In this document: positions 1-64,000 of the stretch, in pieces
Layout: the number at the start of each line of letters is the position of its first letter
Position numbering within the stretch: the first letter of the stretch is position 1
Assembly: GCA_015058945.1 (NCBI GenBank)
Contig: SVBF01000012.1
Location: 1 to 64,000, forward strand
From: Erysipelotrichaceae bacterium
Lineage (GTDB): Bacteria > Bacillota_I > Bacilli_A > RFN20 > CAG-826
Length of the DNA: 64,000 nt
Direction: 5' to 3'
Translations under genes and position numbers: made by a program
The notes under the pieces: model-generated
Seen by the model: only the letters and a program-made list of their open reading frames with translations
Database searches by the model: none
What the model was told of the DNA's origin: nothing

Positions 1-254
1 ACGACGAGGCAAATCTCGTGGTTGCGGCTCGTGTCTTTGCAGACTTCGCAAAGCTCGTCTTCGGTATAAAGCCCGCAAATCGGGCACCGATGCACACGGT
101 TTTTGGCGTCTTCGATCGCTTTGGCGAATTCAAAAGCGTCTTCTTTGCGCATCTCGAAGACACTGGAAGCCATGCGCTCGGCGGAGCGGGTTCCGATGCC
201 GGGGAGTTTGCGGAAAGACTCAACTAAAGCGGTATAAGAGGGAAGGTCCTTCAT
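1..254 (-). CDS. recR: Recombination mediator RecR (5' part only)
   Basis: Only the first 84 codons are present; the gene runs off the left edge. The visible N-terminus starts MKDLPSYTALVESFRKLPG and carries the helix-hairpin-helix 'LPGIGTRSAERMA' followed by the four-cysteine zinc finger CPICG...CEVC, both diagnostic of RecR. RecR works with RecO (or RecF) to load RecA at single-strand gaps. The start ATG shares one base with the TAA stop of ybaB (TAATG), so translation is probably coupled, and the order dnaX-ybaB-recR is the conserved one in Bacillota. The Toprim domain lies outside the window. Confidence 0.95.
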   Translation of the reverse strand, partial: MKDLPSYTALVESFRKLPGIGTRSAERMASSVFEMRKEDAFEFAKAIEDAKNRVHRCPICGLYTEDELCEVCKDTSRNHEICLV

Positions 255-553
255 TAGAAGAGGCCGGTCTTGCCGGTGACTTTCTCCTCGATGGCTTGGT
301 TCTCTTCCTCGATCTGCTCCAGAAGCTCGTTGAAGGCGAGGGTGATGGTCTCGGAAAGCATGTCCGCGTTCTCGGGATCGAGGGCGTCCTTATCAATGAT
401 GAGTTCCTTGACCGTGCGGTTGCCAAGCATAGTAAGCTCGACCATGCCGTTTTTGGAGACGTGGAATTCTTTCTCATCGAGGGCCGCATGGGCTTTTTGG
501 AGTTCGCGCTGCATGCGTTGCGCGTTCATGAGCATCTGCTGCATCTGGTTCAT
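254..553 (-). CDS. ybaB: YbaB/EbfC family nucleoid-associated protein
   Basis: A 99-residue protein, the usual length of the family, with the typical Met/Gln-rich first helix (MNQMQQMLMNAQRMQREL) and a central beta region 'VELTMLGNRTVKELIID'. Family members are dimeric DNA-binding proteins associated with the nucleoid; a precise role in this organism cannot be read from sequence. It sits 4 bp after dnaX and overlaps recR by one base, so it belongs to a single leftward operon. Confidence 0.93.
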   Translation of the reverse strand: MNQMQQMLMNAQRMQRELQKAHAALDEKEFHVSKNGMVELTMLGNRTVKELIIDKDALDPENADMLSETITLAFNELLEQIEEENQAIEEKVTGKTGLF

Positions 554-557
554 GGTG

Positions 558-2504
558 TTACCTCCTCTTTGGCAGATTCAATATGACTTCGGATGGGTCG
601 GGAAGCTTCCCGATTTGCTTTAAGGCGAAATAGTTCTTTTGGCAGCGGTTGGAGTCGTTGCGGTCCAGGCCGTAGATGAAGACCCGTTTGCCGAGAATGG
701 TCGCGATGGTTTCCGAGAGGATCTGTTGGTTTTCCTCAAGGTTGGCTTTGTCGCGTTGACGGGTGAAGTTGAAGTTGATGAGCAACGCGTCCTCACAGAG
801 GCAGAACGGCCTGCCTTCAGCAAGCAACGCCGCCGCGGCGCCATACTTCGCGTCGAACTGTAGCATGGAAAGCTCGTCCCACCGCTCAAACAAAGCTTGG
901 CGTTGTGGCTTGTACTTGGGACCCAGGACCATGATGCTCGTGATGGTGTCGTCATCGAGGGTGACGGTCGTGCCTTCGGCATGCAACGGATTCTTCTCGG
1001 AAGAAACAGGCTGCTTCTCTTCTTTGGGCTTTTCGGAGAAGATCGGCTCAAGCGGCTTCCTTTCCACGGGTTTCTCCGCAGGTTTCTCCACGGGTTTCTC
1101 CTCGACGGCCGGCTTGATCGGCTCTGGCGCGGGCGCGGGCTCTTCTTTGGCCTCTTCCTCCAAAAGCCAATCCGGCGGGGTCGTGCCGTCATAAACCTCT
1201 TGCTCGTCAGCGGGGGCGGCAGGGGTTTCGATAACGACGGGTCTTTCCGGTTCCTTAATCTCGGCCGGAGCCTCTTCTTGCTTCGGAGTGGCGGGCTCTG
1301 GCTTTGTTTCGATGACCGGCTCAGGCTCCGGTTTTGGTTCCGGTTTTGGTTCAAATTTCGGCTCGGGCTTCTTTTCTTCGACCGGTTTGACCGGGGCGGG
1401 GGCGGCGTGAATTGCGTCCGGCGCGTTCGAGAAGAGCGAGGAAAGGCGGATCAAGGTAAGTTCGAATAGGGAACGAAGGTTGCCGACGGATTTCGAATCG
1501 GCTTGGCATTTGATCAGGATGTCGATCATCGCGTTCGCCTTTTCGGAGTCGATCCGTTCGATAAGGGACGCGATGTCCTTTTCCGAGGAGGCCTGCAATA
1601 AGGAAGCTTTGCCTGTTTTGGCATAGACCAAGCAATCTTTGAGAATATCAAGCAAAGCTTGGATGAGACGCTTGATGTCGATGCCCGAGGATAGGAATTC
1701 TTCCGCTAGGGCAAGGACGGGACTTACGTCACCTTCGGACACGAGGCTAAGCAAACGGCACTTTTGGGCCGTAGAAGTTAAGCCAAACACATCGAGGACA
1801 TCCTTTTCCTTTAACTGGTTTCCACCATAGGCGAGAGCCTGGTCCAAGATGGACAATGCGTCGCGCATGCCGCCGTCGGCGAGGTCGATCACATCCTCAA
1901 GGGCGGCGTCTTCGTAAGGAACGCCTTCACGTTTAAGGATCCAAACGAGTTTCTCGCGGATGTCTTTGGCGTCGATTTTGGCAAAATCGTACCTCTGGCA
2001 ACGGGAGACGATGGTGGGCAGAACCTTAAAAGGTTCCGTCGTCGCCAAGATGAAGATGACGTGCTCGGGCGGTTCCTCCAATGTCTTAAGAAGGGCGTTG
2101 AAGGCGCCGGGAGACATCATGTGGACTTCGTCGATGATATAGATTTTGTATTTGCCTTTGATCGGGGCGTAGCGAACTTTGTCGATGAGGTCGCGGACCT
2201 GTTCGACGCCGTTATTGCTCGCCGCGTCGATCTCGATGACGTCCGGATGAGAAGAGGAGTTCATCGCAAGACAGTTGGAGCAATGGTTGCATTGATGACC
2301 CAAACCCTCCTCGCAGTTCAAAGCCTTGGCAAAAAGGCGCGCCATGGAGGTTTTGCCGGTGCCGCGGGGGCCACAGAAGAGGTAAGCGTGGGCGATTTTG
2401 TTGTTTTCGATCGCGTTGCGCATCGTGCGGACGATGGAACGCTGGCCGGCGACTTCGTCAAAGGTACTCGGCCGGTATTTGTTGTAGAGTGCTTTGTATG
2501 CCAT
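558..2504 (-). CDS. dnaX: DNA polymerase III subunit tau/gamma
   Basis: 648-residue clamp-loader ATPase. Walker A GPRGTGKTS is at residues 45-53, zinc-module cysteines at 64, 72, 75 and 78, Walker B 'IIDEVHMMS' near 120, and the sensor/arginine-finger 'SRCQRYDF' near 170. After the domain III helices (to about residue 365) comes a long Pro/Glu/Lys-rich linker (about 370-520) and a C-terminal domain (about 525-648) that would contact the polymerase. I saw no A-rich slippery run that would argue for a frameshifted gamma form, so only tau is predicted. First gene of dnaX-ybaB-recR. No Shine-Dalgarno precedes the ATG; see the -10 entry. Confidence 0.97.
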   Translation of the reverse strand: MAYKALYNKYRPSTFDEVAGQRSIVRTMRNAIENNKIAHAYLFCGPRGTGKTSMARLFAKALNCEEGLGHQCNHCSNCLAMNSSSHPDVIEIDAASNNGVEQVRDLIDKVRYAPIKGKYKIYIIDEVHMMSPGAFNALLKTLEEPPEHVIFILATTEPFKVLPTIVSRCQRYDFAKIDAKDIREKLVWILKREGVPYEDAALEDVIDLADGGMRDALSILDQALAYGGNQLKEKDVLDVFGLTSTAQKCRLLSLVSEGDVSPVLALAEEFLSSGIDIKRLIQALLDILKDCLVYAKTGKASLLQASSEKDIASLIERIDSEKANAMIDILIKCQADSKSVGNLRSLFELTLIRLSSLFSNAPDAIHAAPAPVKPVEEKKPEPKFEPKPEPKPEPEPVIETKPEPATPKQEEAPAEIKEPERPVVIETPAAPADEQEVYDGTTPPDWLLEEEAKEEPAPAPEPIKPAVEEKPVEKPAEKPVERKPLEPIFSEKPKEEKQPVSSEKNPLHAEGTTVTLDDDTITSIMVLGPKYKPQRQALFERWDELSMLQFDAKYGAAAALLAEGRPFCLCEDALLINFNFTRQRDKANLEENQQILSETIATILGKRVFIYGLDRNDSNRCQKNYFALKQIGKLPDPSEVILNLPKRR

Positions 2505-2513
2505 TAGATGAAA

Positions 2514-2519
2514 TTATAA
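2514..2519 (-). promoter_or_regulatory. -10 element of dnaX, close to the start codon
   Basis: The minus strand reads TATAAT here, with only 9 bases between it and the dnaX ATG. Transcription would start 2-3 bases before the ATG, giving a leaderless or near-leaderless mRNA; consistent with this there is no Shine-Dalgarno. The -35 is poor. Confidence 0.5.
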
Positions 2520-2583
2520 CGGCCAAGCGCGCGACTTCCTAGGGTCTAATCATAGATTAGTTATCGTTTTATACCCGCTCACT

Positions 2584-2596
2584 CTAATGCTATAAT
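2584..2596 (+). promoter_or_regulatory. Extended -10 promoter of the prfA operon
   Basis: TGCTATAAT (extended -10, TATAAT at 2591-2596) lies 21 bases before the prfA ATG. It is divergent from the dnaX promoter; the two share a 113-bp intergenic region. Confidence 0.6.
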
Positions 2597-2617
2597 GCGC
2601 AGCGGTAGGTTCGAAAC

Positions 2618-3709
2618 ATGGAAGAATCGATGAGAAAACGGCTTGAAGCCACCAAAACGCGTTATCAACAACTCGAAAACGAGCTTGGCAAAGAAGACGC
2701 CGCGAACGATTTGGCGTCGTTCACCAAGATGACCAAAGAGCAGGCGGATCTCCGTCAAGCTTATGAGGCATACCTTATTTATTTAAAGGCGGAACAAGAC
2801 GTCGCCGATTCGTTTGAGATGGAAAACTCGGGCGATCCCGAACTCGCCGAATTCGCCAAGGAGACCCGTAAGGAAGCTCAGGAAAAGATGGAGCGCCTCG
2901 AAGAGGAATTCAAAGTCATCCTGTTGCCCAAGGATCCTAATGACGACAAGAACATCATAGTCGAAATCCGTGGCGCGGTCGGCGGGGACGAAGCCAACAT
3001 CTTCGCAGGTGACCTCTTCCGCATGTATTCCAAATACGCCGAAAAGCAGGGCTGGAAAATCCAACTCCTCGACGCTTCTTTGGGCGCCTCTGGCGGTTAT
3101 TCCTCTGTTTCGTTCATGATCAAAGGCGATTCGGTTTATTCCAAACTTAAGTTTGAATCCGGCGCCCATCGCGTTCAACGCGTCCCGAAGACCGAGGCCA
3201 GCGGTCGCATCCATACCTCCACGGCGACGGTTCTCGTCATGCCCGAGGCAAAGGAAGTCGACGTTCAGATCAACCCCTCGGATTTGAAGATCGATACGTA
3301 TCACTCCCAAGGCGCGGGCGGACAAAACGTCAACAAGACCGAATCCGCGGTTCGCATCACCCATATCCCCACCGGCATCGTCGCGGCCTGCCAGACCGAA
3401 AAGGCCCAGCTCCAAAACAAAGAGATCGCGATGCAGATGATTCGCGCGAAGGTCTTTGCCTTCTTCCAGGAACAGGAAGACGCCAAACGCGCGACGGAAC
3501 GCAAATTGAAGGTCGGCACCGGCGAACGCTCGGAAAAGATCCGCACCTATAACTACCCGCAAAACAGGGTCACCGATCACCGCGTCGGCTATACCATCAA
3601 CCAGCTCGACCGCGTCATGGAGGGCGAACTCGATTCGATCATTGAGGCGCTCATCCACTTCGACCAAGAACAAAAGCTCCTCGAGCAGGAAAAGGAAACG
3701 AATGCCTAA
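2618..3709 (+). CDS. prfA: Peptide chain release factor 1
   Basis: 363 residues. The GGQ peptidyl-hydrolysis motif ('GAGGQNVNK', about residue 232-240) and the RF1-type codon-recognition tripeptide region '[15 protein letters not shown]' (PxT, reading UAA/UAG) identify RF1 rather than RF2, which here is encoded at 10554. Start chosen at the first ATG behind TAGG; an alternative ATG at 2630 with GGAAG before it is possible. The stop overlaps prmC, whose product methylates this factor. Confidence 0.97.
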
Positions 3710-4547
3710 GATTTACGAGACCTACCTCGCCGCGATGAATAACGGCAAGGAACATGGTGTCACCTCCCAGGAAATCCGCACCCTGATCGCCTATGAAATG
3801 GGCTATCCCGAGCCAATCGACACTTTGTATCACAAAGACGAAGAATTCACCAAAATCGAGCAATTCCAAGTCGATTTTGCAAAGTTATTGCAGGGAATGC
3901 CCGTGGAATATGTGATTAATCAGGCCTCATTTTTGCATACGAAGCTATATGTCGACCCACGTGTCTTAATTCCGAGAATGGAGACGGAGGAACTCGTCGC
4001 GAACCTCTCCGAACGCATCACGGACTATTACGATCCCCGTAACTATTTGGTCTGCGCGGACATCGGCACAGGGTCCGGCGCGATCCTATGCGCCCTCCGC
4101 CCGCTTTTCCCCAATTGGGTGCTCCTCGGCAGCGATCTTTCGGAGCAAGCCTTGGAAGTCGCGAAGAAGAACGTCAAAGATAATGGGGTGCGCGCCACGT
4201 TAATGCAGGGGCGTAGCCTCGAACCCTATATCGCGACTAAGACCAACCTGGATATCATCGTTTCTAACCCGCCCTATATCGTCAATAAGGACGAGGTTCA
4301 GGACTCGGTGAAGAACTATGAGCCGGAGGAGGCGCTTTATCTCGATAAGGAACACTCGGTGTACGAGGAGATTTTCCGCGACCATCAAAAGGTCAAAAAG
4401 GGCTCGCTGCTCATGATGTTTGAAATCGGATATGACCTCGAGGAATATCTGACCGACCTCATGAAGCGGTATCTCAAGGACTACGACTACGAATTCATCA
4501 AAGACCTGAACGGCCTCACCCGTTTCCTGTTAGTCTTTTGTAGGTAG
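3702..4547 (+). CDS. prmC: Release factor glutamine methyltransferase PrmC
   Basis: 281 residues; SAM-dependent methyltransferase that modifies the Gln of the GGQ motif in RF1/RF2. Visible features are the N-terminal helical substrate domain, the SAM motif '[10 protein letters not shown]' and the signature NPPY ('IVSNPPYIV', about residue 190) that clamps the glutamine. The ATG lies 8 bp inside the end of prfA behind AGGAAA, the conserved prfA-prmC coupling. Confidence 0.95.
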
Positions 4548-4555
4548 GTGATCAT

Positions 4556-5599
4556 ATGGAAACCAAATGCATTGAGTGGAAAGACGCTAGCTTAGCCAAA
4601 GATGCGCTTCTAAACGGCGAAGTGGCGCTTTTCCCAACCGAAACCGTATATGGCATCGCGGCCATTCCGACGAGCGAAGAAGCGGTCGACGCCTTAAGGA
4701 AAGCCAAAGGAAGGCCGGACAACAAACCATTCACCTTGATGTGCTCCAGTTTGGCCCAAGTCGTGCAATATTGTGAAGTGAATGCGGGCATCTCCGAGGC
4801 GATGAAGCGTTTCATGCCAGGCCAAGTCACCTTCCTCCTCCGCGGGCGAAAGGGCATTTCCCCGCTCATTGATTTAGGGACGGGCGTCGTGGGCGTACGC
4901 GTTCCGGATAGCCAAGAGGTGTTGGGTCTCATCGACTCGATCGGATCGCCGCTACTCGTTTCCAGCGCGAACCGTTCCGGCATGGCTCCCGCGCTAAACT
5001 TCGGACAGGCCAAAGAGATTTTCGAGGGATACGTGCCACTAATTATTAAAGGCGATTGCGTTTCCGACGTGCCCTCCACCATCGTGGATTTCACCAAAGA
5101 AGAACCCAAATTGATCCGCCAAGGAACGGTCGGATTCGAGGAAATACTTCACGCGTTCAACGAAGGCAAAAAGACGATTGCCATCGGCAGCGACCATGGC
5201 GGTTTCCTTTATAAGGAAGCCATCGCGAAACATTTGAAAGAGAACGGCTATTCCGTCATCGATTGTGGCTGCCCTTCGACTTCCAGCGTCGACTACCCGC
5301 TTTATGGAAAAGAAGTAGGCCGCCTCGTCGCCGACAAAAAGGCGGAGTTTGGCGTCGTGGTCTGCACTTCGGGAATCGGCATTTCCATCGCCGCGAACAA
5401 AATACCTGGTATCAGGTGCGGTCTCGCCTACGATGACGTCGTCGCGGGCAAGATGCGCGAACATAACGACGCAAACGTCGTTGCCTTTGGGCAAAAGTAC
5501 ATGTCCATCGAAGATGTGCTGCGTCGTCTGGATATTTTCCTGACTGAGAAATTCTCCGTCGAGGAGAAACATCATCGCCGGGTCGACGAAATCGAATAA
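4556..5599 (+). CDS. Fused YrdC/Sua5-type tRNA threonylcarbamoyl-AMP synthase and ribose-5-phosphate isomerase B
   Basis: 347 residues with two complete domains. Residues 1-200 are a YrdC domain: 'ALFPTETVYG', 'KAKGRPDNKPF' and 'SSANRSG', which make threonylcarbamoyl-AMP from Thr, bicarbonate and ATP for the t6A tRNA modification. Residues 203-347 are an RpiB domain: 'IAIGSDHGGF', 'SVDYPLYG', the catalytic-cysteine loop 'CTSGIGISIAANKIPGIR' near 270 and 'REHNDANVVAFG'. In many Bacillota the two genes are separate neighbours, so a fusion is a natural outcome. There is no stop or frameshift between the domains. Strong ribosome site TAGGTAGGTG. The fusion itself is seen; metabolic coupling is not implied. 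Confidence 0.93.
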   Translation: METKCIEWKDASLAKDALLNGEVALFPTETVYGIAAIPTSEEAVDALRKAKGRPDNKPFTLMCSSLAQVVQYCEVNAGISEAMKRFMPGQVTFLLRGRKGISPLIDLGTGVVGVRVPDSQEVLGLIDSIGSPLLVSSANRSGMAPALNFGQAKEIFEGYVPLIIKGDCVSDVPSTIVDFTKEEPKLIRQGTVGFEEILHAFNEGKKTIAIGSDHGGFLYKEAIAKHLKENGYSVIDCGCPSTSSVDYPLYGKEVGRLVADKKAEFGVVVCTSGIGISIAANKIPGIRCGLAYDDVVAGKMREHNDANVVAFGQKYMSIEDVLRRLDIFLTEKFSVEEKHHRRVDEIE

Positions 5600-5640
5600 G
5601 TTTTTGATCCAAAACAGGTCTTTGCCGCCTATATGTAGGT

Positions 5641-6807
5641 GTGAAAGACCTTTTTGTTTGCCCTAGATGTGGAAATAAGGACCCGGAATACATCGGGACG
5701 AAGAACGGCAAGCCATATTGTCGGCGATGCATCAGTTTTGCCGGAGAGCCTGTCGTCTCCGGACCGACGAAACCGAAAAACGTCGTTTTGGATTTGGCTT
5801 ATAGCCTTTCAAAGGAGCAAAAGGAGTTGTCGGACCAAATCATCCTCAATTTCAAAGCGGGCATCGATACCCTCGTTTATGCGGTGTGCGGTTCGGGAAA
5901 AACCGAGATTTCCTATGGCGTCATCGCTTATGCGATGGCTAAAGGGTTGAATGTCGGTTTCGCCTTGCCTCGCCGCGACGTCGTCATCGAGTTGTTCCAT
6001 CGCCTCAAGGAAGCCTTTCCGAACAACAGCATCGTCGCCGTATATGGCTCCCACACGAGGACGTTAAAAGGCGACTGTATCATCTTGACCACCCACCAGC
6101 TATATCGATATCCGAAATACTTTGACTTGCTCGTGATGGACGAAATCGATGCGTTCCCGTTCAAAGGAGACGAGACCTTGATCGCTTTCTATAAACGCTC
6201 CCTCCGCGGCCATTGCGTCATGATGAGCGCGACGCCATCCAAGGATATCGTCCGCGAGTATCGAAAACCCGGTCGCGACATGCTTTCCCTTCGCACCCGT
6301 TATCACAAGAAACCGATACCCGTCCCCAAGGCACGGATCAGCTTTGGCCCTTGGAAGTACGTGACGCTGATCCAAAAACTTCGCGAGTACGGAAAGAAAA
6401 AGAAGCAGTGCTTGGTCTTTGTTCCGTCGGTCTCGATGGCGGAAAGCCTGTTTCGCTTCGTTCGCCTTTTCGTAAAGGGCGGGAATTACGTCTCTTCAAA
6501 GCGCGACGGCAGACCAGAGATCATCCAAGCGTTCAAGGAAAGGAAATACGCCTATCTCATTACCACCGCGGTACTCGAGCGCGGGGTGACGATCCGCGAC
6601 CTCCAGGTCATCGTCTTCGGGTCGGATAACCGGATTTACGATTCTGCCGCGCTCATCCAAATCGCGGGTAGGGCAGGGCGAAAGGCCGACGCTCCAAAAG
6701 GGGAGGTTTTGTTCTTGGCGAATGAGGAGACTAAGGGGATGAAAGATGCGATCAAAGAAATCCGTTATTGCAACACCTTCCTGCAAAGTGTGCCATCGAA
6801 AAATTGA
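5641..6807 (+). CDS. comFA: ComFA-like DNA translocase/helicase
   Basis: 388 residues with a GTG start. An N-terminal four-cysteine zinc finger (CPRC...CRRC) is followed by a superfamily-2 helicase core: Walker A 'VCGSGKTE', Walker B 'VMDEIDAFPF', motif III 'SATPS', and a C-terminal lobe with 'QIAGRAGRK'. ComFA drives uptake of single-stranded DNA in competent Bacillota. The reading frame of comFC begins inside its 3' end, the usual comFA-comFC coupling. No other com gene is in the window, so whether the organism is transformable cannot be judged. Confidence 0.9.
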   Translation: MKDLFVCPRCGNKDPEYIGTKNGKPYCRRCISFAGEPVVSGPTKPKNVVLDLAYSLSKEQKELSDQIILNFKAGIDTLVYAVCGSGKTEISYGVIAYAMAKGLNVGFALPRRDVVIELFHRLKEAFPNNSIVAVYGSHTRTLKGDCIILTTHQLYRYPKYFDLLVMDEIDAFPFKGDETLIAFYKRSLRGHCVMMSATPSKDIVREYRKPGRDMLSLRTRYHKKPIPVPKARISFGPWKYVTLIQKLREYGKKKKQCLVFVPSVSMAESLFRFVRLFVKGGNYVSSKRDGRPEIIQAFKERKYAYLITTAVLERGVTIRDLQVIVFGSDNRIYDSAALIQIAGRAGRKADAPKGEVLFLANEETKGMKDAIKEIRYCNTFLQSVPSKN

Positions 6808-7399
6808 ACAAAATTCGCTTTTTTCTTTGATTTTTGCGGAGAAAACGATTTGCATTCGGTGCTTTTTTGCGTTGAAACCGCGCTGGGTCACACGCCGCTT
6901 TGGCAAGGTAAAAGTCCACTGGCTCTACCCTTATGAAGAGGCGTTTCAAAACCTGCTTTACCTCTACAAAGGATGCGGTGACATCGAGCTCTCGACCGTC
7001 TTCCTCGAACGCGTCAAACCCTACCTTAGACTGCGTTATTTTCGCCATGTCATCATCCCTGCCCCCTCCGCGGAAAAGCGCATCGCCGAGCGTGGCTATG
7101 ACCATGTCCCGTTGATCTTTCAGGGCATTGGGAAAGGCATCGTCCACGCCATCGTCAAAACCTCGGACGTCAAGCAAAGCGACCAGAACAAAGAGGGGCG
7201 AAAGAGGATTGGCAACTACCTCGCCCTGCTACCAAAAGTGAACATCTCCGGAGAACGCATCCTCTTTGTTGACGACGTCATGACCACCGGCTCAACGGTT
7301 CGTGCCTGCTTGAGGCTTTTACGGAAACTGCGTCCAAAATCCATTGAGGTTTTCGTGCTGGCGAAAGTGGGGAAAAAAGACCACGTCGGCTCCTCGTAA
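6746..7399 (+). CDS. comFC: ComFC/GntX-type phosphoribosyltransferase-fold protein
   Basis: 217 residues. N-terminal CxxC...CxxC zinc finger (CKVC / CIRC), then a type-I phosphoribosyltransferase fold with the PRPP loop 'ILFVDDVMTTGSTV' (about 172-185) and 'PAPSAEKRIAERGYDH'. It overlaps comFA by 62 bp. The start is supported by TAAGGGGAT about 8 bases upstream. ComFC interacts with ComFA in transformation; the enzymatic activity of the family is unproven. Confidence 0.9.
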   Translation: MRSKKSVIATPSCKVCHRKIEQNSLFSLIFAEKTICIRCFFALKPRWVTRRFGKVKVHWLYPYEEAFQNLLYLYKGCGDIELSTVFLERVKPYLRLRYFRHVIIPAPSAEKRIAERGYDHVPLIFQGIGKGIVHAIVKTSDVKQSDQNKEGRKRIGNYLALLPKVNISGERILFVDDVMTTGSTVRACLRLLRKLRPKSIEVFVLAKVGKKDHVGSS

Positions 7400-7431
7400 T
7401 GCATGCATTTATGCGACGCGCGCTCGCTTTA

Positions 7432-7460
7432 TTGCCCGCGAGATAACTAGATGATATGAT
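7432..7460 (+). promoter_or_regulatory. Promoter of the secA operon
   Basis: TTGCCC (7432-7437), 17-bp spacer, TATGAT (7455-7460). It is followed by AAGGAGAGA and the GTG start of secA. A small inverted repeat ATGCAT...ATGC lies between comFC and this promoter. Confidence 0.7.
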
Positions 7461-7492
7461 TTACGGGCACTTTTGAGTAAGGAGAGAGAATT

Positions 7493-10549
<3,057 letters not shown>

Positions 10550-10553
10550 CCCC

Positions 10554-11666
10554 ATGAGAGAGCTTGTCGAATTAAAACAAAAAGCGACCGAGCTCGGACG
10601 CTTGGTCAATCAGCTCGGCGACTCCCTCGACCTTCCGAAAATTCGCGCCGAGGTCGCCTCGCTTGAGGCCAAGCAAAACGAGGACGGTTTTTGGGATGAC
10701 CCCAATTCCGCGAAAGTGGTCATGGCCCGTTACTCCGCGCTAACGAATAAGCTGGGCGTGTATGAAAAATCCATGGCGTCCTATCGCGATATCACCGACT
10801 TACTCGCCGAAGCTTCGGAAAAAGACGAGGAGATGCTCGAACTCATTTTCTCCATGGAAGAAGATCTTGGAAAAGAATGCGAAGACCTTCGCCATAAATT
10901 GCTTTTCTCCGGCGAATACGACGCCTTGAACTGCACCTTGGAAATCCATCCGGGCGCCGGCGGAACCGAAGCGCAGGATTGGGCCCAAATGCTTTTGCGC
11001 ATGTATGGCCGTTTCTGCGAACGCAATAACTTCAAACTTCAGGTCCTCGATATTGAGGAAGGCGACGAGGCTGGCATCAAATCCGCGACGATCAAAATCT
11101 GCGGACAAGATGCCTATGGCTCGATGAAAGGGGAGAAGGGCGTTCACCGTTTGGTGCGCATTTCGCCTTTCGACGCCGCGGCCAGACGTCACACAAGCTT
11201 TGCTTCGGTCAACGTCATTCCCGAATTCGGCGCGATCAGCGACATCGAAATCGACCCCAAGGATTTGCGTGTCGACACGTATCGTTCCGGCGGCGCAGGC
11301 GGCCAAAACGTCAACAAAGTCTCTTCGGCCGTGCGTATCACCCACATACCCACCGGAATCGTCGTTCAATGTCAGGTCGAACGTTCACAGCTCATGAACA
11401 AAGCGACCTGTATGTCCATGCTTACCGACCTCCTCATGCAGCGCAAACTCGAGGAAAGAGACCGTGAACTCAAGTCGATCCAGGGTGAGCAAAAGAACAT
11501 CGAATGGGGCAGCCAGATCCGCAGCTATGTCTTCCAGCCCTACACCATGGTGAAAGACCATCGCACCGATTATCAAACCGGCGACGTCAACGGCGTCATG
11601 GACGGGGACATCCTTCCCTTCATTTATGCGTATTTAGAATCCGAGGCGAGGAATAATGCGGGATAA
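10554..11666 (+). CDS. prfB: Peptide chain release factor 2
   Basis: 370 residues, full length in one frame: the programmed +1 frameshift (in-frame UGA after CUU) that autoregulates RF2 in many bacteria is absent. The RF2 codon-recognition tripeptide is SPF ('[17 protein letters not shown]') and the hydrolysis motif is GGQ ('GAGGQNVNK'). It reads UAA/UGA. It starts 4 bp after secA and its last 11 bases overlap the next gene. Confidence 0.97.
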
Positions 11667-12642
11667 AAAGGCAGTCCTAAAACTGGTTCACCATTACATT
11701 TTGATCACCATCGGATGCTTCGTCCTCGCTTTTGGCGACGCGGCGTTCATTTCCCCATTAGGGCTCGTCACCGGTGGCGTTTTGTCCATCGGCGTCATCG
11801 CGCAACATTTCATCAATCTGGCCGGCAGCGACTTTTATGTCGTCGACATCGTCACCTGGGGCGTGCAGATTTTGTTGCTGGGCGTCAGCTTTCTCTTCCT
11901 GGGCAAGAAATTCACGTTGCGTTCGCTGTTTGCGACGTTGATTTACCCTGCCTTCTTCACGATACTGATCCGTGTCCCGATGATCGGATCCCAAAGCGTT
12001 GGGAATTACATCGCCCGTTATTTCATCAGCGATCCCAAGGATTACGGTTTGATCACCCTTGCCGCTTTGGCGGGCGGTGCGCTTATCGGCGCTGGGGTAG
12101 GCATTTGCTACCATGGCGGCGGTTCCACCGGCGGGCTTGACGTGATTTCGGTCATCGTCGCGAAGAAGACGCCGGTCAGGGAAGCGACAAGTGCCTTTAT
12201 CATGGATGGCCTTCTCGTGATCATTGGCATGATTTGCATGCGCGACGTCGTGAGCGGCATCATTGGCGTGCTCGGCGCTTTTGCTTGCGCCATCGGCGTC
12301 CAATACGTCTACGTCAACACCGCTTCCTTCGTCATCGCGGACATCATTTCTTCGGAGACGGAGAAAATCCAAACCTATGTGCATGAGACGATGGACCGCG
12401 CGACCACCGTCATCGATGTGACCGGTGGCTATAGTGGCGAATCGAAGAAAATCCTTCGCGTCGCCTTTTCCAAACGTGAATTATCTGCCTTCCGAACCTT
12501 CATCGGTCAGGTCGATCCCAGGGCGTTTGTGACCTTTACCCAAGCCTCCATGATCAACGGTGAAGGCTTTGATCCTCTCGTATCGAAAACCACGATAGAT
12601 TTCGCGAAAAAGAACTCAAAGGACGAGGATTTGCATGGATAA
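11656..12642 (+). CDS. YitT family integral membrane protein (DUF161/DUF2179)
   Basis: 328 residues: five to six hydrophobic segments in the first 200 residues (Gly-rich '[27 protein letters not shown]' region, a hallmark of the YitT family) and a C-terminal soluble DUF2179-type domain (about 215-310). Family members are Bacillota membrane proteins of unknown transport function. The ATG is inside the 3' end of prfB and its own stop overlaps uvrB by 8 bp, so prfB-yitT-uvrB are co-transcribed. Confidence 0.88.
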
Positions 12643-14614
12643 TCGTCCATTTAAACTCTTTTCCCCCTTCACTCCCACGGGCGATCAGCCGGCGGCGATC
12701 GAGGCGATTTTAAATGGCGTAAACGCTGGCAAAAAGATCCAGGTCATCAAAGGCGCGACGGGCACGGGCAAGACCTTTACCGACGCGAACATCGTTGCCG
12801 CCTTGAATCGCCCGACCCTCGTCATGGTCCATAACAAGACCTTGGCGGCCCAACTCTATGGCGAGTTCAAAGAGCTCTTCCCCGAGAACAGGGTGGAATA
12901 CTTCATTTCGAACTTCGATTTCTATCAGCCCGAAGCTTATCTGCCTAAATCGGATACCTACATCGACAAAAGCGCCGTCATGAACGAGGAGATCGACATG
13001 ATGCGCACCTCCGCGATGAACTCGGTGTTGTCGCGCCGCGACACGATCGTCGTGGCCTCCGTCGCCGCGATTTATGGCTTGTCCGACCCAAACGAATACA
13101 AAGGATTGATCTTTGAAATCCGTGTGGGTGAGGAATTGAACCGCCGAGAACTCTATCAGCATTTGCTCGACGCCCAATACACTCGGAACAACATCGAACT
13201 AAAGCCAGGTTCCTTCCGCGTCCACGGCGACATCATCGACATCGCTCCCGCCACACATGACTTCTACATTCGCTTGGACTTGTTCGGCGACGAGGTGGAA
13301 TCGATCGCCCAAGTCAATATCGTCACCGGGGTCGTCGAAAAGACCTATGCGACATATCCGATCTTCCCGGCCTATGACCATGCTTCGACGCGCAAAAGGA
13401 TCGAGGCGGCCTGCGAAACGATTTCCGAAGAACTCGAGGAACGCCTCGCCTTCTTCCGTTCCCAGGGCAAATTGCTCGAGGCGGAGCGCTTAGAAATGCG
13501 CACCCGTCAGGACATGGAATCGATGCGCGAATTTGGCCGTTGCCCGGGCATTGAGAACTATTCCCGCCACATCGATGGGCGTAAGCCGGGTCAGCGTCCT
13601 TTCTCCTTGATCGACTACATGCCAAAGGACTTCTTGCTGCTTCTCGACGAATCCCATGTCACGATTCCGCAGATACGCGGCATGTTCAACGGAGACCGAT
13701 CTCGTAAACAAACACTGGTCGAATATGGCTTCCGCCTTCCCAGTGCGCTGGACAATCGCCCGCTGAACTTTGAGGAATTCGAGGGTCTTATGCCAGACAG
13801 CGTCGTTTGTACTTCGGCTACGCCGGGTGACTATGAGCTCGAAAAATGTGGCGGGGAAGTGGTGGAACAGATCATCCGTCCCACCGGTTTGCTCGACCCC
13901 GTCATCGAAGTCCGTCCGACCATGGGCCAGGTTTTCGACCTCATCGGCGAGATCAAAAAGCGCATCGAGAAAGGCGAGAGGACGATGGTCGTCACCTCCA
14001 CCATCAAGATGGCCGAGGACCTCACGTCCTATTTGAAAGACGAGGGACTGAAGGTCACCTATCTCCATAACGAGACCAAGACTTTGGAACGCACGGAGAT
14101 CATCTATCAGCTCCGCAAAGGAAAATATGACGTCCTCGTCGGCATTAACCTGTTGCGAGAGGGTTTGGATATCCCCGAAGTGTCGCTCATCGCGATTTTC
14201 GACGCCGACAAAGAAGGCTTCCTTCGCTCAACCCGTTCCTTGATCCAAGTCATCGGGCGTGCGGCGAGGAACGCAAACGGCAAAGTCATCATGTACGCGG
14301 ACACCTTCAGCGAATCCATGATGGAAGCGATCGCCGAGACCAAGTACCGCCGCGAAAAACAAATGGCCTACAACGAGATGTACGGCATCGTGCCGACCAC
14401 CATCAAAAAGGAAATCAGACCGCCGCTCCATAACAGTGAGGACGAAGTCGAAGCCGTGGCCCGTAAGGAAGCCAAGGCGAGCCGCAGCGAACTACAACGC
14501 ATGATCGCCGACCTAGAGAAACAGATGAAGGCCGCGGCGAAGGAATACGATTTTGAACGCGCGGCGAAACTGCGTGACATCATGTTCGAATTGAAGGCGG
14601 AATTGAACGGTTAA
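12635..14614 (+). CDS. uvrB: Excinuclease ABC subunit B
   Basis: 659 residues, the expected length. Walker A 'KGATGTGKTF' near residue 42, the beta-hairpin region 'YYQPEAYLPKSDTYIDK'-type sequence, motif 'LLLLDESHVTIPQ', 'GLDIPEVSLIAIFDADKEGFLRS', and the C-terminal UvrC-binding UVR helix hairpin ('DFERAAKLRDIM'). UvrB verifies lesions delivered by UvrA and recruits UvrC; neither uvrA nor uvrC is in the window. Confidence 0.97.
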   Translation: MDNRPFKLFSPFTPTGDQPAAIEAILNGVNAGKKIQVIKGATGTGKTFTDANIVAALNRPTLVMVHNKTLAAQLYGEFKELFPENRVEYFISNFDFYQPEAYLPKSDTYIDKSAVMNEEIDMMRTSAMNSVLSRRDTIVVASVAAIYGLSDPNEYKGLIFEIRVGEELNRRELYQHLLDAQYTRNNIELKPGSFRVHGDIIDIAPATHDFYIRLDLFGDEVESIAQVNIVTGVVEKTYATYPIFPAYDHASTRKRIEAACETISEELEERLAFFRSQGKLLEAERLEMRTRQDMESMREFGRCPGIENYSRHIDGRKPGQRPFSLIDYMPKDFLLLLDESHVTIPQIRGMFNGDRSRKQTLVEYGFRLPSALDNRPLNFEEFEGLMPDSVVCTSATPGDYELEKCGGEVVEQIIRPTGLLDPVIEVRPTMGQVFDLIGEIKKRIEKGERTMVVTSTIKMAEDLTSYLKDEGLKVTYLHNETKTLERTEIIYQLRKGKYDVLVGINLLREGLDIPEVSLIAIFDADKEGFLRSTRSLIQVIGRAARNANGKVIMYADTFSESMMEAIAETKYRREKQMAYNEMYGIVPTTIKKEIRPPLHNSEDEVEAVARKEAKASRSELQRMIADLEKQMKAAAKEYDFERAAKLRDIMFELKAELNG

Positions 14615-14616
14615 TT

Positions 14617-15234
14617 ATGCAATTCTCGGTTTATTTATTCGATTTTGACGGGACTTTGTGCGATACCAGAGTCTCCCTTATCCCGGTTTTTCGCGCCGGA
14701 TTCGCGGCGGCAGGAAGAGAGGTTACCGAAGAGGAATGCGAGCGCTGGATGCATCTGAACCTATACCAATCGCTCGTCGATAGCGGTATCCCCGAAGAAG
14801 ACTACCAGAAGGTCGTCGACGCCATCATCGCTTCCCTCGACATGCCGGAATCGATCGCGCTAATTCAACCCTATCGAGAGATGGTCGGCGTCTTGACCAA
14901 GCTCCATCATAGCGGCAAGCGCCTTGGCATCGTGTCCAACAACACCTCCACCCATATCCGCCTCGTCCTCGATACGTTGGATATCCATATCCCCTTCGAT
15001 TGCATCGTCGGCTCGGATATGTTCACCCACGGCAAACCGAGCGCGGAACCAATCGAGACGGCGTTAGAAATTCTTGGCGAACAAAAAGGGGAGCACGTCG
15101 TTTACGTGGGCGATTCGCTTCAAGACCCCGAATGCGGCCATAACGCGGGCATCGCCGGCATCCTCGTCGACCGCGAGGGCAAGGAAAAGGATTATGTCGG
15201 GGCGAAAATCGCTTCCCTCGATGAGTTACTGTAG
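14617..15234 (+). CDS. HAD superfamily hydrolase, phosphoglycolate/pyrophosphatase-like
   Basis: 205 residues with the four HAD motifs: 'DFDGTLCDTR' (catalytic Asp pair), 'IVSNNTS', a Lys in 'HGKPSAEP' and 'YVGDSLQDPECGHNAG'. It has an alpha-helical cap of the Gph/PpaX type between motifs I and II. Substrate cannot be decided from sequence. It begins 2 bp after the uvrB stop, so it is the last gene of the secA operon. Confidence 0.85.
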   Translation: MQFSVYLFDFDGTLCDTRVSLIPVFRAGFAAAGREVTEEECERWMHLNLYQSLVDSGIPEEDYQKVVDAIIASLDMPESIALIQPYREMVGVLTKLHHSGKRLGIVSNNTSTHIRLVLDTLDIHIPFDCIVGSDMFTHGKPSAEPIETALEILGEQKGEHVVYVGDSLQDPECGHNAGIAGILVDREGKEKDYVGAKIASLDELL

Positions 15235-15267
15235 ACAAAAGGTGGAGGAACGAGCGCATTCGCCTTA

Positions 15268-15296
15268 TTGTCAAAGACAATTCGATAGAGTATCGT
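15268..15296 (+). promoter_or_regulatory. Promoter of secG
   Basis: TTGTCA (15268-15273), 17-bp spacer, TATCGT (15291-15296), followed 35 bp later by the secG ATG with GGAAAGGA as ribosome site. secG is thus a separate unit from the secA operon. Confidence 0.65.
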
Positions 15297-15330
15297 TATT
15301 TGGCGCATTTGGCGCGGAAAGGATCCGATC

Positions 15331-15609
15331 ATGAAATGGTATGACATCATCTTCATCATTGTCTCGTTGATCATCATCATCCTTTCTTTGCTCCAAGGCG
15401 GTAAGACCGGCGGCGCTTCTGGCGCGATCACCGGTGGTGGACTCAACGTCTTCGCCAAGACGAAAGAACGCGGCTCCGAAAAAGTGGTCACCTGGCTCAC
15501 CTTCGGCTTCGCGGTCCTCTTCCTCTTCATGGCCCTGATCATCTCGGTCATGTCCGGCAACGGCGCCGCATCCTCTTCCGCGGCCGAGTCCATGTCCCTC
15601 GCCTCCTGA
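15331..15609 (+). CDS. secG: Preprotein translocase subunit SecG
   Basis: 92 residues with two transmembrane helices (about 3-23 and 55-77) separated by the Gly-rich loop 'LLQGGKTGGASGAITGG' typical of SecG. It stimulates SecYEG translocation. A Ser/Ala-rich tail follows. The gene lies in its own promoter-terminator unit. Confidence 0.92.
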   Translation: MKWYDIIFIIVSLIIIILSLLQGGKTGGASGAITGGGLNVFAKTKERGSEKVVTWLTFGFAVLFLFMALIISVMSGNGAASSSAAESMSLAS

Positions 15610-15630
15610 TCGTAACGAGGCGAACCAAGG

Positions 15631-15655
15631 CGGTCTTCAGGACCGTTTTTCTTTT
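15631..15655 (+). terminator. Rho-independent terminator of secG
   Basis: Stem CGGTC-TTCAG-GACCG followed by TTTTTCTTTT. Confidence 0.85.
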
Positions 15656-15682
15656 GTTTCCTATAGGAAAAAAGAATAGAAG

Positions 15683-15691
15683 TGATACCAT
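15683..15691 (+). promoter_or_regulatory. Extended -10 of folD, leaderless start
   Basis: TGATACCAT (TGn plus TACCAT) ends 7 bases before the folD ATG, so the transcript would begin at or within a base or two of the start codon. There is no Shine-Dalgarno. Confidence 0.5.
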
Positions 15692-15698
15692 CTTTTGC

Positions 15699-16493
15699 AT
15701 GACCATCAAAGAATTCGTGGCCGCGAGCAAGGCGGCCCTCGCGGAAGAGATTTCCGCACTAGAAAGAAAACCGCACCTCGTCATCATCCAAGCCAACGAC
15801 TCCCCGGCCTCCGACGCCTACGTGCGCGGGAAAATCAAGGATTGTGGCGAAGTCGGAGCCAGGGCTACGTTATGCCTTTTGCCTCCTACCGTCTCCGAGG
15901 AAGAACTCCTCGCCAAAGTGGACGAATATAACCGCGACGAAGACGTCGACGGGCTCATCGTCCAATTACCCTTGCCCAAACACATTTCCGAAGCGAAGGT
16001 GAAACTCGCCGTCACGCCGGAAAAAGACGTCGACGGATTCCATCCTTTGACCACCTTCATTCCCTGTACGCCCCGCGGCATCATCGATTACCTCACCGAG
16101 GAAGGGTTTCCCTTCGTCGGCAAAAACGCGGTCGTGTTGGGCCGCAGCGAGATCGTCGGCAAACCGATGGCAAAGTTACTTTTGTCCAAGCACTGCAACG
16201 TGACCGTCTTGCATTCGCGCACCAGCGAAGAAGACAAAGCCTTTTATATCGCGCACGCGGACTTGATTGTCGTCGCGATCGGCAAACTTGGCTTCCTCGA
16301 CAACCGTTTCCAATATAAGAAAGACGCGGTCATCGTCGACGTCGGCATCAACCGCAACGAAGAAGGGAAGCTGCGCGGTGACGCGATTCCAGATCTCCCT
16401 GTTGCGCTACAAACCCCAGTTCCCGGTGGGGTAGGGCTATTAACCAGGCTAGCCTTGGTAAAGAACCTCGTAATCGCCGCGAAGAATCGATAA
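15699..16493 (+). CDS. folD: Bifunctional methylenetetrahydrofolate dehydrogenase/cyclohydrolase
   Basis: 264 residues. N-terminal catalytic domain with 'DAYVRGKIK' (conserved Tyr and Lys) and 'VDGLIVQLPLP', then an NADP-binding Rossmann domain 'VVLGRSEIVGKPMAKLL', and the terminal signature 'PVPGGVGLLTRLAL'. It interconverts methylene-, methenyl- and formyl-tetrahydrofolate in the cytosol for purine and fMet synthesis. Start at MTIKEF chosen over an upstream TTG because the -10 element lies between them. Confidence 0.96.
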   Translation: MTIKEFVAASKAALAEEISALERKPHLVIIQANDSPASDAYVRGKIKDCGEVGARATLCLLPPTVSEEELLAKVDEYNRDEDVDGLIVQLPLPKHISEAKVKLAVTPEKDVDGFHPLTTFIPCTPRGIIDYLTEEGFPFVGKNAVVLGRSEIVGKPMAKLLLSKHCNVTVLHSRTSEEDKAFYIAHADLIVVAIGKLGFLDNRFQYKKDAVIVDVGINRNEEGKLRGDAIPDLPVALQTPVPGGVGLLTRLALVKNLVIAAKNR

Positions 16494-16496
16494 TAA

Positions 16497-16530
16497 AAAC
16501 CTGCGAGTTATGTGGCTCGCAGGTTTTCGT
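16497..16530. terminator. Bidirectional terminator between folD and the convergent membrane gene
   Basis: CCTGCGAG / CTCGCAGG stem (8 bp) with an 8-base loop, A-run on the left and TTTT on the right, so it can serve both strands. Confidence 0.85.
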
Positions 16531-16537
16531 TAACGGG

Positions 16538-17293
16538 TTATTCCGCTTTGGGTTCCTCGGGTTTTTCTTCGGAGGGCTCTTCAGGCTTTTCTTCTTCGGC
16601 CATGGGCTCTTCGGGTTCTTCCGCCTTCGGTTCTTCTTCCTCGGGCTTAACCTCGACGGATTCGGGCTTATCGCCTTTCTCAACCTTGCTGGCACGTCTA
16701 GCGGCAACCGCGAACGCGATGGCGAGGATGAGCACGCCGATACCGGAGAGGATGAAGCCGATGCCGAACAGCACGAAGATGAACTGAAGCATACCTTCGT
16801 TGGTGGCGTAGACCAAGATGAGCACACCGCCGGTGACGACGAGGGCGCCGAAGATAAGACTGAAGATGTTGCGGGCGAGAGATCCAACCTTCTTCACTAA
16901 GAAGACGATGCTGTAGATGATGTCGACGCCGCCAAGGGTGATGAGCAGGATCGACACGAAGAGGATCAAATACTGCAACACGACGATCATGTCGGTCGAA
17001 TTCTGGGAAACCATGATCAGCAGGATGCCGACGGCGAGTTCGCTCGCGCCGGTCACGGCAGAAGCGAGGTCGGTACGGACCATCACGCCGTGCTGGAAGC
17101 GGACGACTTGGATAACCTGAGTGAGAATGCGTAAACCGGCGTCAACGATGACAAAGATACCGGCGATCATGATCATGACGTTGCGGAAATCTTGATTGCC
17201 GTTGTTGACACAGGTGGCAATGCCTAACGCGATGAGGCCCGCGGCGACGATCAGGTTCCAAATCGTCATCACGATGCTACCTCTTTTGAACAT
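16538..17293 (-). CDS. HdeD/DUF308-like multi-pass membrane protein with acidic tail
   Basis: 251 residues: six predicted membrane helices in residues 8-190, arranged as in the HdeD/DUF308 family ('LIVAAGLIALGIATCV', 'VMIMIAGIFVIVDAGLRI'), then a cytosolic tail of about 55 residues that is Glu/Pro/Lys-rich (repeats of EEP, KPEEP). Function of the family is unknown outside enterobacterial acid resistance. It is a paralogue of the protein at 18243-19043, which has the same plan; the two flank phoH. Strong ribosome site AAAGGAGGA. Confidence 0.75.
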   Translation of the reverse strand: MFKRGSIVMTIWNLIVAAGLIALGIATCVNNGNQDFRNVMIMIAGIFVIVDAGLRILTQVIQVVRFQHGVMVRTDLASAVTGASELAVGILLIMVSQNSTDMIVVLQYLILFVSILLITLGGVDIIYSIVFLVKKVGSLARNIFSLIFGALVVTGGVLILVYATNEGMLQFIFVLFGIGFILSGIGVLILAIAFAVAARRASKVEKGDKPESVEVKPEEEEPKAEEPEEPMAEEEKPEEPSEEKPEEPKAE

Positions 17294-17301
17294 ATATGTT
17301 C
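17288..17301. repeat. 14-bp palindrome over a start codon
   Basis: GAACATATATGTTC is a perfect palindrome that contains the ATG of the 16538-17293 gene. In RNA it can pair with itself next to the Shine-Dalgarno. Confidence 0.6.
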
Positions 17302-17318
17302 CTCCTTTGATGCGAGTT

Positions 17319-17347
17319 AATTATGTTGTTTGAAATTACAATTTCAA
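17319..17347 (-). promoter_or_regulatory. Promoter with 18-bp palindromic operator
   Basis: On the minus strand TTGAAA, 16 bp, CATAAT form the promoter of the DUF308-like gene. The -35 and part of the spacer lie in the perfect palindrome TTGAAATTACAATTTCAA (17330-17347), well placed for a repressor that would also reach the divergent phoH. Confidence 0.55.
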
Positions 17348-17427
17348 CATCACGCTGTGTTTTTCGGGAAAAAGCACCTTGGTATCTATTCAATTTTTCG
17401 AATTTAATCTACCATTAAATATCAAAT

Positions 17428-18219
17428 ATGGCTTCGAACGCTTCCAACTACAGACTCTTTGGCATTGATTTCAGCCAAAACCCCGAACAGCGCGAACTCA
17501 TCCGACTCATCAACGACGACCCCGAACGAACCCCGGTCGTCTTTTGTCGTGGTTCCGCCGGTACCGGAAAAACCTTCGCGACCCTCGCGGCTTGCTTAAA
17601 CCTGGTTAGGGGAAAAGGCGCGAAGAAACGTTACAAAAACATCTTTTATGTGCGTGAACCCGTCGAGATCGGGCACCGCCTCGGTTATCTAAAGGGAACC
17701 GCGACGGATAAATACTGCCCTTATCTCGGCCCCTTGATGGATAACTACGACCATCTTATGGAACATGCGGGTCCGGAAGAACAATCCGCCTCCTTCAAGT
17801 TGATGAAGAAGAAGCTGAAGAAGGAAAAGGACGTTGACGACGAAATCTTTGAGTCGGCCTATTACGAGAAGCTGCCGAGCGACATCATCCCCCTCGCTCC
17901 GGAATTCATGCGCGGTCGCTCCTTCGATAACTGCCTAATCATCCTTGATGAGGCCCAGAACATGGACCTCGACGAATTGCAGACGATGGTCACCCGTATT
18001 GGCAACATGTGCAAGATGATCATCATCGGCTCGCCGAACCAGATCGACGTCCAGGGGCAGACGCCGGAAAAGAACGCCTTCGACATCTCTTATGAAATCC
18101 TTAAGCCAACCGGACTGGTCGGATTCGTCGAATTGGCCCGTCCGATGAGAACCTCGTTCGTCGTGGACTTCGACTTAAGGTTCCTCGAATACAAGCTCAA
18201 ACACCAAATCAAAAAGTAA
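17428..18219 (+). CDS. PhoH-like ATPase
   Basis: 263 residues: P-loop ATPase with Walker A 'CRGSAGTGKTF' (about 46-56), 'YVREPVEIGHRLGYLKG', Walker B 'LIILDEAQNMD' (about 172) and 'MVTRIGNMCKMIIIGSPNQID', which match the PhoH family of phosphate-starvation/RNA-associated ATPases. Cytosolic, substrate unknown. No Shine-Dalgarno; a -10-like TTAAAT (17415-17420) ends 7 bases before the ATG, again suggesting a leaderless message. Confidence 0.88.
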   Translation: MASNASNYRLFGIDFSQNPEQRELIRLINDDPERTPVVFCRGSAGTGKTFATLAACLNLVRGKGAKKRYKNIFYVREPVEIGHRLGYLKGTATDKYCPYLGPLMDNYDHLMEHAGPEEQSASFKLMKKKLKKEKDVDDEIFESAYYEKLPSDIIPLAPEFMRGRSFDNCLIILDEAQNMDLDELQTMVTRIGNMCKMIIIGSPNQIDVQGQTPEKNAFDISYEILKPTGLVGFVELARPMRTSFVVDFDLRFLEYKLKHQIKK

Positions 18220-18220
18220 G

Positions 18221-18256
18221 AAAAAGGAAGGCAGCCGCCTTCCTATTCTTTTTTGC
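18221..18256. terminator. Terminator shared by phoH and the convergent gene
   Basis: GGAAGGC-AGCC-GCCTTCC stem with A-run to the left and TATTCTTTTTT to the right; it overlaps the end of the convergent gene. Confidence 0.85.
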
Positions 18257-19043
18257 TTTCGATGGCTCGTGGACCGGATAGTTCACCTTGTTTTTCGTGC
18301 AAAACCTCATCAACTTCCACGATATCGGCAGGTTTTGGCTGAACTTCCGCTTGGCTTCTGATCGGGTCTTTCGCGACTTCGTAATCGCCTTTTTCCGCAT
18401 TTTCTGCCTCATCGAGTTCCTTCTTGGCTTTGCTGCGGGTCACCAAGGCGACGATGAACATGCCGACGGCGACGACGCATAAGATCGAACCGGTGAGGAT
18501 GAGGACGAGCTGGTCGCGGGTGTCCTGAGAGTTATAGAGGACTTCGATGACGATGCCGACGCCGATAAGGATGGCGGCGAAGAGCATTTCCACGATGGGC
18601 ATGAAGAGCTTGGCGAATTTACGGGCTATGAGGAAGATCGCGTAAACCATGAGGAGGAAGCCCATGACCATGAGGATGATGGCGATGAGGTTCACGACCG
18701 TGTAGGTGAAGATATGGACCTGGGTGAACTTGGTTTGCATCAGGACGAGCAATATGCCGAGGGCGATCTCAAACCCAGCCACGACGAGCGGCGTTTGTTC
18801 CTCTCCTTGCTGAAAGCGGGCCAGATAAAGCACCACGCGGAGGATACCATCGAGGATGATGAACGACGCGACGACGTAAGCGACGACGTTTTCGATCGTG
18901 GCGCTGGTGTTGTTGCTTTGGTTATATAGCGCACCGGCGACGATGGCTAAGATGCCACCGGCGAGCAGGACGAAGGATTCAATCAAATTCCATACGAACC
19001 AAAAGCGATTAATGTTTCTTTGTTTTTTGATCACTTCAGACAT
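18243..19043 (-). CDS. HdeD/DUF308-like multi-pass membrane protein with charged tail
   Basis: 266 residues. Six membrane helices in residues 12-195 ('FVLLAGGILAIVAGALY', 'VVNLIAIILMVMGFLLMVYAIFLI', 'LVLILTGSILCVVAVGMFIVALV') followed by a charged cytosolic tail of about 70 residues ('KAKKELDEAENAEKGD...'). Same architecture as the 16538-17293 protein, with weak sequence similarity, so probably an old duplication. Function unknown. Confidence 0.72.
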   Translation of the reverse strand: MSEVIKKQRNINRFWFVWNLIESFVLLAGGILAIVAGALYNQSNNTSATIENVVAYVVASFIILDGILRVVLYLARFQQGEEQTPLVVAGFEIALGILLVLMQTKFTQVHIFTYTVVNLIAIILMVMGFLLMVYAIFLIARKFAKLFMPIVEMLFAAILIGVGIVIEVLYNSQDTRDQLVLILTGSILCVVAVGMFIVALVTRSKAKKELDEAENAEKGDYEVAKDPIRSQAEVQPKPADIVEVDEVLHEKQGELSGPRAIESKKE

Positions 19044-19069
19044 TTCGGTACCCCTATTTCAATCTTGGA

Positions 19070-19075
19070 ATATAG
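19070..19075 (+). promoter_or_regulatory. -10 element of the aminopeptidase gene
   Basis: TATAGT 29 bases before the ATG, followed by the ribosome site AAGGGAGA. The -35 is not clear. Confidence 0.45.
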
Positions 19076-19104
19076 TATAAGGGCTTTTAAGGGAGACCGT
19101 TTCC

Positions 19105-20331
19105 ATGAAACGTACATTATTGAAGAAATACGCCGAGCTTATCGTCATATCCGGTATTGCTTTGCAAAAAGGGCAGACCGTCGTCATCCGCGCTAACGTC
19201 GGGATTGAGGATTTCACCGCCCTGGTGGTGGAGGAATGCTATCGGCAAGGCGCGAAGAAAGTCATCGTCGAGTGGGGAAGCGAAGCCTGCGCCAGGGCCG
19301 CATATAAAAAAGGAAAGAAAGAGAACCTCGCCGAGGTCTATTCCTATGAGCTTGAAAAGGAGAAGTGGACCAACGAGGTCTTGCCTTGCTTCCTCTGGCT
19401 CGATTCAGACGATCCGGACGCGATGAAAGGCATCAATCAGGCAAAGATGAATTTCATCATGCGTAAGCGCATGGGTGTCCTATATCCGTTCCGCGAGCAG
19501 CGCGAAAACCATTATCAGTGGTGCATCGTCGGCGTCCCTAGCCCCAAATGGGCGAAGAAAGTCTTCCCCGACCTTCCCAAAGGGAAAGCGGTCGAAAAGC
19601 TTTGGGAGGCCATTTTGAAAACCTCTCGCGCGGAAGACGGTAACGGCATCGAGAATTGGAAAAAGCACGACGAGGATTTGAAACATCGCTGCGATTTCCT
19701 TAATTCGTTACGCCTCAAAGAGCTTCGTTATTCTTCCACTAACGGGACGAACCTCACCGTCGGCCTCATTCCCGGCGTTAAGTTCCTCGGCGGTGGCGAA
19801 GAGACGCTCGAGGGCATCTTCTATCAGCCGAACATCCCATCAGAGGAATGCTTCACTTCACCGATGAAGGGCAAAGCGGAAGGAATCGTCTATTCCACCA
19901 AGCCGCTCTCCTACGCCGGCACGCTGATCAAAAACTTCTCCGTGCGCTTCCACGAAGGGAAAGCGGTAGAGGTTCACGCCGAAGAAGGGCAAGAGGCCTT
20001 GGAATCGATTTTGAAGATGGACGAAGGATCCGCCTATCTAGGCGAATGCGCCCTCGTGCCGTTTGATTCCCCCATCAACAACACGGGCTTGCTCTTCTAT
20101 AACACGTTGTTTGACGAAAACGCCGCCTGCCACCTCGCCTTAGGCAGAGGCTTCACGAACCTTTATCCCGACTTTGAGAAATACTCGGAAGAAGAGATCT
20201 ATGGCTTTGGCATTAACAAGTCGATGAGCCACGTCGATTTTATGATCGGATCCCACGATTTGAACATCGTCGGTGTCAAAGAGGATGGCAAAGAAATCCA
20301 AATCTTCCGCGACGGAAACTGGGCGTTCTAG
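19105..20331 (+). CDS. M29 family aminopeptidase (AmpS/PepS/AmpT type)
   Basis: 408 residues, the standard length. The double-metal site residues of the family are recognisable: Glu in 'NIPSEECFTSP', Glu in 'VHAEEGQEAL', His in 'ENAACHLALGRGF', Tyr, and His/Asp in 'MSHVDFMIGS'. Cytosolic exopeptidase releasing N-terminal amino acids. It forms a single-gene unit. Confidence 0.95.
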   Translation: MKRTLLKKYAELIVISGIALQKGQTVVIRANVGIEDFTALVVEECYRQGAKKVIVEWGSEACARAAYKKGKKENLAEVYSYELEKEKWTNEVLPCFLWLDSDDPDAMKGINQAKMNFIMRKRMGVLYPFREQRENHYQWCIVGVPSPKWAKKVFPDLPKGKAVEKLWEAILKTSRAEDGNGIENWKKHDEDLKHRCDFLNSLRLKELRYSSTNGTNLTVGLIPGVKFLGGGEETLEGIFYQPNIPSEECFTSPMKGKAEGIVYSTKPLSYAGTLIKNFSVRFHEGKAVEVHAEEGQEALESILKMDEGSAYLGECALVPFDSPINNTGLLFYNTLFDENAACHLALGRGFTNLYPDFEKYSEEEIYGFGINKSMSHVDFMIGSHDLNIVGVKEDGKEIQIFRDGNWAF

Positions 20332-20367
20332 TCTGAAAATATTTTCATAACGCGTCAAAGTTTTTCA

Positions 20368-20457
20368 TGAATACGCTTTCAGAAAAGCGAAAAACATTCG
20401 ATAAAACCTGCATTTTTATGTTTTGAAAAATGTAAGCGATTACTGAAAACGCTTACA
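20368..20457 (+). promoter_or_regulatory. Catabolite-responsive element cluster (CcpA-type)
   Basis: TGAAAACGCTTACA (20444-20457) fits the cre consensus TGNNARCGNWWWCA exactly. TGTAAGCG (20431) and CGCTTACA form an 8-bp inverted repeat around it, and TGAATACGCTTTCA (20368-20381) is a one-mismatch second box. The main box ends 3 bp before the -35 of the following promoter. Confidence 0.65.
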
Positions 20458-20460
20458 AAG

Positions 20461-20488
20461 TTGCTCTATTTTTTCATCCTCCTATAGT
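20461..20488 (+). promoter_or_regulatory. Promoter of the 53-residue peptide gene
   Basis: TTGCTC (20461-20466), 16-bp spacer, TATAGT (20483-20488). The predicted start site, about 20495, coincides with the first base of a hairpin. Confidence 0.7.
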
Positions 20489-20494
20489 GAAGGT

Positions 20495-20510
20495 GCCTCA
20501 AAAGTGAGGC
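20495..20510 (+). other. 5'-terminal mRNA hairpin
   Basis: GCCTCA-AAAG-TGAGGC, a perfect 6-bp stem at the predicted 5' end of the transcript, a position known to stabilise mRNA against 5'-dependent decay. Confidence 0.6.
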
Positions 20511-20533
20511 GTTACGAAAGGAGGTTGGCACAT

Positions 20534-20695
20534 ATGTTCAATTCTCAAAATTACGAAGAGAACTATATCGAGCGTGAGAATGATTTCGACAACACCGAAA
20601 GCAATTCCTACATCGCCTCCGTCTATGCTCAACTTTCTCTGAGCTATGGCGCGAGCGATCGTGCGATTGCCCCGGTTGCAGAAGCCCAATTCTAA
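20534..20695 (+). CDS. 53-residue peptide, unknown function, strongly expressed unit
   Basis: Small protein starting MFNSQNYEENYIERENDFD, acidic and Asn/Tyr/Ser-rich in the first half, less charged in the second and ending EAQF. No cysteine, no hydrophobic signal peptide and no membrane helix. The near-consensus ribosome site AAAGGAGG, strong promoter, 5' hairpin, exact cre box and terminator all fit a real and abundant product. I do not recognise the family. It is not an obvious leader peptide, since a terminator and convergent genes follow. Confidence 0.7.
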   Translation: MFNSQNYEENYIERENDFDNTESNSYIASVYAQLSLSYGASDRAIAPVAEAQF

Positions 20696-20713
20696 TTCGA
20701 TAATTCTCGGAAG

Positions 20714-20741
20714 TGGCCCCGTTATGGCGGGGTCATTTTCT
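20714..20741. terminator. Terminator of the small-peptide gene
   Basis: TGGCCCCG-TTATGG-CGGGGTCA, 8-bp stem with TTTTC; overlaps the end of the convergent yolD-like gene. Confidence 0.85.
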
Positions 20742-21047
20742 TTCGATTCCCTGTAAATCGTCTAAGGGGATTACTGTCTCATTAATAGAAATGACGCGCG
20801 CGTAAGGATCGATTTTGGAGATCAACCCCTCTTCCTTATGAATGAAACCGTTCTTCCAATAGAAGACGATCAAGGGCTGGTCGTCGCAGTGGGTGAGGAT
20901 TTCGTCGATGCGTTCCACTTCGTCGTCAAGGAAAACCCGCTTTTCGACCTGTGCCCGGCGCGCCCTCATCGTGGCGAGATAGGATGATTGTTCCACCAAA
21001 GATTTATATGGCGCGTATTTCACCATGCCACGCTCTGCGTTTTTCAT
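20733..21047 (-). CDS. YolD-like protein
   Basis: 104 residues: 'RGMVKYAPYKSLVEQ' at the N-terminus and a C-terminal half rich in beta-strands ('LIVFYWKNGFIHKEEGLISKID'), matching the YolD-like family. Members are encoded directly after UvrX/YqjW-type Y-family polymerases and are thought to act with them. Here the start overlaps the polymerase stop by 4 bp (ATGA). Confidence 0.85.
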   Translation of the reverse strand: MKNAERGMVKYAPYKSLVEQSSYLATMRARRAQVEKRVFLDDEVERIDEILTHCDDQPLIVFYWKNGFIHKEEGLISKIDPYARVISINETVIPLDDLQGIERK

Positions 21048-22300
21048 GCCCGATGCCCTCCGATTAAGCCATGGCGGTCGATGACCGTCGAATGATCCAA
21101 CAAAGCGGAGGCGCGCAATACCGCGTTCCTCCCATAAAGCGTGGAAATCCGGTCGATGGCTAAGCGCAGGTTGCGCCTTTCGCTTAATAGACCCTCATCT
21201 TCGAGGAGCGATTGTTGGCGGGGGCGTTCATAACTACGGAGCTTGCCAAAGCTCACGACGACGTTACGGACGTATTTTGGCTCGACATAACGATCGAAGA
21301 TGTCTTTCACCGCGGCAAAGAGAAGGTCGTTATCGTCGGTTGGTATATCCAAGGAGCATTGGTGGTGGAGGCCTCCGCCGCCGGAAACGCTGGAATAACC
21401 GAGGAAGAGACTCACGAGCCCGGTCTGTTGATCTGCGTCGCGGAGGCGGATGCATAATTCGTCCACGACCTCTTTGATGACAAGCAATGCGTCCGCGGGC
21501 AAATAATCCTTCATCAGGACCTGTCCTTGGCTAAGACTCGTTTCTTTGGGCACATACTTTTCCGTGATGTCCGTTTCGTCGATCCCATTCGCCAGATGAT
21601 GTAATTGAAGCCCCATGACGCCGAATTCTTTTTCTAGGCGTTCGGGGTTCGATTTTGCCAAGGCTTCCATCGAGCGGACGCCAAGGCGGTGAAGCCTTTT
21701 CCCTATCCCGCCGGCGATGCCCCAAACCTTGGTGAGCGGACTGATCTTCCATAGCTTCGTCCTGACGTCTTCCTCGCCCCAATAGGCGCGGTAAGGCGGA
21801 CGCTTTTTCCCCTCGTTATCCAAGCAGGTTTTCGCGAGGAACATGTTCGGCCCGCTGCCGGCGGTGGCGGTCAAACCATACTTGTCCTTAATATCTTTTT
21901 GAATGCGTGAAATCAAGGTATCGGCATCACATCCGTATAGCTTTAGGTATGGCGTTAGTCGCAAAAAGCTCTCATCGATGGAATAGACATGCAAATCCTC
22001 TTCCGCGACATAATCCAAGAACAACGAGACGATTTTTGCGGACATTTCCACGTAATAAGACATGCGTGGCGTCGCAAAAATCATGTTTTTCACCTGGGGA
22101 AGATCGCCGATGCGACAGACATTTGGGATACCATAACGTTCTTTGAGGTAAGGCGTGGCGGACATGACGATGCTGTTCTTGCTGCGGCTTTTGTCCGCGA
22201 CCACAAGCGGGGTCGAAAAGATGTCTAAACCCCGCGCCGCGCATTCGCAGGAGGCATAGAAACTCTTCAGGTCGATAACGGCGTAAACTTCCCTTCCCAT
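21044..22300 (-). CDS. Y-family DNA polymerase (UvrX/YqjW type)
   Basis: 418 residues. Catalytic Asp in 'AVIDLKSFYASCE' and the acidic pair in 'YSIDESFLRLTPY', the Y-family helix-hairpin-helix 'VWGIAGGIGKRLHRLGV', and a C-terminal little-finger domain. Like UvrX/YqjW it has 'CECAARGLD' and pairs with a YolD gene. Low-fidelity translesion polymerase, normally damage-induced; I found no LexA-type CGAAC-N4-GTTCG box in front of it. Confidence 0.92.
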   Translation of the reverse strand: MGREVYAVIDLKSFYASCECAARGLDIFSTPLVVADKSRSKNSIVMSATPYLKERYGIPNVCRIGDLPQVKNMIFATPRMSYYVEMSAKIVSLFLDYVAEEDLHVYSIDESFLRLTPYLKLYGCDADTLISRIQKDIKDKYGLTATAGSGPNMFLAKTCLDNEGKKRPPYRAYWGEEDVRTKLWKISPLTKVWGIAGGIGKRLHRLGVRSMEALAKSNPERLEKEFGVMGLQLHHLANGIDETDITEKYVPKETSLSQGQVLMKDYLPADALLVIKEVVDELCIRLRDADQQTGLVSLFLGYSSVSGGGGLHHQCSLDIPTDDNDLLFAAVKDIFDRYVEPKYVRNVVVSFGKLRSYERPRQQSLLEDEGLLSERRNLRLAIDRISTLYGRNAVLRASALLDHSTVIDRHGLIGGHRA

Positions 22301-22456
22301 ACTTTCATCGTAGGAGAAAACTCATTCAAAAAAAGTCTTGCCAAAACAACCTCTCAAAGCATGGTCGGGAGGCAAAAAGCTTTTTCTTTCGATGGCCAAA
22401 AAAGAACCTCGATTTTCTTATACGCTATCCAAAGGGAACCCCTTGATTTTCTATGG

Positions 22457-22484
22457 TTGACTTTGCCGTGTGGCTCATTATGAT
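22457..22484 (+). promoter_or_regulatory. Promoter of the met T-box transcript
   Basis: TTGACT (22457-22462), 16-bp spacer, TATGAT (22479-22484). Confidence 0.75.
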
Positions 22485-22490
22485 TTTGCC

Positions 22491-22760
22491 ATCGGCAACG
22501 AAAGGGAAGAGTAAGTTTGACCCTGGCCTAAGAGAGAGTCCCCCATCGGCTGGAAGGGGATAGGCAAAGACAGACAGAACATGGCCCTGGAGCCGTCTAG
22601 GCGATAGGTAGTCTAGGCCGGGAGCGCCCGTCAAAGCGCGAGGGTATATCCATCATTGGCGTACTCAGTAAGGTCTATCGCGGTGACGCGTGGATGAATC
22701 AAGGTGGTAACACGGGCTATTGCGTCTCGTCCTTGAATGAACAGGATGGGACGTTTTATT
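22491..22760 (+). ncRNA. T-box riboswitch, methionine specificity
   Basis: Stem I begins AACGAAAGGGAAGAGTA, with the AGAGAG and GGCTGGAAG distal elements typical of T-boxes. The specifier loop contains AAC-ATG-G (ATG at 22581-22583), the Met codon. The T-box sequence AAGGTGGTAACACGGGC lies at 22701-22717; its UGGU would pair with the ACCA end of an uncharged tRNA carrying discriminator A, as tRNA-Met does. It ends in a terminator (stem CGTC...GACG, TTTTATTT, 22722-22760) that competes with the antiterminator. Uncharged tRNA-Met should allow read-through into metNIQ. Confidence 0.92.
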
Positions 22761-22761
22761 T

Positions 22762-22783
22762 ACCCTCCTGTTGAAAGGAGGGT
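22762..22783 (+). promoter_or_regulatory. Hairpin sequestering the metN Shine-Dalgarno
   Basis: ACCCTCCT-GTTGAA-AGGAGGGT is a perfect 8-bp stem directly behind the T-box terminator. Its right arm is the ribosome site of metN (ATG at 22785). Confidence 0.7.
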
Positions 22784-22784
22784 T

Positions 22785-23780
22785 ATGCCCGAAATCGAAA
22801 TTCGGAACTTATGTAAGTCCTTTGGCGACAAAACCATTTTGGACCACGTTTCGCTCGAAATCGAAAAAGGGGACGTCTATGGCGTCCTCGGTCTTTCCGG
22901 CGCGGGCAAATCCACGTTGGTGCGTTGCATCAACGGCTTGGAGATTCCCGATGGCGGGGAGATTTATTATCGCGGCGAATTGCTTTGCTCGTCCTCAAAA
23001 CGGATCGAGAAGCAGAAGCGATCCAAGATCGCGATGATCTTCCAGCAGTTCAACTTGTTAGAGCAACGTAACGTTCTCGGTAACGTCTTGCTCGGCCTAG
23101 AAATCACGAAATACGGTGATCGAATGCGCCGCAGGGAAAAGGCGATGGAATGCCTTAGGCGCGTGGGACTAGAAGATAAGGCCGACGCGTATCCGGCGAA
23201 CCTCTCCGGCGGTCAAAAGCAACGCGTCGCCATCGCTAGGGCCCTCGCCCTCGATCCGGAAGTGATCCTCAGCGATGAAGCCACCAGTGCGCTCGACCCC
23301 GAAACGACCCAGTCCATCCTCTCCTTGCTTAAGGAGCTAAACAAGGAACTCGGCATCACCATCGTCATGATCTCGCATCAGCTCGGCGTCATCGAATCCA
23401 TCTGCAATAAGGTCGCGATCCTCGATAACGCTAAGCTAGTCGAGCAAGGCGAACTCTCCGACGTATTCCTCAACCCGAAGACGGAAATCGCCCGTTCGCT
23501 CATCTATGCCGACCATGTCCATACGGCATTAAACGAGCATCACTTCATCCGTTTGCTCTTCGATGGGAACTCCGATGAGCCGATCATCGCCAACATCGTG
23601 CAGCAATGCTCGTTGCTCGTCTCGATCGTCTACGCGTCGACGAAGGTCATCGACGGCAAAGTCTATGGCCAAACCGTCATCAAGCGTCCAAAGGAAGAGG
23701 CGGACCGCGAGAAACTCAAAAAATATTTGCAGCTTCGTCACGTGAAGTTCGAGGAGGTGAAGTCCCTTGGAATGGAATGA
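22785..23780 (+). CDS. metN: Methionine ABC transporter ATP-binding protein
   Basis: 331 residues. Walker A 'GLSGAGKST' (about 36-44), Q-loop 'IFQQFNLLEQRNV', signature 'NLSGGQKQR', Walker B 'VILSDEATSALD', and a C-terminal NIL domain (about 250-331) that in MetN binds methionine and gives trans-inhibition. First gene of metNIQ, under Met T-box control, and overlapping metI by 14 bp. The ATG is only 3-4 bases from the ribosome site. Confidence 0.95.
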   Translation: MPEIEIRNLCKSFGDKTILDHVSLEIEKGDVYGVLGLSGAGKSTLVRCINGLEIPDGGEIYYRGELLCSSSKRIEKQKRSKIAMIFQQFNLLEQRNVLGNVLLGLEITKYGDRMRRREKAMECLRRVGLEDKADAYPANLSGGQKQRVAIARALALDPEVILSDEATSALDPETTQSILSLLKELNKELGITIVMISHQLGVIESICNKVAILDNAKLVEQGELSDVFLNPKTEIARSLIYADHVHTALNEHHFIRLLFDGNSDEPIIANIVQQCSLLVSIVYASTKVIDGKVYGQTVIKRPKEEADREKLKKYLQLRHVKFEEVKSLGME

Positions 23781-24438
23781 ATTCTTCTTGGCTCTAGGCG
23801 AGACCGTCGGTATGACGGTGATCGCCACGATCCTCGCCTACCTGGTAGGCATGCCACTAGGCATATTGCTCTATATGACGGGCAAGAAGGGGCTAAAGCC
23901 CAACCGCGCGCTCAATTTCGTGATCGGCATCCTCGTCAACACGCTGCGCTCGGTGCCTTGTCTCATTCTCATCATCATCCTCATCCCGCTCACCCGTAGC
24001 GTATTCGGTAGGGCGACGGGGGCGTGGTACACGATGATCATCCCCTTGTTCTTCGCCTCGTTCGCCTATGTCGCCCGCGTCATTGAGACCTCGCTTAACG
24101 AGGTGGACCAGGGCGTCGTGGAAACCGCGCGAAGCATGGGCGCCTCCACGTTCCAAATCGTGTGGAAGGTGCTTCTAAGGGAAGCGCGCCCCTCCCTGGT
24201 CCTAGGCCTATCCCTCTCCACCATCTCCATCCTTGGCTATACCGCCTTCGCCTTCGACTTCGGCGCGGGCGGATTGATCGCCAGGGCCTATAGCATCTAC
24301 AACAACCATCCGATGAATTACCTAAGCCGACCGGACATCTGGGTGATCCTCATCCTCATCGTCATCGTCGTGCAGGTCATTCAGGAACTCGGACTCTACC
24401 GGTCCAAACAAATCGACAAAAGGAGAATCGCAAAATGA
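23767..24438 (+). CDS. metI: Methionine ABC transporter permease
   Basis: 223 residues, five membrane helices and the EAA loop 'VVETARSMGASTFQIVWKVLL' region that contacts MetN. The start is a TTG/ATG region inside the end of metN ('MEWNEFFLALGETVGMTV'). Located between the ATPase and the binding lipoprotein. Confidence 0.95.
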   Translation: MEWNEFFLALGETVGMTVIATILAYLVGMPLGILLYMTGKKGLKPNRALNFVIGILVNTLRSVPCLILIIILIPLTRSVFGRATGAWYTMIIPLFFASFAYVARVIETSLNEVDQGVVETARSMGASTFQIVWKVLLREARPSLVLGLSLSTISILGYTAFAFDFGAGGLIARAYSIYNNHPMNYLSRPDIWVILILIVIVVQVIQELGLYRSKQIDKRRIAK

Positions 24439-25295
24439 AAAAACATACCTTATTCCTCTTCGCCGCCTTAGCCCCTCTGACTCTGGTCTCCTGCGGCGAA
24501 AACGGCAACACCATCACCTTCGCCGCGAGCGAATTGCCCCACGCGAAGATCTTAAACGAGGCCCTCGCCCCGGTGCTCAAAGAGAAAGGCTTCGACATCA
24601 AAGTCACGGTCTTGGATTGGACGCAGCAAAACGCCGCCGTGGCGCGCGGCGAATACGACGCGAACTATTTCCAGCACGAACCTTACCTCAATTCCTATAA
24701 CGCGGATGCGGGGGAAGGCGGCGCTTTGAAAATGGTCGTGAAAGCCCATTTCGAAAAGCTTTGTCTCTACGCTTCCAACCCTCAGGACAAAACGTTGGAC
24801 AATGGGGATTCCATCGAAATCGTGAACGATATTTCGAACATCGAACGCGCTTTGCTTTTGTTGAAAGATAATGGGGTTTTGTCGGACATTTCGAAGAATT
24901 GCTATGATAAAGATGGCAATTTTGCGGAGTTTGACGTCAACCGTCCCAACGATTTCGTCACCTTCGCGGACGACTATTCCCGATGCACGATCACCTGTAT
25001 TAAGGAGAGCGCACTAGCCGCGTCTTTAGGCGATTACGATTTTGGCGTCTTGCCCGGCAACACGGCACTAAAAGGCCTAGGGGATGACTATGCCTCCCGT
25101 ATCGTCTTCGGCGAAAATGTGACCGAGGAAGTCTTGTCGTTAAGGGCCAACGGCGTGGCTGTAAGACCTGCGGATGCGACAAATGAGAAGACGAAAGCCA
25201 TCGTCGAGGCCTTCGCTGATCAACGCGTCTCTTCCTACATCCAAAAGACCTTTGGCGAGTCTGTCGTTTACCATTACGAAAACCTATTGAAGTAA
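24435..25295 (+). CDS. metQ: Methionine-binding lipoprotein
   Basis: 286 residues. Signal peptide with lipobox 'LVSCGEN' (Cys near 21), then a NlpA/MetQ-type periplasmic-binding fold: 'DIKVTVLDWTQQNAAVARGEYDANYFQHEPYLNSYN', 'IVNDISNIERALLLL'. Anchored on the outer face of the membrane, it delivers methionine to MetNI. It overlaps metI by 4 bp. Confidence 0.94.
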   Translation: MKKHTLFLFAALAPLTLVSCGENGNTITFAASELPHAKILNEALAPVLKEKGFDIKVTVLDWTQQNAAVARGEYDANYFQHEPYLNSYNADAGEGGALKMVVKAHFEKLCLYASNPQDKTLDNGDSIEIVNDISNIERALLLLKDNGVLSDISKNCYDKDGNFAEFDVNRPNDFVTFADDYSRCTITCIKESALAASLGDYDFGVLPGNTALKGLGDDYASRIVFGENVTEEVLSLRANGVAVRPADATNEKTKAIVEAFADQRVSSYIQKTFGESVVYHYENLLK

Positions 25296-25345
25296 ACCCA
25301 CCCAATATACTTGTCGCGCGTTTCCCCATTTTGCCTTTTCAAAGG

Positions 25346-25373
25346 TTGAACGGGGGCGCGCGTTGAGTATAAT
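25346..25373 (+). promoter_or_regulatory. Promoter of tRNA-Ala
   Basis: TTGAAC, 16-bp spacer, TATAAT, ending 11 bases before the tRNA. The spacer contains GGGGGCGCGCG, which can pair with CGCGCGTTTCCCC at 25315-25327. Confidence 0.75.
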
Positions 25374-25384
25374 TATCGAGCCGT

Positions 25385-25460
25385 GGGGCATTAGCTCAGC
25401 TGGGAGAGCGCCTCGTTCGCAACGAGGAGGTCGGCGGTTCGATCCCGCTATGCTCCACCA
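25385..25460 (+). tRNA. tRNA-Ala (anticodon CGC)
   Basis: 76 nt including an encoded CCA. Acceptor GGGGCAT/ATGCTCC, D arm with AGCTCAGCTGGGAGAGC, anticodon stem CCTCG-TTCGCAA-CGAGG with anticodon CGC (reads GCG), T arm GGCGGTTCGATCCCGCT. A T-run follows. Confidence 0.97.
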
Positions 25461-25530
25461 TTTTTATTTTCTCTTGTCGTCGTCCAAAGTCACTTATCCG
25501 AAGTTGGACAAAACGACGTATCCATAGACA

Positions 25531-25553
25531 GCCGTCCGAAAGGGCGGTTTTCT
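25531..25553 (+). terminator. Terminator downstream of tRNA-Ala
   Basis: CCGTCC-GAAA-GGGCGG with TTTTCTT; 70 bases after the tRNA. Confidence 0.7.
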
Positions 25554-25559
25554 TGTGTC

Positions 25560-25588
25560 TCGAACTCGCCGACCTCCTCGGTGCGAAC
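25560..25588 (-). repeat. Inverted fragment of the tRNA-Ala 3' half
   Basis: On the minus strand these 29 bases match tRNA positions 25415-25442 (anticodon loop through T loop) with one mismatch and one inserted base. It has no D arm or acceptor and cannot be a tRNA. Confidence 0.75.
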
Positions 25589-25593
25589 AAGGT

Positions 25594-25624
25594 TAAAAAT
25601 CCCCGTTTAGTCACAACGGGGATG
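25594..25624 (-). terminator. Terminator of the XRE regulator gene
   Basis: On the minus strand ATCCCCGTT-GTGACTA-AACGGGGAT followed by TTTTT. Confidence 0.8.
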
Positions 25625-25650
25625 ATTGTTCTTGCCCACGAGAACAGAAA

Positions 25651-26415
25651 CTATCTTTTCTTGTACATGACAAGTTTTGGATCAGAACCTCCCTTGCCAT
25701 AGGTGCAAATAAGGATGAAGTCCACATTGGCTACGACGCCATAGCAAAACCCCATGTCGGTTTCGGACTCGAGCTGAGTGCCTAGGTACGTTGTTTCATC
25801 GTTGAGGAATTTCACCTTCGCCCCGTTAGACAATGGGTATTCCAAGTTTACATATGAGCCTACGAGGGCGCTTAGCTTGGTTACTGGGGGCATACCTTCG
25901 ATGTGCAGGCCGTTTATTTCTTCGATTAATGTTTTCTTAAAGGCATCGAACTTCCCTTGATCGCTTAGTTCGTCATGGCGTTTCCAATAGTTGAGGTGGG
26001 GAAGCTTTTCCTTCATATAAGCGCGAGCCTCTTCCTCGGAAAACCCTTCCTTGGCCATATGGGGAACGCAGACATCGATGAGATCATCCATGTTGTCATA
26101 AGTGTAGGTCCCGTCCGCATAGCACCATTTGCAATACTCCTCGTTTAGGGAACCGTCGACGTTCTTGCCGATGATCGAATCATCTAGCGGCATGCCGCAG
26201 CACTGGCAATAAAGGGGATGAGGAGAACCAAGCAGCGTATTAATCGAAACGTTGAAGAGCTTAGAGAGCAGCTTCAGTGTCTCCGTTGCGGGAACCGTCT
26301 CTCCGTTTTCCCAGCGCGAAACCGCTTGCCTCGTCACGAAAACCTTTTCCGCAAGCTCGTCTTGGGATAGCCCGTTTTTGGTCCTGAGCTCATATAGAAT
26401 TTGTTTTGTTTCCAT
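25651..26415 (-). CDS. XRE-type transcriptional regulator with zinc-ribbon effector domain
   Basis: 254 residues. Helix-turn-helix of the Cro/CI type at about 2-58 ('LSQDELAEKVFVTRQAVSRWENGETVP'-type core), then a treble-clef zinc ribbon 'YCQCCGMPL...EEYCKWCYADGTY' (about 73-105, the putative zinc-ribbon family PF12674) and a C-terminal domain of about 130 residues. Start placed at METKQIL because GGAGG lies 9 bases upstream. Divergent from a toxin-antitoxin pair, 150 bp away; whether it regulates the pair is not shown. Confidence 0.85.
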   Translation of the reverse strand: METKQILYELRTKNGLSQDELAEKVFVTRQAVSRWENGETVPATETLKLLSKLFNVSINTLLGSPHPLYCQCCGMPLDDSIIGKNVDGSLNEEYCKWCYADGTYTYDNMDDLIDVCVPHMAKEGFSEEEARAYMKEKLPHLNYWKRHDELSDQGKFDAFKKTLIEEINGLHIEGMPPVTKLSALVGSYVNLEYPLSNGAKVKFLNDETTYLGTQLESETDMGFCYGVVANVDFILICTYGKGGSDPKLVMYKKR

Positions 26416-26567
26416 CGTTTTTGCCTCCGGCGAAATCATATCAAACAGCCTTTTGTCAGAGTAGCAACGTCCTGTTGCGGTCTCTCTAAAGCGTCGTAAT
26501 GAGAAAAAGCCGCGTTTGCTGGAATATCAAAATCTCGATAAAACATTATCGTCAGGAGGCAACAATA

Positions 26568-26828
26568 ATGACCATTCTCCCTTCGACTTCCTTGCGAAAC
26601 AAATACAGCGAAATCTCCGAACGTTGCAAAGCAACCGGAGAGGCAATTTTTCTTACAAAAAATGGCGAGGGCGATCTTGTCGTTATGTCTATAGAGGCGT
26701 ACGAAAAGAAGGAGGCTCTCCTGGTCTTGAAAGAACGGCTCCTAGACATTGAGTTAGAGCAGAGAAGCGGCGCGAAATACTATAGTTTGGACGAACTCGA
26801 TTCCGCGTTGAAAAGGATTGTCGGTTAA
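26568..26828 (+). CDS. Phd/YefM-family antitoxin
   Basis: 86 residues starting MTILPSTSLRNKYSEI, with the family pattern of an N-terminal DNA-binding beta/alpha unit ('AIFLTKNGEGDLVVMSIEAYEK') and a C-terminal toxin-neutralising helix ('LDELDSALKRIVG'). Ribosome site CAGGAGG. It overlaps the toxin gene by one base (TAATG). The complex normally represses its own promoter. Confidence 0.88.
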   Translation: MTILPSTSLRNKYSEISERCKATGEAIFLTKNGEGDLVVMSIEAYEKKEALLVLKERLLDIELEQRSGAKYYSLDELDSALKRIVG

Positions 26829-27139
26829 TGGCTGAACTCAAGATTTTGATTACGCAGAGGGCGTTTTCCGACATCTGCGAACACATTCTTTTTGTTCGGA
26901 ATGTCTCTTTAGAAGCTGCAAAGGAATTATACGAAGAAACTACGGCTTCGCTTCGCTCCTTATCATCGTTTCCGGAAAGAAACCCAGAAATACAAGATTT
27001 GAGGATCGCCGGTGCCCGCATCCGAAAAATGTCGATTCACAATGGACACTACGTCGCCTTATATAAAGTCGATGGCGATACGGTTGTCGTCTATGATGCC
27101 GTCGATTCGCGAAAGGACAACTCGATTCTAAAATTGTAG
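26828..27139 (+). CDS. ParE/RelE-superfamily toxin
   Basis: 103 residues: 'ITQRAFSDICEHILFVRNVSLEAAKELYEETTASLRSLSSFPERNPE' followed by a beta-sheet half ending in 'GHYVALYKVDGDTVVVYDAVDSRKD' type sequence, the ParE/RelE fold order. Target (gyrase or ribosome-bound mRNA) cannot be decided. Coupled to the antitoxin. Confidence 0.83.
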   Translation: MAELKILITQRAFSDICEHILFVRNVSLEAAKELYEETTASLRSLSSFPERNPEIQDLRIAGARIRKMSIHNGHYVALYKVDGDTVVVYDAVDSRKDNSILKL

Positions 27140-27271
27140 GGAACGCTTATTACGAGAGCGGATCCTTTTACGTCATTACGTATGCCCTATCTAGAAAGAT
27201 GGACCAAATCAAACCGTTGCAAAAAATGCAACTGTTGCCTCGGCGAGTAGGGGCGTTTTTGGTGGTTGAGT

Positions 27272-29068
27272 TTATTCCGAAACGGTCGAGGTTGGCGCGG
27301 CCTTGGCCAAGGCTTCGGCGACATAAGCGGCATCAAAGAATTGTTCGGGCTCGATTTCGATATCGGGCTCGACCCCGCTATCGATGTTGTGGCCGCTATT
27401 GTCAGACAAGCAGAAGTAGGAAGAGCGGAAATAGGTGAGGCCGTCGGCGCTGGCGCCGAACATGATCGAGCAACTTCCCCCGCCCGTTTTTTGACCGATT
27501 GTCTGATAGCCGATCTCTTTTAAAAGAGAGGGCAGCAAATTCCCACAGGAGAAGGCGCAAGGAGAAGTCAGGACAACGATATTCAAAGCCTTGAATTTAT
27601 CCGCTTCCTTAACATCGGCATCGTCGAATTTTCCATCGAGGTTTATGTCGATTTTATAAGTCTTACTAGTGCAGGTTTTTTCTGCCACGTTGTTCATGGT
27701 GAACGTGGAGCTGGCCTGATTAAGCAGGCCGACGATGGCCGTCAAGGCGAGCGAATTCCCTCCCCCGTTTGTCGAGAGGTCAATCACCACGTTTTTGGCG
27801 CCGTCTTCCAGGGCTTGGTAGAGCTTTTCACGGACATGGGCAAAGGAGTCCTCCGTGGGGATTTTGGTCTGATCCAAATCTTTGTAATAGGCATCCCAGC
27901 CTAAATAGTCGGCCCTGAAAGAATCAAATCCAATATAAGAAGTTTTGCTCGCCTCGTCGTTATGGTAATAATTCTCGCCGATTTCGCCGAAAGCGGACCT
28001 TTTTAGTCGGTTAATCTGCCCTTGCAAAGCCTCTTGGTTAAGCATGGAAACGACCATTTTGCGGCGTAGTTCTGCCGTCGCCTGATTGTCGGTGATGGCT
28101 TGATTGAGACGGTCTATCCAAGGGTCGCCACTGTCGAAAGTTTCCCCAAAAAGGTTCAGCAAAGTGTGTCCGCCATCATAAAGTCCAGAGAAGAGGCCAA
28201 TCATTCCGACTTGGTATTGAATCCGATCAAGGGAGAGCAGCCACCGCTTTAGTTCGGGGTAGAGTTTTTGGATCGTCCCATCAAGGCCCAGGGAAAGGAT
28301 GTTGTTATCAATAAAGGCCATTTGAGTGGTGAAGCCTCTGAAGTTGTCGATGTCCATGCAAAGAAGGTTATAGGAGAATTGGGCCAAATCTTCTTTTCTC
28401 TCGGTATCGGAACGAATCACTTCGTGAAATTGGCTGCCGTAATAATCGTCATCGCGGGTAACTCCCTCGGATAATTCCCCGGTGTAGTCGAATTCATAGA
28501 GGTCTTTTTCGTTATAGGCGATGCATAGCATGTCGGACCCGGTTGCGATGTTGGCGATCATGGTAAGTGGCAAATAAGCGTCGCCATTATCGCCATAGGC
28601 GGGAATATGGTAGCTCTTTAAATCGATGGTCTTGGGGGCGGGGGTCGTTTGTTTTTCCTCGACGAGTTCCGCATAGACTTTGGTGTTTTCCGAGATGAAA
28701 TCCGGGTGATGGGAGATGCTTTCCAAGTCTTGCACCGTGAATATGTCCTTGTAGGCGTCAAGTTGGATGGAACCGCCTTTTTTCCATTGGAAGTCGAAAT
28801 ACTGATTTTGCTGCTTGAGCGTCACCTGGGTTTTATAGAATTCCTGAAAAAAGCGTTTGACTCCAATATAGGGGACATTGGGGTTTTCTTCGTAAAACCG
28901 AAGATTGATTTGGCGCGAAGGGACCAACCTTCCCGCATCATCCTTCTGGTTTCTTTGATAAAAGTTGACCGTCTTTTCTTCCCATTTGACGTCTTCTAAG
29001 GCCGAAGTTTCTCCGCAGCTAGACAAAACGGTGAGTAGCAAAGGAACAATTAAAAACAATTTTTTCAT
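27272..29068 (-). CDS. S41-family (C-terminal-processing-like) peptidase lipoprotein
   Basis: 598 residues. Lipobox 'LSSCGET' (Cys near 20). The C-terminal third is S41-like: 'ALEDGAKNVVIDLSTNGGGNS', the nucleophile region 'VVLTSPCAFSCGNLLPSLL' and 'IGQKTGGGSCSI'. I see no convincing PDZ domain; the N-terminal 350 residues are of unknown fold. Extracytoplasmic, substrate unknown. Transcribed alone, divergent from the ABC exporter. Confidence 0.82.
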   Translation of the reverse strand: MKKLFLIVPLLLTVLSSCGETSALEDVKWEEKTVNFYQRNQKDDAGRLVPSRQINLRFYEENPNVPYIGVKRFFQEFYKTQVTLKQQNQYFDFQWKKGGSIQLDAYKDIFTVQDLESISHHPDFISENTKVYAELVEEKQTTPAPKTIDLKSYHIPAYGDNGDAYLPLTMIANIATGSDMLCIAYNEKDLYEFDYTGELSEGVTRDDDYYGSQFHEVIRSDTERKEDLAQFSYNLLCMDIDNFRGFTTQMAFIDNNILSLGLDGTIQKLYPELKRWLLSLDRIQYQVGMIGLFSGLYDGGHTLLNLFGETFDSGDPWIDRLNQAITDNQATAELRRKMVVSMLNQEALQGQINRLKRSAFGEIGENYYHNDEASKTSYIGFDSFRADYLGWDAYYKDLDQTKIPTEDSFAHVREKLYQALEDGAKNVVIDLSTNGGGNSLALTAIVGLLNQASSTFTMNNVAEKTCTSKTYKIDINLDGKFDDADVKEADKFKALNIVVLTSPCAFSCGNLLPSLLKEIGYQTIGQKTGGGSCSIMFGASADGLTYFRSSYFCLSDNSGHNIDSGVEPDIEIEPEQFFDAAYVAEALAKAAPTSTVSE

Positions 29069-29329
29069 GGTTTGTTACCTCTGGTGTTCATCTTAAATGA
29101 AAACGCCCTCCCTATGAAGAAGGCTTTGCTAACGGATCCATCGCTCTTTCATGAGGCAAGGCGAGGGGTGAGGTTTTTCTATCTGCCGCGCACTGCTTGG
29201 CAACTAGAGCCTCCTTGCGCATATTCCCGCTTTTTGTGCGCTCACCGCAACCGGTGGTTGCCAAAACATAGGCCACGGTTGCTTGATTTTTACCTTTTCT
29301 ATGTCACCCTTTGTGACGGAGGAACCACC
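29069..29329 (+). promoter_or_regulatory. Divergent regulatory region between the S41 peptidase and the ABC exporter
   Basis: The frame of the exporter stays open through this stretch, but its predicted peptide has no recognisable content and I regard it as non-coding. A plausible promoter is TTGCTT...TATGTC just before GTCAC-CCTTT-GTGAC (29303-29317), a small stem that abuts the ribosome site GGAGG. Confidence 0.4.
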
Positions 29330-31060
29330 ATGGATAAGAAACAACGGAAAGCCCTGCGCTCGCCCTACGTCCACACACTATTTCAAAACAACAAACTGAA
29401 CTTTGCCATGACGGTCATCGCATCGTTATTAGAAAGCCTTGGGTATTTGATCGTGTCTTGGGTGCTGAAGGAAATCACGGATACTATCGCGGGGACCGCA
29501 CAATATGGCCTTGCCGTGGCGGGAATCGTCGCTGCGGTAGCGGTTGTCGTTTTCCTCGTGGGGTGGGCCATCGACCAAGCCTTTTTCCCGAAGTTTCTAA
29601 GCGTGGCGATGAAACAATACCGTGCCCATGTATTCGAAAAACTGATGGGAAAAGGAATTCAAAGCTTTTCCAACGAAAACACCGCCTTGTATCTTTCGGC
29701 GCTTTCCAATGACGCGAACGTGATCGAGCAAGAGTTTCTGGGGAAGATCTCCGGCGCCGTCCAAGTCACCGTTTTGTTCGTCGGCGCGCTGACGTTAATG
29801 GTTGTCTATAGTCCTCTTTTGACCCTTGTCGCCATCGGTTTGTCGTTGCTCCCGATTCTGGTGTCCATCCTATTTGGAAATAAGGCCGCCGTCGAAGAGA
29901 AGCGCGTTTCCGATCAAAAAGAGAGTTACACCGCCACTCTAAAGGACGTCCTTTCTGGTTTTGCGGTCATCAAGAGCTTCAAGGCGGAGCGAGATATTAT
30001 CCGTTTGCATCAAAGCGCCAACGGAAAAGTCGCCGAAGCGACCAGGCGACGCACCAAGGTCAACATCCATATCGCCTATTCTTCGGGAATCGCCGGAGGG
30101 ATATTGCAGATCGGCGTATTCGTTATCGCCTGCGTGTTCGCTTTGAATGGCATTGGCGAGGTAACCGCCGGCACCGCCATCGTATTTGTCCAATTGCTCA
30201 ATTACGTCTTGGCGCCGATCCAAACCCTCCCACCTTTCTACGCGGGCATGAAGTCTTCCTTCTCGCTTATGGAAAAGCTTGCCTTAGAACTAAACAGGAA
30301 CGTCGATGACACCGGCGAAAGCATCGTCCCTGAGTTAAATAAAGGCATCTCCATTCGGAATCTTTCTTTCGCCTACGACGAGAACAAACCGGTGCTTCAT
30401 GGCGTCGATTTGGATTTGGCCGCGGGCGGTTGCTATGCTCTTGTCGGAGGCTCTGGCAGTGGTAAATCGACCTTATTGAATCTTTTGATGGCGTCCTCTC
30501 GTAACTATGAAGGGGAGATTAAATATGATGACCATGAGTTAAAAAACGTCTCTTCCCGTTCCTTATATGACCTCGTCTCCATCATCCAGCAGAACGTCTT
30601 CGTCTTCAATAGCACCATCAAGGACAACATCACCATGTTCTCTCCCTTCCCGGAAGAAGAGCTCGCCCGCGCCATCACGATGTCCGGATTAGGAAACCTC
30701 GTCAAAGAAAAAGGCGCCGACTATCTTTGCGGCGAAAACGGGTCGGGGCTTTCCGGCGGTGAGCGTCAACGCATTTCCATCGCCCGCGCACTCTTAAGGA
30801 AGACGCCGATTCTCTTCGTGGACGAAGCCACGTCTTCGCTGGACGCTCAAACGAGTTTCGAGGTTTTGGACGCTATAACGAACTTGCGTGACCATACTCG
30901 CGTCATCGTGACCCATGACTTAGACGAAAACATCTTACGTCGCTGCACGGGTCTCTTCGTTTTACGGAACGGCACGATCATCGAGAGGGGAAACTTCGAA
31001 TCCTTAATGAAACAAAAAGGTTATTTCTATTCACTCTTTACCGTATCGCAGACGGAATAA
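29330..31060 (+). CDS. ABC exporter, fused membrane and ATPase domains
   Basis: 576 residues: six membrane helices (about 20-300) and a nucleotide-binding domain with Walker A 'GGSGSGKST', Q-loop 'IIQQNVFVFN', signature 'GLSGGERQR', Walker B 'ILFVDEATSSLD' and H-loop 'VIVTHD'. Type-IV exporter half-transporter, a probable homodimer. The start is set by ACGGAGGA at 29317. The next gene, a lipoprotein phosphatase, has a separate ribosome site and 133 bp gap. Substrate unknown. Confidence 0.92.
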   Translation: MDKKQRKALRSPYVHTLFQNNKLNFAMTVIASLLESLGYLIVSWVLKEITDTIAGTAQYGLAVAGIVAAVAVVVFLVGWAIDQAFFPKFLSVAMKQYRAHVFEKLMGKGIQSFSNENTALYLSALSNDANVIEQEFLGKISGAVQVTVLFVGALTLMVVYSPLLTLVAIGLSLLPILVSILFGNKAAVEEKRVSDQKESYTATLKDVLSGFAVIKSFKAERDIIRLHQSANGKVAEATRRRTKVNIHIAYSSGIAGGILQIGVFVIACVFALNGIGEVTAGTAIVFVQLLNYVLAPIQTLPPFYAGMKSSFSLMEKLALELNRNVDDTGESIVPELNKGISIRNLSFAYDENKPVLHGVDLDLAAGGCYALVGGSGSGKSTLLNLLMASSRNYEGEIKYDDHELKNVSSRSLYDLVSIIQQNVFVFNSTIKDNITMFSPFPEEELARAITMSGLGNLVKEKGADYLCGENGSGLSGGERQRISIARALLRKTPILFVDEATSSLDAQTSFEVLDAITNLRDHTRVIVTHDLDENILRRCTGLFVLRNGTIIERGNFESLMKQKGYFYSLFTVSQTE

Positions 31061-31193
31061 AACAAGCGGCGTCCCACTTATTTATTGGCTTTTGCTTTGG
31101 CGAATTGCTTTGGAAGCACTTTCGGGGAAACGATGGCAAAATTTTTCCTACCTGCGTGAAAAATATGTATCATTTCTCCACGGAGGAACCCAA

Positions 31194-32258
31194 ATGAAAT
31201 CCAAATTATTTATCCTAAGCCTTACTTTATTGGCCTCTCTTGCCTCTTGCGGGCAAAACGGAAGCTCTTCCAGCGAACCCGAGAAAAAGATGCTCGCTTC
31301 CTGGAACGAAACCAGCGCCTCAAGCCCCGTTGCCGTCTTAAAGCAATTCGTCAGGAATGCCACGGACGAGAAATCGGACAAATTCATCCCCGTCTCCAAA
31401 CGCGTCGCCGTCTTCGATATGGACGGCACCTTGTACGGCGAGCTATTCCCGACCTACTTGGAATACCTCATGTTCATCCATCGCGCGAAATACGATGAGA
31501 CGTACCACGCCGATAGCGAAACCCTCGCCTTAGCCAACGAACTGGAATCCCTCGCCGATAGCCATACCTATCCTTCCGGAACCGATATGCGCCACGCCCT
31601 CGCCGCCGCCAAAGCCTATGCGGGCATGACCCTTAAGGAATTCAATGACTATTGCGTCTCCTTCTTCAAGAAAACCCCCGATGGCTTTGAAAACATGACC
31701 TATGGCACCGCCTTCTACCAGCCGATGGCGGAAGTGGTGGATTACCTGCACGTCAATGACTTCCAAGTCTACGTCGTCTCGGGCTCGGACCGTTTCATCT
31801 GCCGCGCCTTATGCTGCGACTATCTCCATATCCCCGAAAACCACATCATCGGCATGGACGTGCGCCTCGCCGCCACGGGCCAAGGCGATAACGAAGGGGT
31901 CAACTACACGTTGAAGGACACCGACAAGATCGTCCGCACCGAAGACCTCCTCATCAAAAACCTTAAGTTCAACAAGGTCGCTCAAATCATCCAAGAGATC
32001 GGCATCCAGCCTGTGCTAAGCTTCGGCAATTCCGGCGGCGATACCGCGATGCACGTCTACACCAAGACCAACAATCCATATCCCGCGGAGGCTTTCATGC
32101 TCGTCGCCGATGACGACGTCCGCGACTATGGCGTGCCCGAAAAGGCTGCAAAACTCGCTGCGGATTGGCAGGAAAAAGGCTTCCAAGTCGTCTCGATGAA
32201 GAACGAATTCAAGACGATTTACTCCCCGGAAGTTCGCCGCACCTCCCGCACGAAATAG
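31194..32258 (+). CDS. HAD-superfamily phosphatase lipoprotein
   Basis: 354 residues. Signal peptide and lipobox 'LASLASCGQN' (Cys near 19), a short Ser-rich linker, and a HAD core: 'VAVFDMDGTLYGELFPTYLEYL' around residue 73, 'VYVVSGSDRFICRALC' (motif II Ser), 'GNSGGDTAMHVYT' (motif III/IV). The closest general resemblance is to SerB-like/extracytoplasmic HAD phosphatases. HAD enzymes are mostly cytosolic, so the lipoprotein form implies scavenging of phosphate from an external substrate; that role is inference. Confidence 0.85.
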   Translation: MKSKLFILSLTLLASLASCGQNGSSSSEPEKKMLASWNETSASSPVAVLKQFVRNATDEKSDKFIPVSKRVAVFDMDGTLYGELFPTYLEYLMFIHRAKYDETYHADSETLALANELESLADSHTYPSGTDMRHALAAAKAYAGMTLKEFNDYCVSFFKKTPDGFENMTYGTAFYQPMAEVVDYLHVNDFQVYVVSGSDRFICRALCCDYLHIPENHIIGMDVRLAATGQGDNEGVNYTLKDTDKIVRTEDLLIKNLKFNKVAQIIQEIGIQPVLSFGNSGGDTAMHVYTKTNNPYPAEAFMLVADDDVRDYGVPEKAAKLAADWQEKGFQVVSMKNEFKTIYSPEVRRTSRTK

Positions 32259-32271
32259 AATCCTCTCATAG

Positions 32272-32313
32272 GGGCTGTCGAAAACCTATTGGTTGATTGA
32301 CAGCCCTTTTTAT
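32272..32313 (+). terminator. Terminator of the HAD lipoprotein gene
   Basis: GGGCTGTC / GACAGCCC stem with a 19-base loop and TTTTTATATTTTT. Confidence 0.8.
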
Positions 32314-32401
32314 ATTTTTAACCCCATTAACGCCTTACTTGATATGGCGAAAATGAAATCAAGAGTTAATAATAATTAACAATTAGGGTTTGCATTTCAC
32401 T

Positions 32402-33040
32402 ATGGGCAAAAAATATATCGGAAAACAAATGGCGGAATCCTCACGGTTCATTCGGTTTTTGGAGACGCTTGGGCCGGAGGATAGAAAGGAAGTCGCGGAC
32501 CGAATCGACGTCTACGTCAAGGAGAACGAAATCTACTGCGACAAAGGCAATTATCAACACCTTTGCAACATTTTCACCTCCATGGCCTTGTACCACACAT
32601 TGCTCGGGCGTTCCTATGCGCCGGAAGAAGCGGAAAACGTCGTCTTTGAGACGATGTACCGTTACATGGGCGACCAAAGGGCCAAGTTTCAAAAGCTATC
32701 CAAGAAGGGGTTGTTTTGGTCCCTCATCAAAAAAATCGTCCCCCTTGGATTTAAGATGGGGAGCGGCTATGGCTGGAAGTATACCTGGCATAAAAAAGGG
32801 GAACCGAAGAACATCTTTCGGTTTGAGTGTAACAGCTGCATCTACCAACAGCTGTTCAAGAAATACGGACTGGAAAGGTTCGGCCCCAAGTTCTGCCATA
32901 ACGACATCATCGTCTATGGCGAGCTAGCCCGTACCGACTTCATCCGTACCGGCACGCTTTGCCGCGGCGCGGACAAATGCGACTTCAAATTCGTCCGGTA
33001 CAAAAAGGACGAGGCGTTCACGCGAAGCGAAAGCGTCTGA
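32402..33040 (+). CDS. L-2-amino-thiazoline-4-carboxylate hydrolase-family protein
   Basis: 212 residues. The C-terminal half carries the family pattern 'FRFECNSCIYQQLFKKYGLERFGPKFCHNDI' and 'DFIRTGTLCRGADKCDFKFVR' with five conserved cysteines, as in PF14196 proteins, most of which are not hydrolases of that substrate. Cytosolic. Start ATG at 32402 preferred; an in-frame TTG lies 12 bases upstream. Function unknown beyond the family. Confidence 0.75.
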   Translation: MGKKYIGKQMAESSRFIRFLETLGPEDRKEVADRIDVYVKENEIYCDKGNYQHLCNIFTSMALYHTLLGRSYAPEEAENVVFETMYRYMGDQRAKFQKLSKKGLFWSLIKKIVPLGFKMGSGYGWKYTWHKKGEPKNIFRFECNSCIYQQLFKKYGLERFGPKFCHNDIIVYGELARTDFIRTGTLCRGADKCDFKFVRYKKDEAFTRSESV

Positions 33041-33087
33041 TTGCACCCTAATGGAATTGCCTCTTGCGGGGGGATGAAAGGATATCT

Positions 33088-33879
33088 ATGAAACCGAATT
33101 ACGAGAACTGGATGCCCAAATGGATGGTGGTCGGATTATTTGCCGCCACCGGCGTGTTACTTGCCGGCGCGGTGGCGTTTTTGATCCCCACGATATTGGT
33201 ATCGCCCTTCTATGCGATCGGCTTAGCGGCATGCACTTTGGGGTGCGGGCTCTGCCTATGGCTCTCGATCTTATTCGAAAAAATGAGGATCGCCTTTGAT
33301 TACGACGGTGATCTCCACATCATGAAAAACGTCGCCGAAGGCACGGTCCGATACGTCAAGCTGACCAAGGGACAAAAAGGCTTGGATGTCGGCTGCGGCA
33401 GCGGGGCGCTTACGATCGCGTTGGCCAAGCTTTATCCCGAAGCCGAAGTCGTCGGCGTCGATCGATGGGGTAAGGAATACGCCTCCTTCAGCAAAACCCT
33501 TTGCGAGAACAACGCCAAAGCCGAAGGCGTGAGCAATGTGAACTTCATGCAAGGCAATGCCTTGTCCCTCCCTTTTCCGGACGAAGCCTTTGACGCGATC
33601 GTCTCAAATTACGTCTACCACAACATCCCGTCCAGGGACCGGCAGTCGATCTTGCTCGAAACGTTGAGAACCTTAAAGAAAGGCGGGAGTTTCGCGATCC
33701 ATGACATCTTTTCTAAGGGTAAATATGGCGATATCGAATCCTTTGTAGAAAAACTGAAGGGGATGGGTTATCGGGAAGTCGAACTCATCGACACCACCGA
33801 CGGCCTGTTCTTCAGCGACAAGAAAGAAGCGAAAAGCGTCGCGCTTCAAGCCTCGAGATTATTGAGGGGAATCAAATAA
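33088..33879 (+). CDS. Membrane-tethered class I SAM methyltransferase
   Basis: 263 residues. Two N-terminal hydrophobic helices (about 11-33 and 37-62), then a methyltransferase domain: 'GLDVGCGSGALTIALAK' (motif I), 'VVGVDRWG', 'FDAIVSNYVYHNIP' (motif IV region), 'LKKGGSFAIHDIF'. The domain resembles UbiE/Erg6-type small-molecule methyltransferases. It follows the ATC-hydrolase-like gene by 47 bp and may be co-transcribed. Substrate unknown. Confidence 0.83.
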   Translation: MKPNYENWMPKWMVVGLFAATGVLLAGAVAFLIPTILVSPFYAIGLAACTLGCGLCLWLSILFEKMRIAFDYDGDLHIMKNVAEGTVRYVKLTKGQKGLDVGCGSGALTIALAKLYPEAEVVGVDRWGKEYASFSKTLCENNAKAEGVSNVNFMQGNALSLPFPDEAFDAIVSNYVYHNIPSRDRQSILLETLRTLKKGGSFAIHDIFSKGKYGDIESFVEKLKGMGYREVELIDTTDGLFFSDKKEAKSVALQASRLLRGIK

Positions 33880-34132
33880 AGGCCCAAAGGCGATAGGGCG
33901 GACCAGGCAACCCGATTGAGAATGATCAAACCGCGATGTTGGGATTTTAGCGCGACGGATTTCAACCCTATGCCCGAATCTTGAGATCGTCTCTGCTCAT
34001 AAGGCAGCAACCACCTTCACATCAGCATCTCCCATTTTCAAAACTCATCGCTCAAATGCGGGGACATGGAAAAGACCCGCTTTTTGATGCCCTGATTCTG
34101 TTTGGCGAAAAATGAGGTCTTTGGGAAAAGTG
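33880..34132 (+). other. Intergenic region upstream of the collagen-like gene
   Basis: About 250 bases with no convincing ORF. It holds only weak inverted repeats (AAAGACC...GGTCTTT) and no U-tailed terminator; I see nothing identifiable until the regulatory box at 34133. Confidence 0.4.
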
Positions 34133-34150
34133 TTGTTGCGCTTTTGTGGC
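34133..34150 (+). promoter_or_regulatory. SARP-type direct-repeat box, collagen-like lipoprotein
   Basis: TTGTTGC-GCTT-TTGTGGC, two heptamers 4 bp apart. A TAGGCT -10 candidate begins 11 bp later and the start codon is 41 bp from the box. Confidence 0.65.
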
Positions 34151-34191
34151 GTCGAGAAGAGTAGGCTAACGCAGTTAGGATGGACAGACCT

Positions 34192-37100
34192 ATGAAAAAG
34201 ATCAAAACCGCAGTCATCGCATTACTAAGCACCCTGGCTTTAGCCGCCTGTGGAACAGGTGAGCAAGGCCCCCAAGGCATCCCTGGTCCCGCCGGCTCAC
34301 AAGGCCCCGTCGGCCCGCAAGGCGAACAAGGAACCCAAGGGACTCAAGGCACCCAAGGCGAACAGGGTCCTCAAGGCACTCAAGGAACCCAAGGCACCCA
34401 GGGTGAACAAGGCCCACAAGGCGAACAAGGATCCCAGGGCCCGCAGGGAGAACCTGGCCCCCAAGGCCCGCAAGGCGAACAAGGTTCACAAGGTCCTCAG
34501 GGTGAAAAGGGTGACAAGGGAGATAAGGGCGACAAAGGCGACAAAGGTGACCAGGGTGAACCCGGTGCCGATGGCGCTGATGGCGAAGACGGCGCTCAAG
34601 GTGAAAAAGGCGATAAAGGCGATACCGGTCCTCAAGGCCCCCAAGGCGAAACTGGGCCTCAGGGCGAACAAGGCGCCGACGGCACTTCGGTGCTTACGGG
34701 CACAGGTGCACCTTCGAATGATCTCGGAAATGTAGGGGATACCTATATCAATACCGCTAACTGGGATTTTTACGTCAAAGGAGAAAACGGTTGGGGCGAC
34801 CCCGTCGGCAACATCAAAGGCGCCCAAGGAGAACAGGGTGAAACTGGTCCTCAGGGCCCGCAAGGCGAACAAGGCCAACAGGGCGCTCAAGGCTCGCAGG
34901 GCGAGCAAGGATCCCAAGGCGCCCAAGGTGAAAAGGGCGACAAGGGTGATGCCGGTGCTCAAGGTCCCCAAGGCGCTCAAGGCGAAACCGGACCGCAAGG
35001 CCCCCAAGGCGAAAAAGGTGCCGACGGTACTTCGATGCGCACCGGATCCGGCGCACCATCAGACGAGCTTGGTAATGTGGGTGACTCCTACATCGATATC
35101 TCCAACTGGAATATCTATGTCAAAGGAGAAAATGGTTGGGGCGACCCCGTCGGCAACATCAAGGGTGCGGACGGCGCTCAGGGCGAAGCCGGACCTCAAG
35201 GCCCCCAAGGCGAGCAAGGATCCCAAGGCGCCCAAGGTGAAAAGGGCGAGCAAGGCGAACCGGGCAAATCTATGATCGGCTTCTTTGTTGAGACGATCTC
35301 CCAACTGGAAGCGGCCTCTAAAGTCGAGAACGCCTACATCATCATGATGGATACCATCGTGGTCGATCGAGACTTCACGTTAGATATTTCCGACAAAGAG
35401 ATCAACGGTAGGTTCCGCGTCGAAGAAGGCCACACCTTCTCTATCGTTGGCGATGGCACGTTATTCGCGGATGACACCTCGCCTTTGATCGATAACAAAG
35501 GCACCTTATCCATCGGTGAACTCGGAGAAGATGGACCAACGTTAAAGATGGTCTCAAAAGACGACTCCAAGTCACTAGGCTACAACTCGTCGTTGATCAC
35601 ATCGGGCAACGAAACAGGTTTCACGCCGAATACCTACACCGCGGAATTCAGTTTATTCTCGGGATCGCTTTTAGGCGGTAAAAACAGCGTTGAAAACAAA
35701 GCCGACAGCGAAGCGTATATCAAAGGTGGCGAGCTGAAGCATACCGCGAACACGAGCGGTACCGCGGCGCTACTTAACCTTGGCGATGCCCTTATTAGCG
35801 GTGGCGAAGTCTTAAGTTCAAACCACACCGGCCTTAAATGCGGCGATTACACGGTTGATACCGTGTCCTACGGAGGCTCGGCGGTTGTGAAAGGCGGCTT
35901 TATCAAAGGCAGCAGCGCGACGACGAACCTTTCTGCCGACGACCATTCAGCAATATCCCTACAAGGCGGAACCTATGGTTACACCGATACCGCTTATATC
36001 GGTAAATATGTGGCCGACGGTTACACCTTATCCAAAGGCGCGAACTTCGTTGAAGCCAGACATCCGACATCCGAAGACTACCTTTTGTATTACGCGAAGA
36101 GCAACGTGATAAATCACCCCGGCACCTATTCGGTCGCATACTCTGACGAGACGGAAAGAAACAATGCCGTTAACTATTATTTGAATGAGCAGCCCTTTGG
36201 CGGCGATATGCAAGGCGTGTTCTGCTGCTTGCAAAATGGCCAAACGGTCAAACTGGCCCATGGCGAAAGCAGTATCGCGATCAATGAAGCTGTGCTTAAT
36301 GGCAAATCCTTCATCATCGACTTAAACGGGCAAACGGTTGGAGATCATGAATATTCTTCCGCCCTTGCTTATTCCGCCCCGCTTAACCTTTCCGCTGCTG
36401 ACGCAACCGTAACGATCATCGGCAACGGACAAGTCCTTAATAACACCATCGAAGGCGAGAGCGAACCGGGCACCTTCATCAACGTCGCTGCGAATGTGAC
36501 GTTAAATGTCGAAGGCGGAAGCTATGCCCAAGACCCATCCACTTATGTCAACCCGTTGACGCATCATGTCGACTTCAACAATGACACCCAACTTTATGAC
36601 GTTCTTGCCGGCGGCATGGAATCGATCTCGTTCAACCAAGATTCGTACGCCCTTGTGTTGAACGGAGAAGACGTTTCTTTCACCGTCATCGACAACAGAA
36701 GCATCCTCAGAGAAGCGACGGTCACATCCGGCGATGAAAGCGTCGTCACGATCGTGGATGGTAAATTACATGCCGTCGCCCTTGGAGAAGCGACGATTAC
36801 CGCGTCGTTTGATTTCGCGGGTGAGCATTTTGAGGCCCAAGCTGGCGTTATCGTCAAAGAACCTCTTCGATCGTTAAGCATCGAAGGCGACGAAGAGCGC
36901 ACGGCATATAAAAACAACCAAATCCAATTGGTGCCCGTCCTTAGCCCGGATGAAAAATATGTCCTTGACCCCACGCTGACTTGGACATCATCCAATACCG
37001 GTTTTGCCACCGTCGATTCCGAAGGGAAAGTCACGATCAAAGGCGATAATGGCAGCGTGACCATCACTGTAACCAACGAAGCCACGGGATTATCCGACTC

Positions 37101-37464
37101 GGTCACGTTTAATGTTCCTAGACATGGAACCGTCGCCGAAGATCCGCTAACTTTTTCTGAAGCCATCGCCAAATACAATGCGAAGGATTTCAGCAACTAC
37201 TACATTAATGGCGTGGCGTCTGATGTTAATGTGTATAAATCAGGGGATCTTACTTGTGTGTCCTTAAGTTTGACACAAGGATCAACAACCTTGGCAGTAC
37301 ATATGTTTTCATTCCTTGCATACGAACATCCAGACCTAGAAGCATTGGCTTATCAAATGAAAAACGGAGACACTGTCGTTCTTTTAACCAGTGTGGCGAG
37401 ATATGGTGCAAATTACAGTCTTGATAACACGGAAGGGATAATCTCAGTCACCGAACCGGCTTAA
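34192..37464 (+). CDS. Collagen-like repeat surface lipoprotein
   Basis: 1090 residues. Signal peptide with lipobox 'ALAACGTG' (Cys near 20), then about 340 residues of Gly-X-Y repeats dominated by [12 protein letters not shown] and GEK triplets. They are interrupted by two nearly identical inserts of about 45 residues ('[20 protein letters not shown]' and '[20 protein letters not shown]', each ending '[16 protein letters not shown]'). The C-terminal two thirds are beta-rich with a BIG2-type domain near 900-985 ('[23 protein letters not shown]'). Collagen-like bacterial proteins form triple helices and mediate adhesion. It carries the SARP-type box. Confidence 0.9.
34256..35270 (+). repeat. 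Tandem Gly-X-Y repeat DNA
   Basis: Nine-base periodic DNA (GGC/GGT-CCN/GAA-CAA) coding for the collagen-like stalk, with the insert module duplicated at about 34681-34825 and 35026-35170. Prone to slippage and recombination. Confidence 0.9.
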
Positions 37465-37546
37465 AGTTCATAAATCAAGCGTTGCAGCGCGTTAGGCAAT
37501 CCTGAGGGATCCTTGAGTGATAACCACCCTGACGCAGCGCAAAGAC

Positions 37547-37587
37547 AAACACGCCCTCCAAGCAAACATGCAAGGAGGGCTTTGTTT
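37547..37587 (+). terminator. Terminator after the collagen-like gene
   Basis: GCCCTCC...GGAGGGC stem with flanking AAAC/GTTT pairing and a T-rich tail, about 85 bases after the stop codon. Confidence 0.7.
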
Positions 37588-37683
37588 ATGAGGAATTTGA
37601 CACGCAGACCTAATTTGGAATGGCTGCGGTCAACGTCTCCTTGATGGAAGCACCCCGGACTATGACAAATAACTGGTTGGGGC

Positions 37684-37713
37684 AAAAAAGCGCCCGACGT
37701 TGGTCGAGCGCCT
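37684..37713 (-). terminator. Terminator of the leftward ABC/BIG2 operon
   Basis: Minus strand GGCGCTCGAC-CAAC-GTCGGGCGCT followed by TTTTTT. Confidence 0.8.
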
Positions 37714-37730
37714 AACGACTTGAATGTGGG

Positions 37731-40700
37731 TTAGTTTTGGGAATACAACCCAGCGAGCATGCCCATGTAGTGCGTACCCGCAGCGGCTTTGATGTAGACG
37801 TTCATGAAGTCGCCAGAGGCAAGCTTCGCCGCAAGCGTGGTTTCATCGGCGGCATCCAATTCCGCGACGGTATAGGCCTTGTTTTCGTCTTTGGTGTAAC
37901 CCTTGCTGGAGTCGGTGGGGTCGTTCCAGGTGACGGGGTTATACATCGGATTGTTGCCGATGGAGTTGTGGGCGACCAAGTAGTTCACGTTATAGGCGTA
38001 TCCCGCATAGGTCGCGTCATGCTTATAAGGCGCAAAGCCGTGGGAGGTGAGCGAAACGCCGTTATCATAGGCGGGGAAGGTGGCGCCGTGTCCACCGGCG
38101 GAAGATTCAAAGAACATCGCCTGGGAGACGCTGGCGGCCTCGAGGCCGGTAAAGAGGTCGCGATAGTTCGCCCATAACGCAGTGCTATCCCTAAAGGCGG
38201 TCATATCCAAGTTGCCGTTGCGCAGAGTATTGTCACTGTTGTTGATGGTCATTCCGCCTTCGAGGGCACGTCCACGGACGGTGTCGTCGCCGGAAGTGCG
38301 GTTGCCGACGGAGTTGTTCATCGGAGAAGTGCCATTCATGCTTAGGGCAATGCAGTTGACATAGGGGACATTATCGATGACCTTGACCGGGACTTTGTGT
38401 TCGCCTTTGGCAGCCGCGTTTTGCGCGAGCCAGCCTTCACCGGTCGCGGCTTGCGTCAGCATGGCGAAGATCGCTGCCGCGCCATGGTGATAGAACCAAG
38501 GTTCAGTGCCTTTGACAAGGTTTTCAAAGAAGCAGTTTTCGGTCTTCACGTCGGCGACGAATTTCGGTTGTTCCACGTCGTTTCGATACGCATAGCAGGC
38601 GTGGTGCTCGTCCAATAAGGCGATCGCGCCGCCAGCGCCGGTCATGTAGGAGTTGCTGATGTGGTTGTCTTCCGTGCCGTAGATATAGATCATCGAGTTA
38701 TTCGAATCGAAGCTCTTGCAACGGTCGATGTTCATGGTTGTCTGCTCGTTTTGGTCCGTGGTGTGGGCTTGTGACATGAAGGTCATGAACGTGTTGTAGG
38801 AGATGATGTTTTGGAAATTGGCTTCCGTCGCCTGAATCTTGAAGGACATCAAACCACCCATTTCATCATCGTTGTTGCTGCGGCCACCATTGCCGATGAG
38901 GGTGAGGTTACGCATGTCGCAGACGCCGCCGTTGCTTTGGAGGACGTGATCGGTGTTGAAGCCGAACATGACGCCATGGCTACCGTCCTCGCCTTGATAA
39001 TCCTGGAGACGATGCTCGCCATCTCCGGTGCCGTAATTGGTGATGGCGCTGCTATTGCCCGTGCCGAAGAAATAAACCTTCGAGACTTCACGGGAATCAA
39101 TGACATGGTAGTTACCTTCGATGGCGAGCTCGTCGTTTTCTAGCGTGGAGCGGCCATAGCAGGTGAGGTCGTCGATCATCGAGTTGGCGAGGAGTTCGGC
39201 GCCCTCGGCAACGGTGATTTGTTCGACGCCACTGCGAGCGTTTTTCGCCGCAAGCCACGCCATGAAGTCGTCGTTGTGGTTCTTGATGTATTCGTCGACG
39301 ACCGCCTCAGTGTAGAAGTAGGAGGTGGGGAGGTCATCGTCGGTGATGATGATATCGTCCTGGATGAGGATGCGGCTAGGCGAATAGTTTTCCGCTAGGC
39401 CCATCGATGCGCGAAGCGCGGTCCAAGGATCGGCGTTGGACTCGTCGGAGTGGCGGATATTGCGGTTATCGAAGAGACAGAGCTCCGCGGCTTTATAGAC
39501 GTTATAGCCGTCGACCGCCTCGAACTCGAATTGGACCGGGTTGGCACTGACGCCGGCACCATACTTGCTCTTGTCGCCGCTGATGGTGAAGCGGAACGTG
39601 TTGCCAACGGCGGCCTCTTTCAACTGCAACTTGCCATTGCCAAAGGTAAGGTAGTTGCCGATGTCCGTGCTCGCCACCGCTTCGTATCCGGTGCCGACTT
39701 TCTTTTCCAGGCTATAGACGATGCGAGGGTTCTTCGTGGGGTTTTCGTCCATCGTCTCGTCGTCGTACGTCGTGCCGACGAGCTCGATATTGAAGGGGTT
39801 GTCGTCGCCGATTTTGAGCACGTCGACGCCGCCACTCTTGTTTTTGTAATAGGTGTTGCGATCGGAGTCTTCGCCGGAAGTGATATTCCCAACCTCATCG
39901 AGCTTTTGGAGCCTGGTGTTGCGCTCGACGAGGAAATCGGCGACCAATCCGGTGAGTTCGATGTCGTCGAGGACGTCATTGCTGACGGTGACGGAGATAT
40001 AGGCCGAGGCGCCGCCGTCTTTAGAAGAGCAAACGATGGTGCAGGTGCCTTTCTTGTTGAGGGCGGTGATGCGGCCTTGGTCGCTGACGGAAGCGATGGA
40101 AGGATCGGTGCTGCTCCAAATGACGGAGGAATCATCCGCGTTATCGGGGGTGACGACGGCTTGGATATCGACGTATTCGCCCGAGGTGAGGTTGAGCTTG
40201 TCGACCTGGACGTTGTCCTTATCCAATAAGGTGATGCTTTGGACGCGGACGAGTTCGCGGACGGAAAGATCCACGGTGGCCTTCACATCGGGGTAGGCGA
40301 CGGAAGAGGCGGTGACGGTCGCATTGCCTGGGCCGACGGCGATCACCAAACCGGTGAGCGAATCGACGCGGACGACGTTGGTGTCGGAAGAGGAGAACTG
40401 GACGTCTCTATTGGTCGCGTTTTCTGGCAAGGCCGTGGCGGTTAGCTGCAATTCGTCACCGAGGATCATCGAACGCTTTTTCTCCTCGACTTCCATGGTC
40501 ACGGAAGTGACGGGGACTACCGCGGTGCCGACGGTGATGGGGAGGACCGCGTAGGCGGAGCCGCCGTCATTGGAACGGACGAACAAAGTCGCCGTGCCTT
40601 CGGCGGTGGCGGTGATGGTCGCGCCTTCTTCGGTCACCTCAAGGGTGACGGGCTGAACCTCATCTTTGCCTTTGGGGGCCAACGACCAGGACAAGTAGGG

Positions 40701-41318
40701 GTTATCCGCATCTACGGGGAGGATTGAGGCGGTGACGTTCTCCTTCTGGCCGACGACGAGGTTTAGGCTCGTCGCGGACAAAGCGATGGACTCGATGAGT
40801 TTGGTTTCCTTGACGTTGAGGACGAGGGTCGCGAACTTCAAGGGGTTATCGAGCGATTGAGCGGTGATGGTGCAAACGCCTTCTTTTAAGGTGCGCACGA
40901 CGCCGTTTTGGGAGACGGTCGCGACGGTGTTGTCGCTGGAAGCCCAGGACAAGGCCTTGTTTTCGGCTTCCGCGGGCAAGACGGTGGGGTTCAACTCGAT
41001 GATCTCGCCGACTTTCGCGTCGCGGGAGGTCGTGGCAAAAGCGACGGAGCTCACGTGGATGGCTTCGGGGACGGAAGAGGAGGCGGGGACTTCCTGCGAA
41101 CTCGGCTCGGAACTAGTCGTAGGAGCTTCCGAGCTGGTTTGGGATGGCTGTTCGGAACTTGGCTGCTCCGAGCTGGTCTGCGCGGGCTGTTCCGCAGAGG
41201 ACGTGGCCTCGGGGGTAGATGGTTGGGTCGACGAGGCGACGGGGTTCACCTGTACGTTGCAAGCGGCAAGCCCAGCGAGCAATAAGGCGGACAAGGGGGC
41301 AAATAGAGTTTTCTTCAT
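37731..41318 (-). CDS. Very large BIG2-domain surface lipoprotein
   Basis: 1195 residues. Lipobox 'LLAGLAACNVQ', a Ser/Pro/Glu/Thr-rich linker of about 60 residues (stalk), then four to five tandem bacterial Ig-like (BIG2) domains to about residue 450 ('SWASSDNTVATVSQNGVVRTLKEGVCTITA', 'SSDTNVVRVDSLTGLV', 'IWSSTDPSIASVSDQGRITALNKKGTCTIV' types). The C-terminal 700 residues look like a right-handed beta-helix with many short Asn/Gly turns. An extended adhesin or glycan-binding protein is likely. Last gene of a four-gene operon with an ABC system; start set by GGAAGGAGA. Confidence 0.85.
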   Translation of the reverse strand: MKKTLFAPLSALLLAGLAACNVQVNPVASSTQPSTPEATSSAEQPAQTSSEQPSSEQPSQTSSEAPTTSSEPSSQEVPASSSVPEAIHVSSVAFATTSRDAKVGEIIELNPTVLPAEAENKALSWASSDNTVATVSQNGVVRTLKEGVCTITAQSLDNPLKFATLVLNVKETKLIESIALSATSLNLVVGQKENVTASILPVDADNPYLSWSLAPKGKDEVQPVTLEVTEEGATITATAEGTATLFVRSNDGGSAYAVLPITVGTAVVPVTSVTMEVEEKKRSMILGDELQLTATALPENATNRDVQFSSSDTNVVRVDSLTGLVIAVGPGNATVTASSVAYPDVKATVDLSVRELVRVQSITLLDKDNVQVDKLNLTSGEYVDIQAVVTPDNADDSSVIWSSTDPSIASVSDQGRITALNKKGTCTIVCSSKDGGASAYISVTVSNDVLDDIELTGLVADFLVERNTRLQKLDEVGNITSGEDSDRNTYYKNKSGGVDVLKIGDDNPFNIELVGTTYDDETMDENPTKNPRIVYSLEKKVGTGYEAVASTDIGNYLTFGNGKLQLKEAAVGNTFRFTISGDKSKYGAGVSANPVQFEFEAVDGYNVYKAAELCLFDNRNIRHSDESNADPWTALRASMGLAENYSPSRILIQDDIIITDDDLPTSYFYTEAVVDEYIKNHNDDFMAWLAAKNARSGVEQITVAEGAELLANSMIDDLTCYGRSTLENDELAIEGNYHVIDSREVSKVYFFGTGNSSAITNYGTGDGEHRLQDYQGEDGSHGVMFGFNTDHVLQSNGGVCDMRNLTLIGNGGRSNNDDEMGGLMSFKIQATEANFQNIISYNTFMTFMSQAHTTDQNEQTTMNIDRCKSFDSNNSMIYIYGTEDNHISNSYMTGAGGAIALLDEHHACYAYRNDVEQPKFVADVKTENCFFENLVKGTEPWFYHHGAAAIFAMLTQAATGEGWLAQNAAAKGEHKVPVKVIDNVPYVNCIALSMNGTSPMNNSVGNRTSGDDTVRGRALEGGMTINNSDNTLRNGNLDMTAFRDSTALWANYRDLFTGLEAASVSQAMFFESSAGGHGATFPAYDNGVSLTSHGFAPYKHDATYAGYAYNVNYLVAHNSIGNNPMYNPVTWNDPTDSSKGYTKDENKAYTVAELDAADETTLAAKLASGDFMNVYIKAAAGTHYMGMLAGLYSQN

Positions 41319-41341
41319 TAGGTTCTCCTTCCTATTTATTA

Positions 41342-41941
41342 TCAAGATTGTTTGTAACCGCGGACCATGAAGCGGACGCGGCAGCTCACCTGGGAATTGT
41401 CGGTGGGCAGGATGGTGACGATGAAGGTGTTGAGGTTTTCGGTGCGCTGCTTGAACTCGAGCACGCCGAGTTCGTTGATCGAGACGGTATCGACCTGGGA
41501 ACCCGCGGAATCGGTGAGGGAGTAACGGAGGTTCTTCTTGGTCGCGTTATCCGGCAAGGCGTAGGCCCCGAGGTCAAAGTGCATCGGACCGTATTTCCAC
41601 GAGGGGGAATCGCACACGGTGTTGAAGTCGCGGATCTGGACGACGTAATCGAAGCGCAACTTGTCGGTGAGGTTCCAAATGATGGTGTCGGTCTTTCCCG
41701 TTTCGGGGTCTATGTCTTCGTCGTTCGGCCTTGTGTATAGAGTATAGACACTTTGGGCGATGCTGGACCCTTCCGGGTAGGAAAGATGTTCCCCTTTGCC
41801 CAAATTCTCCGCCTCCTTAAGGACGATCTGGGTCACGAGTATCGTTTCATTGGCGATTTCCGCCTGGGCGCCGAGGAAGGCAACGAAGATGATCGCGACG
41901 AAATAGACGATGCCCACGAAGATGAAGGTGATCTTTTTCAT
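41342..41941 (-). CDS. Membrane-anchored extracytoplasmic protein, unknown
   Basis: 199 residues with one N-terminal membrane helix (about 5-27, no lipobox) and an external beta-rich domain with a BIG2-like end ('VSINELGVLEFKQRTENLNTFIVTILPTDN'). It overlaps the permease gene by 4 bp and is 23 bp before the BIG2 lipoprotein gene. No family recognised. The context suggests an accessory subunit of the ABC system or of the lipoprotein's assembly. Confidence 0.7.
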   Translation of the reverse strand: MKKITFIFVGIVYFVAIIFVAFLGAQAEIANETILVTQIVLKEAENLGKGEHLSYPEGSSIAQSVYTLYTRPNDEDIDPETGKTDTIIWNLTDKLRFDYVVQIRDFNTVCDSPSWKYGPMHFDLGAYALPDNATKKNLRYSLTDSAGSQVDTVSINELGVLEFKQRTENLNTFIVTILPTDNSQVSCRVRFMVRGYKQS

Positions 41942-43980
41942 CGGTCTCCCCTCCCTTCATAGGTGGACGTTCCATAGGCGCGCACCTTTTGGACAAATAG
42001 GACGAGGCGCGCGAGGAAGAACAAGGCGCAGGCGACGAGCAGGTGCCCATAGGCGTAGATGGGCGATTGGCTGGTAAAGAGGAAGAGCAGCCCGGTGAAG
42101 GCGGCGGAGAGGATGAAGGCGAGTACCGCCGATTTTGCCTCATTGGGATTGATGGTGGCGGAACCGACCTCGCTATAAAGGTTGACCTGAGGGTTCATGT
42201 AGTCCATCTCCGCCGACCAGAGCAAATGGCCGAGGAAGAGGAAATAGACCCCAAAGAAGAGCAAGTCCATGCGGACGTATTCCATGGAACAATGGTTGGC
42301 GTAGACGACGATGGCGCCGATGACGGAGAGCGTCATGAGGGCAAAGCGCAGGAAGAGTTTGCTCCCTAAGGCGAAGCCGAAGGAGGTGGGGTTGGCGCGC
42401 AATAGGTACGCCGTCTTCCCTTCGCGGGAGAAGATGGAGGCCAACGACACATTCGTCGCGAGCAGGATCAACGTGATGACCAAGGCGTTGAACAAGATGG
42501 TGTAACGCTGGCCGGCGAAAGACTTCTTCATCGCCTCGAAGATGACATTGAGGATGAGGGTCGCGACGCTTGGGGTGACGAGCAATAAATAGTTCCCGAT
42601 CAAGGCGTCGCCCGAGCGCGTGTCGTTGACGATTTCGCGCCACAAAAAGGAAACAAAGCCGGGTTTTACGCGGTTTTTCTTGCCGGTGTGGGCCAAACAA
42701 TAGCAACGGATCTTTTTGGATTCGCGCTCGATCGCGGTCAGCCTAAAGGAACCATATTCCTCACGGAAGCCGAAGAAGGGGCCCTCGGGGAGAGTGTCCG
42801 TTAAGGTAAAGGCTTCGCCGTGGCAAAGCTCGTTTAGGGCGGCGCAGATCGCTTTGGGGTCTTGGTGATTGAGGTGCATCGTCTCGATGGTCTCGGCGAG
42901 GCTGCATAGCCTTACAAAACCATAGGCGTTCGCCTCTTTGGCGGTGATGTAGCTATGCGGCAATGAATCGAGTTCGTTAAGGGGGCGATGGAATTCGTGA
43001 CGGATGTTGGGCTTATCGAATTCGAACGATTTGCTCGCCATGCGGAAATAAAGCGGCTTGGTGATGAAATAGGCCAAGACGAATAAGGCGGCCACGATGC
43101 CGATGACGCTTAAGGAGATATAGGCGGTGGAGGAGGTGAAGACCGTCATCAAGGCGGGGTTATCCGCGCCGGTGCCGGTATAGCCGACGGCGAGGTGGCT
43201 TAGGAAGATCAGCGGATAGAGGGCATGCTGGAAGGAACGGCAGAACTCGTTGATGGCCGGGAAATAGACCGTCGACCATTTCGCCGCGATCTGCAAGTCG
43301 GCGGGGACGTTCCCCGTGATGACGAATAAGAACACCGTCGCCGCGATGAGGACGGCAAGGATCAACAAGGAACGGATCAAGGGTTTTTTCTTGATGAGCG
43401 TCTTCACGTAGAGGAAGGGAATGGAGAGGACCGAGGATAGCGCGACGGGGATCAAGGACAGAATCAAGATGACGAACAAGGTCCACGGATAGAAGACGAT
43501 GGGCATGCCGCTTGCGATGCCAAAGGAGAGGAGCCAGGGCAATAAGCTGAAAGCGCTGCGGACGAGCTCGCCCACATAGAAGACGATGAGCTTGGAGAAA
43601 TAGACGTGGTTACTCGGGACGGGGTAGGTCAAAAGCACTGGGTTATCCGCGGAGAAATAAAGCGAATCGGTGGTCATGTTGAGACAGGCGAAGAAATTGA
43701 GCAGCAACAACGTGAAGAAGACGACGTTCCACATCGGCATGGGCAGATAGCCGCCAGAGCCGAGGACGCCAATCATCGCGAGAAGCTTCAGCACGATGAC
43801 GAAGACAGCCGTCAAGGCGACGACGCCAAGGACGGCGAAAAGCAGTTTCGTCAGCGCGCCCTTCTTATCCGCCTTGAAGGAAAAGGACAGGCTCTCTTTG
43901 AGCTGCATGGCGACGAGGGTCTTCATGCCGCCGAAGAAGTTTTTGATCGCGCCTTTATTTGTCACCGACGTCCTCCCCAA
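41938..43980 (-). CDS. Large ABC transporter permease
   Basis: 680 residues with about 12 to 14 hydrophobic segments in two blocks (about 45-320 and 450-680) around a soluble middle part (about 325-440). This layout matches putative ABC exporter permeases of the YtrC/ABC-2-like type in Bacillota. The start overlaps the upstream ATPase gene by 26 bp, which makes the two a transporter pair. Confidence 0.8.
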   Translation of the reverse strand: MGRTSVTNKGAIKNFFGGMKTLVAMQLKESLSFSFKADKKGALTKLLFAVLGVVALTAVFVIVLKLLAMIGVLGSGGYLPMPMWNVVFFTLLLLNFFACLNMTTDSLYFSADNPVLLTYPVPSNHVYFSKLIVFYVGELVRSAFSLLPWLLSFGIASGMPIVFYPWTLFVILILSLIPVALSSVLSIPFLYVKTLIKKKPLIRSLLILAVLIAATVFLFVITGNVPADLQIAAKWSTVYFPAINEFCRSFQHALYPLIFLSHLAVGYTGTGADNPALMTVFTSSTAYISLSVIGIVAALFVLAYFITKPLYFRMASKSFEFDKPNIRHEFHRPLNELDSLPHSYITAKEANAYGFVRLCSLAETIETMHLNHQDPKAICAALNELCHGEAFTLTDTLPEGPFFGFREEYGSFRLTAIERESKKIRCYCLAHTGKKNRVKPGFVSFLWREIVNDTRSGDALIGNYLLLVTPSVATLILNVIFEAMKKSFAGQRYTILFNALVITLILLATNVSLASIFSREGKTAYLLRANPTSFGFALGSKLFLRFALMTLSVIGAIVVYANHCSMEYVRMDLLFFGVYFLFLGHLLWSAEMDYMNPQVNLYSEVGSATINPNEAKSAVLAFILSAAFTGLLFLFTSQSPIYAYGHLLVACALFFLARLVLFVQKVRAYGTSTYEGRGDR

Positions 43981-46261
43981 TCAACGACATATAGAATTTT
44001 TCGAGGCCTTCCGGATGGTTCTTCTGAACCTCTTCCATGGACCCTTCGTAAACGATCTTGCCCTGACGGATGACGGCGATGCGGGTGCAGAGGCGCTCCA
44101 CCACGTCGATGATGTGCGACGAGAAGAAGACGACGTTGCCCGCCTTGGCGTGGGCGACCATGGTCTGTTTGACCTGGAAGATGGACTGGGGGTCCAAACC
44201 GGTCAATGGTTCGTCGAGGATCCAGATCTTCGGGTCGTGGACCAAGGCGGCGATGATGGCCATCTTCTGCTTCATGCCATGGCTATAGGTCTGCATCTTG
44301 GCGTCGAAGGCACCGGTAAGCTCGAAAAGTTCGACGTAATGGGCGATGCGCTTATCGCGGTCTTCTTTGCTCACGTGGTACAAATCGGCGACGTAATTGA
44401 TGTATTCGCGACCCGTGAGTTTCTCATATAGGGCGTAATGGTCGGGGACGTAGCCGATGCGCATCTTCGCCTCGACGGGTTGTTCGGTGATGTCATAGCC
44501 GCAGATGGAGATGCTGCCGCTAGTTACGGGCTGGATGCCGATCGCGGTCTTGATGCAGGTGGATTTGCCGGCGCCGTTGGGGCCGAGGAAGCCGAAGATC
44601 TCCCCACCTTTGACGGAGAGATTCACGTCGTCTGCGGATAGTTTTGCGGAGGAGAGGTAGCGCTTGCTGAAATGGACGAAGTCGATGCGTGGTTCTGTGG
44701 TTTGTGGTTCCTTTGCGAGGTCTTTCATCTTTTGTTGCTCCTTCCAAGTCAAGTGATGTGCCCGGGCGATTTTGTAACGGGCGTGGGTGTCCAAATGGGC
44801 GTCTTCGATGCGGAAGAATAAGGAATAGACGAACCACATCAAGAAGGCGATGAGGACATAGCCGACGAAGAATAGGCTCTGATATAGGGGATAGAAGGTG
44901 ATGATGTTGCCGCCGGCTTCGAACTGCAACTTGATGTTGAGCATCTTCTTCGCATCGTTGCCGAGGATACCCAAGATGTAGTCGTTGTTGAGGAAGAGGT
45001 AGTCGGTGCCGGTACCCGGGACGTTCGGGTTATATCCGGGGACGAGTGGGGATAAGAAGCCATTCGCCACCATCATCGCGACGAAGTAGAGCGAGAAGAA
45101 GAGCAAAGAGTAGCCCATCTCCTTCATCTTCGGACGCGGGAAGATGCCTAGCGTCACGGCGATTAAGGGCATGAATAACGCGGCCCAGTGGTTGTACCAG
45201 AAGAGCAACACGTCGGGGTCGAGGAAGTTCTGGATGTCGCCGTTATTGGGCCAGAGCATGGCCATCAAGGCGCCGTAGACGTTGATAAAGTAGGTGAAAT
45301 AGAAGAGCCTCTTCCACTTGAAACCGAGGCATAACGGCACGACGAATAATGCCGTGTGGCAGAGGTGGATGGGCAGACGGGTGACGATGATTTGGTAATT
45401 GGAACTCGGTGGGAAGATACCCTCAAAGCCATAACGGCCAAAGAAGGCTGAGATCGCCCCAAAGCTCACGACGAGCAGCATGGCGCGCCGCGCGTTTTCC
45501 TCGTCGTTGCGGAGGAGGAAATACAAAAAGACGTAATAGACGATCCCGACGTAGATATAGAGGCGGTGGATGAAGGAGAAGTCGACGGCGCGCCAGGAGT
45601 TTTGGACTTGACCGAGGATTTGGAAGTCGGTGGGGATGAGGATGCCTCCGCTTGCGATAGGCAAAAACGCTAGCGTCGCCATAAGGAAATAGCCAAGGCC
45701 AAAGAGGACGTCGCGGCGGGATGGCTTGTAGGATTCACGCCACTGATCCACGGCCAAGAAAAGGCTTAGACCAAAGGACACGCCAAGGGTAAGGCTCAAC
45801 AAAATGGATTTATAGCCCAAGCCCAGTTCACCGAGGAAACCGTAATGGAGATTCGGGCACGTCAAGGCGATCAACGCCAAGTTCGGCAAGGCAATGCACC
45901 CGTTGATGAATTTTCCGCGCCTTGAGGGAAGAAGCGATTGGAAAAGCGCCAGGGCGACGCTAGGCAGGAACAACAAGATGGAGAAATAGGCGAAGAAGTT
46001 CCCGGCCTTGTTTTCCCCATAGGGTACGCCGACGAGCAACAAGTTTCCGACGTTTGGGTCCATTTGCCCCGCGCGGAGGAAAGTGGTGGTCATCGCGATG
46101 GGGCAAAAGAAAAGCAGCGCGAAGAAGAGGGCGAGGCATGTTCCCCCGGCGCAGCGGGCGTAGATCCGTTTAAAGCGTTCGACCCATGGTTTGTCCTTAA
46201 AGGCAAAGCGCATCAAAAAGAACGGAGCGAACGCGAGTAGCCCTCCGCCAAGAGTGATCAA
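43955..46261 (-). CDS. YwaF-like membrane domain fused to an ABC ATPase
   Basis: 768 residues. Residues 1-490 are a multi-pass membrane protein; the segment 'RLPIHLCHTALFVVPLCLGF...YFINVYGALMAMLWPN' matches the YwaF/TIGR02206 (TMEM164-like) family, with additional helices before it. Residues 525-768 are a complete ABC ATPase: Walker A 'GPNGAGKST', Q-loop 'IGYVPDHYALYEKLT', signature 'YSHGMKQK', Walker B 'IWILDEPLTGLD', H-loop 'FFSSHIIDVV'. TTG start proposed behind AAGGAAG. First gene of the operon; the permease gene overlaps its end. Confidence 0.82.
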   Translation of the reverse strand: MITLGGGLLAFAPFFLMRFAFKDKPWVERFKRIYARCAGGTCLALFFALLFFCPIAMTTTFLRAGQMDPNVGNLLLVGVPYGENKAGNFFAYFSILLFLPSVALALFQSLLPSRRGKFINGCIALPNLALIALTCPNLHYGFLGELGLGYKSILLSLTLGVSFGLSLFLAVDQWRESYKPSRRDVLFGLGYFLMATLAFLPIASGGILIPTDFQILGQVQNSWRAVDFSFIHRLYIYVGIVYYVFLYFLLRNDEENARRAMLLVVSFGAISAFFGRYGFEGIFPPSSNYQIIVTRLPIHLCHTALFVVPLCLGFKWKRLFYFTYFINVYGALMAMLWPNNGDIQNFLDPDVLLFWYNHWAALFMPLIAVTLGIFPRPKMKEMGYSLLFFSLYFVAMMVANGFLSPLVPGYNPNVPGTGTDYLFLNNDYILGILGNDAKKMLNIKLQFEAGGNIITFYPLYQSLFFVGYVLIAFLMWFVYSLFFRIEDAHLDTHARYKIARAHHLTWKEQQKMKDLAKEPQTTEPRIDFVHFSKRYLSSAKLSADDVNLSVKGGEIFGFLGPNGAGKSTCIKTAIGIQPVTSGSISICGYDITEQPVEAKMRIGYVPDHYALYEKLTGREYINYVADLYHVSKEDRDKRIAHYVELFELTGAFDAKMQTYSHGMKQKMAIIAALVHDPKIWILDEPLTGLDPQSIFQVKQTMVAHAKAGNVVFFSSHIIDVVERLCTRIAVIRQGKIVYEGSMEEVQKNHPEGLEKFYMSLIGEDVGDK

Positions 46262-46596
46262 ATAAATCGAAACTTCCTTAATGTGGGAAACCCCCAGACG
46301 TCCCTAATTATATGCAGGGCGCGCGAAAAAACATTCAGATGCCATGATTTTTTACGAGACGAAAGGCCAAAAGCGCTATGCTAAGTGGCGTTGTTTTGGT
46401 AAATCGCCCCCTCTTAGCAAATGCACTTTTCGCTCTCGTCCATTTGGCAAACAGTGAAATACATATAAAAACAAAGGCTTTGGGTCGTGACGAACGCCCG
46501 ATAAACGGGATAGATAAGCCGTGTTTGAGAAAAAATCCGAAGCAATTGCTGATATTTTTGTCTCTAAAAACGGCGTCCTATGTTATAAAAAATAAC
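46262..46596. promoter_or_regulatory. Divergent promoter region between the ABC operon and the histidine kinase
   Basis: 335 bases. Leftward: TATAAT on the minus strand at 46312-46307 with a leader of about 40 bases. Rightward: extended -10 TGTTATAAA (46581-46589) ending 7 bases before the kinase ATG. The open frame upstream of the kinase ATG has no recognisable protein content. Confidence 0.55.
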
Positions 46597-49131
46597 ATGA
46601 AGAAAACCTGGGTCATCGTCACCAACGTGCTCATCATGCTCGGGATTTTGTCGTTCACCGTGGTTTATTCCACGCTGGAGAGCCGCAACGAAACCCAAAG
46701 GCAGATCGAGCATTATGAGCACAACACGGTCACCATGGAACGCGTCACCGAAAACTATCTCGAGGGCGAGCAGCGCATTTGCGACGTGTGGGCCCATTAC
46801 ATCAACAGCGCGAACATGACCATCGACGAGGCCGTGTCCTTCGTTCGCATTTCCCATGTCCTTCCGACCGCTTCCGCCCACATCATCTACGCCGACACGT
46901 TAAAGGGCCTTTCCACCAGGGCGAAGATCACGACCACCGACGATTACGACGTTTCCTATGAAGGCGTGAACCTATTCTCCGACATGGGTTGGATCGACGA
47001 GATCGGGGAATCCATCAATATTTCCCGCTCCTACACCAACCCCATCAACGGGGAACAATCCATCGCCTTTTGTAACTTCGTGAACCTTCGCGACGATTCA
47101 AGCGGAGGGAAACGCAGCGCCATCTTGTTGCGCGTTTTGCCGGAAGAGGAGTTGACCCAAAAGTGGGTTTTCCCTAACGACGAATTCACCGAAGCCGAAC
47201 TAACCATCATCGACGCTGATGGTAATTACACCCTCAAAGACACCTCCACCAACGCCAATTTCTTCGAGTACTACAAGTCATACAACAAACACGATCCCGC
47301 CGAAGTGCAGAAATTCTTTGAACAGATCACCTCGACGACGGGCTCCTTCTTCATGTTGGACTCTCATGGGACGGAATGCATCGTCGCCTATACGCCCTTC
47401 AAAAAGGCGGGTGGTTGGACTTTGCTCAACATCATGCCCGTGAAGGATCTGAACACCCGCACGCAGAACTGGCTTCTCATCGGCGTCGTTTCGGCGGGTC
47501 TGGTCTTGCTCTTCCTTTTCGACATGGTTTTCATGCTCTATTTCAACAAGAGACTTCAGGCTGCGGCCAAAGAGGCGGAGAAGGCGAACAAGGCCAAGAC
47601 CGACTTCCTCTCCACGATGTCGCATGACATCCGCACCCCGATGAACGCGATCATCGGCCTCACGACCATCGCGGAGAAGAATATCGACGATAAGAAGTCG
47701 GTGAAGGAGAGCTTGCGCAAGGTCGGCCTCGCGAGCAACCACCTTCTCACCCTAATCAACGATATCCTGGATATCTCTAAAGTCGAAAGCGGCAAGTTGA
47801 ATCTTTCCCCGCAGACCTTCTCCATCGTTGAGACGGTGGATAACCTCATGAACCTCTCCCAGCCGATGGTCAAAGAGAAAAACATCCAGTTCGCTTTCAG
47901 GACCAGTGGCATGGAATGGGAATATCTCCACGCCGACCAGCTCCGACTGAACCAGATCTACATCAACCTTCTCTCCAACGCGATCAAATACACCGAACCC
48001 GGCGGTTCCGTCAGCGTCGACATGAAAGAGGAGCCGAGCGAAAAAGAGGGCTGCGTCAAGCTTACCTACGTCGTTTCGGATACCGGCATGGGCATGACGA
48101 AAGAATTCATGGCGAATATGTATACGCCCTTCGCCCGTCAGACCGATAGCCGCGTCAATAGCATCCAAGGCACCGGATTGGGCCTGACGATCACCAAAAA
48201 GATGGTCGACCTCATGGAGGGGACGATCGAATGCCAAAGCGAGCCCGGCAAAGGGACGACCTTCACCGTCGTTTTGGACATTCCCTTTGTCGAGCGTGCG
48301 CATATGGAACTCAAACTTCAGCCCATCGACGTGCTGATCGCCGATGACGACGAAGTCCTCTTGGAGACGGCGGTGGATACGCTGAAATCCTTGGGCTTGC
48401 GCGTCGAGAAGGCCAGCAGTGGGGCAGAAGCATTGGGCATGGTCAAGCGCCGTCATGAGGAAAAGAACGATTACGGCGTCGTCATCGTCGATTTGAAGAT
48501 GCCCGACATCGATGGCATCGAGACGATCCGTCGCATCCGTAAGGAAGTGGATTCGAACTTACCCGTGTTGCTGATCTCTGCCTACGATTGGTCCGACGTC
48601 GAGAAGAAGGCAAAAGAGGTAGGGGCGAACGGTTTCTTGAGCAAACCTTTGTTCCGGTCCACCCTTTATAACAAGATCAACGAACTGCTCGGCACCGAGA
48701 CGAAAGCGACCGAATTGGAGAGTGACTATTCCGACCTCGAGGGGCTCAAGGTCCTCATCGCCGAAGACAACGACGTAAACTGGGAGATCATCTCCGCCTT
48801 GCTCGAACCTTTTGGGGTCATCACTGAGCGCGCGGAGAATGGTCGCGTCTGCGTCGAGAAGATGAAGGCGGCCAAGAAAGGCGATTATCTGCTCATCTTC
48901 ATGGACATCCAGATGCCGGAGATGAATGGGCTTGACGCGACCCGGGCCATCCGTGCCTTAGACGATCCCTATGCTTCGTCCATCCCCATCGTGGCCATGA
49001 CCGCGGACGCTTTCTCGGAGAACATCACCGAATGTTTGAGAGCGGGCATGAACGGCCATATCGCCAAACCCATCGATATCAAGTTGGTCATCAAGGAAAT
49101 TCGCAGGATCAAGGAAGGGTCTCAATCGTAA
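46597..49131 (+). CDS. Hybrid sensor histidine kinase with two receiver domains
   Basis: 844 residues. Membrane helix 1 (about 5-25), an extracytoplasmic sensor domain of about 260 residues (Cache-like order of helix then beta-sheet), membrane helix 2 (about 292-316), HisKA with phospho-acceptor His 343 in '[14 protein letters not shown]', HATPase_c ('[10 protein letters not shown]', 'DTGMGM', 'GTGLGLTI'), then receiver 1 (Asp 632, 'IVDLKMPD') and receiver 2 (Asp 770, '[11 protein letters not shown]'). There is no HPt domain, so a separate phosphotransfer protein is needed or the receivers are regulatory. No Shine-Dalgarno. A functional link to the response regulator at 58494 is possible but unshown. 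Confidence 0.92.
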
Positions 49132-49214
49132 AAAAGCCACTGTGCGCCGTTATGGCCCTTTTGGCATAATGGAGTAGTCCACAAAAAGTAGACAATCCAT
49201 AATAAGCCCAACCC

Positions 49215-50579
49215 ATGATTCGGTTTGCCCATTACCAACAAGACGATTACCAACGGGTCTGCGATTTTTTGATCCGGCTATATGAGAAGAGCGAACATCA
49301 CCGTAATTGGAATTGGGCGAGGTTTGAATGGATGTATGGCCATCCCCTTACCACGGTGGAATTCCTTGGCGATATGGGACTATGGTTCGATGGCGATAGC
49401 ATCGTTGCCGCCGCGTTGATCGACATGTTCCTCGGCGAGGCTTTCATCGGTGCGTTGCCTGAGTATCAAACTCTATATCCCGAAGTGTTGAAATACGCCT
49501 TTGAACATCTAAAGGACGACCGAGGACTTGGGGTTACGATCAGCGATTTGGCTAATGAGGAAATCAATGCCGCCTTGGCCCAAGGATTCTTCAAAACCGA
49601 TGGTGAAGAAGCCGTTTATGAGATCGAACTAAGCAATGCTTTCGGCATTGTTTTGCCAGCGGGATTCATCATTGAGACATTCGATGCCCAAGAGCATGCA
49701 AAAGAGATCGAATGGCTGTTTTGGCAAGGTTTTGATCACGGCTCGAATTATGAAGAATTCCTGCAAAATAGGAGCGAAACCGTGCAAAAACGGCCTCATT
49801 TCAACAAATTTCTTTGCATTATCGCAAGAAACGAAAAAGACGAAATCGTGGCCAGTGCCTCAACTTGGTATGACGAAAGAACCGACTATGCCTACCTCGA
49901 GCCCGTTTGCGTGATCCCCTCTTGCCGCGGCAAAGGAATCGGGAAAGCGGTGGTGCTCACCGCCTTAAACCACGCCCGTTTCCTCGGGGCGAAAAAGGCA
50001 ATCGTCAATTCGGACCAAGTCTTTTATCAGCGTCTTGGTTTTAAAGAGAAGGGACGCTATCCCTTCTACTGGAAGAAGGAAGAGAAAACGGTAAACGGAG
50101 TCATCTATAAGCTGGAGAAATTATTAGGCAAGGGGAAGGGTGGCTATTCCTATCTCGCTAAATGCGATGGGAAGGAATATGTCTTAAAGCAGATCCATCA
50201 TGAGCCGTGCGAATATTATCAATTCGGTAACAAGATCGAGGCTGAGAAAAACGATTACCAAAGACTCTTGGATGCCGGCATCCGCATCCCGAAGATGATC
50301 GACGTCGATACCGAGAACGAAATCGTCCTCAAGGAATATATCGAGGGCGATGTGATTTCGGATCTCATCGACCGAGGAGAATCGGTCGAGGCCTATATCC
50401 CTCAGGTGCGCGAGATGGCGCGCCTCGCCAAAGAAAAGGAACTCAACATCGATTATTACCCCACGAACTTCGTGGTTCGGGACGAATTGCTCTATTACAT
50501 CGATTACGAATGCAACCAATACATGGACGAATGGAGTCTGGACAATTGGGGCATCAAACATTGGTCTCCTGCGCGATAG
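49215..50579 (+). CDS. GNAT acetyltransferase fused to a small kinase-like domain
   Basis: 454 residues. Residues 1-300 hold two GNAT units, the second complete with the acetyl-CoA loop 'VCVIPSCRGKGIGKAVV' and 'SDQVFYQRLGFKEKGRYPF'. Residues 305-454 are a minimal kinase-like fold: Gly loop 'LLGKGKGGYSYLAK', Lys in 'EYVLKQI', hinge 'IVLKEYIEGDVI', catalytic-loop-like 'NIDYYPTNFVV' and 'YYIDYECN' (DFG/DYE position), similar to Bud32/RIO or APH-type kinases. A CATIONAT-box start with no Shine-Dalgarno (CATAAT ends 11 bases before ATG). Substrate unknown; resistance or metabolite modification are both possible. Confidence 0.8.
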   Translation: MIRFAHYQQDDYQRVCDFLIRLYEKSEHHRNWNWARFEWMYGHPLTTVEFLGDMGLWFDGDSIVAAALIDMFLGEAFIGALPEYQTLYPEVLKYAFEHLKDDRGLGVTISDLANEEINAALAQGFFKTDGEEAVYEIELSNAFGIVLPAGFIIETFDAQEHAKEIEWLFWQGFDHGSNYEEFLQNRSETVQKRPHFNKFLCIIARNEKDEIVASASTWYDERTDYAYLEPVCVIPSCRGKGIGKAVVLTALNHARFLGAKKAIVNSDQVFYQRLGFKEKGRYPFYWKKEEKTVNGVIYKLEKLLGKGKGGYSYLAKCDGKEYVLKQIHHEPCEYYQFGNKIEAEKNDYQRLLDAGIRIPKMIDVDTENEIVLKEYIEGDVISDLIDRGESVEAYIPQVREMARLAKEKELNIDYYPTNFVVRDELLYYIDYECNQYMDEWSLDNWGIKHWSPAR

Positions 50580-50585
50580 CGCGCA
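50570..50585 (+). repeat. Inverted repeat over the stop codon of the GNAT-kinase gene
   Basis: TGCGCG-ATAG-CGCGCA; no U-tail, so terminator activity is doubtful. Confidence 0.45.
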
Positions 50586-50607
50586 TATAGTGGAATTGTT
50601 TTTGATC

Positions 50608-50625
50608 TTGTGGCACGTTTGTGGC
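50608..50625 (+). promoter_or_regulatory. SARP-type direct-repeat box, P1 operon
   Basis: TTGTGGC-ACGT-TTGTGGC, a perfect heptamer direct repeat with 4-bp spacing. A TATCAT -10 candidate starts 10 bp after the box (50636), and the P1 start codon is 37 bp from it. Confidence 0.7.
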
Positions 50626-50662
50626 GGGCCATGACTATCATATTGTCGTCGGGAAAAAAACG

Positions 50663-51718
50663 ATGAGACGCAGCGAAAGAAACGAACTCTACAAATGCAA
50701 CACCAAGGGTTTGATCGACCTCATGAACGACCCGAGGTATATGAATAACAAGAACAACCAGTTTGGCGCCGTGCTTGGCTACCTCGCCCGCCATGGGATG
50801 TCCAACGGAAACTCCAAAGGCGAATTCCTTGATTTGGTCTACGCCGCGAGGAACGAATTCATCGCCCAAGCCGCGAAACAACATGTCGGCGCCAAGGGCG
50901 AAGTCGCCTATGACCAACTCGGCCCCGGCGATGCCAAACTCAAGGCCTTTATCCGCGATCCGCTTCCGATTTTGCAACGCGAGATGAAGGGCTTTTCCGA
51001 ACGCAAAGAGAACTTCGCCGCCGACGAAGATCCGGACATCGTCGATTATTACCGTCGTCTCAAGACCAACGCGGACATTCTTTCCATCGAACTGGGATCC
51101 GATTTCGACCAGACGCGCAATCGTCCGGAAAACACCGAACTCGTGGATGTGATGAACCGCCTCAACAAAAAGATCCCTGAGAACGCGACCACTCCCGAAG
51201 AGGCGTTAAAGAAAGCCAACTCCGGCTTCTTCGGCACCTTATTCCGCCGCCAATCCAAGGAATTCACCGCCTTTAAAACCGCCTTTGATCAGTTCCGCGA
51301 CCCGACCAAAGTCCTCAATAGCGGAAACGTCGGCAATCTCGAAGAGAAGACCACGGCCTACCTCAAGCACCTCAACCCCGCATTCGAATACAAGAAAGGC
51401 ATGGATAAGGAAGCGTTCCTTGCCAACCTTTCCAAGGGACAGAAGGCCCGCGCCGAGTTCGCGCTTAACGTCCTCGACTCCATCGCCGAGCATAAAGAGA
51501 TGAAGCCGTACATGGAAAACGTCGATAACGCCATCAAGGGCAAACCGGTCAAAGAAATCGCCGAACCTAAGGCGGAGGTCAACGATCCGAAGATTCAAGG
51601 CCAATTCCAAAACCAAATCGCCGTCGAACTCGGCGAGGCTAAGGAGAGCAACGACATCGTCAAAGAAGAACCCGCCGAGGAAAAAGTGGCGGAAAACGGA
51701 CCGGAGATGTCCAACTAA
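50663..51718 (+). CDS. P1: uncharacterised cytosolic protein, founder of a three-member local family
   Basis: 351 residues, no signal peptide or membrane helix, mostly helical and highly charged. N-terminal part includes 'GAVLGYLARHGMSNGN', the middle 'NSGFFGTLFRRQSKEFTAFKTAFDQFRDPTK', then 'LEEKTTAYLKHLNP' and 'KARAEFALNVLDSIAEHKEM' (about 195-290), all of which align with P3 (57346) and, more weakly, with P2 (54473). The last 40 residues are a Glu-rich tail ('VKEEPAEEKVAENGPEMSN'). First gene of an operon with the C26 lipoprotein. No known family recognised. Confidence 0.75.
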   Translation: MRRSERNELYKCNTKGLIDLMNDPRYMNNKNNQFGAVLGYLARHGMSNGNSKGEFLDLVYAARNEFIAQAAKQHVGAKGEVAYDQLGPGDAKLKAFIRDPLPILQREMKGFSERKENFAADEDPDIVDYYRRLKTNADILSIELGSDFDQTRNRPENTELVDVMNRLNKKIPENATTPEEALKKANSGFFGTLFRRQSKEFTAFKTAFDQFRDPTKVLNSGNVGNLEEKTTAYLKHLNPAFEYKKGMDKEAFLANLSKGQKARAEFALNVLDSIAEHKEMKPYMENVDNAIKGKPVKEIAEPKAEVNDPKIQGQFQNQIAVELGEAKESNDIVKEEPAEEKVAENGPEMSN

Positions 51719-51725
51719 GCAAACG

Positions 51726-52688
51726 ATGAACAAAAAGATAATGAAATTCGGCAAAGTGCTCGCGCCGTTACTCGCGTTATCTTTTCTTTCTTCCTGCGTT
51801 CATCGTCCCGAGACGAAGAACGTCTATATCGCTTGGAGCGACAGGCAAAACAGTTATAGCTTTATCTCCACGTTAAAGACCGTGACCTCCATCGGCTGCA
51901 ACCCCGTCGTCTTGGACATGGTTCGGTCCAACGATTTGTCTTATGGCGAGGACGGAACGTTGATCGATGCGGTCGACGAACATCGCATCCTCTTGCCCGA
52001 ACCGGCAAGAAAGGTGAAGGCCAGCGCCTGGCGGCATTCTAACGTCAAAGACATCATGAAGGACGTGAAATACGTGATCTTCCCCGGCGGCTCGGACATT
52101 TGTCCCACACTCCGAAGAACGGAAGGGGAGTGGCATGGCATCGAAGGGGATACCGATTACGCCCCGGAACGGGACGTCTCCGACTATCTGCTGATGTCCT
52201 ATTGTCTCGACCACAGCATCCCCGTGTTCGCGATTTGCCGCGGCATGCAGATGTTATCCGTCGTCTCCGGCGCGACGATGATCGACGATATCCCAACTTA
52301 TTTCGCTTCGTTAGGAAAAGGCGACAAGGAAACTCATCGCGACGCGGAGAAAACCGTCTTCGCCGCCCATGACGTCGACGTGACCGACGACTCCTCATTG
52401 CTTTATAAGATCACCAAGCAAACCAAACTGGAGAAAGTGCCGTCTTGGCATCACCAGGGCGTTCTTTCCGTGGAAGGCACCCCATTGTCCGTTACGGCCA
52501 AGACGACCACCGACGGCGTTTCGATCATCGAAGCGGTGGAACGGAAGGACCTCCCCTTTTGCCTCGGCGTCCAATTCCACCCCGAAGTCGCGGTGCGTAA
52601 GGCGGTGGACAAAGAAGCGGACGCCGGGAATTATATGGACCAACAAACCGCCGCATCGTTCTTCCGTGCCTTGGTCGAGCCCAAATAA
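51726..52688 (+). CDS. Class-I glutamine amidotransferase-like (peptidase C26) lipoprotein
   Basis: 320 residues. Signal peptide and lipobox 'LSFLSSCVHR' (Cys near 24). The catalytic domain shows the nucleophile elbow 'PVFAICRGMQMLSV' and the partner His/Glu in 'LGVQFHPEVAV', as in gamma-glutamyl-GABA hydrolases (PuuD) and gamma-glutamyl hydrolases. PuuD enzymes are cytosolic; this one is predicted to act outside the membrane, perhaps on gamma-glutamyl bonds in peptides or folylpolyglutamates. It lies 7 bp after P1, under the same box. Confidence 0.85.
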   Translation: MNKKIMKFGKVLAPLLALSFLSSCVHRPETKNVYIAWSDRQNSYSFISTLKTVTSIGCNPVVLDMVRSNDLSYGEDGTLIDAVDEHRILLPEPARKVKASAWRHSNVKDIMKDVKYVIFPGGSDICPTLRRTEGEWHGIEGDTDYAPERDVSDYLLMSYCLDHSIPVFAICRGMQMLSVVSGATMIDDIPTYFASLGKGDKETHRDAEKTVFAAHDVDVTDDSSLLYKITKQTKLEKVPSWHHQGVLSVEGTPLSVTAKTTTDGVSIIEAVERKDLPFCLGVQFHPEVAVRKAVDKEADAGNYMDQQTAASFFRALVEPK

Positions 52689-52836
52689 TCAAAACTATTT
52701 TCATATATTTAAATACGCATAAACGCACGCGTGCATAATATCGAATTCGCGAAAACCTGCGTTTACTATGAAAATTCGCGAAAATTTAGATACTTTGTAT
52801 CTACATAAGATTTTTAAAGATTTTTGCAAAAAATGC
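52689..52836 (+). promoter_or_regulatory. AT-rich region with repeats in front of the giant RNA
   Basis: Contains AATTCGCGAAAA twice (52744-52755 and 52773-52784, 29 bp apart) around the octamer palindrome TTCGCGAA, and the inverted repeat TAGATAC-TTT-GTATCTA (52787-52803). A third ATTCGCGAAAA lies on the far side of the RNA gene at 54385-54395. Operator-like; no terminator for the preceding operon is evident. Confidence 0.55.
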
Positions 52837-52864
52837 TTGCACACTTTTTCGATGCGAGTATAGT
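52837..52864 (+). promoter_or_regulatory. Strong promoter of the giant structured RNA
   Basis: TTGCAC (52837-52842), 16-bp spacer, TATAGT (52859-52864). Predicted start near 52870. Confidence 0.8.
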
Positions 52865-52869
52865 TATGT

Positions 52870-54327
52870 GTTCCGCAGGGAACGCCAAGCCGCAAGGTAA
52901 GCGAAACTGTGGTAACCACCTTAACATAGTTAAGGTGAGGGGAATGTGTGATGCCCCTCGGGAACTTCGGTTCCTCAAAGGTCTACTGCCTCGAAAGAGA
53001 CAAAGGCTGGTCCTGGACTAACCCATGGCCCGCTAAGGAATCGCTCGCCCTTCGGTAAACCGATGAATGGAGCTGGAAAGGAAGAAAGAGGTCCTGCGAT
53101 GGATCCTCGAGGACTCCTTCCCTAAGGGCTCCCGCGCAGAACGGGAACGCCACCGCCTCTCGTCCCAGGCGGCTAGTGAAACTAGAGAGAATGGGAGATG
53201 CGGACAGCCTTGGAAAAGGAACATCCGCAAGAAGGGTTAAGCGAACTTCGTCGCGTCCCTTCCCAGGATTCGCCCCCTGGCTCGTGAACGAGAAAACGCG
53301 GCGATGCCGTCAAACCTTCCTTGCGATAGGGGGGATGCTGCGGCGAAGGGTAACCCCCTGGAGGATTCCCGCCTCCCACTGGTAAACCAGAACAAACAGG
53401 GCCGACGGTGGACTTGGTTCGTCCCAAGGCAAACCGTCCAAGGCGAAGGCGCGAGCCTCCGCACGGAACATCCCATCCTTCAGATGCGCTCTGAGAACAT
53501 GGGTCCCAAGCTAACCTACTCCCGCAAGGGCATGGCCAACTTGGTCAAGGGGCTGCGGCGAAAGCCGATGTCCCCGACGGAATTCGAGCCGTCGCGTGGT
53601 AGAACCACGGCAATTCCATCGAATGGGTCGTGAGATCCGGAGAGGGCAAATCCCTCAGACCCCGCAGAAAGGCCGCGGTAAACCCGAAAATCTCTGCTCC
53701 CTCCGCTGCTATGGCCTAGTAAGCCCTCTACGCGGTACGGTAGTTCCCCGGGCATAAGCCTGCGGAACGATGGTTGTCCCGCCATTGCGTGAAACGCTGA
53801 TCATGGGAATGTGAACGCGTCGGTCTTCTTCGGAAGGCAGGGGCGTCCAGAAACGCCTGGGAATTCATAACCAGGTGGTGCCCAAAGAGGCCCGGCGCGC
53901 GGTAAACCGCTGGAAAGGCCTCTTCCCTAGGGAGTAATTCCTAGGCGAGTGAGGAGACCTTGGTCCCCTCGGGAAGTCGTTCCACCCCTCAATCGTGAAG
54001 TTGGAACGTGGCTTGGACACTTAGGCGGACGAAGATGTAACCTAAGGTTCCGGTCGAGACCGACGGTCGTCTGTTGACGTTGCGTCGGCCTAGGAAGATA
54101 AGAGCTCTTCTCAGCGGTACACCGCAGAACCAAAAACTTGTTCCCGAATCCCTCCTGCGTTAGGGCCAGGCGGTGGTAAGGAACGAATCCCGTAAGGGAT
54201 GTGGTTGGTTGGAATCTCCCACGAGGTAAACCTCAAATACGAAATGTCCCGGCGATATTGGAGCTAGACAAGCCGTTAAACCGGAAAGCCGAGTGACACC
54301 ACGCAGCGATGCGTGGCGTTTTCTTTT
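52870..54327 (+). ncRNA. Giant (about 1.46 kb) structured non-coding RNA, class not recognised
   Basis: No ORF with a ribosome site or protein-like composition is present, yet the stretch lies between a good promoter and a good terminator. Dense local hairpins are directly visible: GTTCC-GCAG-GGAAC (52870), CACCTTAAC-ATA-GTTAAGGTG (52917-52937), GAGGGG...CCCCTC (52937-52959), GGAAC-TTCG-GTTCC (52961-52974), CTAGT-GAA-ACTAG (near 53173), CCC-GCAA-GGG (53521-53530), CGGC-GAAA-GCCG (53556-53567), CGTGG-TAGAA-CCACG (53595-53609), GAGGG-CAAAT-CCCTC (53642-53656), CTTC-TTCG-GAAG (near 53828), ATCCC-GTAA-GGGAT (near 54188). A hairpin of form GG-UAA(A)-CC recurs about seven times. It is not rRNA, tmRNA, RNase P or SRP RNA as far as I can tell. 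Size exceeds the published OLE, ROOL and GOLLD classes; it could be a divergent large relative or a new class. Confidence 0.8.
54299..54327 (+). terminator. Rho-independent terminator of the giant RNA
   Basis: CCACGCA-GCGA-TGCGTGG (7 bp, GNRA loop) followed by CGTTTTCTTTT. Confidence 0.9.
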
Positions 54328-54405
54328 ATACAGTAGGTTTTCGCAAGTCTCATCGGAGTGCTTAAAGACGATAAGCGGCAACATATTCGCGAAAAAGTTG
54401 CTTTA

Positions 54406-54423
54406 GTGTGACACATCTGTTGC
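54406..54423 (+). promoter_or_regulatory. SARP-type direct-repeat box, P2 (weaker match)
   Basis: GTGTGAC-ACAT-CTGTTGC: same 7-4-7 layout with one deviation in each heptamer. An extended -10 TGTTATTAT (TATTAT at 54440-54445) follows 16 bp later; start codon 49 bp from the box. Confidence 0.5.
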
Positions 54424-54472
54424 GTCGGATGCCTTATGTTATTATCAGTCGAACGAAAAAGGAGGCGACATT

Positions 54473-55969
54473 ATGCCAGTTTACGAGCCCTTTACCAAAG
54501 AAGAAAAAAGAGACATCATCGCGCGTCACCATTACCTCGTCGATGAGATGAACAAGACCCTCGGCGGCGTTTTGGAATACGAGGACGAAAGAATCCTGCA
54601 GAAGCTGGAAGACCCGAAGGAGGTCGCCGCCTATCGTTTGCATGAGGAAAACAAGCTGAGAAACGAGAAGCGTCAGAGAATCATGGACGACCTCGGTTTC
54701 CGATTTGGCACCCAGGGCATGGACCACAATCCTTTGAACCGCCACATCAAATATCTCATGAAGCTTGGCGACGATCCCAAGGACACGGAATATAACGAAA
54801 AGTTATACCAGGAATATCTCCGGAATCCCGAGAAAATCATTTACCGTGAGTATAAGAAGATTTTGGAGCTCAATCCGCAGCAGCTTTACGATCTAGGCAA
54901 CGACAAGCAGAAGATCGCCGAGTTCTATATGGATAACACGGGCCTATGCGAGGGCGCGTTCGTCGTGAACTCGGTCATCACCAACAGCAACGCCAAGGCG
55001 ACCAAGGCGTTACGTAACGGCCTTGCTTCGATGGCTAAGCCGATCGAATCGCTCAACGAAATCGGCCACACGCTCAAGAACAATGGCATCGATAGCTTCG
55101 CTTGCCCGACCCTCACCCAAGAGCAGACTTTGCTCGCGATGACGAACCAGACCCTATTCTTAGGTAATCCCAACCCCGTGTTGACGGAGGTCATGAACTG
55201 CAACCTCATCCCGATCGAAACCCCGCATGACTATTTCCAAAAGTTCGTCGATTATGGCATCGACATAAACCAGCCGAAGTTCTTCACCAAATACAAAGCG
55301 GTCAAAACCGATCCGGAGACGGGCAACAAAAGGGAAGTGGGCTTCCATGAACTCTTTGATGACGACGACCCCAACGTCCGCATCGAAATCCGCAGCAAGG
55401 ACGAGCAGGAGGAAATCCTCGCCGTCAATCGCGCCTACCAAGACAAATACGCGGAAAAGTTCCAAGCCCGCATCGCCACGAAGCTCAACCAGATGAACTT
55501 CGACATCAACCAGCTCGAGGAAGAGCGTAAGGGTAGTTGGGTGGAACGTAATGTTCTCCATTCCACGTCCCGCGAATGGACGGAATTCATCGGCGCCTTC
55601 AAGGACTATAACAACCCCGAGCATCCCAATTACCTCCGCAAGGACATCCTTAAGCCCAAAGCCCAGGCCTACATGAACCGTAAACACCGCCAAGGCTATG
55701 CGACGGTGGAGGACATGAAGGGCACTTCGCGTAGCCGTGGTACATTGGCTCAGGCCGTCATCGATACCTGCGATGAGTTCGAGGAGCAAAAGAACCAGAT
55801 CACCGAGGACATCGAGATCGCGATCAATACCGGGTTCAATGGCAAGGTCGGGCTTATCATCAACGCCAAAGAAGTCGACGACAACGACAACGTGGCGGAA
55901 CCGGAGGAAGAGAAATCCAACGAGATCAAAAACGAAATCGTTAAAGATCAAGGGTCGCTCGAGATGTAG
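54473..55969 (+). CDS. P2: uncharacterised cytosolic protein related to P1 and P3
   Basis: 498 residues, the longest of the three, without signal peptide or membrane helix. The stretch about 340-450 ('WVERNVLHSTSREWTEFIGAFKDYNNPEHPNYLRKDI', 'PKAQAYMN', 'LAQAVIDTCDEFEEQKNQITEDIE') corresponds to the shared C-terminal module of P1 and P3; the first 330 residues are its own. The tail is Glu/Asn/Lys-rich ('EPEEEKSNEIKNEIVKDQG'). Good ribosome site AAAAAGGAGG. It is the first gene behind the giant RNA and is followed by a terminator, so it forms its own unit. No known family recognised. Confidence 0.75.
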   Translation: MPVYEPFTKEEKRDIIARHHYLVDEMNKTLGGVLEYEDERILQKLEDPKEVAAYRLHEENKLRNEKRQRIMDDLGFRFGTQGMDHNPLNRHIKYLMKLGDDPKDTEYNEKLYQEYLRNPEKIIYREYKKILELNPQQLYDLGNDKQKIAEFYMDNTGLCEGAFVVNSVITNSNAKATKALRNGLASMAKPIESLNEIGHTLKNNGIDSFACPTLTQEQTLLAMTNQTLFLGNPNPVLTEVMNCNLIPIETPHDYFQKFVDYGIDINQPKFFTKYKAVKTDPETGNKREVGFHELFDDDDPNVRIEIRSKDEQEEILAVNRAYQDKYAEKFQARIATKLNQMNFDINQLEEERKGSWVERNVLHSTSREWTEFIGAFKDYNNPEHPNYLRKDILKPKAQAYMNRKHRQGYATVEDMKGTSRSRGTLAQAVIDTCDEFEEQKNQITEDIEIAINTGFNGKVGLIINAKEVDDNDNVAEPEEEKSNEIKNEIVKDQGSLEM

Positions 55970-55985
55970 CAAATACCAAAGATAG

Positions 55986-56018
55986 AGGCGGGCGCGTCCA
56001 AAGGCGCATCCGCCTTTT
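55986..56018 (+). terminator. Terminator of P2
   Basis: AGGCGGGCGC / GCGCATCCGCCT stem with a two-base bulge, then TTTTCT. Confidence 0.85.
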
Positions 56019-56147
56019 CTCATGCCATCGTTTTTGGAAAATAAGCGGGATTTGCGGGACATTTTGCATCCCAAAACCCGCAAAAAGCGCTTTTTTGTGG
56101 CTCGCAATAAGATTGCGAATCGCGCGATGAAAGGGGTTTCTTGTCGA

Positions 56148-56176
56148 TTTACTCGCCATGATGGGTAAATTATACG
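56148..56176 (+). promoter_or_regulatory. Promoter of the GGDEF gene, leaderless start
   Basis: TTTACT, 17-bp spacer, TATACG ending 7 bases before the ATG; no Shine-Dalgarno. Confidence 0.5.
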
Positions 56177-56183
56177 TAGTATC

Positions 56184-57269
56184 ATGAATCCCGTTCTTGA
56201 GTACTTTATCCAAAACTGGGCGCTGGTCTTAATCCTCCTCGCCTTCGCGATCATGTTGTGGGTCACGATCTTCCTCGACCGGAAAACCGTGAGGCGCATG
56301 TACATCCTGATCGTTTTCCTTTTCCTGCTTTCCATCTGCGTCTACACCGAGTTCCGCCTCGCGGAGACCAAGCATTATCCGGAATTGCGTTTGGCGATGA
56401 TGGCCATACGTTATAGCGCCACTCCAGTTATCGTCGCCTTCATCATCTTCACGCTGGTGAAGCGGGCTCGTTGGTATGTGTTTTTGCCAGTAGTCGCCCT
56501 CACGGTGCTTAACGTGATCTCCATTTGGACCGGTATCGTCTTCGGGCTCGACGCAAATGGCGAACTCGTTCGCGGCGCCCTCGGCTATTTCCCTTATATC
56601 GCCGTGGGCATTTATAGTTTCTTCCTCGTCTTCATCCTTATCCGCCAAAGCAACAAGCAGGCCGTGGAAATCGTCCCCATCGCCTTCTTGGCCTTCACCT
56701 TCGCCTCGGGCTTGGTCTTCCCCTTCGTGATGGGAAAGGAATACTCCAAGATCTTCTGCTCGACCATCGCCGTCGGCCTATTCGTCTATTACGTCTTCTC
56801 GATCCTGCAGCTCACCACGAAGGATGCCTTGACCGGTTTGCTGAACCGTCAAGCTTACTACTCCTTCGTCCGCAAGAACTCCAAGGACATCACTGCGATC
56901 GTCTCCATTGACATGAACGGCCTCAAGACCATCAACGACAACCAGGGCCACCTCGCCGGGGATGAGGCGCTTACGACTTTGGCCTTATGCTTCACCAAAG
57001 CCACGAAGAACAAACAGTACGTCTACCGCATTGGCGGCGACGAATTCGTCATCGTTTGCAAAAAGACCAGCAAAGCGGATTTGAAGCTCATGATCAAATC
57101 CATCAAAGAAAACGTCGCCGAGACGGAATACTCCTGCTCCATCGGCTATTCGTTCGCCTTTAATGGCGAAAAGACGCCGGAAGAAATGGCCAAGGAATCG
57201 GACGCGATGATGTACGCCCATAAGGCCAAGTTCTATTCCGAAAGCAGCAATAATCGCCGCCTTCAGTAA
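56184..57269 (+). CDS. Membrane diguanylate cyclase (GGDEF protein)
   Basis: 361 residues. Seven hydrophobic segments in residues 8-205 form a membrane sensor, then a GGDEF domain (about 212-361) with 'KDALTGLLNRQAYY', 'AIVSIDMNGLKTINDNQGHLAGDEAL' and an intact active site 'RIGGDEFVIV' near 284. The RxxD inhibitory site that normally precedes GGDEF by five residues is absent ('KNKQYVY'), so product inhibition through that site is not expected. It should make c-di-GMP; no EAL, HD-GYP or PilZ protein is in the window. It stands between P2 and P3. Confidence 0.92.
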   Translation: MNPVLEYFIQNWALVLILLAFAIMLWVTIFLDRKTVRRMYILIVFLFLLSICVYTEFRLAETKHYPELRLAMMAIRYSATPVIVAFIIFTLVKRARWYVFLPVVALTVLNVISIWTGIVFGLDANGELVRGALGYFPYIAVGIYSFFLVFILIRQSNKQAVEIVPIAFLAFTFASGLVFPFVMGKEYSKIFCSTIAVGLFVYYVFSILQLTTKDALTGLLNRQAYYSFVRKNSKDITAIVSIDMNGLKTINDNQGHLAGDEALTTLALCFTKATKNKQYVYRIGGDEFVIVCKKTSKADLKLMIKSIKENVAETEYSCSIGYSFAFNGEKTPEEMAKESDAMMYAHKAKFYSESSNNRRLQ

Positions 57270-57280
57270 AAAGTTTCTTC

Positions 57281-57298
57281 TTGTGACAGTTTTGTTGC
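57281..57298 (+). promoter_or_regulatory. SARP-type direct-repeat box, P3-regulator operon
   Basis: TTGTGAC-AGTT-TTGTTGC. A GATATTTT -10 region starts 14-16 bp later (57313-57320); start codon 47 bp from the box. Because the SARP-type regulator is in the operon, this would be an autoregulatory site. Confidence 0.65.
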
Positions 57299-57345
57299 AT
57301 GCGTCCGCGTAAGATATTTTCGTAACCTCAGAAAAAGGCAAAACC

Positions 57346-58488
57346 ATGCCGAAGCTCACAAAAGAAGAACTTCAACGCGTCCGCTATGTCTCCATGGCGG
57401 ATTTCGCGCGCCGCTTCGACCAGATTCAGGACTTTGACGACAAGATGTCCTTCGCGACGCGTTACTTGCTTTGCCATGGCATGAAGGGCGCCGAGAACGA
57501 CTATAGCTTTCCCGAGGCGCTCCATATCGCCCGCACGAAGATCGCCGACGCCTCTGCCAGGATGAAGGAGCAGTTCTTCGCGCAATCGGACGAGGATTTG
57601 ACCAAACGCCCCCATATTGTGAACCCTTGGCTTAAGGACGAAAGGGCCGACCTTGCGGCCGAAGCCTTCATGGGCAATCCGACGGGCTATGTCCAAGGCG
57701 CCGCCAAGGAGCTCGCCCAAGAAATGGGCAGCAGCTCCGGTTTTAACATTGACCTAAAGGCGAACTGCGAACGCATCTCCCATTTGCCCGAGGAGCAGAC
57801 GAACCGCGCCGTTTTCGCCCTCGACGCCACGCCGACGGCCTTCGACGTCAAGATGCGCTTGGAAACCAAGCTCGGCGGTAGGGCGGAACTAGAAAGCTTA
57901 TACCAAACCGCGAAGCCAGGTCTTTTCTCCAGAATCCTCGGCGCCTCTTCCCCCGCCTCGCACAAACTCGACGCCGCCTATAAGGCGTTCCAAAACCCGA
58001 GGGACCGTGCCTTTGGGGACATGAACGCCATGGAGAAGGCATCCAATGATTATTTGGGCTATAAAATCCCTACTTGGAAACCTGGGCAAAAGATGCCAAA
58101 CGACGTCATGGGTGTCCTTAATCCCGCCGAGAAGGCCAGGGCCAAGCTCTCCGTCTACATGCTCGAATCCATCGAAGAGCAACGCGCGATGGAAGACGAC
58201 TTCCGCACGATGGTGAAAGCCTGTAGCGCGAAGAGCCTTTCCTATGATGACGTTATCGCCTCTAGGGTGACCCTGCGCGAAACGTCACAGGAAGAGCCGC
58301 ATGTCGAAGACGCCGTCAAAGAAGAAACCAGAATCAAATCGCCTCGCGGGCTCGATCAGGCCTCCTTCCAATCCTTTTTGGAATATGACGCCCAAGACGA
58401 GACTTTGATGGAGAGTAGGGGAGAGGCAACCGAAGAGGAGCCGTCCATCGATGAACCTGCGATTGACGAAGCCGCGGTGGTGCAATAA
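57346..58488 (+). CDS. P3: uncharacterised cytosolic protein, paralogue of P1
   Basis: 380 residues, no signal peptide or membrane helix. Shares with P1 'YLLCHGMKGAEN' (P1 'YLARHGMSNGN'), 'KPGLFSRILGASSPASHKLDAAYKAFQNPRD' (P1 'NSGFFGTLF...FKTAFDQFRDPTK') and 'NPAEKARAKLSVYMLESIEEQRAME' (P1 'SKGQKARAEFALNVLDSIAEHKEM'). Glu/Asp-rich C-terminus ('EEEPSIDEPAIDEAAVVQ'). It is 5 bp upstream of the SARP-type response regulator. No known family recognised. Confidence 0.76.
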   Translation: MPKLTKEELQRVRYVSMADFARRFDQIQDFDDKMSFATRYLLCHGMKGAENDYSFPEALHIARTKIADASARMKEQFFAQSDEDLTKRPHIVNPWLKDERADLAAEAFMGNPTGYVQGAAKELAQEMGSSSGFNIDLKANCERISHLPEEQTNRAVFALDATPTAFDVKMRLETKLGGRAELESLYQTAKPGLFSRILGASSPASHKLDAAYKAFQNPRDRAFGDMNAMEKASNDYLGYKIPTWKPGQKMPNDVMGVLNPAEKARAKLSVYMLESIEEQRAMEDDFRTMVKACSAKSLSYDDVIASRVTLRETSQEEPHVEDAVKEETRIKSPRGLDQASFQSFLEYDAQDETLMESRGEATEEEPSIDEPAIDEAAVVQ

Positions 58489-58493
58489 GGTGA

Positions 58494-59255
58494 ATGGCAA
58501 TGACCATACTTCTCGTCGACGATGAAAAACTACAGCTGCACCGCTTGCAAGACGCGGTGGCCAAAGTACTCCCCGAGAGTGAGGTTTTGTCATTTGGCAA
58601 CCCCCTAGAGGCGTTAAAGGAAACCGAGGACCTCAAGATTGACCTCGCCTTCCTCGACATTGAGATGCCGGGGATGAACGGAATCCAAGTCGCGCGGAAA
58701 CTGAAACTGCGTGACCCGCGGACCCGCATCGTCTTCGTCACCGCCTATGACCATTACGCGATGGAGGCGTTCCGCGTCCACGCCTCCGGCTATATCACCA
58801 AACCCGTCAGTGAGGGAAAGATCCGCGAGGAGATGGAACAGGTCACGCCGTCGTTCCTTCCCTCCTCAAAAAAGCTGCAGGTGAAGTGCTTTGGGAACTT
58901 TGAGGTTTTCCATGACGGCGTCCCCCTGAAATTCAAGCGCAGCAAATCGAAGGAACTTTTCGCCTACCTCATCGACCGTGAGGGGTCGGCCGCGACGGCG
59001 AGCGAACTTAACGCGATCCTTTGGAACGAGGACCATCCTTCCTACCTCCGCAACCTCGTCAGCGACATCCAACAGACGCTTAAGGCGGTCGGCTGCGCGG
59101 ATGTGTTCGTCAAGCGTCACAACGAATGCTACATCGACGTCTCCAAGATCGATTGCGACGCCTACGAATTCAAGAAAAACAACCCGGACGCGATACGGAT
59201 GTACCGGGGACAATACATGTTCCAATACTCGTGGGCGATGTTCGTGGATGAGTAG
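58494..59255 (+). CDS. Response regulator with SARP-type DNA-binding domain
   Basis: 253 residues. Receiver domain 1-120 with phospho-acceptor Asp 55 ('LAFLDIEMPGMNG'), conserved Thr/Lys ('FVTAYDHY', 'ITKPVSE'). Residues 128-225 are a winged helix of the SARP/OmpR-like type ('VKCFGNFEVFHDGVPLKFKRSKSKELFAYLIDREG', 'LRNLVSDIQQTLKAVG'), and the last 35 residues ('MYRGQYMFQYSWAMF') look like the beginning of a bacterial transcriptional activation (BTAD) domain, as in receiver-SARP proteins common in Bacillota. Cytosolic activator. Co-transcribed with P3. Its likely sites are the heptamer repeats described here; that assignment is inference. Confidence 0.9.
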   Translation: MAMTILLVDDEKLQLHRLQDAVAKVLPESEVLSFGNPLEALKETEDLKIDLAFLDIEMPGMNGIQVARKLKLRDPRTRIVFVTAYDHYAMEAFRVHASGYITKPVSEGKIREEMEQVTPSFLPSSKKLQVKCFGNFEVFHDGVPLKFKRSKSKELFAYLIDREGSAATASELNAILWNEDHPSYLRNLVSDIQQTLKAVGCADVFVKRHNECYIDVSKIDCDAYEFKKNNPDAIRMYRGQYMFQYSWAMFVDE

Positions 59256-59313
59256 CAAACGCCTGCGGATTAAGTAAGGACTTTACAATTGTAATCCCCA
59301 TTAGGCAAATTAT

Positions 59314-59347
59314 GGAAACCGCCGTGTTCAAAAAGGCGGGTTTTCCT
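59314..59347 (+). terminator. Terminator of the P3-regulator operon
   Basis: GGAAACCGCC...GGCGGGTTTTCC stem with an 11-base loop and T-rich tail. Confidence 0.75.
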
Positions 59348-59361
59348 TAATATGGCTTTCC

Positions 59362-59380
59362 TATTATTTTTTAAATAATA
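59362..59380. repeat. AT-rich inverted repeat
   Basis: TATTATTT-TTT-AAATAATA, 8-bp arms, about 90 bp upstream of the SARP-type box. Possible operator or bend. Confidence 0.5.
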
Positions 59381-59468
59381 TTTTAGGGATTTTCGCTTGG
59401 TTTCGCGGTGAGTCGAAAGTGAAAAAAGCCGTTTTAGTCCAAGGCGTTCGACCCTCCTGAATTAACCC

Positions 59469-59486
59469 TTGTTGCACATTTGTGGC
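59469..59486 (+). promoter_or_regulatory. SARP-type direct-repeat box, lipoprotein-VirD4 operon
   Basis: TTGTTGC-ACAT-TTGTGGC. A TATAGA -10 begins 9 bp later (59496), nearly the 8-bp distance known for SARP sites. The first heptamer overlaps a TTGCAC -35 with an 18-bp spacer. Confidence 0.7.
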
Positions 59487-59518
59487 ATTTTTAAATATAG
59501 ACTTCAGTCAGATATGCT

Positions 59519-59535
59519 GGAGAAGACTCTTCTCC
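59519..59535 (+). other. Palindromic hairpin in the 5' UTR
   Basis: GGAGAAGACTCTTCTCC, 8-bp arms around one base, about 10 bases into the predicted transcript and 22 bases before the start codon. It buries the only GGAG of the leader. Confidence 0.6.
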
Positions 59536-59556
59536 CATACCGCCGCCCTAAACGAC

Positions 59557-61149
59557 ATGAAGAACAAGACAGCCATCACAATCCTCGCCGCCTTAGCCAT
59601 CTCCTCGATGCCTTTTATGGCTGCGTGCAGCGGTTCGACTACCATCGTCGGGATTCATATGACCAACCCTGAGACGATGACCGTCTGCTATGGCAATTTC
59701 TCCTATGAGGGAATCGGCGTCACCGTCGATTTCCGCGACGGAGGTTCGACCGAGATCCCCCTTACCGAGGACATGGTCCCGGAAGTGGAACGGCTGAAGT
59801 TTTTCAAAATCGGCGAGCAGAACATCGAGATCGTCTATCGCGGCAAGTTCACGACCACCATGCCCGTGAACGTCACGTTAAATCAATTTAAGGATTCGTA
59901 CGCGCTAGTCGGGTATGAGTGCGTGTATGACGGCTCGCCCCATGCCGTCGGATTAAACCAAGAACTACCCGAAGGCGCGGTCATCACTTATCCCTATGGC
60001 AACATCTTCACCAACGCGGGCGTCTATGAAGTCGTCGGCGTCATGAGCAAGAACGGCTATGAGTCGAAGACCCTCACGACGACGCTCACCATCCTACCCG
60101 CCGAGCGTGACGCCTCAGGCATCGTCTTTGAGGACACCACGGTGGTCTATAACGGCGAAATGCGCTCCATCGAGGCGACCAACGTCCCCGAGGGCGTGGA
60201 AGTCACTTATGACGCCTACGACTATGAACAAGCCATTCGCATCAACAAAGTCGTCAACGCCGGCAAGTATCGCATCGTCGCCCATTTCAACGACACCAGC
60301 ACCAACTACACAAAGATTCCCGATAAGGAAGCCGTCCTAACCATCGAGAAAGCCGATTATGACGTCTCGGACATCAAGCTTCCCGACGCGATCAAGGAAT
60401 ACGATGGCCAGGATTACGTCGCCCAGATCACCAACAAAGGTCGTCTCCCCACCGGCGTAAGCGTCAATTACACCTATTACGATGAGCAGGGGAACAAGGT
60501 CAACAGCAACGCCAAAGTCGGCAATTACACCATCGTCGCCTCCTTCGTGGGCGGCGACCTCGCCAACTACAACCCCATCGAACCGCTCACGGCGACGCTT
60601 TCCGTCTCAAAGCGCGTCATCAAGATCAAAGACAAAGTCACCTTTGAGGGCAAAACGGTCAACTTCGACGAGAACGTGACCCATTCTTTGGCCATCGCCG
60701 GGACGCTCCCCGACACCGTGAAAGTCACCTATGAAAACAACGACCAGGTCTATGCCGGCGAATACGAGGTGAAGGCTAAGTTCTCCGCCGTCAGCGAAAA
60801 CGAGAAGGTGGACCTCGAGGAGCTGACCGCCTATTTGATCATCAACCGCGTGCGCCGCTCGGTCCCGATGTATAACGAGACCACCAAGGCCTACGACCGT
60901 CCTTTCGCCGCAAGCGACATCAAGATCAAAGACGGCGTCGTCACCATCGAAGGCTATCAGACCGACATCTTCAAGCTGACTTCGGTCGTCTTCTCCGACT
61001 TGCTGACCAACGAAACCGTCGCCCCCGAAAACCTCGTCAGCGGCACCACCTACAAATACATCGTCACCTTTGAATATATCGACGAGTCGGTTGGGAGCAG
61101 TGTGATTTTGTCCCAGGAATCGGACAACATCACCTATGTGGCGGAGTGA
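59557..61149 (+). CDS. MBG-domain surface lipoprotein
   Basis: 530 residues. Signal peptide with lipobox 'FMAACSGS' (Cys near 23), an N-terminal Ig-like domain, then four to five repeats of the MBG type ('YDGSPHAVGLNQELPEGAVITY...NAGVYEVVGV', 'YNGEMRSIEATNVPEGVEVTY...NAGKYRIVA', 'YDGQDYVAQITNKGRLPTGVSV...KVGNYTIVA'), modules typical of extended adhesins. First gene of an operon with a VirD4-like ATPase (4 bp gap) and a Calx-beta protein. There is no good ribosome site at the ATG. Confidence 0.85.
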   Translation: MKNKTAITILAALAISSMPFMAACSGSTTIVGIHMTNPETMTVCYGNFSYEGIGVTVDFRDGGSTEIPLTEDMVPEVERLKFFKIGEQNIEIVYRGKFTTTMPVNVTLNQFKDSYALVGYECVYDGSPHAVGLNQELPEGAVITYPYGNIFTNAGVYEVVGVMSKNGYESKTLTTTLTILPAERDASGIVFEDTTVVYNGEMRSIEATNVPEGVEVTYDAYDYEQAIRINKVVNAGKYRIVAHFNDTSTNYTKIPDKEAVLTIEKADYDVSDIKLPDAIKEYDGQDYVAQITNKGRLPTGVSVNYTYYDEQGNKVNSNAKVGNYTIVASFVGGDLANYNPIEPLTATLSVSKRVIKIKDKVTFEGKTVNFDENVTHSLAIAGTLPDTVKVTYENNDQVYAGEYEVKAKFSAVSENEKVDLEELTAYLIINRVRRSVPMYNETTKAYDRPFAASDIKIKDGVVTIEGYQTDIFKLTSVVFSDLLTNETVAPENLVSGTTYKYIVTFEYIDESVGSSVILSQESDNITYVAE

Positions 61150-61153
61150 GAAG

Positions 61154-63526
61154 ATGAAGAAGCGCTACATCGCATACATCACTTACGGCGTCTCCTTAGC
61201 CTTAGCCGCCGCCTTAATGTTGGTGCTCTTCTTTTTGGGCGTCTTTCATCATTACACCGACACGCTCGACGTCGGCAACATGATTGCCTTCCTGATCTTC
61301 TTCTTCGTGACTTTCTCCCTCGTCGCGACGGTCCTTTTCTCCGCCCGTTTCATTAGCGGCGTCGTGCAGGAAACCCTCTTCATCGTGGCCTCGCTCCTCC
61401 TCATCAGCGAGATTTTGTCCTTTCTCCTGTTCGCGCTCATCGACTGCGGTTTCGAATTCGCGCTCATCGACTGGCTCGGCGCCCTAGGACGCATGCCCGT
61501 CGGCTGGCAATACTATTTGACGTTGCTCTTCATCTTCGTCGGCCTTTTCGCGATTTACGCCGCCTTCATCAACAAGAACTTCATCGCCACTATCCTCGGC
61601 AAAGGTACGGGCGAGCTCAAACGCGTCAAAGGTTCCAACCTCGAGAATTCGCGCTGGTTGACCGACCGCGAGAAGAAAACCCTCTTCAAGTTCTATTCCT
61701 ATAGCCAACTCGGCGAGGTGACCAAAGACGGCATCCCCGTCCACGCCCAACTCGACCGCAAGGGCAAAGACATGGAGGTCGGCTTCAATGCGCCGTGCCA
61801 CTCCATCGTCATCGGTTCCACCGGCTCTGGTAAGACAACGACCTTCGTCTCGCCGATGATCCAGCTCCTCGGCGCCACCAAGGCTGGGTCCTCGATGGTC
61901 ATCACCGACCCCAAAGGCGAGCTTTTCCAGCTCCATTCCAAATACCTGAGGGAGCGGGGATACGACGTGAAGGTCATCGACTTACGCGACACCTATTCCT
62001 CCTACCGCTGGAACCCCCTCGACGGCATTTGGGACAACTTCGAACTCTATCGCAACGCCCATAAAATGGCCTTCAAGCGCGACGACGACATCATGCAGGC
62101 GGGCCTTAAGGTCGACAAAGAGGACGAGAACCTCCCCGTCGGCACGGAATGGTACGAATTCCAGGGCAAGGCCTACACCGATTACAAGCGCCTCATCAAC
62201 GCGGTCAAGATCTTCAAGAAGCGCACCTATGACGAAATCTATGAGGACCTCAACGACTTGGTCACCGTCTTGATCCCGGTCGAGAACGAGAAGGATCCCC
62301 TATGGGAAAAGGGCGCCCGCTCCATCACCTTGGCGGTCCTTTTGGCCATGCTCGAGGACGCCGAGGAAGAAGGCAGCACGATGTCCAAAGCCAAGTTCAA
62401 CTTCTTCAACTTGGCCAAGATCCTCCAAAACTCCAACGACGACTACAAGCAACTCCGCGAATACTTCAAGGGCAGGAGTTCCCTCTCTCGCGCCTATTCC
62501 TTATCCAAACAGGTCTGCGACGCCGCCCAGTCGACCCGCGCCTCCTACATGTCCATCGTCTACGACAAACTCACTTTGTTCAACGACGCCGGCATCTGCG
62601 CCCTCACGAGTTCCTCCGACTTCACCGCCAAGTCGCTTTCGGACCATCCGACCGCCCTCTTCCTCAAGATCCCCGACGAGAAAGACACGCGCCATAACCT
62701 CGCGGCCATCTTCATCTTGAACATCTACAAGACCTTGATTAAGGTCGCCTCCGCGACGCCGGACCTCACCTTGCCGCGCAACGTCTACTTCATCATGGAC
62801 GAGTTCGGCAACATGCCCAAGATCAGCAAGTTCGACAAATTCATCACCGTCGGCCGTTCGCGCAAGATCTGGTTCACCATGATCGTTCAGTCCTACGCTC
62901 AGCTCAATAATGTCTACGGCGACACCGTCGCGGACATCATCAAGGGCAACTGCGGCATCAAGATGTTCATCGGTTCCAACGACATGTCGACCTGCAAAGA
63001 ATACAGCGAGCTTTGCGGCAACATCACCATCGCGAGCACCTCGACCTCCGGCAGCGCCCATAGCGAGACCAACTTCTCGACCTCCTACCAGGTCCGCCCG
63101 TTGATCTACCCGTCCGAGCTGCAGCGTCTCAACCATCCCGGCGACATCGGCCATGGCATCGTCGTCACGTTCGGCAACTATCCGCTTAAGACATACTTCA
63201 CCCCCTCGTTCAAGGTACCTCTTTACGTCACGGGCGAGATGGATCAGTCCGACATCGCCGAGCGCGGCTTCAACGAGCGCGCGGTCTTCTATGACATCCG
63301 CGAACGCAATAGGCGCCTCGAGAAGAAAACCGCCGAGGCGGCGGCCGAAAAGGAAAAGCAAACCGAGAAGAAGCAGAAGCAGAGCGAGCTCTCCTCCCTC
63401 ACCCAGGCGGAGATCCTCTCCCTGTTCATGGAATACCAGAAGAGCAACCCCGGTCTCACCCTCAAGGACTTCATCAGCATGATCGAAGACGGCAAGATCG
63501 AGCTCGGAAAGGACCCGAAACAATGA
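61154..63526 (+). CDS. VirD4/TraG-type coupling ATPase
   Basis: 790 residues. Four N-terminal membrane helices (about 5-150), then a TraG/VirD4 motor: Walker A 'GSTGSGKTTTF' near 221, 'VITDPKGELF', 'RWNPLDG', Walker B 'YFIMDEFGNMPKISKFDK' near 548, 'MIVQSYAQLNNVYG', 'GNCGIKMFIGSNDMSTCKEYSELCG'. A charged coiled-coil-like tail follows (about 720-770). Type IV coupling proteins feed DNA or protein substrates to type IV secretion channels. No relaxase, VirB4 or VirB6 gene is in the window; the operon continues past the right edge. Both neighbours are surface proteins. Confidence 0.92.
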   Translation: MKKRYIAYITYGVSLALAAALMLVLFFLGVFHHYTDTLDVGNMIAFLIFFFVTFSLVATVLFSARFISGVVQETLFIVASLLLISEILSFLLFALIDCGFEFALIDWLGALGRMPVGWQYYLTLLFIFVGLFAIYAAFINKNFIATILGKGTGELKRVKGSNLENSRWLTDREKKTLFKFYSYSQLGEVTKDGIPVHAQLDRKGKDMEVGFNAPCHSIVIGSTGSGKTTTFVSPMIQLLGATKAGSSMVITDPKGELFQLHSKYLRERGYDVKVIDLRDTYSSYRWNPLDGIWDNFELYRNAHKMAFKRDDDIMQAGLKVDKEDENLPVGTEWYEFQGKAYTDYKRLINAVKIFKKRTYDEIYEDLNDLVTVLIPVENEKDPLWEKGARSITLAVLLAMLEDAEEEGSTMSKAKFNFFNLAKILQNSNDDYKQLREYFKGRSSLSRAYSLSKQVCDAAQSTRASYMSIVYDKLTLFNDAGICALTSSSDFTAKSLSDHPTALFLKIPDEKDTRHNLAAIFILNIYKTLIKVASATPDLTLPRNVYFIMDEFGNMPKISKFDKFITVGRSRKIWFTMIVQSYAQLNNVYGDTVADIIKGNCGIKMFIGSNDMSTCKEYSELCGNITIASTSTSGSAHSETNFSTSYQVRPLIYPSELQRLNHPGDIGHGIVVTFGNYPLKTYFTPSFKVPLYVTGEMDQSDIAERGFNERAVFYDIRERNRRLEKKTAEAAAEKEKQTEKKQKQSELSSLTQAEILSLFMEYQKSNPGLTLKDFISMIEDGKIELGKDPKQ

Positions 63527-64000
63527 GAGCGAAGTGGAGAAGACGCGGCTTGACGTTCCTCACGGCCCTGATGGCTGGCTTTATGATGAGCCAGGGGCTC
63601 CCGGAACTCGCCTCCGACCTCAGTGAGATCGTCGTGTTCGCCGATAGCGGCACCAACGTCGTCCGTTTTGGTTCGACTCAGGTCGAGTGCAACGATTCCA
63701 ACCTCGTCTACGTCGACCTTTTGGCCACCGGCACCCCGGGCAACACCGTCACCGCCACCTATCGCACCAGCAGCGGCACCGCCATCGAGAACGTCGACTA
63801 TGCGGGCGTCTATAACACCATCTCGCTTAGACTCGGCACCGACGGCAAAGCCAAATACACCATTTCCATCAAGGGCCTTAACGACGCCTCCGGCCGCGAG
63901 AAACTCCGCGTCTATGACTCCGAAGGCGTCTATGGCCGTTATTTCAACCTGCACCTCCTCGCGGCGGAAAATGCCTCCATCGGCGACGAGAAGCAGTGCA
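63523..64000 (+). CDS. Exported Calx-beta-domain protein (5' part)
   Basis: 159 codons visible; truncated by the window end. Basic N-terminus (MRAKWRRRG) and a hydrophobic helix (about 10-26) form a signal sequence without lipobox. The following region has Calx-beta features: 'VDLLATGTPGNTVTATYRTSSGTAIENVDYAG' and 'KYTISIKGLND'. Such domains bind Ca2+ and occur in adhesion proteins. It overlaps the VirD4 gene by 4 bp (ATGA), so it is translationally coupled. Confidence 0.8.
   Translation, partial: MRAKWRRRGLTFLTALMAGFMMSQGLPELASDLSEIVVFADSGTNVVRFGSTQVECNDSNLVYVDLLATGTPGNTVTATYRTSSGTAIENVDYAGVYNTISLRLGTDGKAKYTISIKGLNDASGREKLRVYDSEGVYGRYFNLHLLAAENASIGDEKQC

What the first reader, a model, noticed from the sequence alone, without database searches (positions are those of the whole stretch)
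50663..58488. Three interleaved paralogues (P1, P2, P3) of an unrecognised protein family
P1 and P3 share a clear C-terminal module (aromatic 'FF/LF...F..AF..F..P', then 'LE+.....YL', then 'KA+A......DSI.E') and an N-terminal 'YL..HGM' motif; P2 has the C-terminal module in a longer protein. They are cytosolic, helical, and interspersed with the giant RNA, a GGDEF protein and the regulator. Local amplification with shared regulation suggests a dedicated system.
Basis: partly seen in the sequence, partly recalled or inferred. Interest (0 to 1): 0.8.

Follow-up and report, generated by a model that had tools for sequence, protein, structure and literature searches.

The report
Candidate secreted-protein family of gut Bacilli
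Three related genes in a Bacilli genome, whose named relatives come mostly from ruminant gut samples, belong to an undescribed protein family that shares a C-terminal module, is switched on from the same kind of promoter as a type IV secretion machine, and occurs only in species that have that machine, so these are probably proteins the bacterium exports or injects into other cells.

Summary
P1, P2 and P3 are real and homologous. They share a ~110-residue C-terminal module (profile-profile E 1e-15) followed by an acidic tail; no Pfam, NCBIfam, PHROG or PDB family matches. The finding is larger than the window. The host genome holds nine module genes; ten same-genus genomes hold 75. These ten are exactly the genomes with a relaxase-free type IV secretion system (VirD4/VirB4); the 21 other same-genus genomes have no such T4SS and no module. 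Nearly all family genes, and the T4SS operon, start from one promoter: two 11-bp direct repeats, 11 bp upstream of a TATAAT box. This fits the SARP-type response regulator encoded between P3 and the T4SS operon. In four of six genomes that could be read, a P2-like gene follows VirB4 in the operon. Kinase-like proteins with weak PI3/4-kinase similarity occur only in these genomes and share the acidic tails. The giant RNA is not specific: it is multicopy and occurs without the family. Best explanation (inferred, not shown): P1-P3 are substrates of a protein-exporting T4SS in a monoderm lineage, module plus tail being the coupling-protein signal. Secretion and targets are untested.

The parts
50663..51718 (+). 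P1, 351 aa, family member
   Evidence: ORF; profile homology to P2/P3
51185..51523 (+). C-terminal module of P1
   Evidence: module profile E 1.5e-33
51596..51715 (+). acidic tail of P1 with 'QFQNQIAVEL' motif
   Evidence: sequence; tail statistics
54473..55969 (+). P2, 498 aa, longer family member
   Evidence: ORF; orthologues 54-60% in six species
55493..55810 (+). C-terminal module of P2
   Evidence: module profile E 3.0e-35; hhalign E 1.2e-15
57346..58488 (+). P3, 380 aa, family member
   Evidence: ORF; relatives in same-genus genomes; AF2 model
57877..58212 (+). C-terminal module of P3
   Evidence: module profile E 1.3e-35
58357..58485 (+). acidic, mostly disordered tail of P3 starting at 'SFQSFLEYD'
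   Evidence: pLDDT under 50 at residues 350-380; tail statistics
50608..50625 (+). direct-repeat promoter element of P1
54406..54423 (+). direct-repeat promoter element of P2
57281..57298 (+). direct-repeat promoter element of P3 (then RR); TAAGAT -10 at 57310
59469..59486 (+). direct-repeat promoter element of the T4SS operon
58500..59255 (+). response regulator: receiver + SARP-like DNA-binding domain; likely activator
   Evidence: Pfam Response_reg; the three best PDB sequence hits of the C-terminal part are all AfsR
59557..61149 (+). MBG-domain surface protein, first gene of T4SS operon
   Evidence: Pfam; conserved position
61154..63526 (+). VirD4-type coupling protein
   Evidence: Pfam T4SS-DNA_transf 7.2e-55; orthologues in six other family-positive genomes
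63571..64000 (+). start of 2472-aa surface protein of the T4SS operon (continues past the window; VirB2-like pilin follows on this contig, lipoprotein, VirB6 and VirB4 on contig C13)
56184..57269 (+). membrane GGDEF protein; neighbour of P2 in one other genome (G005) and of a P3-like gene in another (G010)
51726..52688 (+). peptidase C26 / GATase-like lipoprotein directly after P1; a homologue follows the P2-like gene in G011

Best explanation
P1, P2 and P3 are members of a family of cytosolic substrates of a protein-exporting type IV secretion system in a monoderm (Bacilli) lineage. Each has a variable N-terminal part, a common C-terminal module of about 110 residues and an acidic tail. The module and tail are proposed to be the signal recognised by the VirD4 coupling protein encoded at 61154, much as the C-terminal XVIPCD domain works for Xanthomonas T4SS effectors, though no sequence relation was found. 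A response regulator with a SARP-like DNA-binding domain (58500-59255) is proposed to switch on substrates and machine together through 11-bp direct repeats placed 11 bp upstream of the -10 box. Shown here: homology, module, tail, common promoter, genome-level co-occurrence, operon linkage in several genomes, lack of a relaxase in the T4SS locus. Inferred: that the proteins are exported, that the module is the signal, that the RR is the activator. Unknown: the target cell and the activities.
For: Co-occurrence: VirD4 orthologues (77-80%, plus a 63% piece of 107 residues at a contig end in G017) in G000, 2, 5, 11, 16, 17, 18 and VirB4 orthologues (82-85%) in G000, 2, 3, 5, 10, 11, 16, 23 together make exactly the 10 genomes with the module; none of the 21 other same-genus genomes has the module or an orthologue at that level (chance of the same 10 of 31: 2e-8, ignoring shared ancestry). 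Promoter: 48 of 55 family genes carry the direct repeat with at most 1 mismatch in 12, usually 55-70 bp upstream, against 23 of 296 other genes, 15 of which are T4SS-operon, leader-peptide, tail-only or kinase-like genes; in 36 of 42 sites a TATAAT-like box begins 11 bp after the second repeat. Of the seven family genes without it, two lie directly behind VirB4 and one is a contig-end fragment. Linkage: P2-like genes follow VirB4 directly in G000, G016, G023 and G010. RR lies next to T4SS genes in G000, G002, G016. Tails: last 40 residues have median net charge -10.5 in the family and -10.5 in the kinase-like proteins against -1 in 252 other genes; FQxx[LIV] in the last 80 residues in 28/56 family members against 3/252. 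Kinase-like proteins (weak PI3/PI4-kinase match) occur in 7 genomes, all within the ten, and their C-terminal part aligns with the module better than any of 60 column shuffles (score 39.3 against at most 20.3). Distant homologous T4SSs in G043/G045 carry a MobL relaxase next to VirD4; the ten genomes have none. Substrates diverge faster than the machine (P2 orthologues 54-60%, best P3 relatives 47-48%, VirB4 82-85%).
Against: No secretion was or could be shown. No catalytic fold was recognised in P1-P3. The genomes share ancestry, so co-occurrence is less independent than the figure suggests. The kinase-like link to the module is remote (HMM search E 0.025-0.5, with reversed decoys at 0.035), and of the two kinase-like genes in the host genome one has the canonical repeat and the other a one-mismatch version. 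The host genome holds a Rep_trans (possible MobT relaxase) element on C9, so DNA transfer is not excluded. VirB4 in the host assembly is interrupted by a frame shift.
Confidence: 0.6

Rival explanations
1. P1-P3 are not exported: they are cytosolic accessory factors of the T4SS (adaptors, chaperones or regulators of assembly), co-regulated with it because they serve it.
For: P2-like genes sit inside the operon in several genomes; no enzymatic fold was found.
Against: Up to 11 divergent paralogues per genome at many loci, fast divergence compared with the machine, one C-terminal module combined with N-terminal parts of very different length (total 340-930 aa), and acidic tails shared with kinase-like proteins look like substrates rather than machine parts.
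Confidence: 0.2
2. The T4SS is conjugative and the family consists of mobile-element cargo or transfer helpers.
For: VirB4 and VirB6 resemble mycoplasma ICE components; homologous T4SSs in G043/G045 carry a MobL relaxase.
Against: No relaxase in the T4SS locus of G000, G002, G016 or G023; PF03432 in 0 of 31 genomes searched (which covered only part of the genus) and MobL in none of the ten; family genes are scattered among unrelated genes; P3 not found in 72,556 plasmids, P2 not found in phage records or viral contigs.
Confidence: 0.1
3. Interbacterial toxins delivered by the T4SS, with immunity partners (a special case of the substrate reading).
For: Same general architecture as X-T4SS effectors; RiPP-like leader peptides under the same promoter.
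Against: No recurring partner gene follows the family genes: only 17 of 48 have a same-strand neighbour within 150 bp and these are diverse; no toxin domain.
Confidence: 0.12
4. The family consists of protein partners of the giant RNA at 52850-54330 (an RNP).
For: The RNA lies between P1 and P2; it is present in all 10 family-positive genomes, if only as pieces in one.
Against: It is also present in 9 of 21 family-negative same-genus genomes and has two more full-length copies in the host genome on contigs C7 and C16, where no module gene was found.
Confidence: 0.04

Closest known systems
X-T4SS effectors with C-terminal XVIPCD (Xanthomonas, Stenotrophomonas)
   Same: C-terminal conserved domain of about 120 residues, variable N-terminal parts, genes dispersed in the genome with some in the T4SS locus, small proteins carrying little more than the signal (PMC6536674); here an 81-aa acidic-tail protein next to the P2-like gene behind VirB4
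   Different: No sequence relation found in any of 42 members scanned against Pfam; tail acidic rather than glutamine-rich; no immunity partners seen; monoderm host
Streptococcus suis 89K T4SS and SspA-1
   Same: Protein secretion attributed to a T4SS in a Gram-positive species (PMC4897608, PMC12857230)
   Different: There one subtilisin-like protease secreted to the medium by an island-borne system; here a chromosomally scattered multigene family with a shared C-terminal module and promoter
Mycoplasma ICE conjugation modules (Mbov_0396/Mbov_0397 families)
   Same: VirB4 (E 5.4e-111) and VirB6 (E 9.5e-31) belong to this relationship
   Different: VirB4 is below the equivalog cut-off (and truncated in this assembly); no relaxase in the locus; the operon adds a 2472-aa surface protein, an MBG surface protein, and in several genomes a P2-like gene
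SARP regulators (AfsR)
   Same: 11-bp direct repeats upstream of a -10 element (PMC10936776); the C-terminal part of the RR matches AfsR
   Different: Receiver domain in front; SARP family membership only weakly supported (E 0.0017)

Membership tests
T4SS effector translocator | VirD4-type coupling ATPase and VirB4 encoded together with an envelope channel | tested here: met
   VirD4, VirB2-like pilin, VirB6, VirB4 in one operon
T4SS effector translocator | no relaxase / DNA-transfer genes in the locus | tested here: met
   none in the operon of G000, G002, G016, G023; MobL in 0 of the ten. A separate Rep_trans element exists on C9
T4SS effector translocator | substrates secreted in a VirD4-dependent way | not testable with these tools
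   needs an experiment
X-T4SS effector (XVIPCD) | C-terminal conserved domain of about 120 residues shared by otherwise different proteins | tested here: met
   shared module of about 110 residues, but of its own family
X-T4SS effector (XVIPCD) | sequence similarity to the XVIPCD itself | tested here: inconclusive
   no Pfam family over its cut-off in 42 members; whether Pfam holds an XVIPCD model was not checked
X-T4SS effector (XVIPCD) | glutamine-rich C-terminal region | tested here: not met
   tails are acidic, Asp/Glu-rich
X-T4SS effector (XVIPCD) | cognate immunity gene next to toxic effectors | tested here: not met
   no recurring partner
SARP regulon | 11-bp-spaced direct repeats upstream of the -10 | tested here: met
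SARP regulon | 3' repeat 8 bp from the -10 | tested here: inconclusive
   distance is 11 bp after the TGTKRC core, 7-8 bp if the unit is counted as 11 bp
SARP regulon | regulator with OmpR-type DNA-binding plus BTA domain | tested here: inconclusive
   AfsR is the best PDB hit of the C-terminal part, E 0.0017; no Pfam DNA-binding match

The most novel reading that the evidence does not exclude
A dedicated effector-translocating T4SS of a monoderm gut lineage, evolved from a conjugation system by loss of the relaxase, that injects a multigene family of proteins with a new C-terminal signal module, together with PI3/4-kinase-like proteins, into eukaryotic cells, with rumen protozoa as the obvious candidates.
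Probability: 0.25. Interest if true: 0.9.

Novelty: new variant of a known kind. Interest (0 to 1): 0.72.

Why it matters
A 2025 review of T4SSs (PMC12857230) calls it a long-standing question whether Gram-positive bacteria have T4SSs dedicated to moving effector proteins, and names one case. If this reading is right, here is a whole system with up to eleven candidate substrates per genome, a recognisable signal module, a promoter that marks the members, and same-genus species without it. It gives a direct way to list candidates and to test them. Without the secretion claim, it is still a new protein family and a well-defined regulon.

Tried and rejected
Giant-RNA partnership: rejected as the main explanation, because RNA distribution and copy number do not follow the family. 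Known families: Pfam, PHROGs, NCBIfam, PADLOC and PDB sequence searches gave nothing above cut-off; weak hits (HasA, ADP-ribosyltransferase, WXG100, HAAS) are below cut-off and seen in few members. Fold search with the P3 model: no Foldseek match with E below 0.1; best VIA Z 5.4 at 10 A rmsd, not informative for a helical protein. Viral contigs, plasmids and phages: no match. Direct HMM match of the module to the kinase-like proteins was not significant; only profile-profile comparison supports it. The P2 model outside the module is poor for lack of usable relatives. P1 was not modelled.
Full report
What was found. P1 (50663-51718), P2 (54473-55969) and P3 (57346-58488) are real ORFs at the stated places. 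Pairwise similarity is at the edge of detection (BLASTP E 0.007, 0.07 and not significant). With relatives from 60 other genomes the relationship is firm: profiles started from each of the three recover the other two, and the P1/P3-type alignment matches the P2-type alignment over 109 C-terminal columns at E 1.2e-15. The iterated profiles could have drifted, so the weight rests on the profile-profile comparison, whose two alignments share no member.

Anatomy. Members end with a module of about 110 residues (consensus around 'KPG.FSR.FGTxS....NLDE.Y.AFNNPNH.LYGN...L.KAA..YL.H') followed by a tail that is acidic and, in P3, mostly predicted disordered. Net charge of the last 40 residues has median -10.5 against -1 in 252 other genes. 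Half of the members carry FQxx[LIV] in the last 80 residues (28/56 against 3/252). The part before the module varies from about 170 to 650 residues. AlphaFold2 gives P3 as all-helical with pLDDT 83.8 and pTM 0.79; in P2 the module region has the same succession of helices at pLDDT mostly 76-97, while the rest of P2 is poorly modelled. The two models could not be superposed with the tools at hand. P1 was not modelled; it is placed by sequence.

Distribution. The module is found 75 times in 10 of 61 genomes, all of one genus, nine times in the host genome. VirD4 and VirB4 orthologues are found in the same 10 genomes and in no other genome of the genus; more distant VirD4 relatives (under 50% identity) occur in a few others. 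In G017 the VirD4 evidence is a 107-residue piece at a contig end, in G018 it is VirD4 alone, and in G003, G010 and G023 it is VirB4 alone. One further genome (G001, 76% complete) has a 40-residue P3-like match at a contig end and no T4SS match; it is counted as negative. Assemblies are fragmented, so absence in one genome is weak, but the pattern as a whole is not. The independence assumed behind the 2e-8 does not strictly hold.

Promoter and regulon. Upstream of P1, P2, P3 and the T4SS operon in the window lies TGTKRC-n5-TGTKRC, an 11-bp direct repeat. Of 55 family genes with upstream sequence, 48 have it with at most one mismatch; a TATAAT-like box begins 11 bp after it in 36 of 42 sites. 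Genome-wide the loose pattern alone is no better than its reversed control (42 against 39 matches at up to three mismatches), so the evidence is the position in front of family genes, not the raw count. The control genes were taken from the loci fetched for the family, so they are enriched in its neighbourhood. The same promoter precedes small peptides with a double-glycine leader, weakly similar to NHLP/CTB precursors, also in genomes without the T4SS, and a gene for a collagen-like lipoprotein at 34192 in the window. Of the two kinase-like genes in the host genome, the one at C9:163762-166029 has the canonical repeat and the one at C9:144983-147253 a version with one mismatch. The response regulator at 58500-59255 has a receiver domain, and the three best PDB hits of its C-terminal part are all AfsR, a SARP whose operator is two 11-bp direct repeats (PMC10936776). 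That it binds these repeats is inferred.

The secretion system. The operon reads MBG surface protein, VirD4, 2472-aa surface protein, VirB2-like pilin, lipoprotein, VirB6, VirB4, and it is conserved in order where it could be read: in G016, G002 (on two contigs), G023 and partly G003. In the host assembly it runs off contig C10 and continues on C13, where the same pilin gene starts, so the join is an inference from that overlap. A P2-like gene follows VirB4 in G000, G016 and G023 and in G010, but not in G002 or G003, where a TetR-like gene follows. VirB4 and VirB6 are related to mycoplasma ICE proteins. No relaxase is in the operon. The Relaxase family PF03432 was absent from 31 genomes searched, only part of the genus, and MobL from all same-genus genomes, while the distantly homologous T4SS of G045 (and G043) has MobL beside VirD4. 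A separate Rep_trans/integrase element on C9 means that some mobilisation gene may exist in the genome. VirB4 is split by a frame shift in the host assembly only; whether this is an assembly error cannot be told.

Kinase-like companions. Two 757-758 aa proteins in the host genome (C9) and relatives in six other genomes, all T4SS-positive, have weak, below-cut-off matches to PI3/PI4 kinases and Fam20C. They have acidic tails like the family, and their C-terminal part aligns with the module by profile-profile comparison with a score of 39.3 against at most 20.3 for 60 shuffles, though a plain HMM search does not reach significance. They are suggestive, not proven, members of the same substrate set.

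Giant RNA. It has no Rfam family. It is present in 19 of 31 same-genus genomes, including all 10 with the family (in G011 only as short pieces), and in three full-length copies in the host genome. Presence with the family is more frequent than by chance in a simple count (0.002), but the RNA is clearly not tied to it.

Organisms. Named relatives come from metagenome-assembled Bacilli (labels such as Bacilli bacterium RGIG3500, UBA7278, RUG11821): goat rumen, roe deer rumen and water deer abomasum are given in the record titles of four genomes; the sources of the others are not stated there. The idea that protozoa are the partner rests on this habitat and on the kinase similarity only.

Judgement. 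The family, the module, the promoter and the co-occurrence with the T4SS are shown. Export, signal function, regulator binding and target are inferred. I give 0.6 to the substrate reading.

Noticed in passing
window 52850-54330: The giant RNA has further full-length copies in the host genome (C7:30731-32212, C16:10002-11477, 71% identity) and matches in 18 other same-genus genomes; no Rfam family matches.
   Followed up: partly
L061:6308-6529 (-), L065:1879-2100 (-): Short peptides with double-glycine leaders under the same promoter; the L061 one lies near a C39-peptidase ABC exporter; such peptides also occur in genomes without the T4SS, so perhaps the older part of the regulon.
   Followed up: partly
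window 34133-34150 and 34192-37464: The same promoter repeat lies before a 1090-aa lipoprotein with collagen-like and Big_2 repeats.
   Followed up: no
L064:4665-4680 (G000 C13): VirB4 reading frame is interrupted in the host assembly; relatives have one 884-885 aa frame.
   Followed up: no
L062:2919-5359: Rep_trans protein plus phage integrase: a small mobile element near one kinase-like gene.
   Followed up: no
L215:576-821 (-): An 81-aa protein consisting of little more than the acidic FQ-type tail, with its own repeat promoter, between the P2-like gene and the TetR-like gene.
   Followed up: partly
L143:311-787 and L144:11366-11842: A 158-aa P-loop kinase-like gene lies near P3-like genes in two genomes.
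   Followed up: no

What the first reader, a model, noticed from the sequence alone, without database searches (positions are those of the whole stretch)
52837..54327. A roughly 1.46-kb, ORF-less, highly structured RNA gene
A near-consensus promoter (TTGCAC-16-TATAGT) and a 7-bp GNRA-loop terminator bracket about 1,460 bases with no credible protein but very dense perfect hairpins, including UUCG and GNRA tetraloops (GCAA, GAAA, GUAA). Tetraloops of these kinds are what large folded RNAs use for stability and tertiary contacts. The published ornate bacterial RNAs (OLE about 610 nt, ROOL about 580, GOLLD about 800-900) are clearly shorter. It lies in a conserved-looking accessory island between two members of the same protein family. 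I cannot match it to any known class.
Basis: partly seen in the sequence, partly recalled or inferred. Interest (0 to 1): 0.95.

Follow-up and report, generated by a model that had tools for sequence, protein, structure and literature searches.

The report
New giant structured bacterial RNA family
Rumen bacteria carry a previously uncatalogued family of RNA genes, each making one very large (about 1.46 kb) intricately folded RNA that encodes no protein; it is nearly twice the length of the largest comparable ornate bacterial RNAs in the one structural study read here, and what it does is unknown.

Summary
Window 52837-54329 is a complete RNA gene: sigma-A promoter (TTGCAC-16-TATAGT), a ~1,457-nt structured transcript (about 52870-54326) and an intrinsic terminator. 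It has no credible Rfam match. Two more full-length copies (71% identical) lie in the same genome; 19 of 31 genomes of the genus and 4 of a sister genus carry copies. None were found elsewhere in 395 genomes sampled across the class, in phage or plasmid records, or (exact patterns) in viral contigs. Length is tightly kept (1388-1472 nt); a divergent subfamily runs ~1.67 kb. Over 27 copies, 378 consensus pairs are 89% canonical (37-46% when slid) and 265 carry double compensatory changes; 92 covary significantly against a phylogeny-preserving null. No ORF is conserved and G-U excess marks the + strand. Flanking genes differ between copies, so it is a stand-alone, dispersed gene; a palindrome with covarying arms sits at a fixed distance upstream of about 18 promoters. 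Existence as a conserved functional RNA: ~0.97. The mechanism is inferred: most likely a self-folding RNA scaffold, possibly homo-oligomeric like OLE/ROOL/GOLLD, with GNRA/UAAA tetraloops and palindromic loops as contacts (~0.45). A ribozyme or protein-bound RNP remains possible.

The parts
52785..52805 (+). Upstream palindrome TTTAGATAC-TTT-GTATCTACA, centre 63.5 nt before TATAGT; candidate operator of a dimeric regulator
   Evidence: A palindrome of this type is upstream of about 18 of 27 copies; 11 exact-form pattern hits in 31 genomes, all but one upstream of an RNA copy. Arms covary; spacing ~64 nt, 53.5 in L003 (one helical turn less).
52837..52864 (+). Sigma-A-type promoter TTGCAC-N16-TATAGT, preceded by A/T-rich UP-like tract (52806-52836)
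   Evidence: -35/-10 pair kept at the copies although the -35 sequence varies (TTGCAC/TTGACG/TTGCAA/TTGACA)
52870..54326 (+). The RNA gene (~1,457 nt); transcript ends predicted from promoter and terminator, not measured
   Evidence: 19 copies complete by both end anchors, 1388-1472 nt; 378-396 consensus pairs, 92 significantly covarying; GU:AC cells 728:342 favours + strand
52980..53661 (+). Central domain, closed by helix 52980-52983/53658-53661, with many covarying hairpins
   Evidence: consensus structure mapped to window
53856..53875 (+). Hairpin with near-invariant 10-nt loop GAAUUCAUAA on a covarying 5-bp stem
   Evidence: loop (G/A)AAUUCAUAA in 24/27, GAAUACAUAA in 3/27
53876..54291 (+). 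3' domain, most conserved part, closed by helix 53876-53879/54288-54291
53971..54130 (+). Core used for covariance model R1 (invariant GGAAGUCGUUCCACCC...GGAACGUG and CCUAGGAaGAUAAGAGnUC)
   Evidence: finds the copies at E 1e-6 to 1e-49 per genome
53903..53906 (+). One of at least five recurrent UAAA-loop (GGUAAACC) hairpins; others at loops 53056-53059, 53679-53682, 54118-54121 (UACA/UAAA), 54227-54230
   Evidence: loop UAAA in 20-26 of 27 copies (54118-54121: UACA 17, UAAA 8)
54261..54268 (+). Hairpin loop GAGCUAGA with conserved self-complementary AGCU; candidate symmetric kissing loop
   Evidence: palindrome of 4 or more in 24/27 loops (shuffle expectation 0.29); GAGCUC in L037/L047, AAGCUU in L110
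54296..54329 (+). Intrinsic terminator: 10-bp hairpin with GCGA loop plus T-run
   Evidence: conserved and covarying in copies with a 3' end
54473..55969 (+). 498-aa protein of unknown family, next gene downstream; possible but unproven partner
   Evidence: No convincing Pfam/PHROGs/NCBIfam match; homologues in 10 of 31 genus genomes, all RNA-positive (Fisher P=0.002)

Best explanation
This is a stand-alone gene whose product is the RNA itself: a ~1.46-kb multi-domain RNA transcribed from its own sigma-A promoter (probably under a dimeric regulator that binds the upstream palindrome) and ended by its own terminator. Shown here: the region is conserved as an RNA structure, not as a protein, and copies are dispersed over the genomes of two related rumen Bacilli genera. 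Inferred: the RNA folds without being translated into a large compact particle held together by the many GNRA and UAAA tetraloops. It then assembles with other copies of itself through conserved self-complementary loops (AGCU at 54261-54268, GAAUUC at 53861-53870) and acts as an RNA scaffold or container, in the way OLE, ROOL and GOLLD assemble. The cargo or partner is unknown. Confidence is ~0.97 that it is a genuine conserved structured RNA gene and ~0.45 for the homo-oligomeric scaffold mechanism; the score below is for the mechanism.
For: Full-length paralogues and homologues with fixed length and conserved ends. Massive covariation: 89.3% of cells paired against 37-46% in slid controls, 265 of 378 pairs with double-sided change; 92 pairs significant against a tree-based null, and among the top-scoring pairs 41 lie in the structure against 4 outside. 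Column-shuffled alignments fold to -193 to -211 against -716 kcal/mol. + strand by GU/AC ratio. No conserved ORF. No Rfam class. For assembly: 214 GNRA and 116 UAAA loops over 27 copies, and two loops that keep a palindrome in 24/27 copies, AGCU well above shuffles. The same kinds of loop make homomeric contacts in OLE and GOLLD (PMC12286853).
Against: No direct evidence of transcription or of oligomer formation. The palindromic loops are nearly invariant, so they give no covariation proof of an intermolecular contact; three copies break each palindrome. The search for loop-loop pairing outside the nested fold found only three weak 4-bp candidates. Conserved unpaired stretches would equally fit a catalytic core or protein sites.
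Confidence: 0.45

Rival explanations
1. It is the RNA part of a ribonucleoprotein: the fold presents sites to one or more proteins (possibly the 498-aa unknown family encoded next to it) and the RNP does the work, as OLE works with its Oap proteins.
For: The 498-aa family lies ~150 nt downstream here and on the same contig as RNA copy L007 in G018; in the genus it occurs in 10 genomes, all RNA-positive (Fisher P=0.002).
Against: About half the RNA-positive genomes lack the protein, and most protein genes are on other contigs than the RNA; shared ancestry of the carriers is not controlled for. The protein has no recognisable RNA-binding family. No flanking gene family recurs at most copies.
Confidence: 0.22
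2. It is a large ribozyme: the near-invariant unpaired segments of the 3' domain (GGAAGUC, CCUAGGAAGAUAAGAG, AAAAACUUG, GAAUUCAUAA) form a catalytic core.
For: Conservation is concentrated in the 3' domain, much of it in loops and junctions, as in large ribozymes.
Against: No match to group I/II introns, RNase P or any ribozyme in Rfam, even at E<=10. It is a free-standing promoter-to-terminator gene, not an intron. Known non-catalytic large RNAs show the same pattern.
Confidence: 0.15
3. It is the RNA of a small dispersing (mobile or satellite-like) cassette: palindrome, promoter, RNA and terminator duplicate as a unit and the RNA serves its own spread.
For: One to three complete copies per genome at unrelated sites, patchy presence, sister paralogues within genomes (L002/L003, L008/L026), homology starting near the palindrome and ending at the terminator. 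Orthologues of the ZIP gene beside the C16 copy show no RNA next to them in close relatives. A solo terminator copy lies just after a PIN gene.
Against: No target duplications or encoded transposase seen; one context looks shared between genera (near tmRNA, L038/L047); no presence in viral or plasmid collections. No clean empty site could be shown because synteny is too low.
Confidence: 0.12
4. It is not an RNA gene but a divergent coding or pseudogene region whose hairpins are by-products of G+C content.
For: Some single copies have long minus-strand ORFs (up to 344 aa in L026).
Against: ORFs are not conserved in position or frame; hundreds of compensatory changes; G-U favoured over A-C on the + strand; other stretches of the same window do not fold beyond shuffles to the same degree.
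Confidence: 0.01

Closest known systems
GOLLD RNA (cryo-EM 14-mer nanocage, PMC12286853)
   Same: Very large ornate bacterial RNA, conserved 3' region with more variable 5' part, GNRA loops, self-complementary loops, unknown function
   Different: No sequence/structure match by cmscan; ~1,460 nt against 833 nt; in bacterial genomes at dispersed sites, not found in phages or tRNA islands
ROOL RNA (rumen-originating, ornate, large)
   Same: Rumen association, large ornate ncRNA
OLE RNA (dimer, membrane RNP)
   Same: Large ornate RNA of Gram-positive bacteria; OLE dimerises through a symmetric loop that switches among GGCC/GAUC/AGCU, and here a loop keeps AGCU
   Different: No Rfam match; no recurrent protein neighbour at the copies; more than twice as long
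raiA-motif RNA / ModT
   Same: Structured stand-alone bacterial ncRNA in Bacillota
   Different: Much shorter (from memory); monomeric in the cited study; no match

Membership tests
Any Rfam 15 family (4227 models; OLE, ROOL, GOLLD, HEARO, introns, RNase P and rRNA are among them as far as I know) | Covariance-model score at or above gathering threshold, or at least a significant E-value, over the RNA | tested here: not met
   (window and 20 homologous loci): no hit on the RNA; (E<=10): only chance-level hits on the RNA, plus one below-threshold hit in the AT-rich upstream region
GOLLD/ROOL | Encoded in phages or prophages, often near tRNA genes | tested here: not met
   No hit in phages, plasmids or viral contigs; a tRNA gene in only 2 of 27 copy loci besides the window
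GOLLD/ROOL/OLE (ornate homo-oligomers) | RNA-only homo-oligomer with several intermolecular bridges | not testable with these tools
   Only indirect hints: palindromic loops kept in 24/27 copies
Group II intron | Domain V/VI and intron-encoded protein or exon insertion | tested here: not met
   No Rfam intron hit; own promoter and terminator in intergenic sites; no conserved ORF
Structured functional RNA (general) | Covariation beyond phylogeny in an alignment of homologues | tested here: met
   92 of 378 pairs at E<0.05 against tree-simulated null; slide control
Protein-coding gene | Conserved open reading frame | tested here: not met

The most novel reading that the evidence does not exclude
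A new class of giant natural RNA, nearly twice the size of GOLLD and comparable in length to 16S rRNA, that folds and assembles into an RNA-only homo-oligomeric particle encoded in bacterial genomes rather than phages, with its own dedicated transcription regulator and a recurrent, possibly new, UAAA-loop hairpin module used for tertiary or quaternary contacts.
Probability: 0.35. Interest if true: 0.97.

Novelty: categorically new. Interest (0 to 1): 0.9.

Why it matters
Large natural RNAs of unknown function are few, and OLE, ROOL and GOLLD changed what RNA was thought able to build. This family is longer, has at least 27 distinct sequences with a well-supported secondary structure, and is self-contained. 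It can be transcribed in vitro and imaged at once, which makes the open question 'is self-assembly common among giant RNAs?' directly testable. It also suggests that such RNAs can be dispersed bacterial genes under specific transcriptional control.

Tried and rejected
Rfam at gathering and at E<=10: nothing credible on the RNA. Phage, plasmid and viral collections: nothing. Wider taxa: model R1 in 224 family, 279 order and 395 class genomes finds only the two genera; one exact pattern scan of 84,980 species gives 25 stretches, all in MAGs named Bacilli, Bacillales or Erysipelotrichaceae, many with ruminant source names. A 31-nt hit in G078 was not confirmed by the model and is taken as chance. 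Conserved flanking gene: none across most copies. Empty-site test for mobility beside the ZIP gene: synteny too low to be conclusive. Pseudoknot/kissing search: three weak 4-bp candidates only. tRNA association: not supported. Literature: seven full-text searches found no description of such an RNA, but bioRxiv preprints and most subscription papers are not in that library, so prior description cannot be fully excluded. A structure prediction of the 498-aa protein was not run because its homologues come from a source not on the permitted list.

Full report
What was checked. The finding points to 52837-54327. The sequence has TTGCAC (52837-52842), a 16-nt spacer, TATAGT (52859-52864), then ~1,457 nt, then a 10-bp hairpin with a GCGA loop and a T-run (54296-54329). 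cmscan against all of Rfam 15 finds nothing in the region at gathering scores. At E<=10 it finds only chance-level hits on the RNA, and it finds nothing on the RNA in 20 homologous loci.

Homologues. A nucleotide search of the same genome returned two further full-length copies, each 71% identical over all 1,466 query bases. In the genus, 19 of 31 genomes carry copies (18 by covariance model; the extra one, G011, ends at a contig edge). Nineteen copies were found complete by both end anchors; they are 1388-1472 nt long with mean pairwise identity 67%. A covariance model of the 3' core (R1) also finds four genomes of a sister genus and a divergent pair in G025. That pair is alike over ~1.67 kb (73% identity) and shares parts of the 3' half with the main family. 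Outside these two genera R1 found nothing in the family, the order or 395 genomes spread over the class. An exact pattern scan of 84,980 species found 25 stretches, all in MAGs named Bacilli, Bacillales or Erysipelotrichaceae, many with deer, goat or reindeer source names. Nothing was found in phages or plasmids or, with three exact patterns, in viral contigs.

It is an RNA. RNAalifold on 27 copies gives 378 pairs at -716 kcal/mol; column-shuffled alignments give -193 to -211. 89.3% of cells are canonical, against 37-46% when the 3' partners are slid by 1-3 columns; 265 pairs have double-sided change, against 125-161. I wrote an R-scape-like test: a G-test with average-product correction, with a null made by re-dropping each column's substitutions on the tree. 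92 structure pairs reach E<0.05 (two-set). Of the top-scoring pairs, 41 belong to the structure and 4 do not, and two of those four mark a further helix at 53583-53584/53622-53623. G-U exceeds A-C 728 to 342 in helix cells, which places the transcript on the + strand. No ORF is conserved: the 109-aa ORF is open in 0 of 18 other copies. Single-sequence stability is modest (z -3.3; other stretches of the window -0.8 to -1.8), so the decisive evidence is comparative.

Anatomy. A 5' region is followed by a central domain closed by 52980-52983/53658-53661 and a strongly conserved 3' domain closed by 53876-53879/54288-54291. The loops are not random. Over the 27 copies 214 loops are GNRA, and a GGUAAACC hairpin (UAAA loop) recurs at five or more sites, near-invariant. 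The hairpin 53856-53875 has a covarying stem and a near-invariant loop GAAUUCAUAA. Loop 54261-54268 keeps self-complementary AGCU in 24 of 27 copies, two of them as GAGCUC; the divergent L110 copy has AAGCUU. Weak secondary R1 matches inside the same RNA (53332-53395, E=9e-4) hint at repeated two-hairpin modules.

Control region. Upstream of about 18 copies lies a palindrome of the form TAGATAY-(C)N3(G)-RTATCTA, centre 63.5-65 nt before TATAGT where that could be measured (53.5 in L003, one helical turn less). The exact-form pattern occurs 11 times in 31 genomes, all but one upstream of an RNA copy. Arms change together. By inspection, copies in one genome share arm sequence even when their RNAs are not sisters: G018 copies L007 and L029 both have TAAATATC, whereas their RNA sisters L001 and L017 have TAGATAC(C). 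I read this as the operator of a genome-encoded dimeric regulator (inference).

Context. Flanking genes differ between copies except in a few cases, mostly sister species, so this is a free-standing, dispersed gene. The 498-aa family of the downstream gene occurs only in RNA-positive genomes of the genus (10 of 31, P=0.002 without phylogenetic correction; P=0.015 if G011 is counted as RNA-negative). That is a lead, not proof.

How it most likely works. Shown: own promoter and terminator, conserved fold, no protein. Inferred: the RNA itself is the product and acts as a scaffold. The closest working analogy is OLE/ROOL/GOLLD, which assemble through A-minor contacts and kissing loops, some of them self-complementary (PMC12286853). 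Here the same ingredients are present, but nothing proves intermolecular contact because the palindromic loops hardly vary. A protein-dependent RNP, a ribozyme, or the RNA of a self-spreading cassette remain open.

Novelty. It matches no Rfam family and does not share the phage/tRNA context of GOLLD/ROOL. It is larger than the three published ornate RNAs treated in the paper read here, GOLLD being the largest of those at 833 nt in the solved construct. Literature searches found no report, with the limit that bioRxiv preprints and closed papers are mostly not held. I call it categorically new as an RNA class; the loose kind 'giant ornate bacterial RNA' already exists.

Noticed in passing
window 52785-52805 and upstream of other copies: Palindrome with co-varying arms and fixed distance to the promoter, almost only at these RNA genes; arm sequence seems to follow the host genome rather than the RNA phylogeny. 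A second operator-like type, TATACANTGTATA, sits upstream of L028, L030 and L031.
   Followed up: partly
L107 and L108 (G025): Divergent subfamily: paralogues alike over ~1.67 kb (73%), sharing only parts of the 3' half with the main family.
   Followed up: partly
L036:8017-8053 (G000:C7:33016-33052) and G018:C136:2994-3039: Solo copies of only the last ~37-46 nt of the RNA (terminator region); the first follows a PIN-domain-like gene a few nt after its stop, ~800 nt downstream of a complete RNA copy.
   Followed up: partly
window 50621-51718, 54473-55969, 57346-58488: Weakly related large proteins without convincing Pfam/NCBIfam/PHROGs match; the 498-aa one occurs in the genus only in RNA-positive genomes.
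   Followed up: partly
window 53332-53395: Weak match of the 3' core model elsewhere in the same RNA (E=9e-4), suggesting internally repeated two-hairpin modules.
   Followed up: no
L038 and L047: Two RNA copies from different genomes share a neighbouring gene and a tmRNA gene 2-3 kb away, a context that may be conserved across the two genera.
   Followed up: no
window 22489-22737: T-box leader (Rfam RF00230, 97.5 bits); a tRNA-Ala(CGC) lies at 25385-25460.
   Followed up: no
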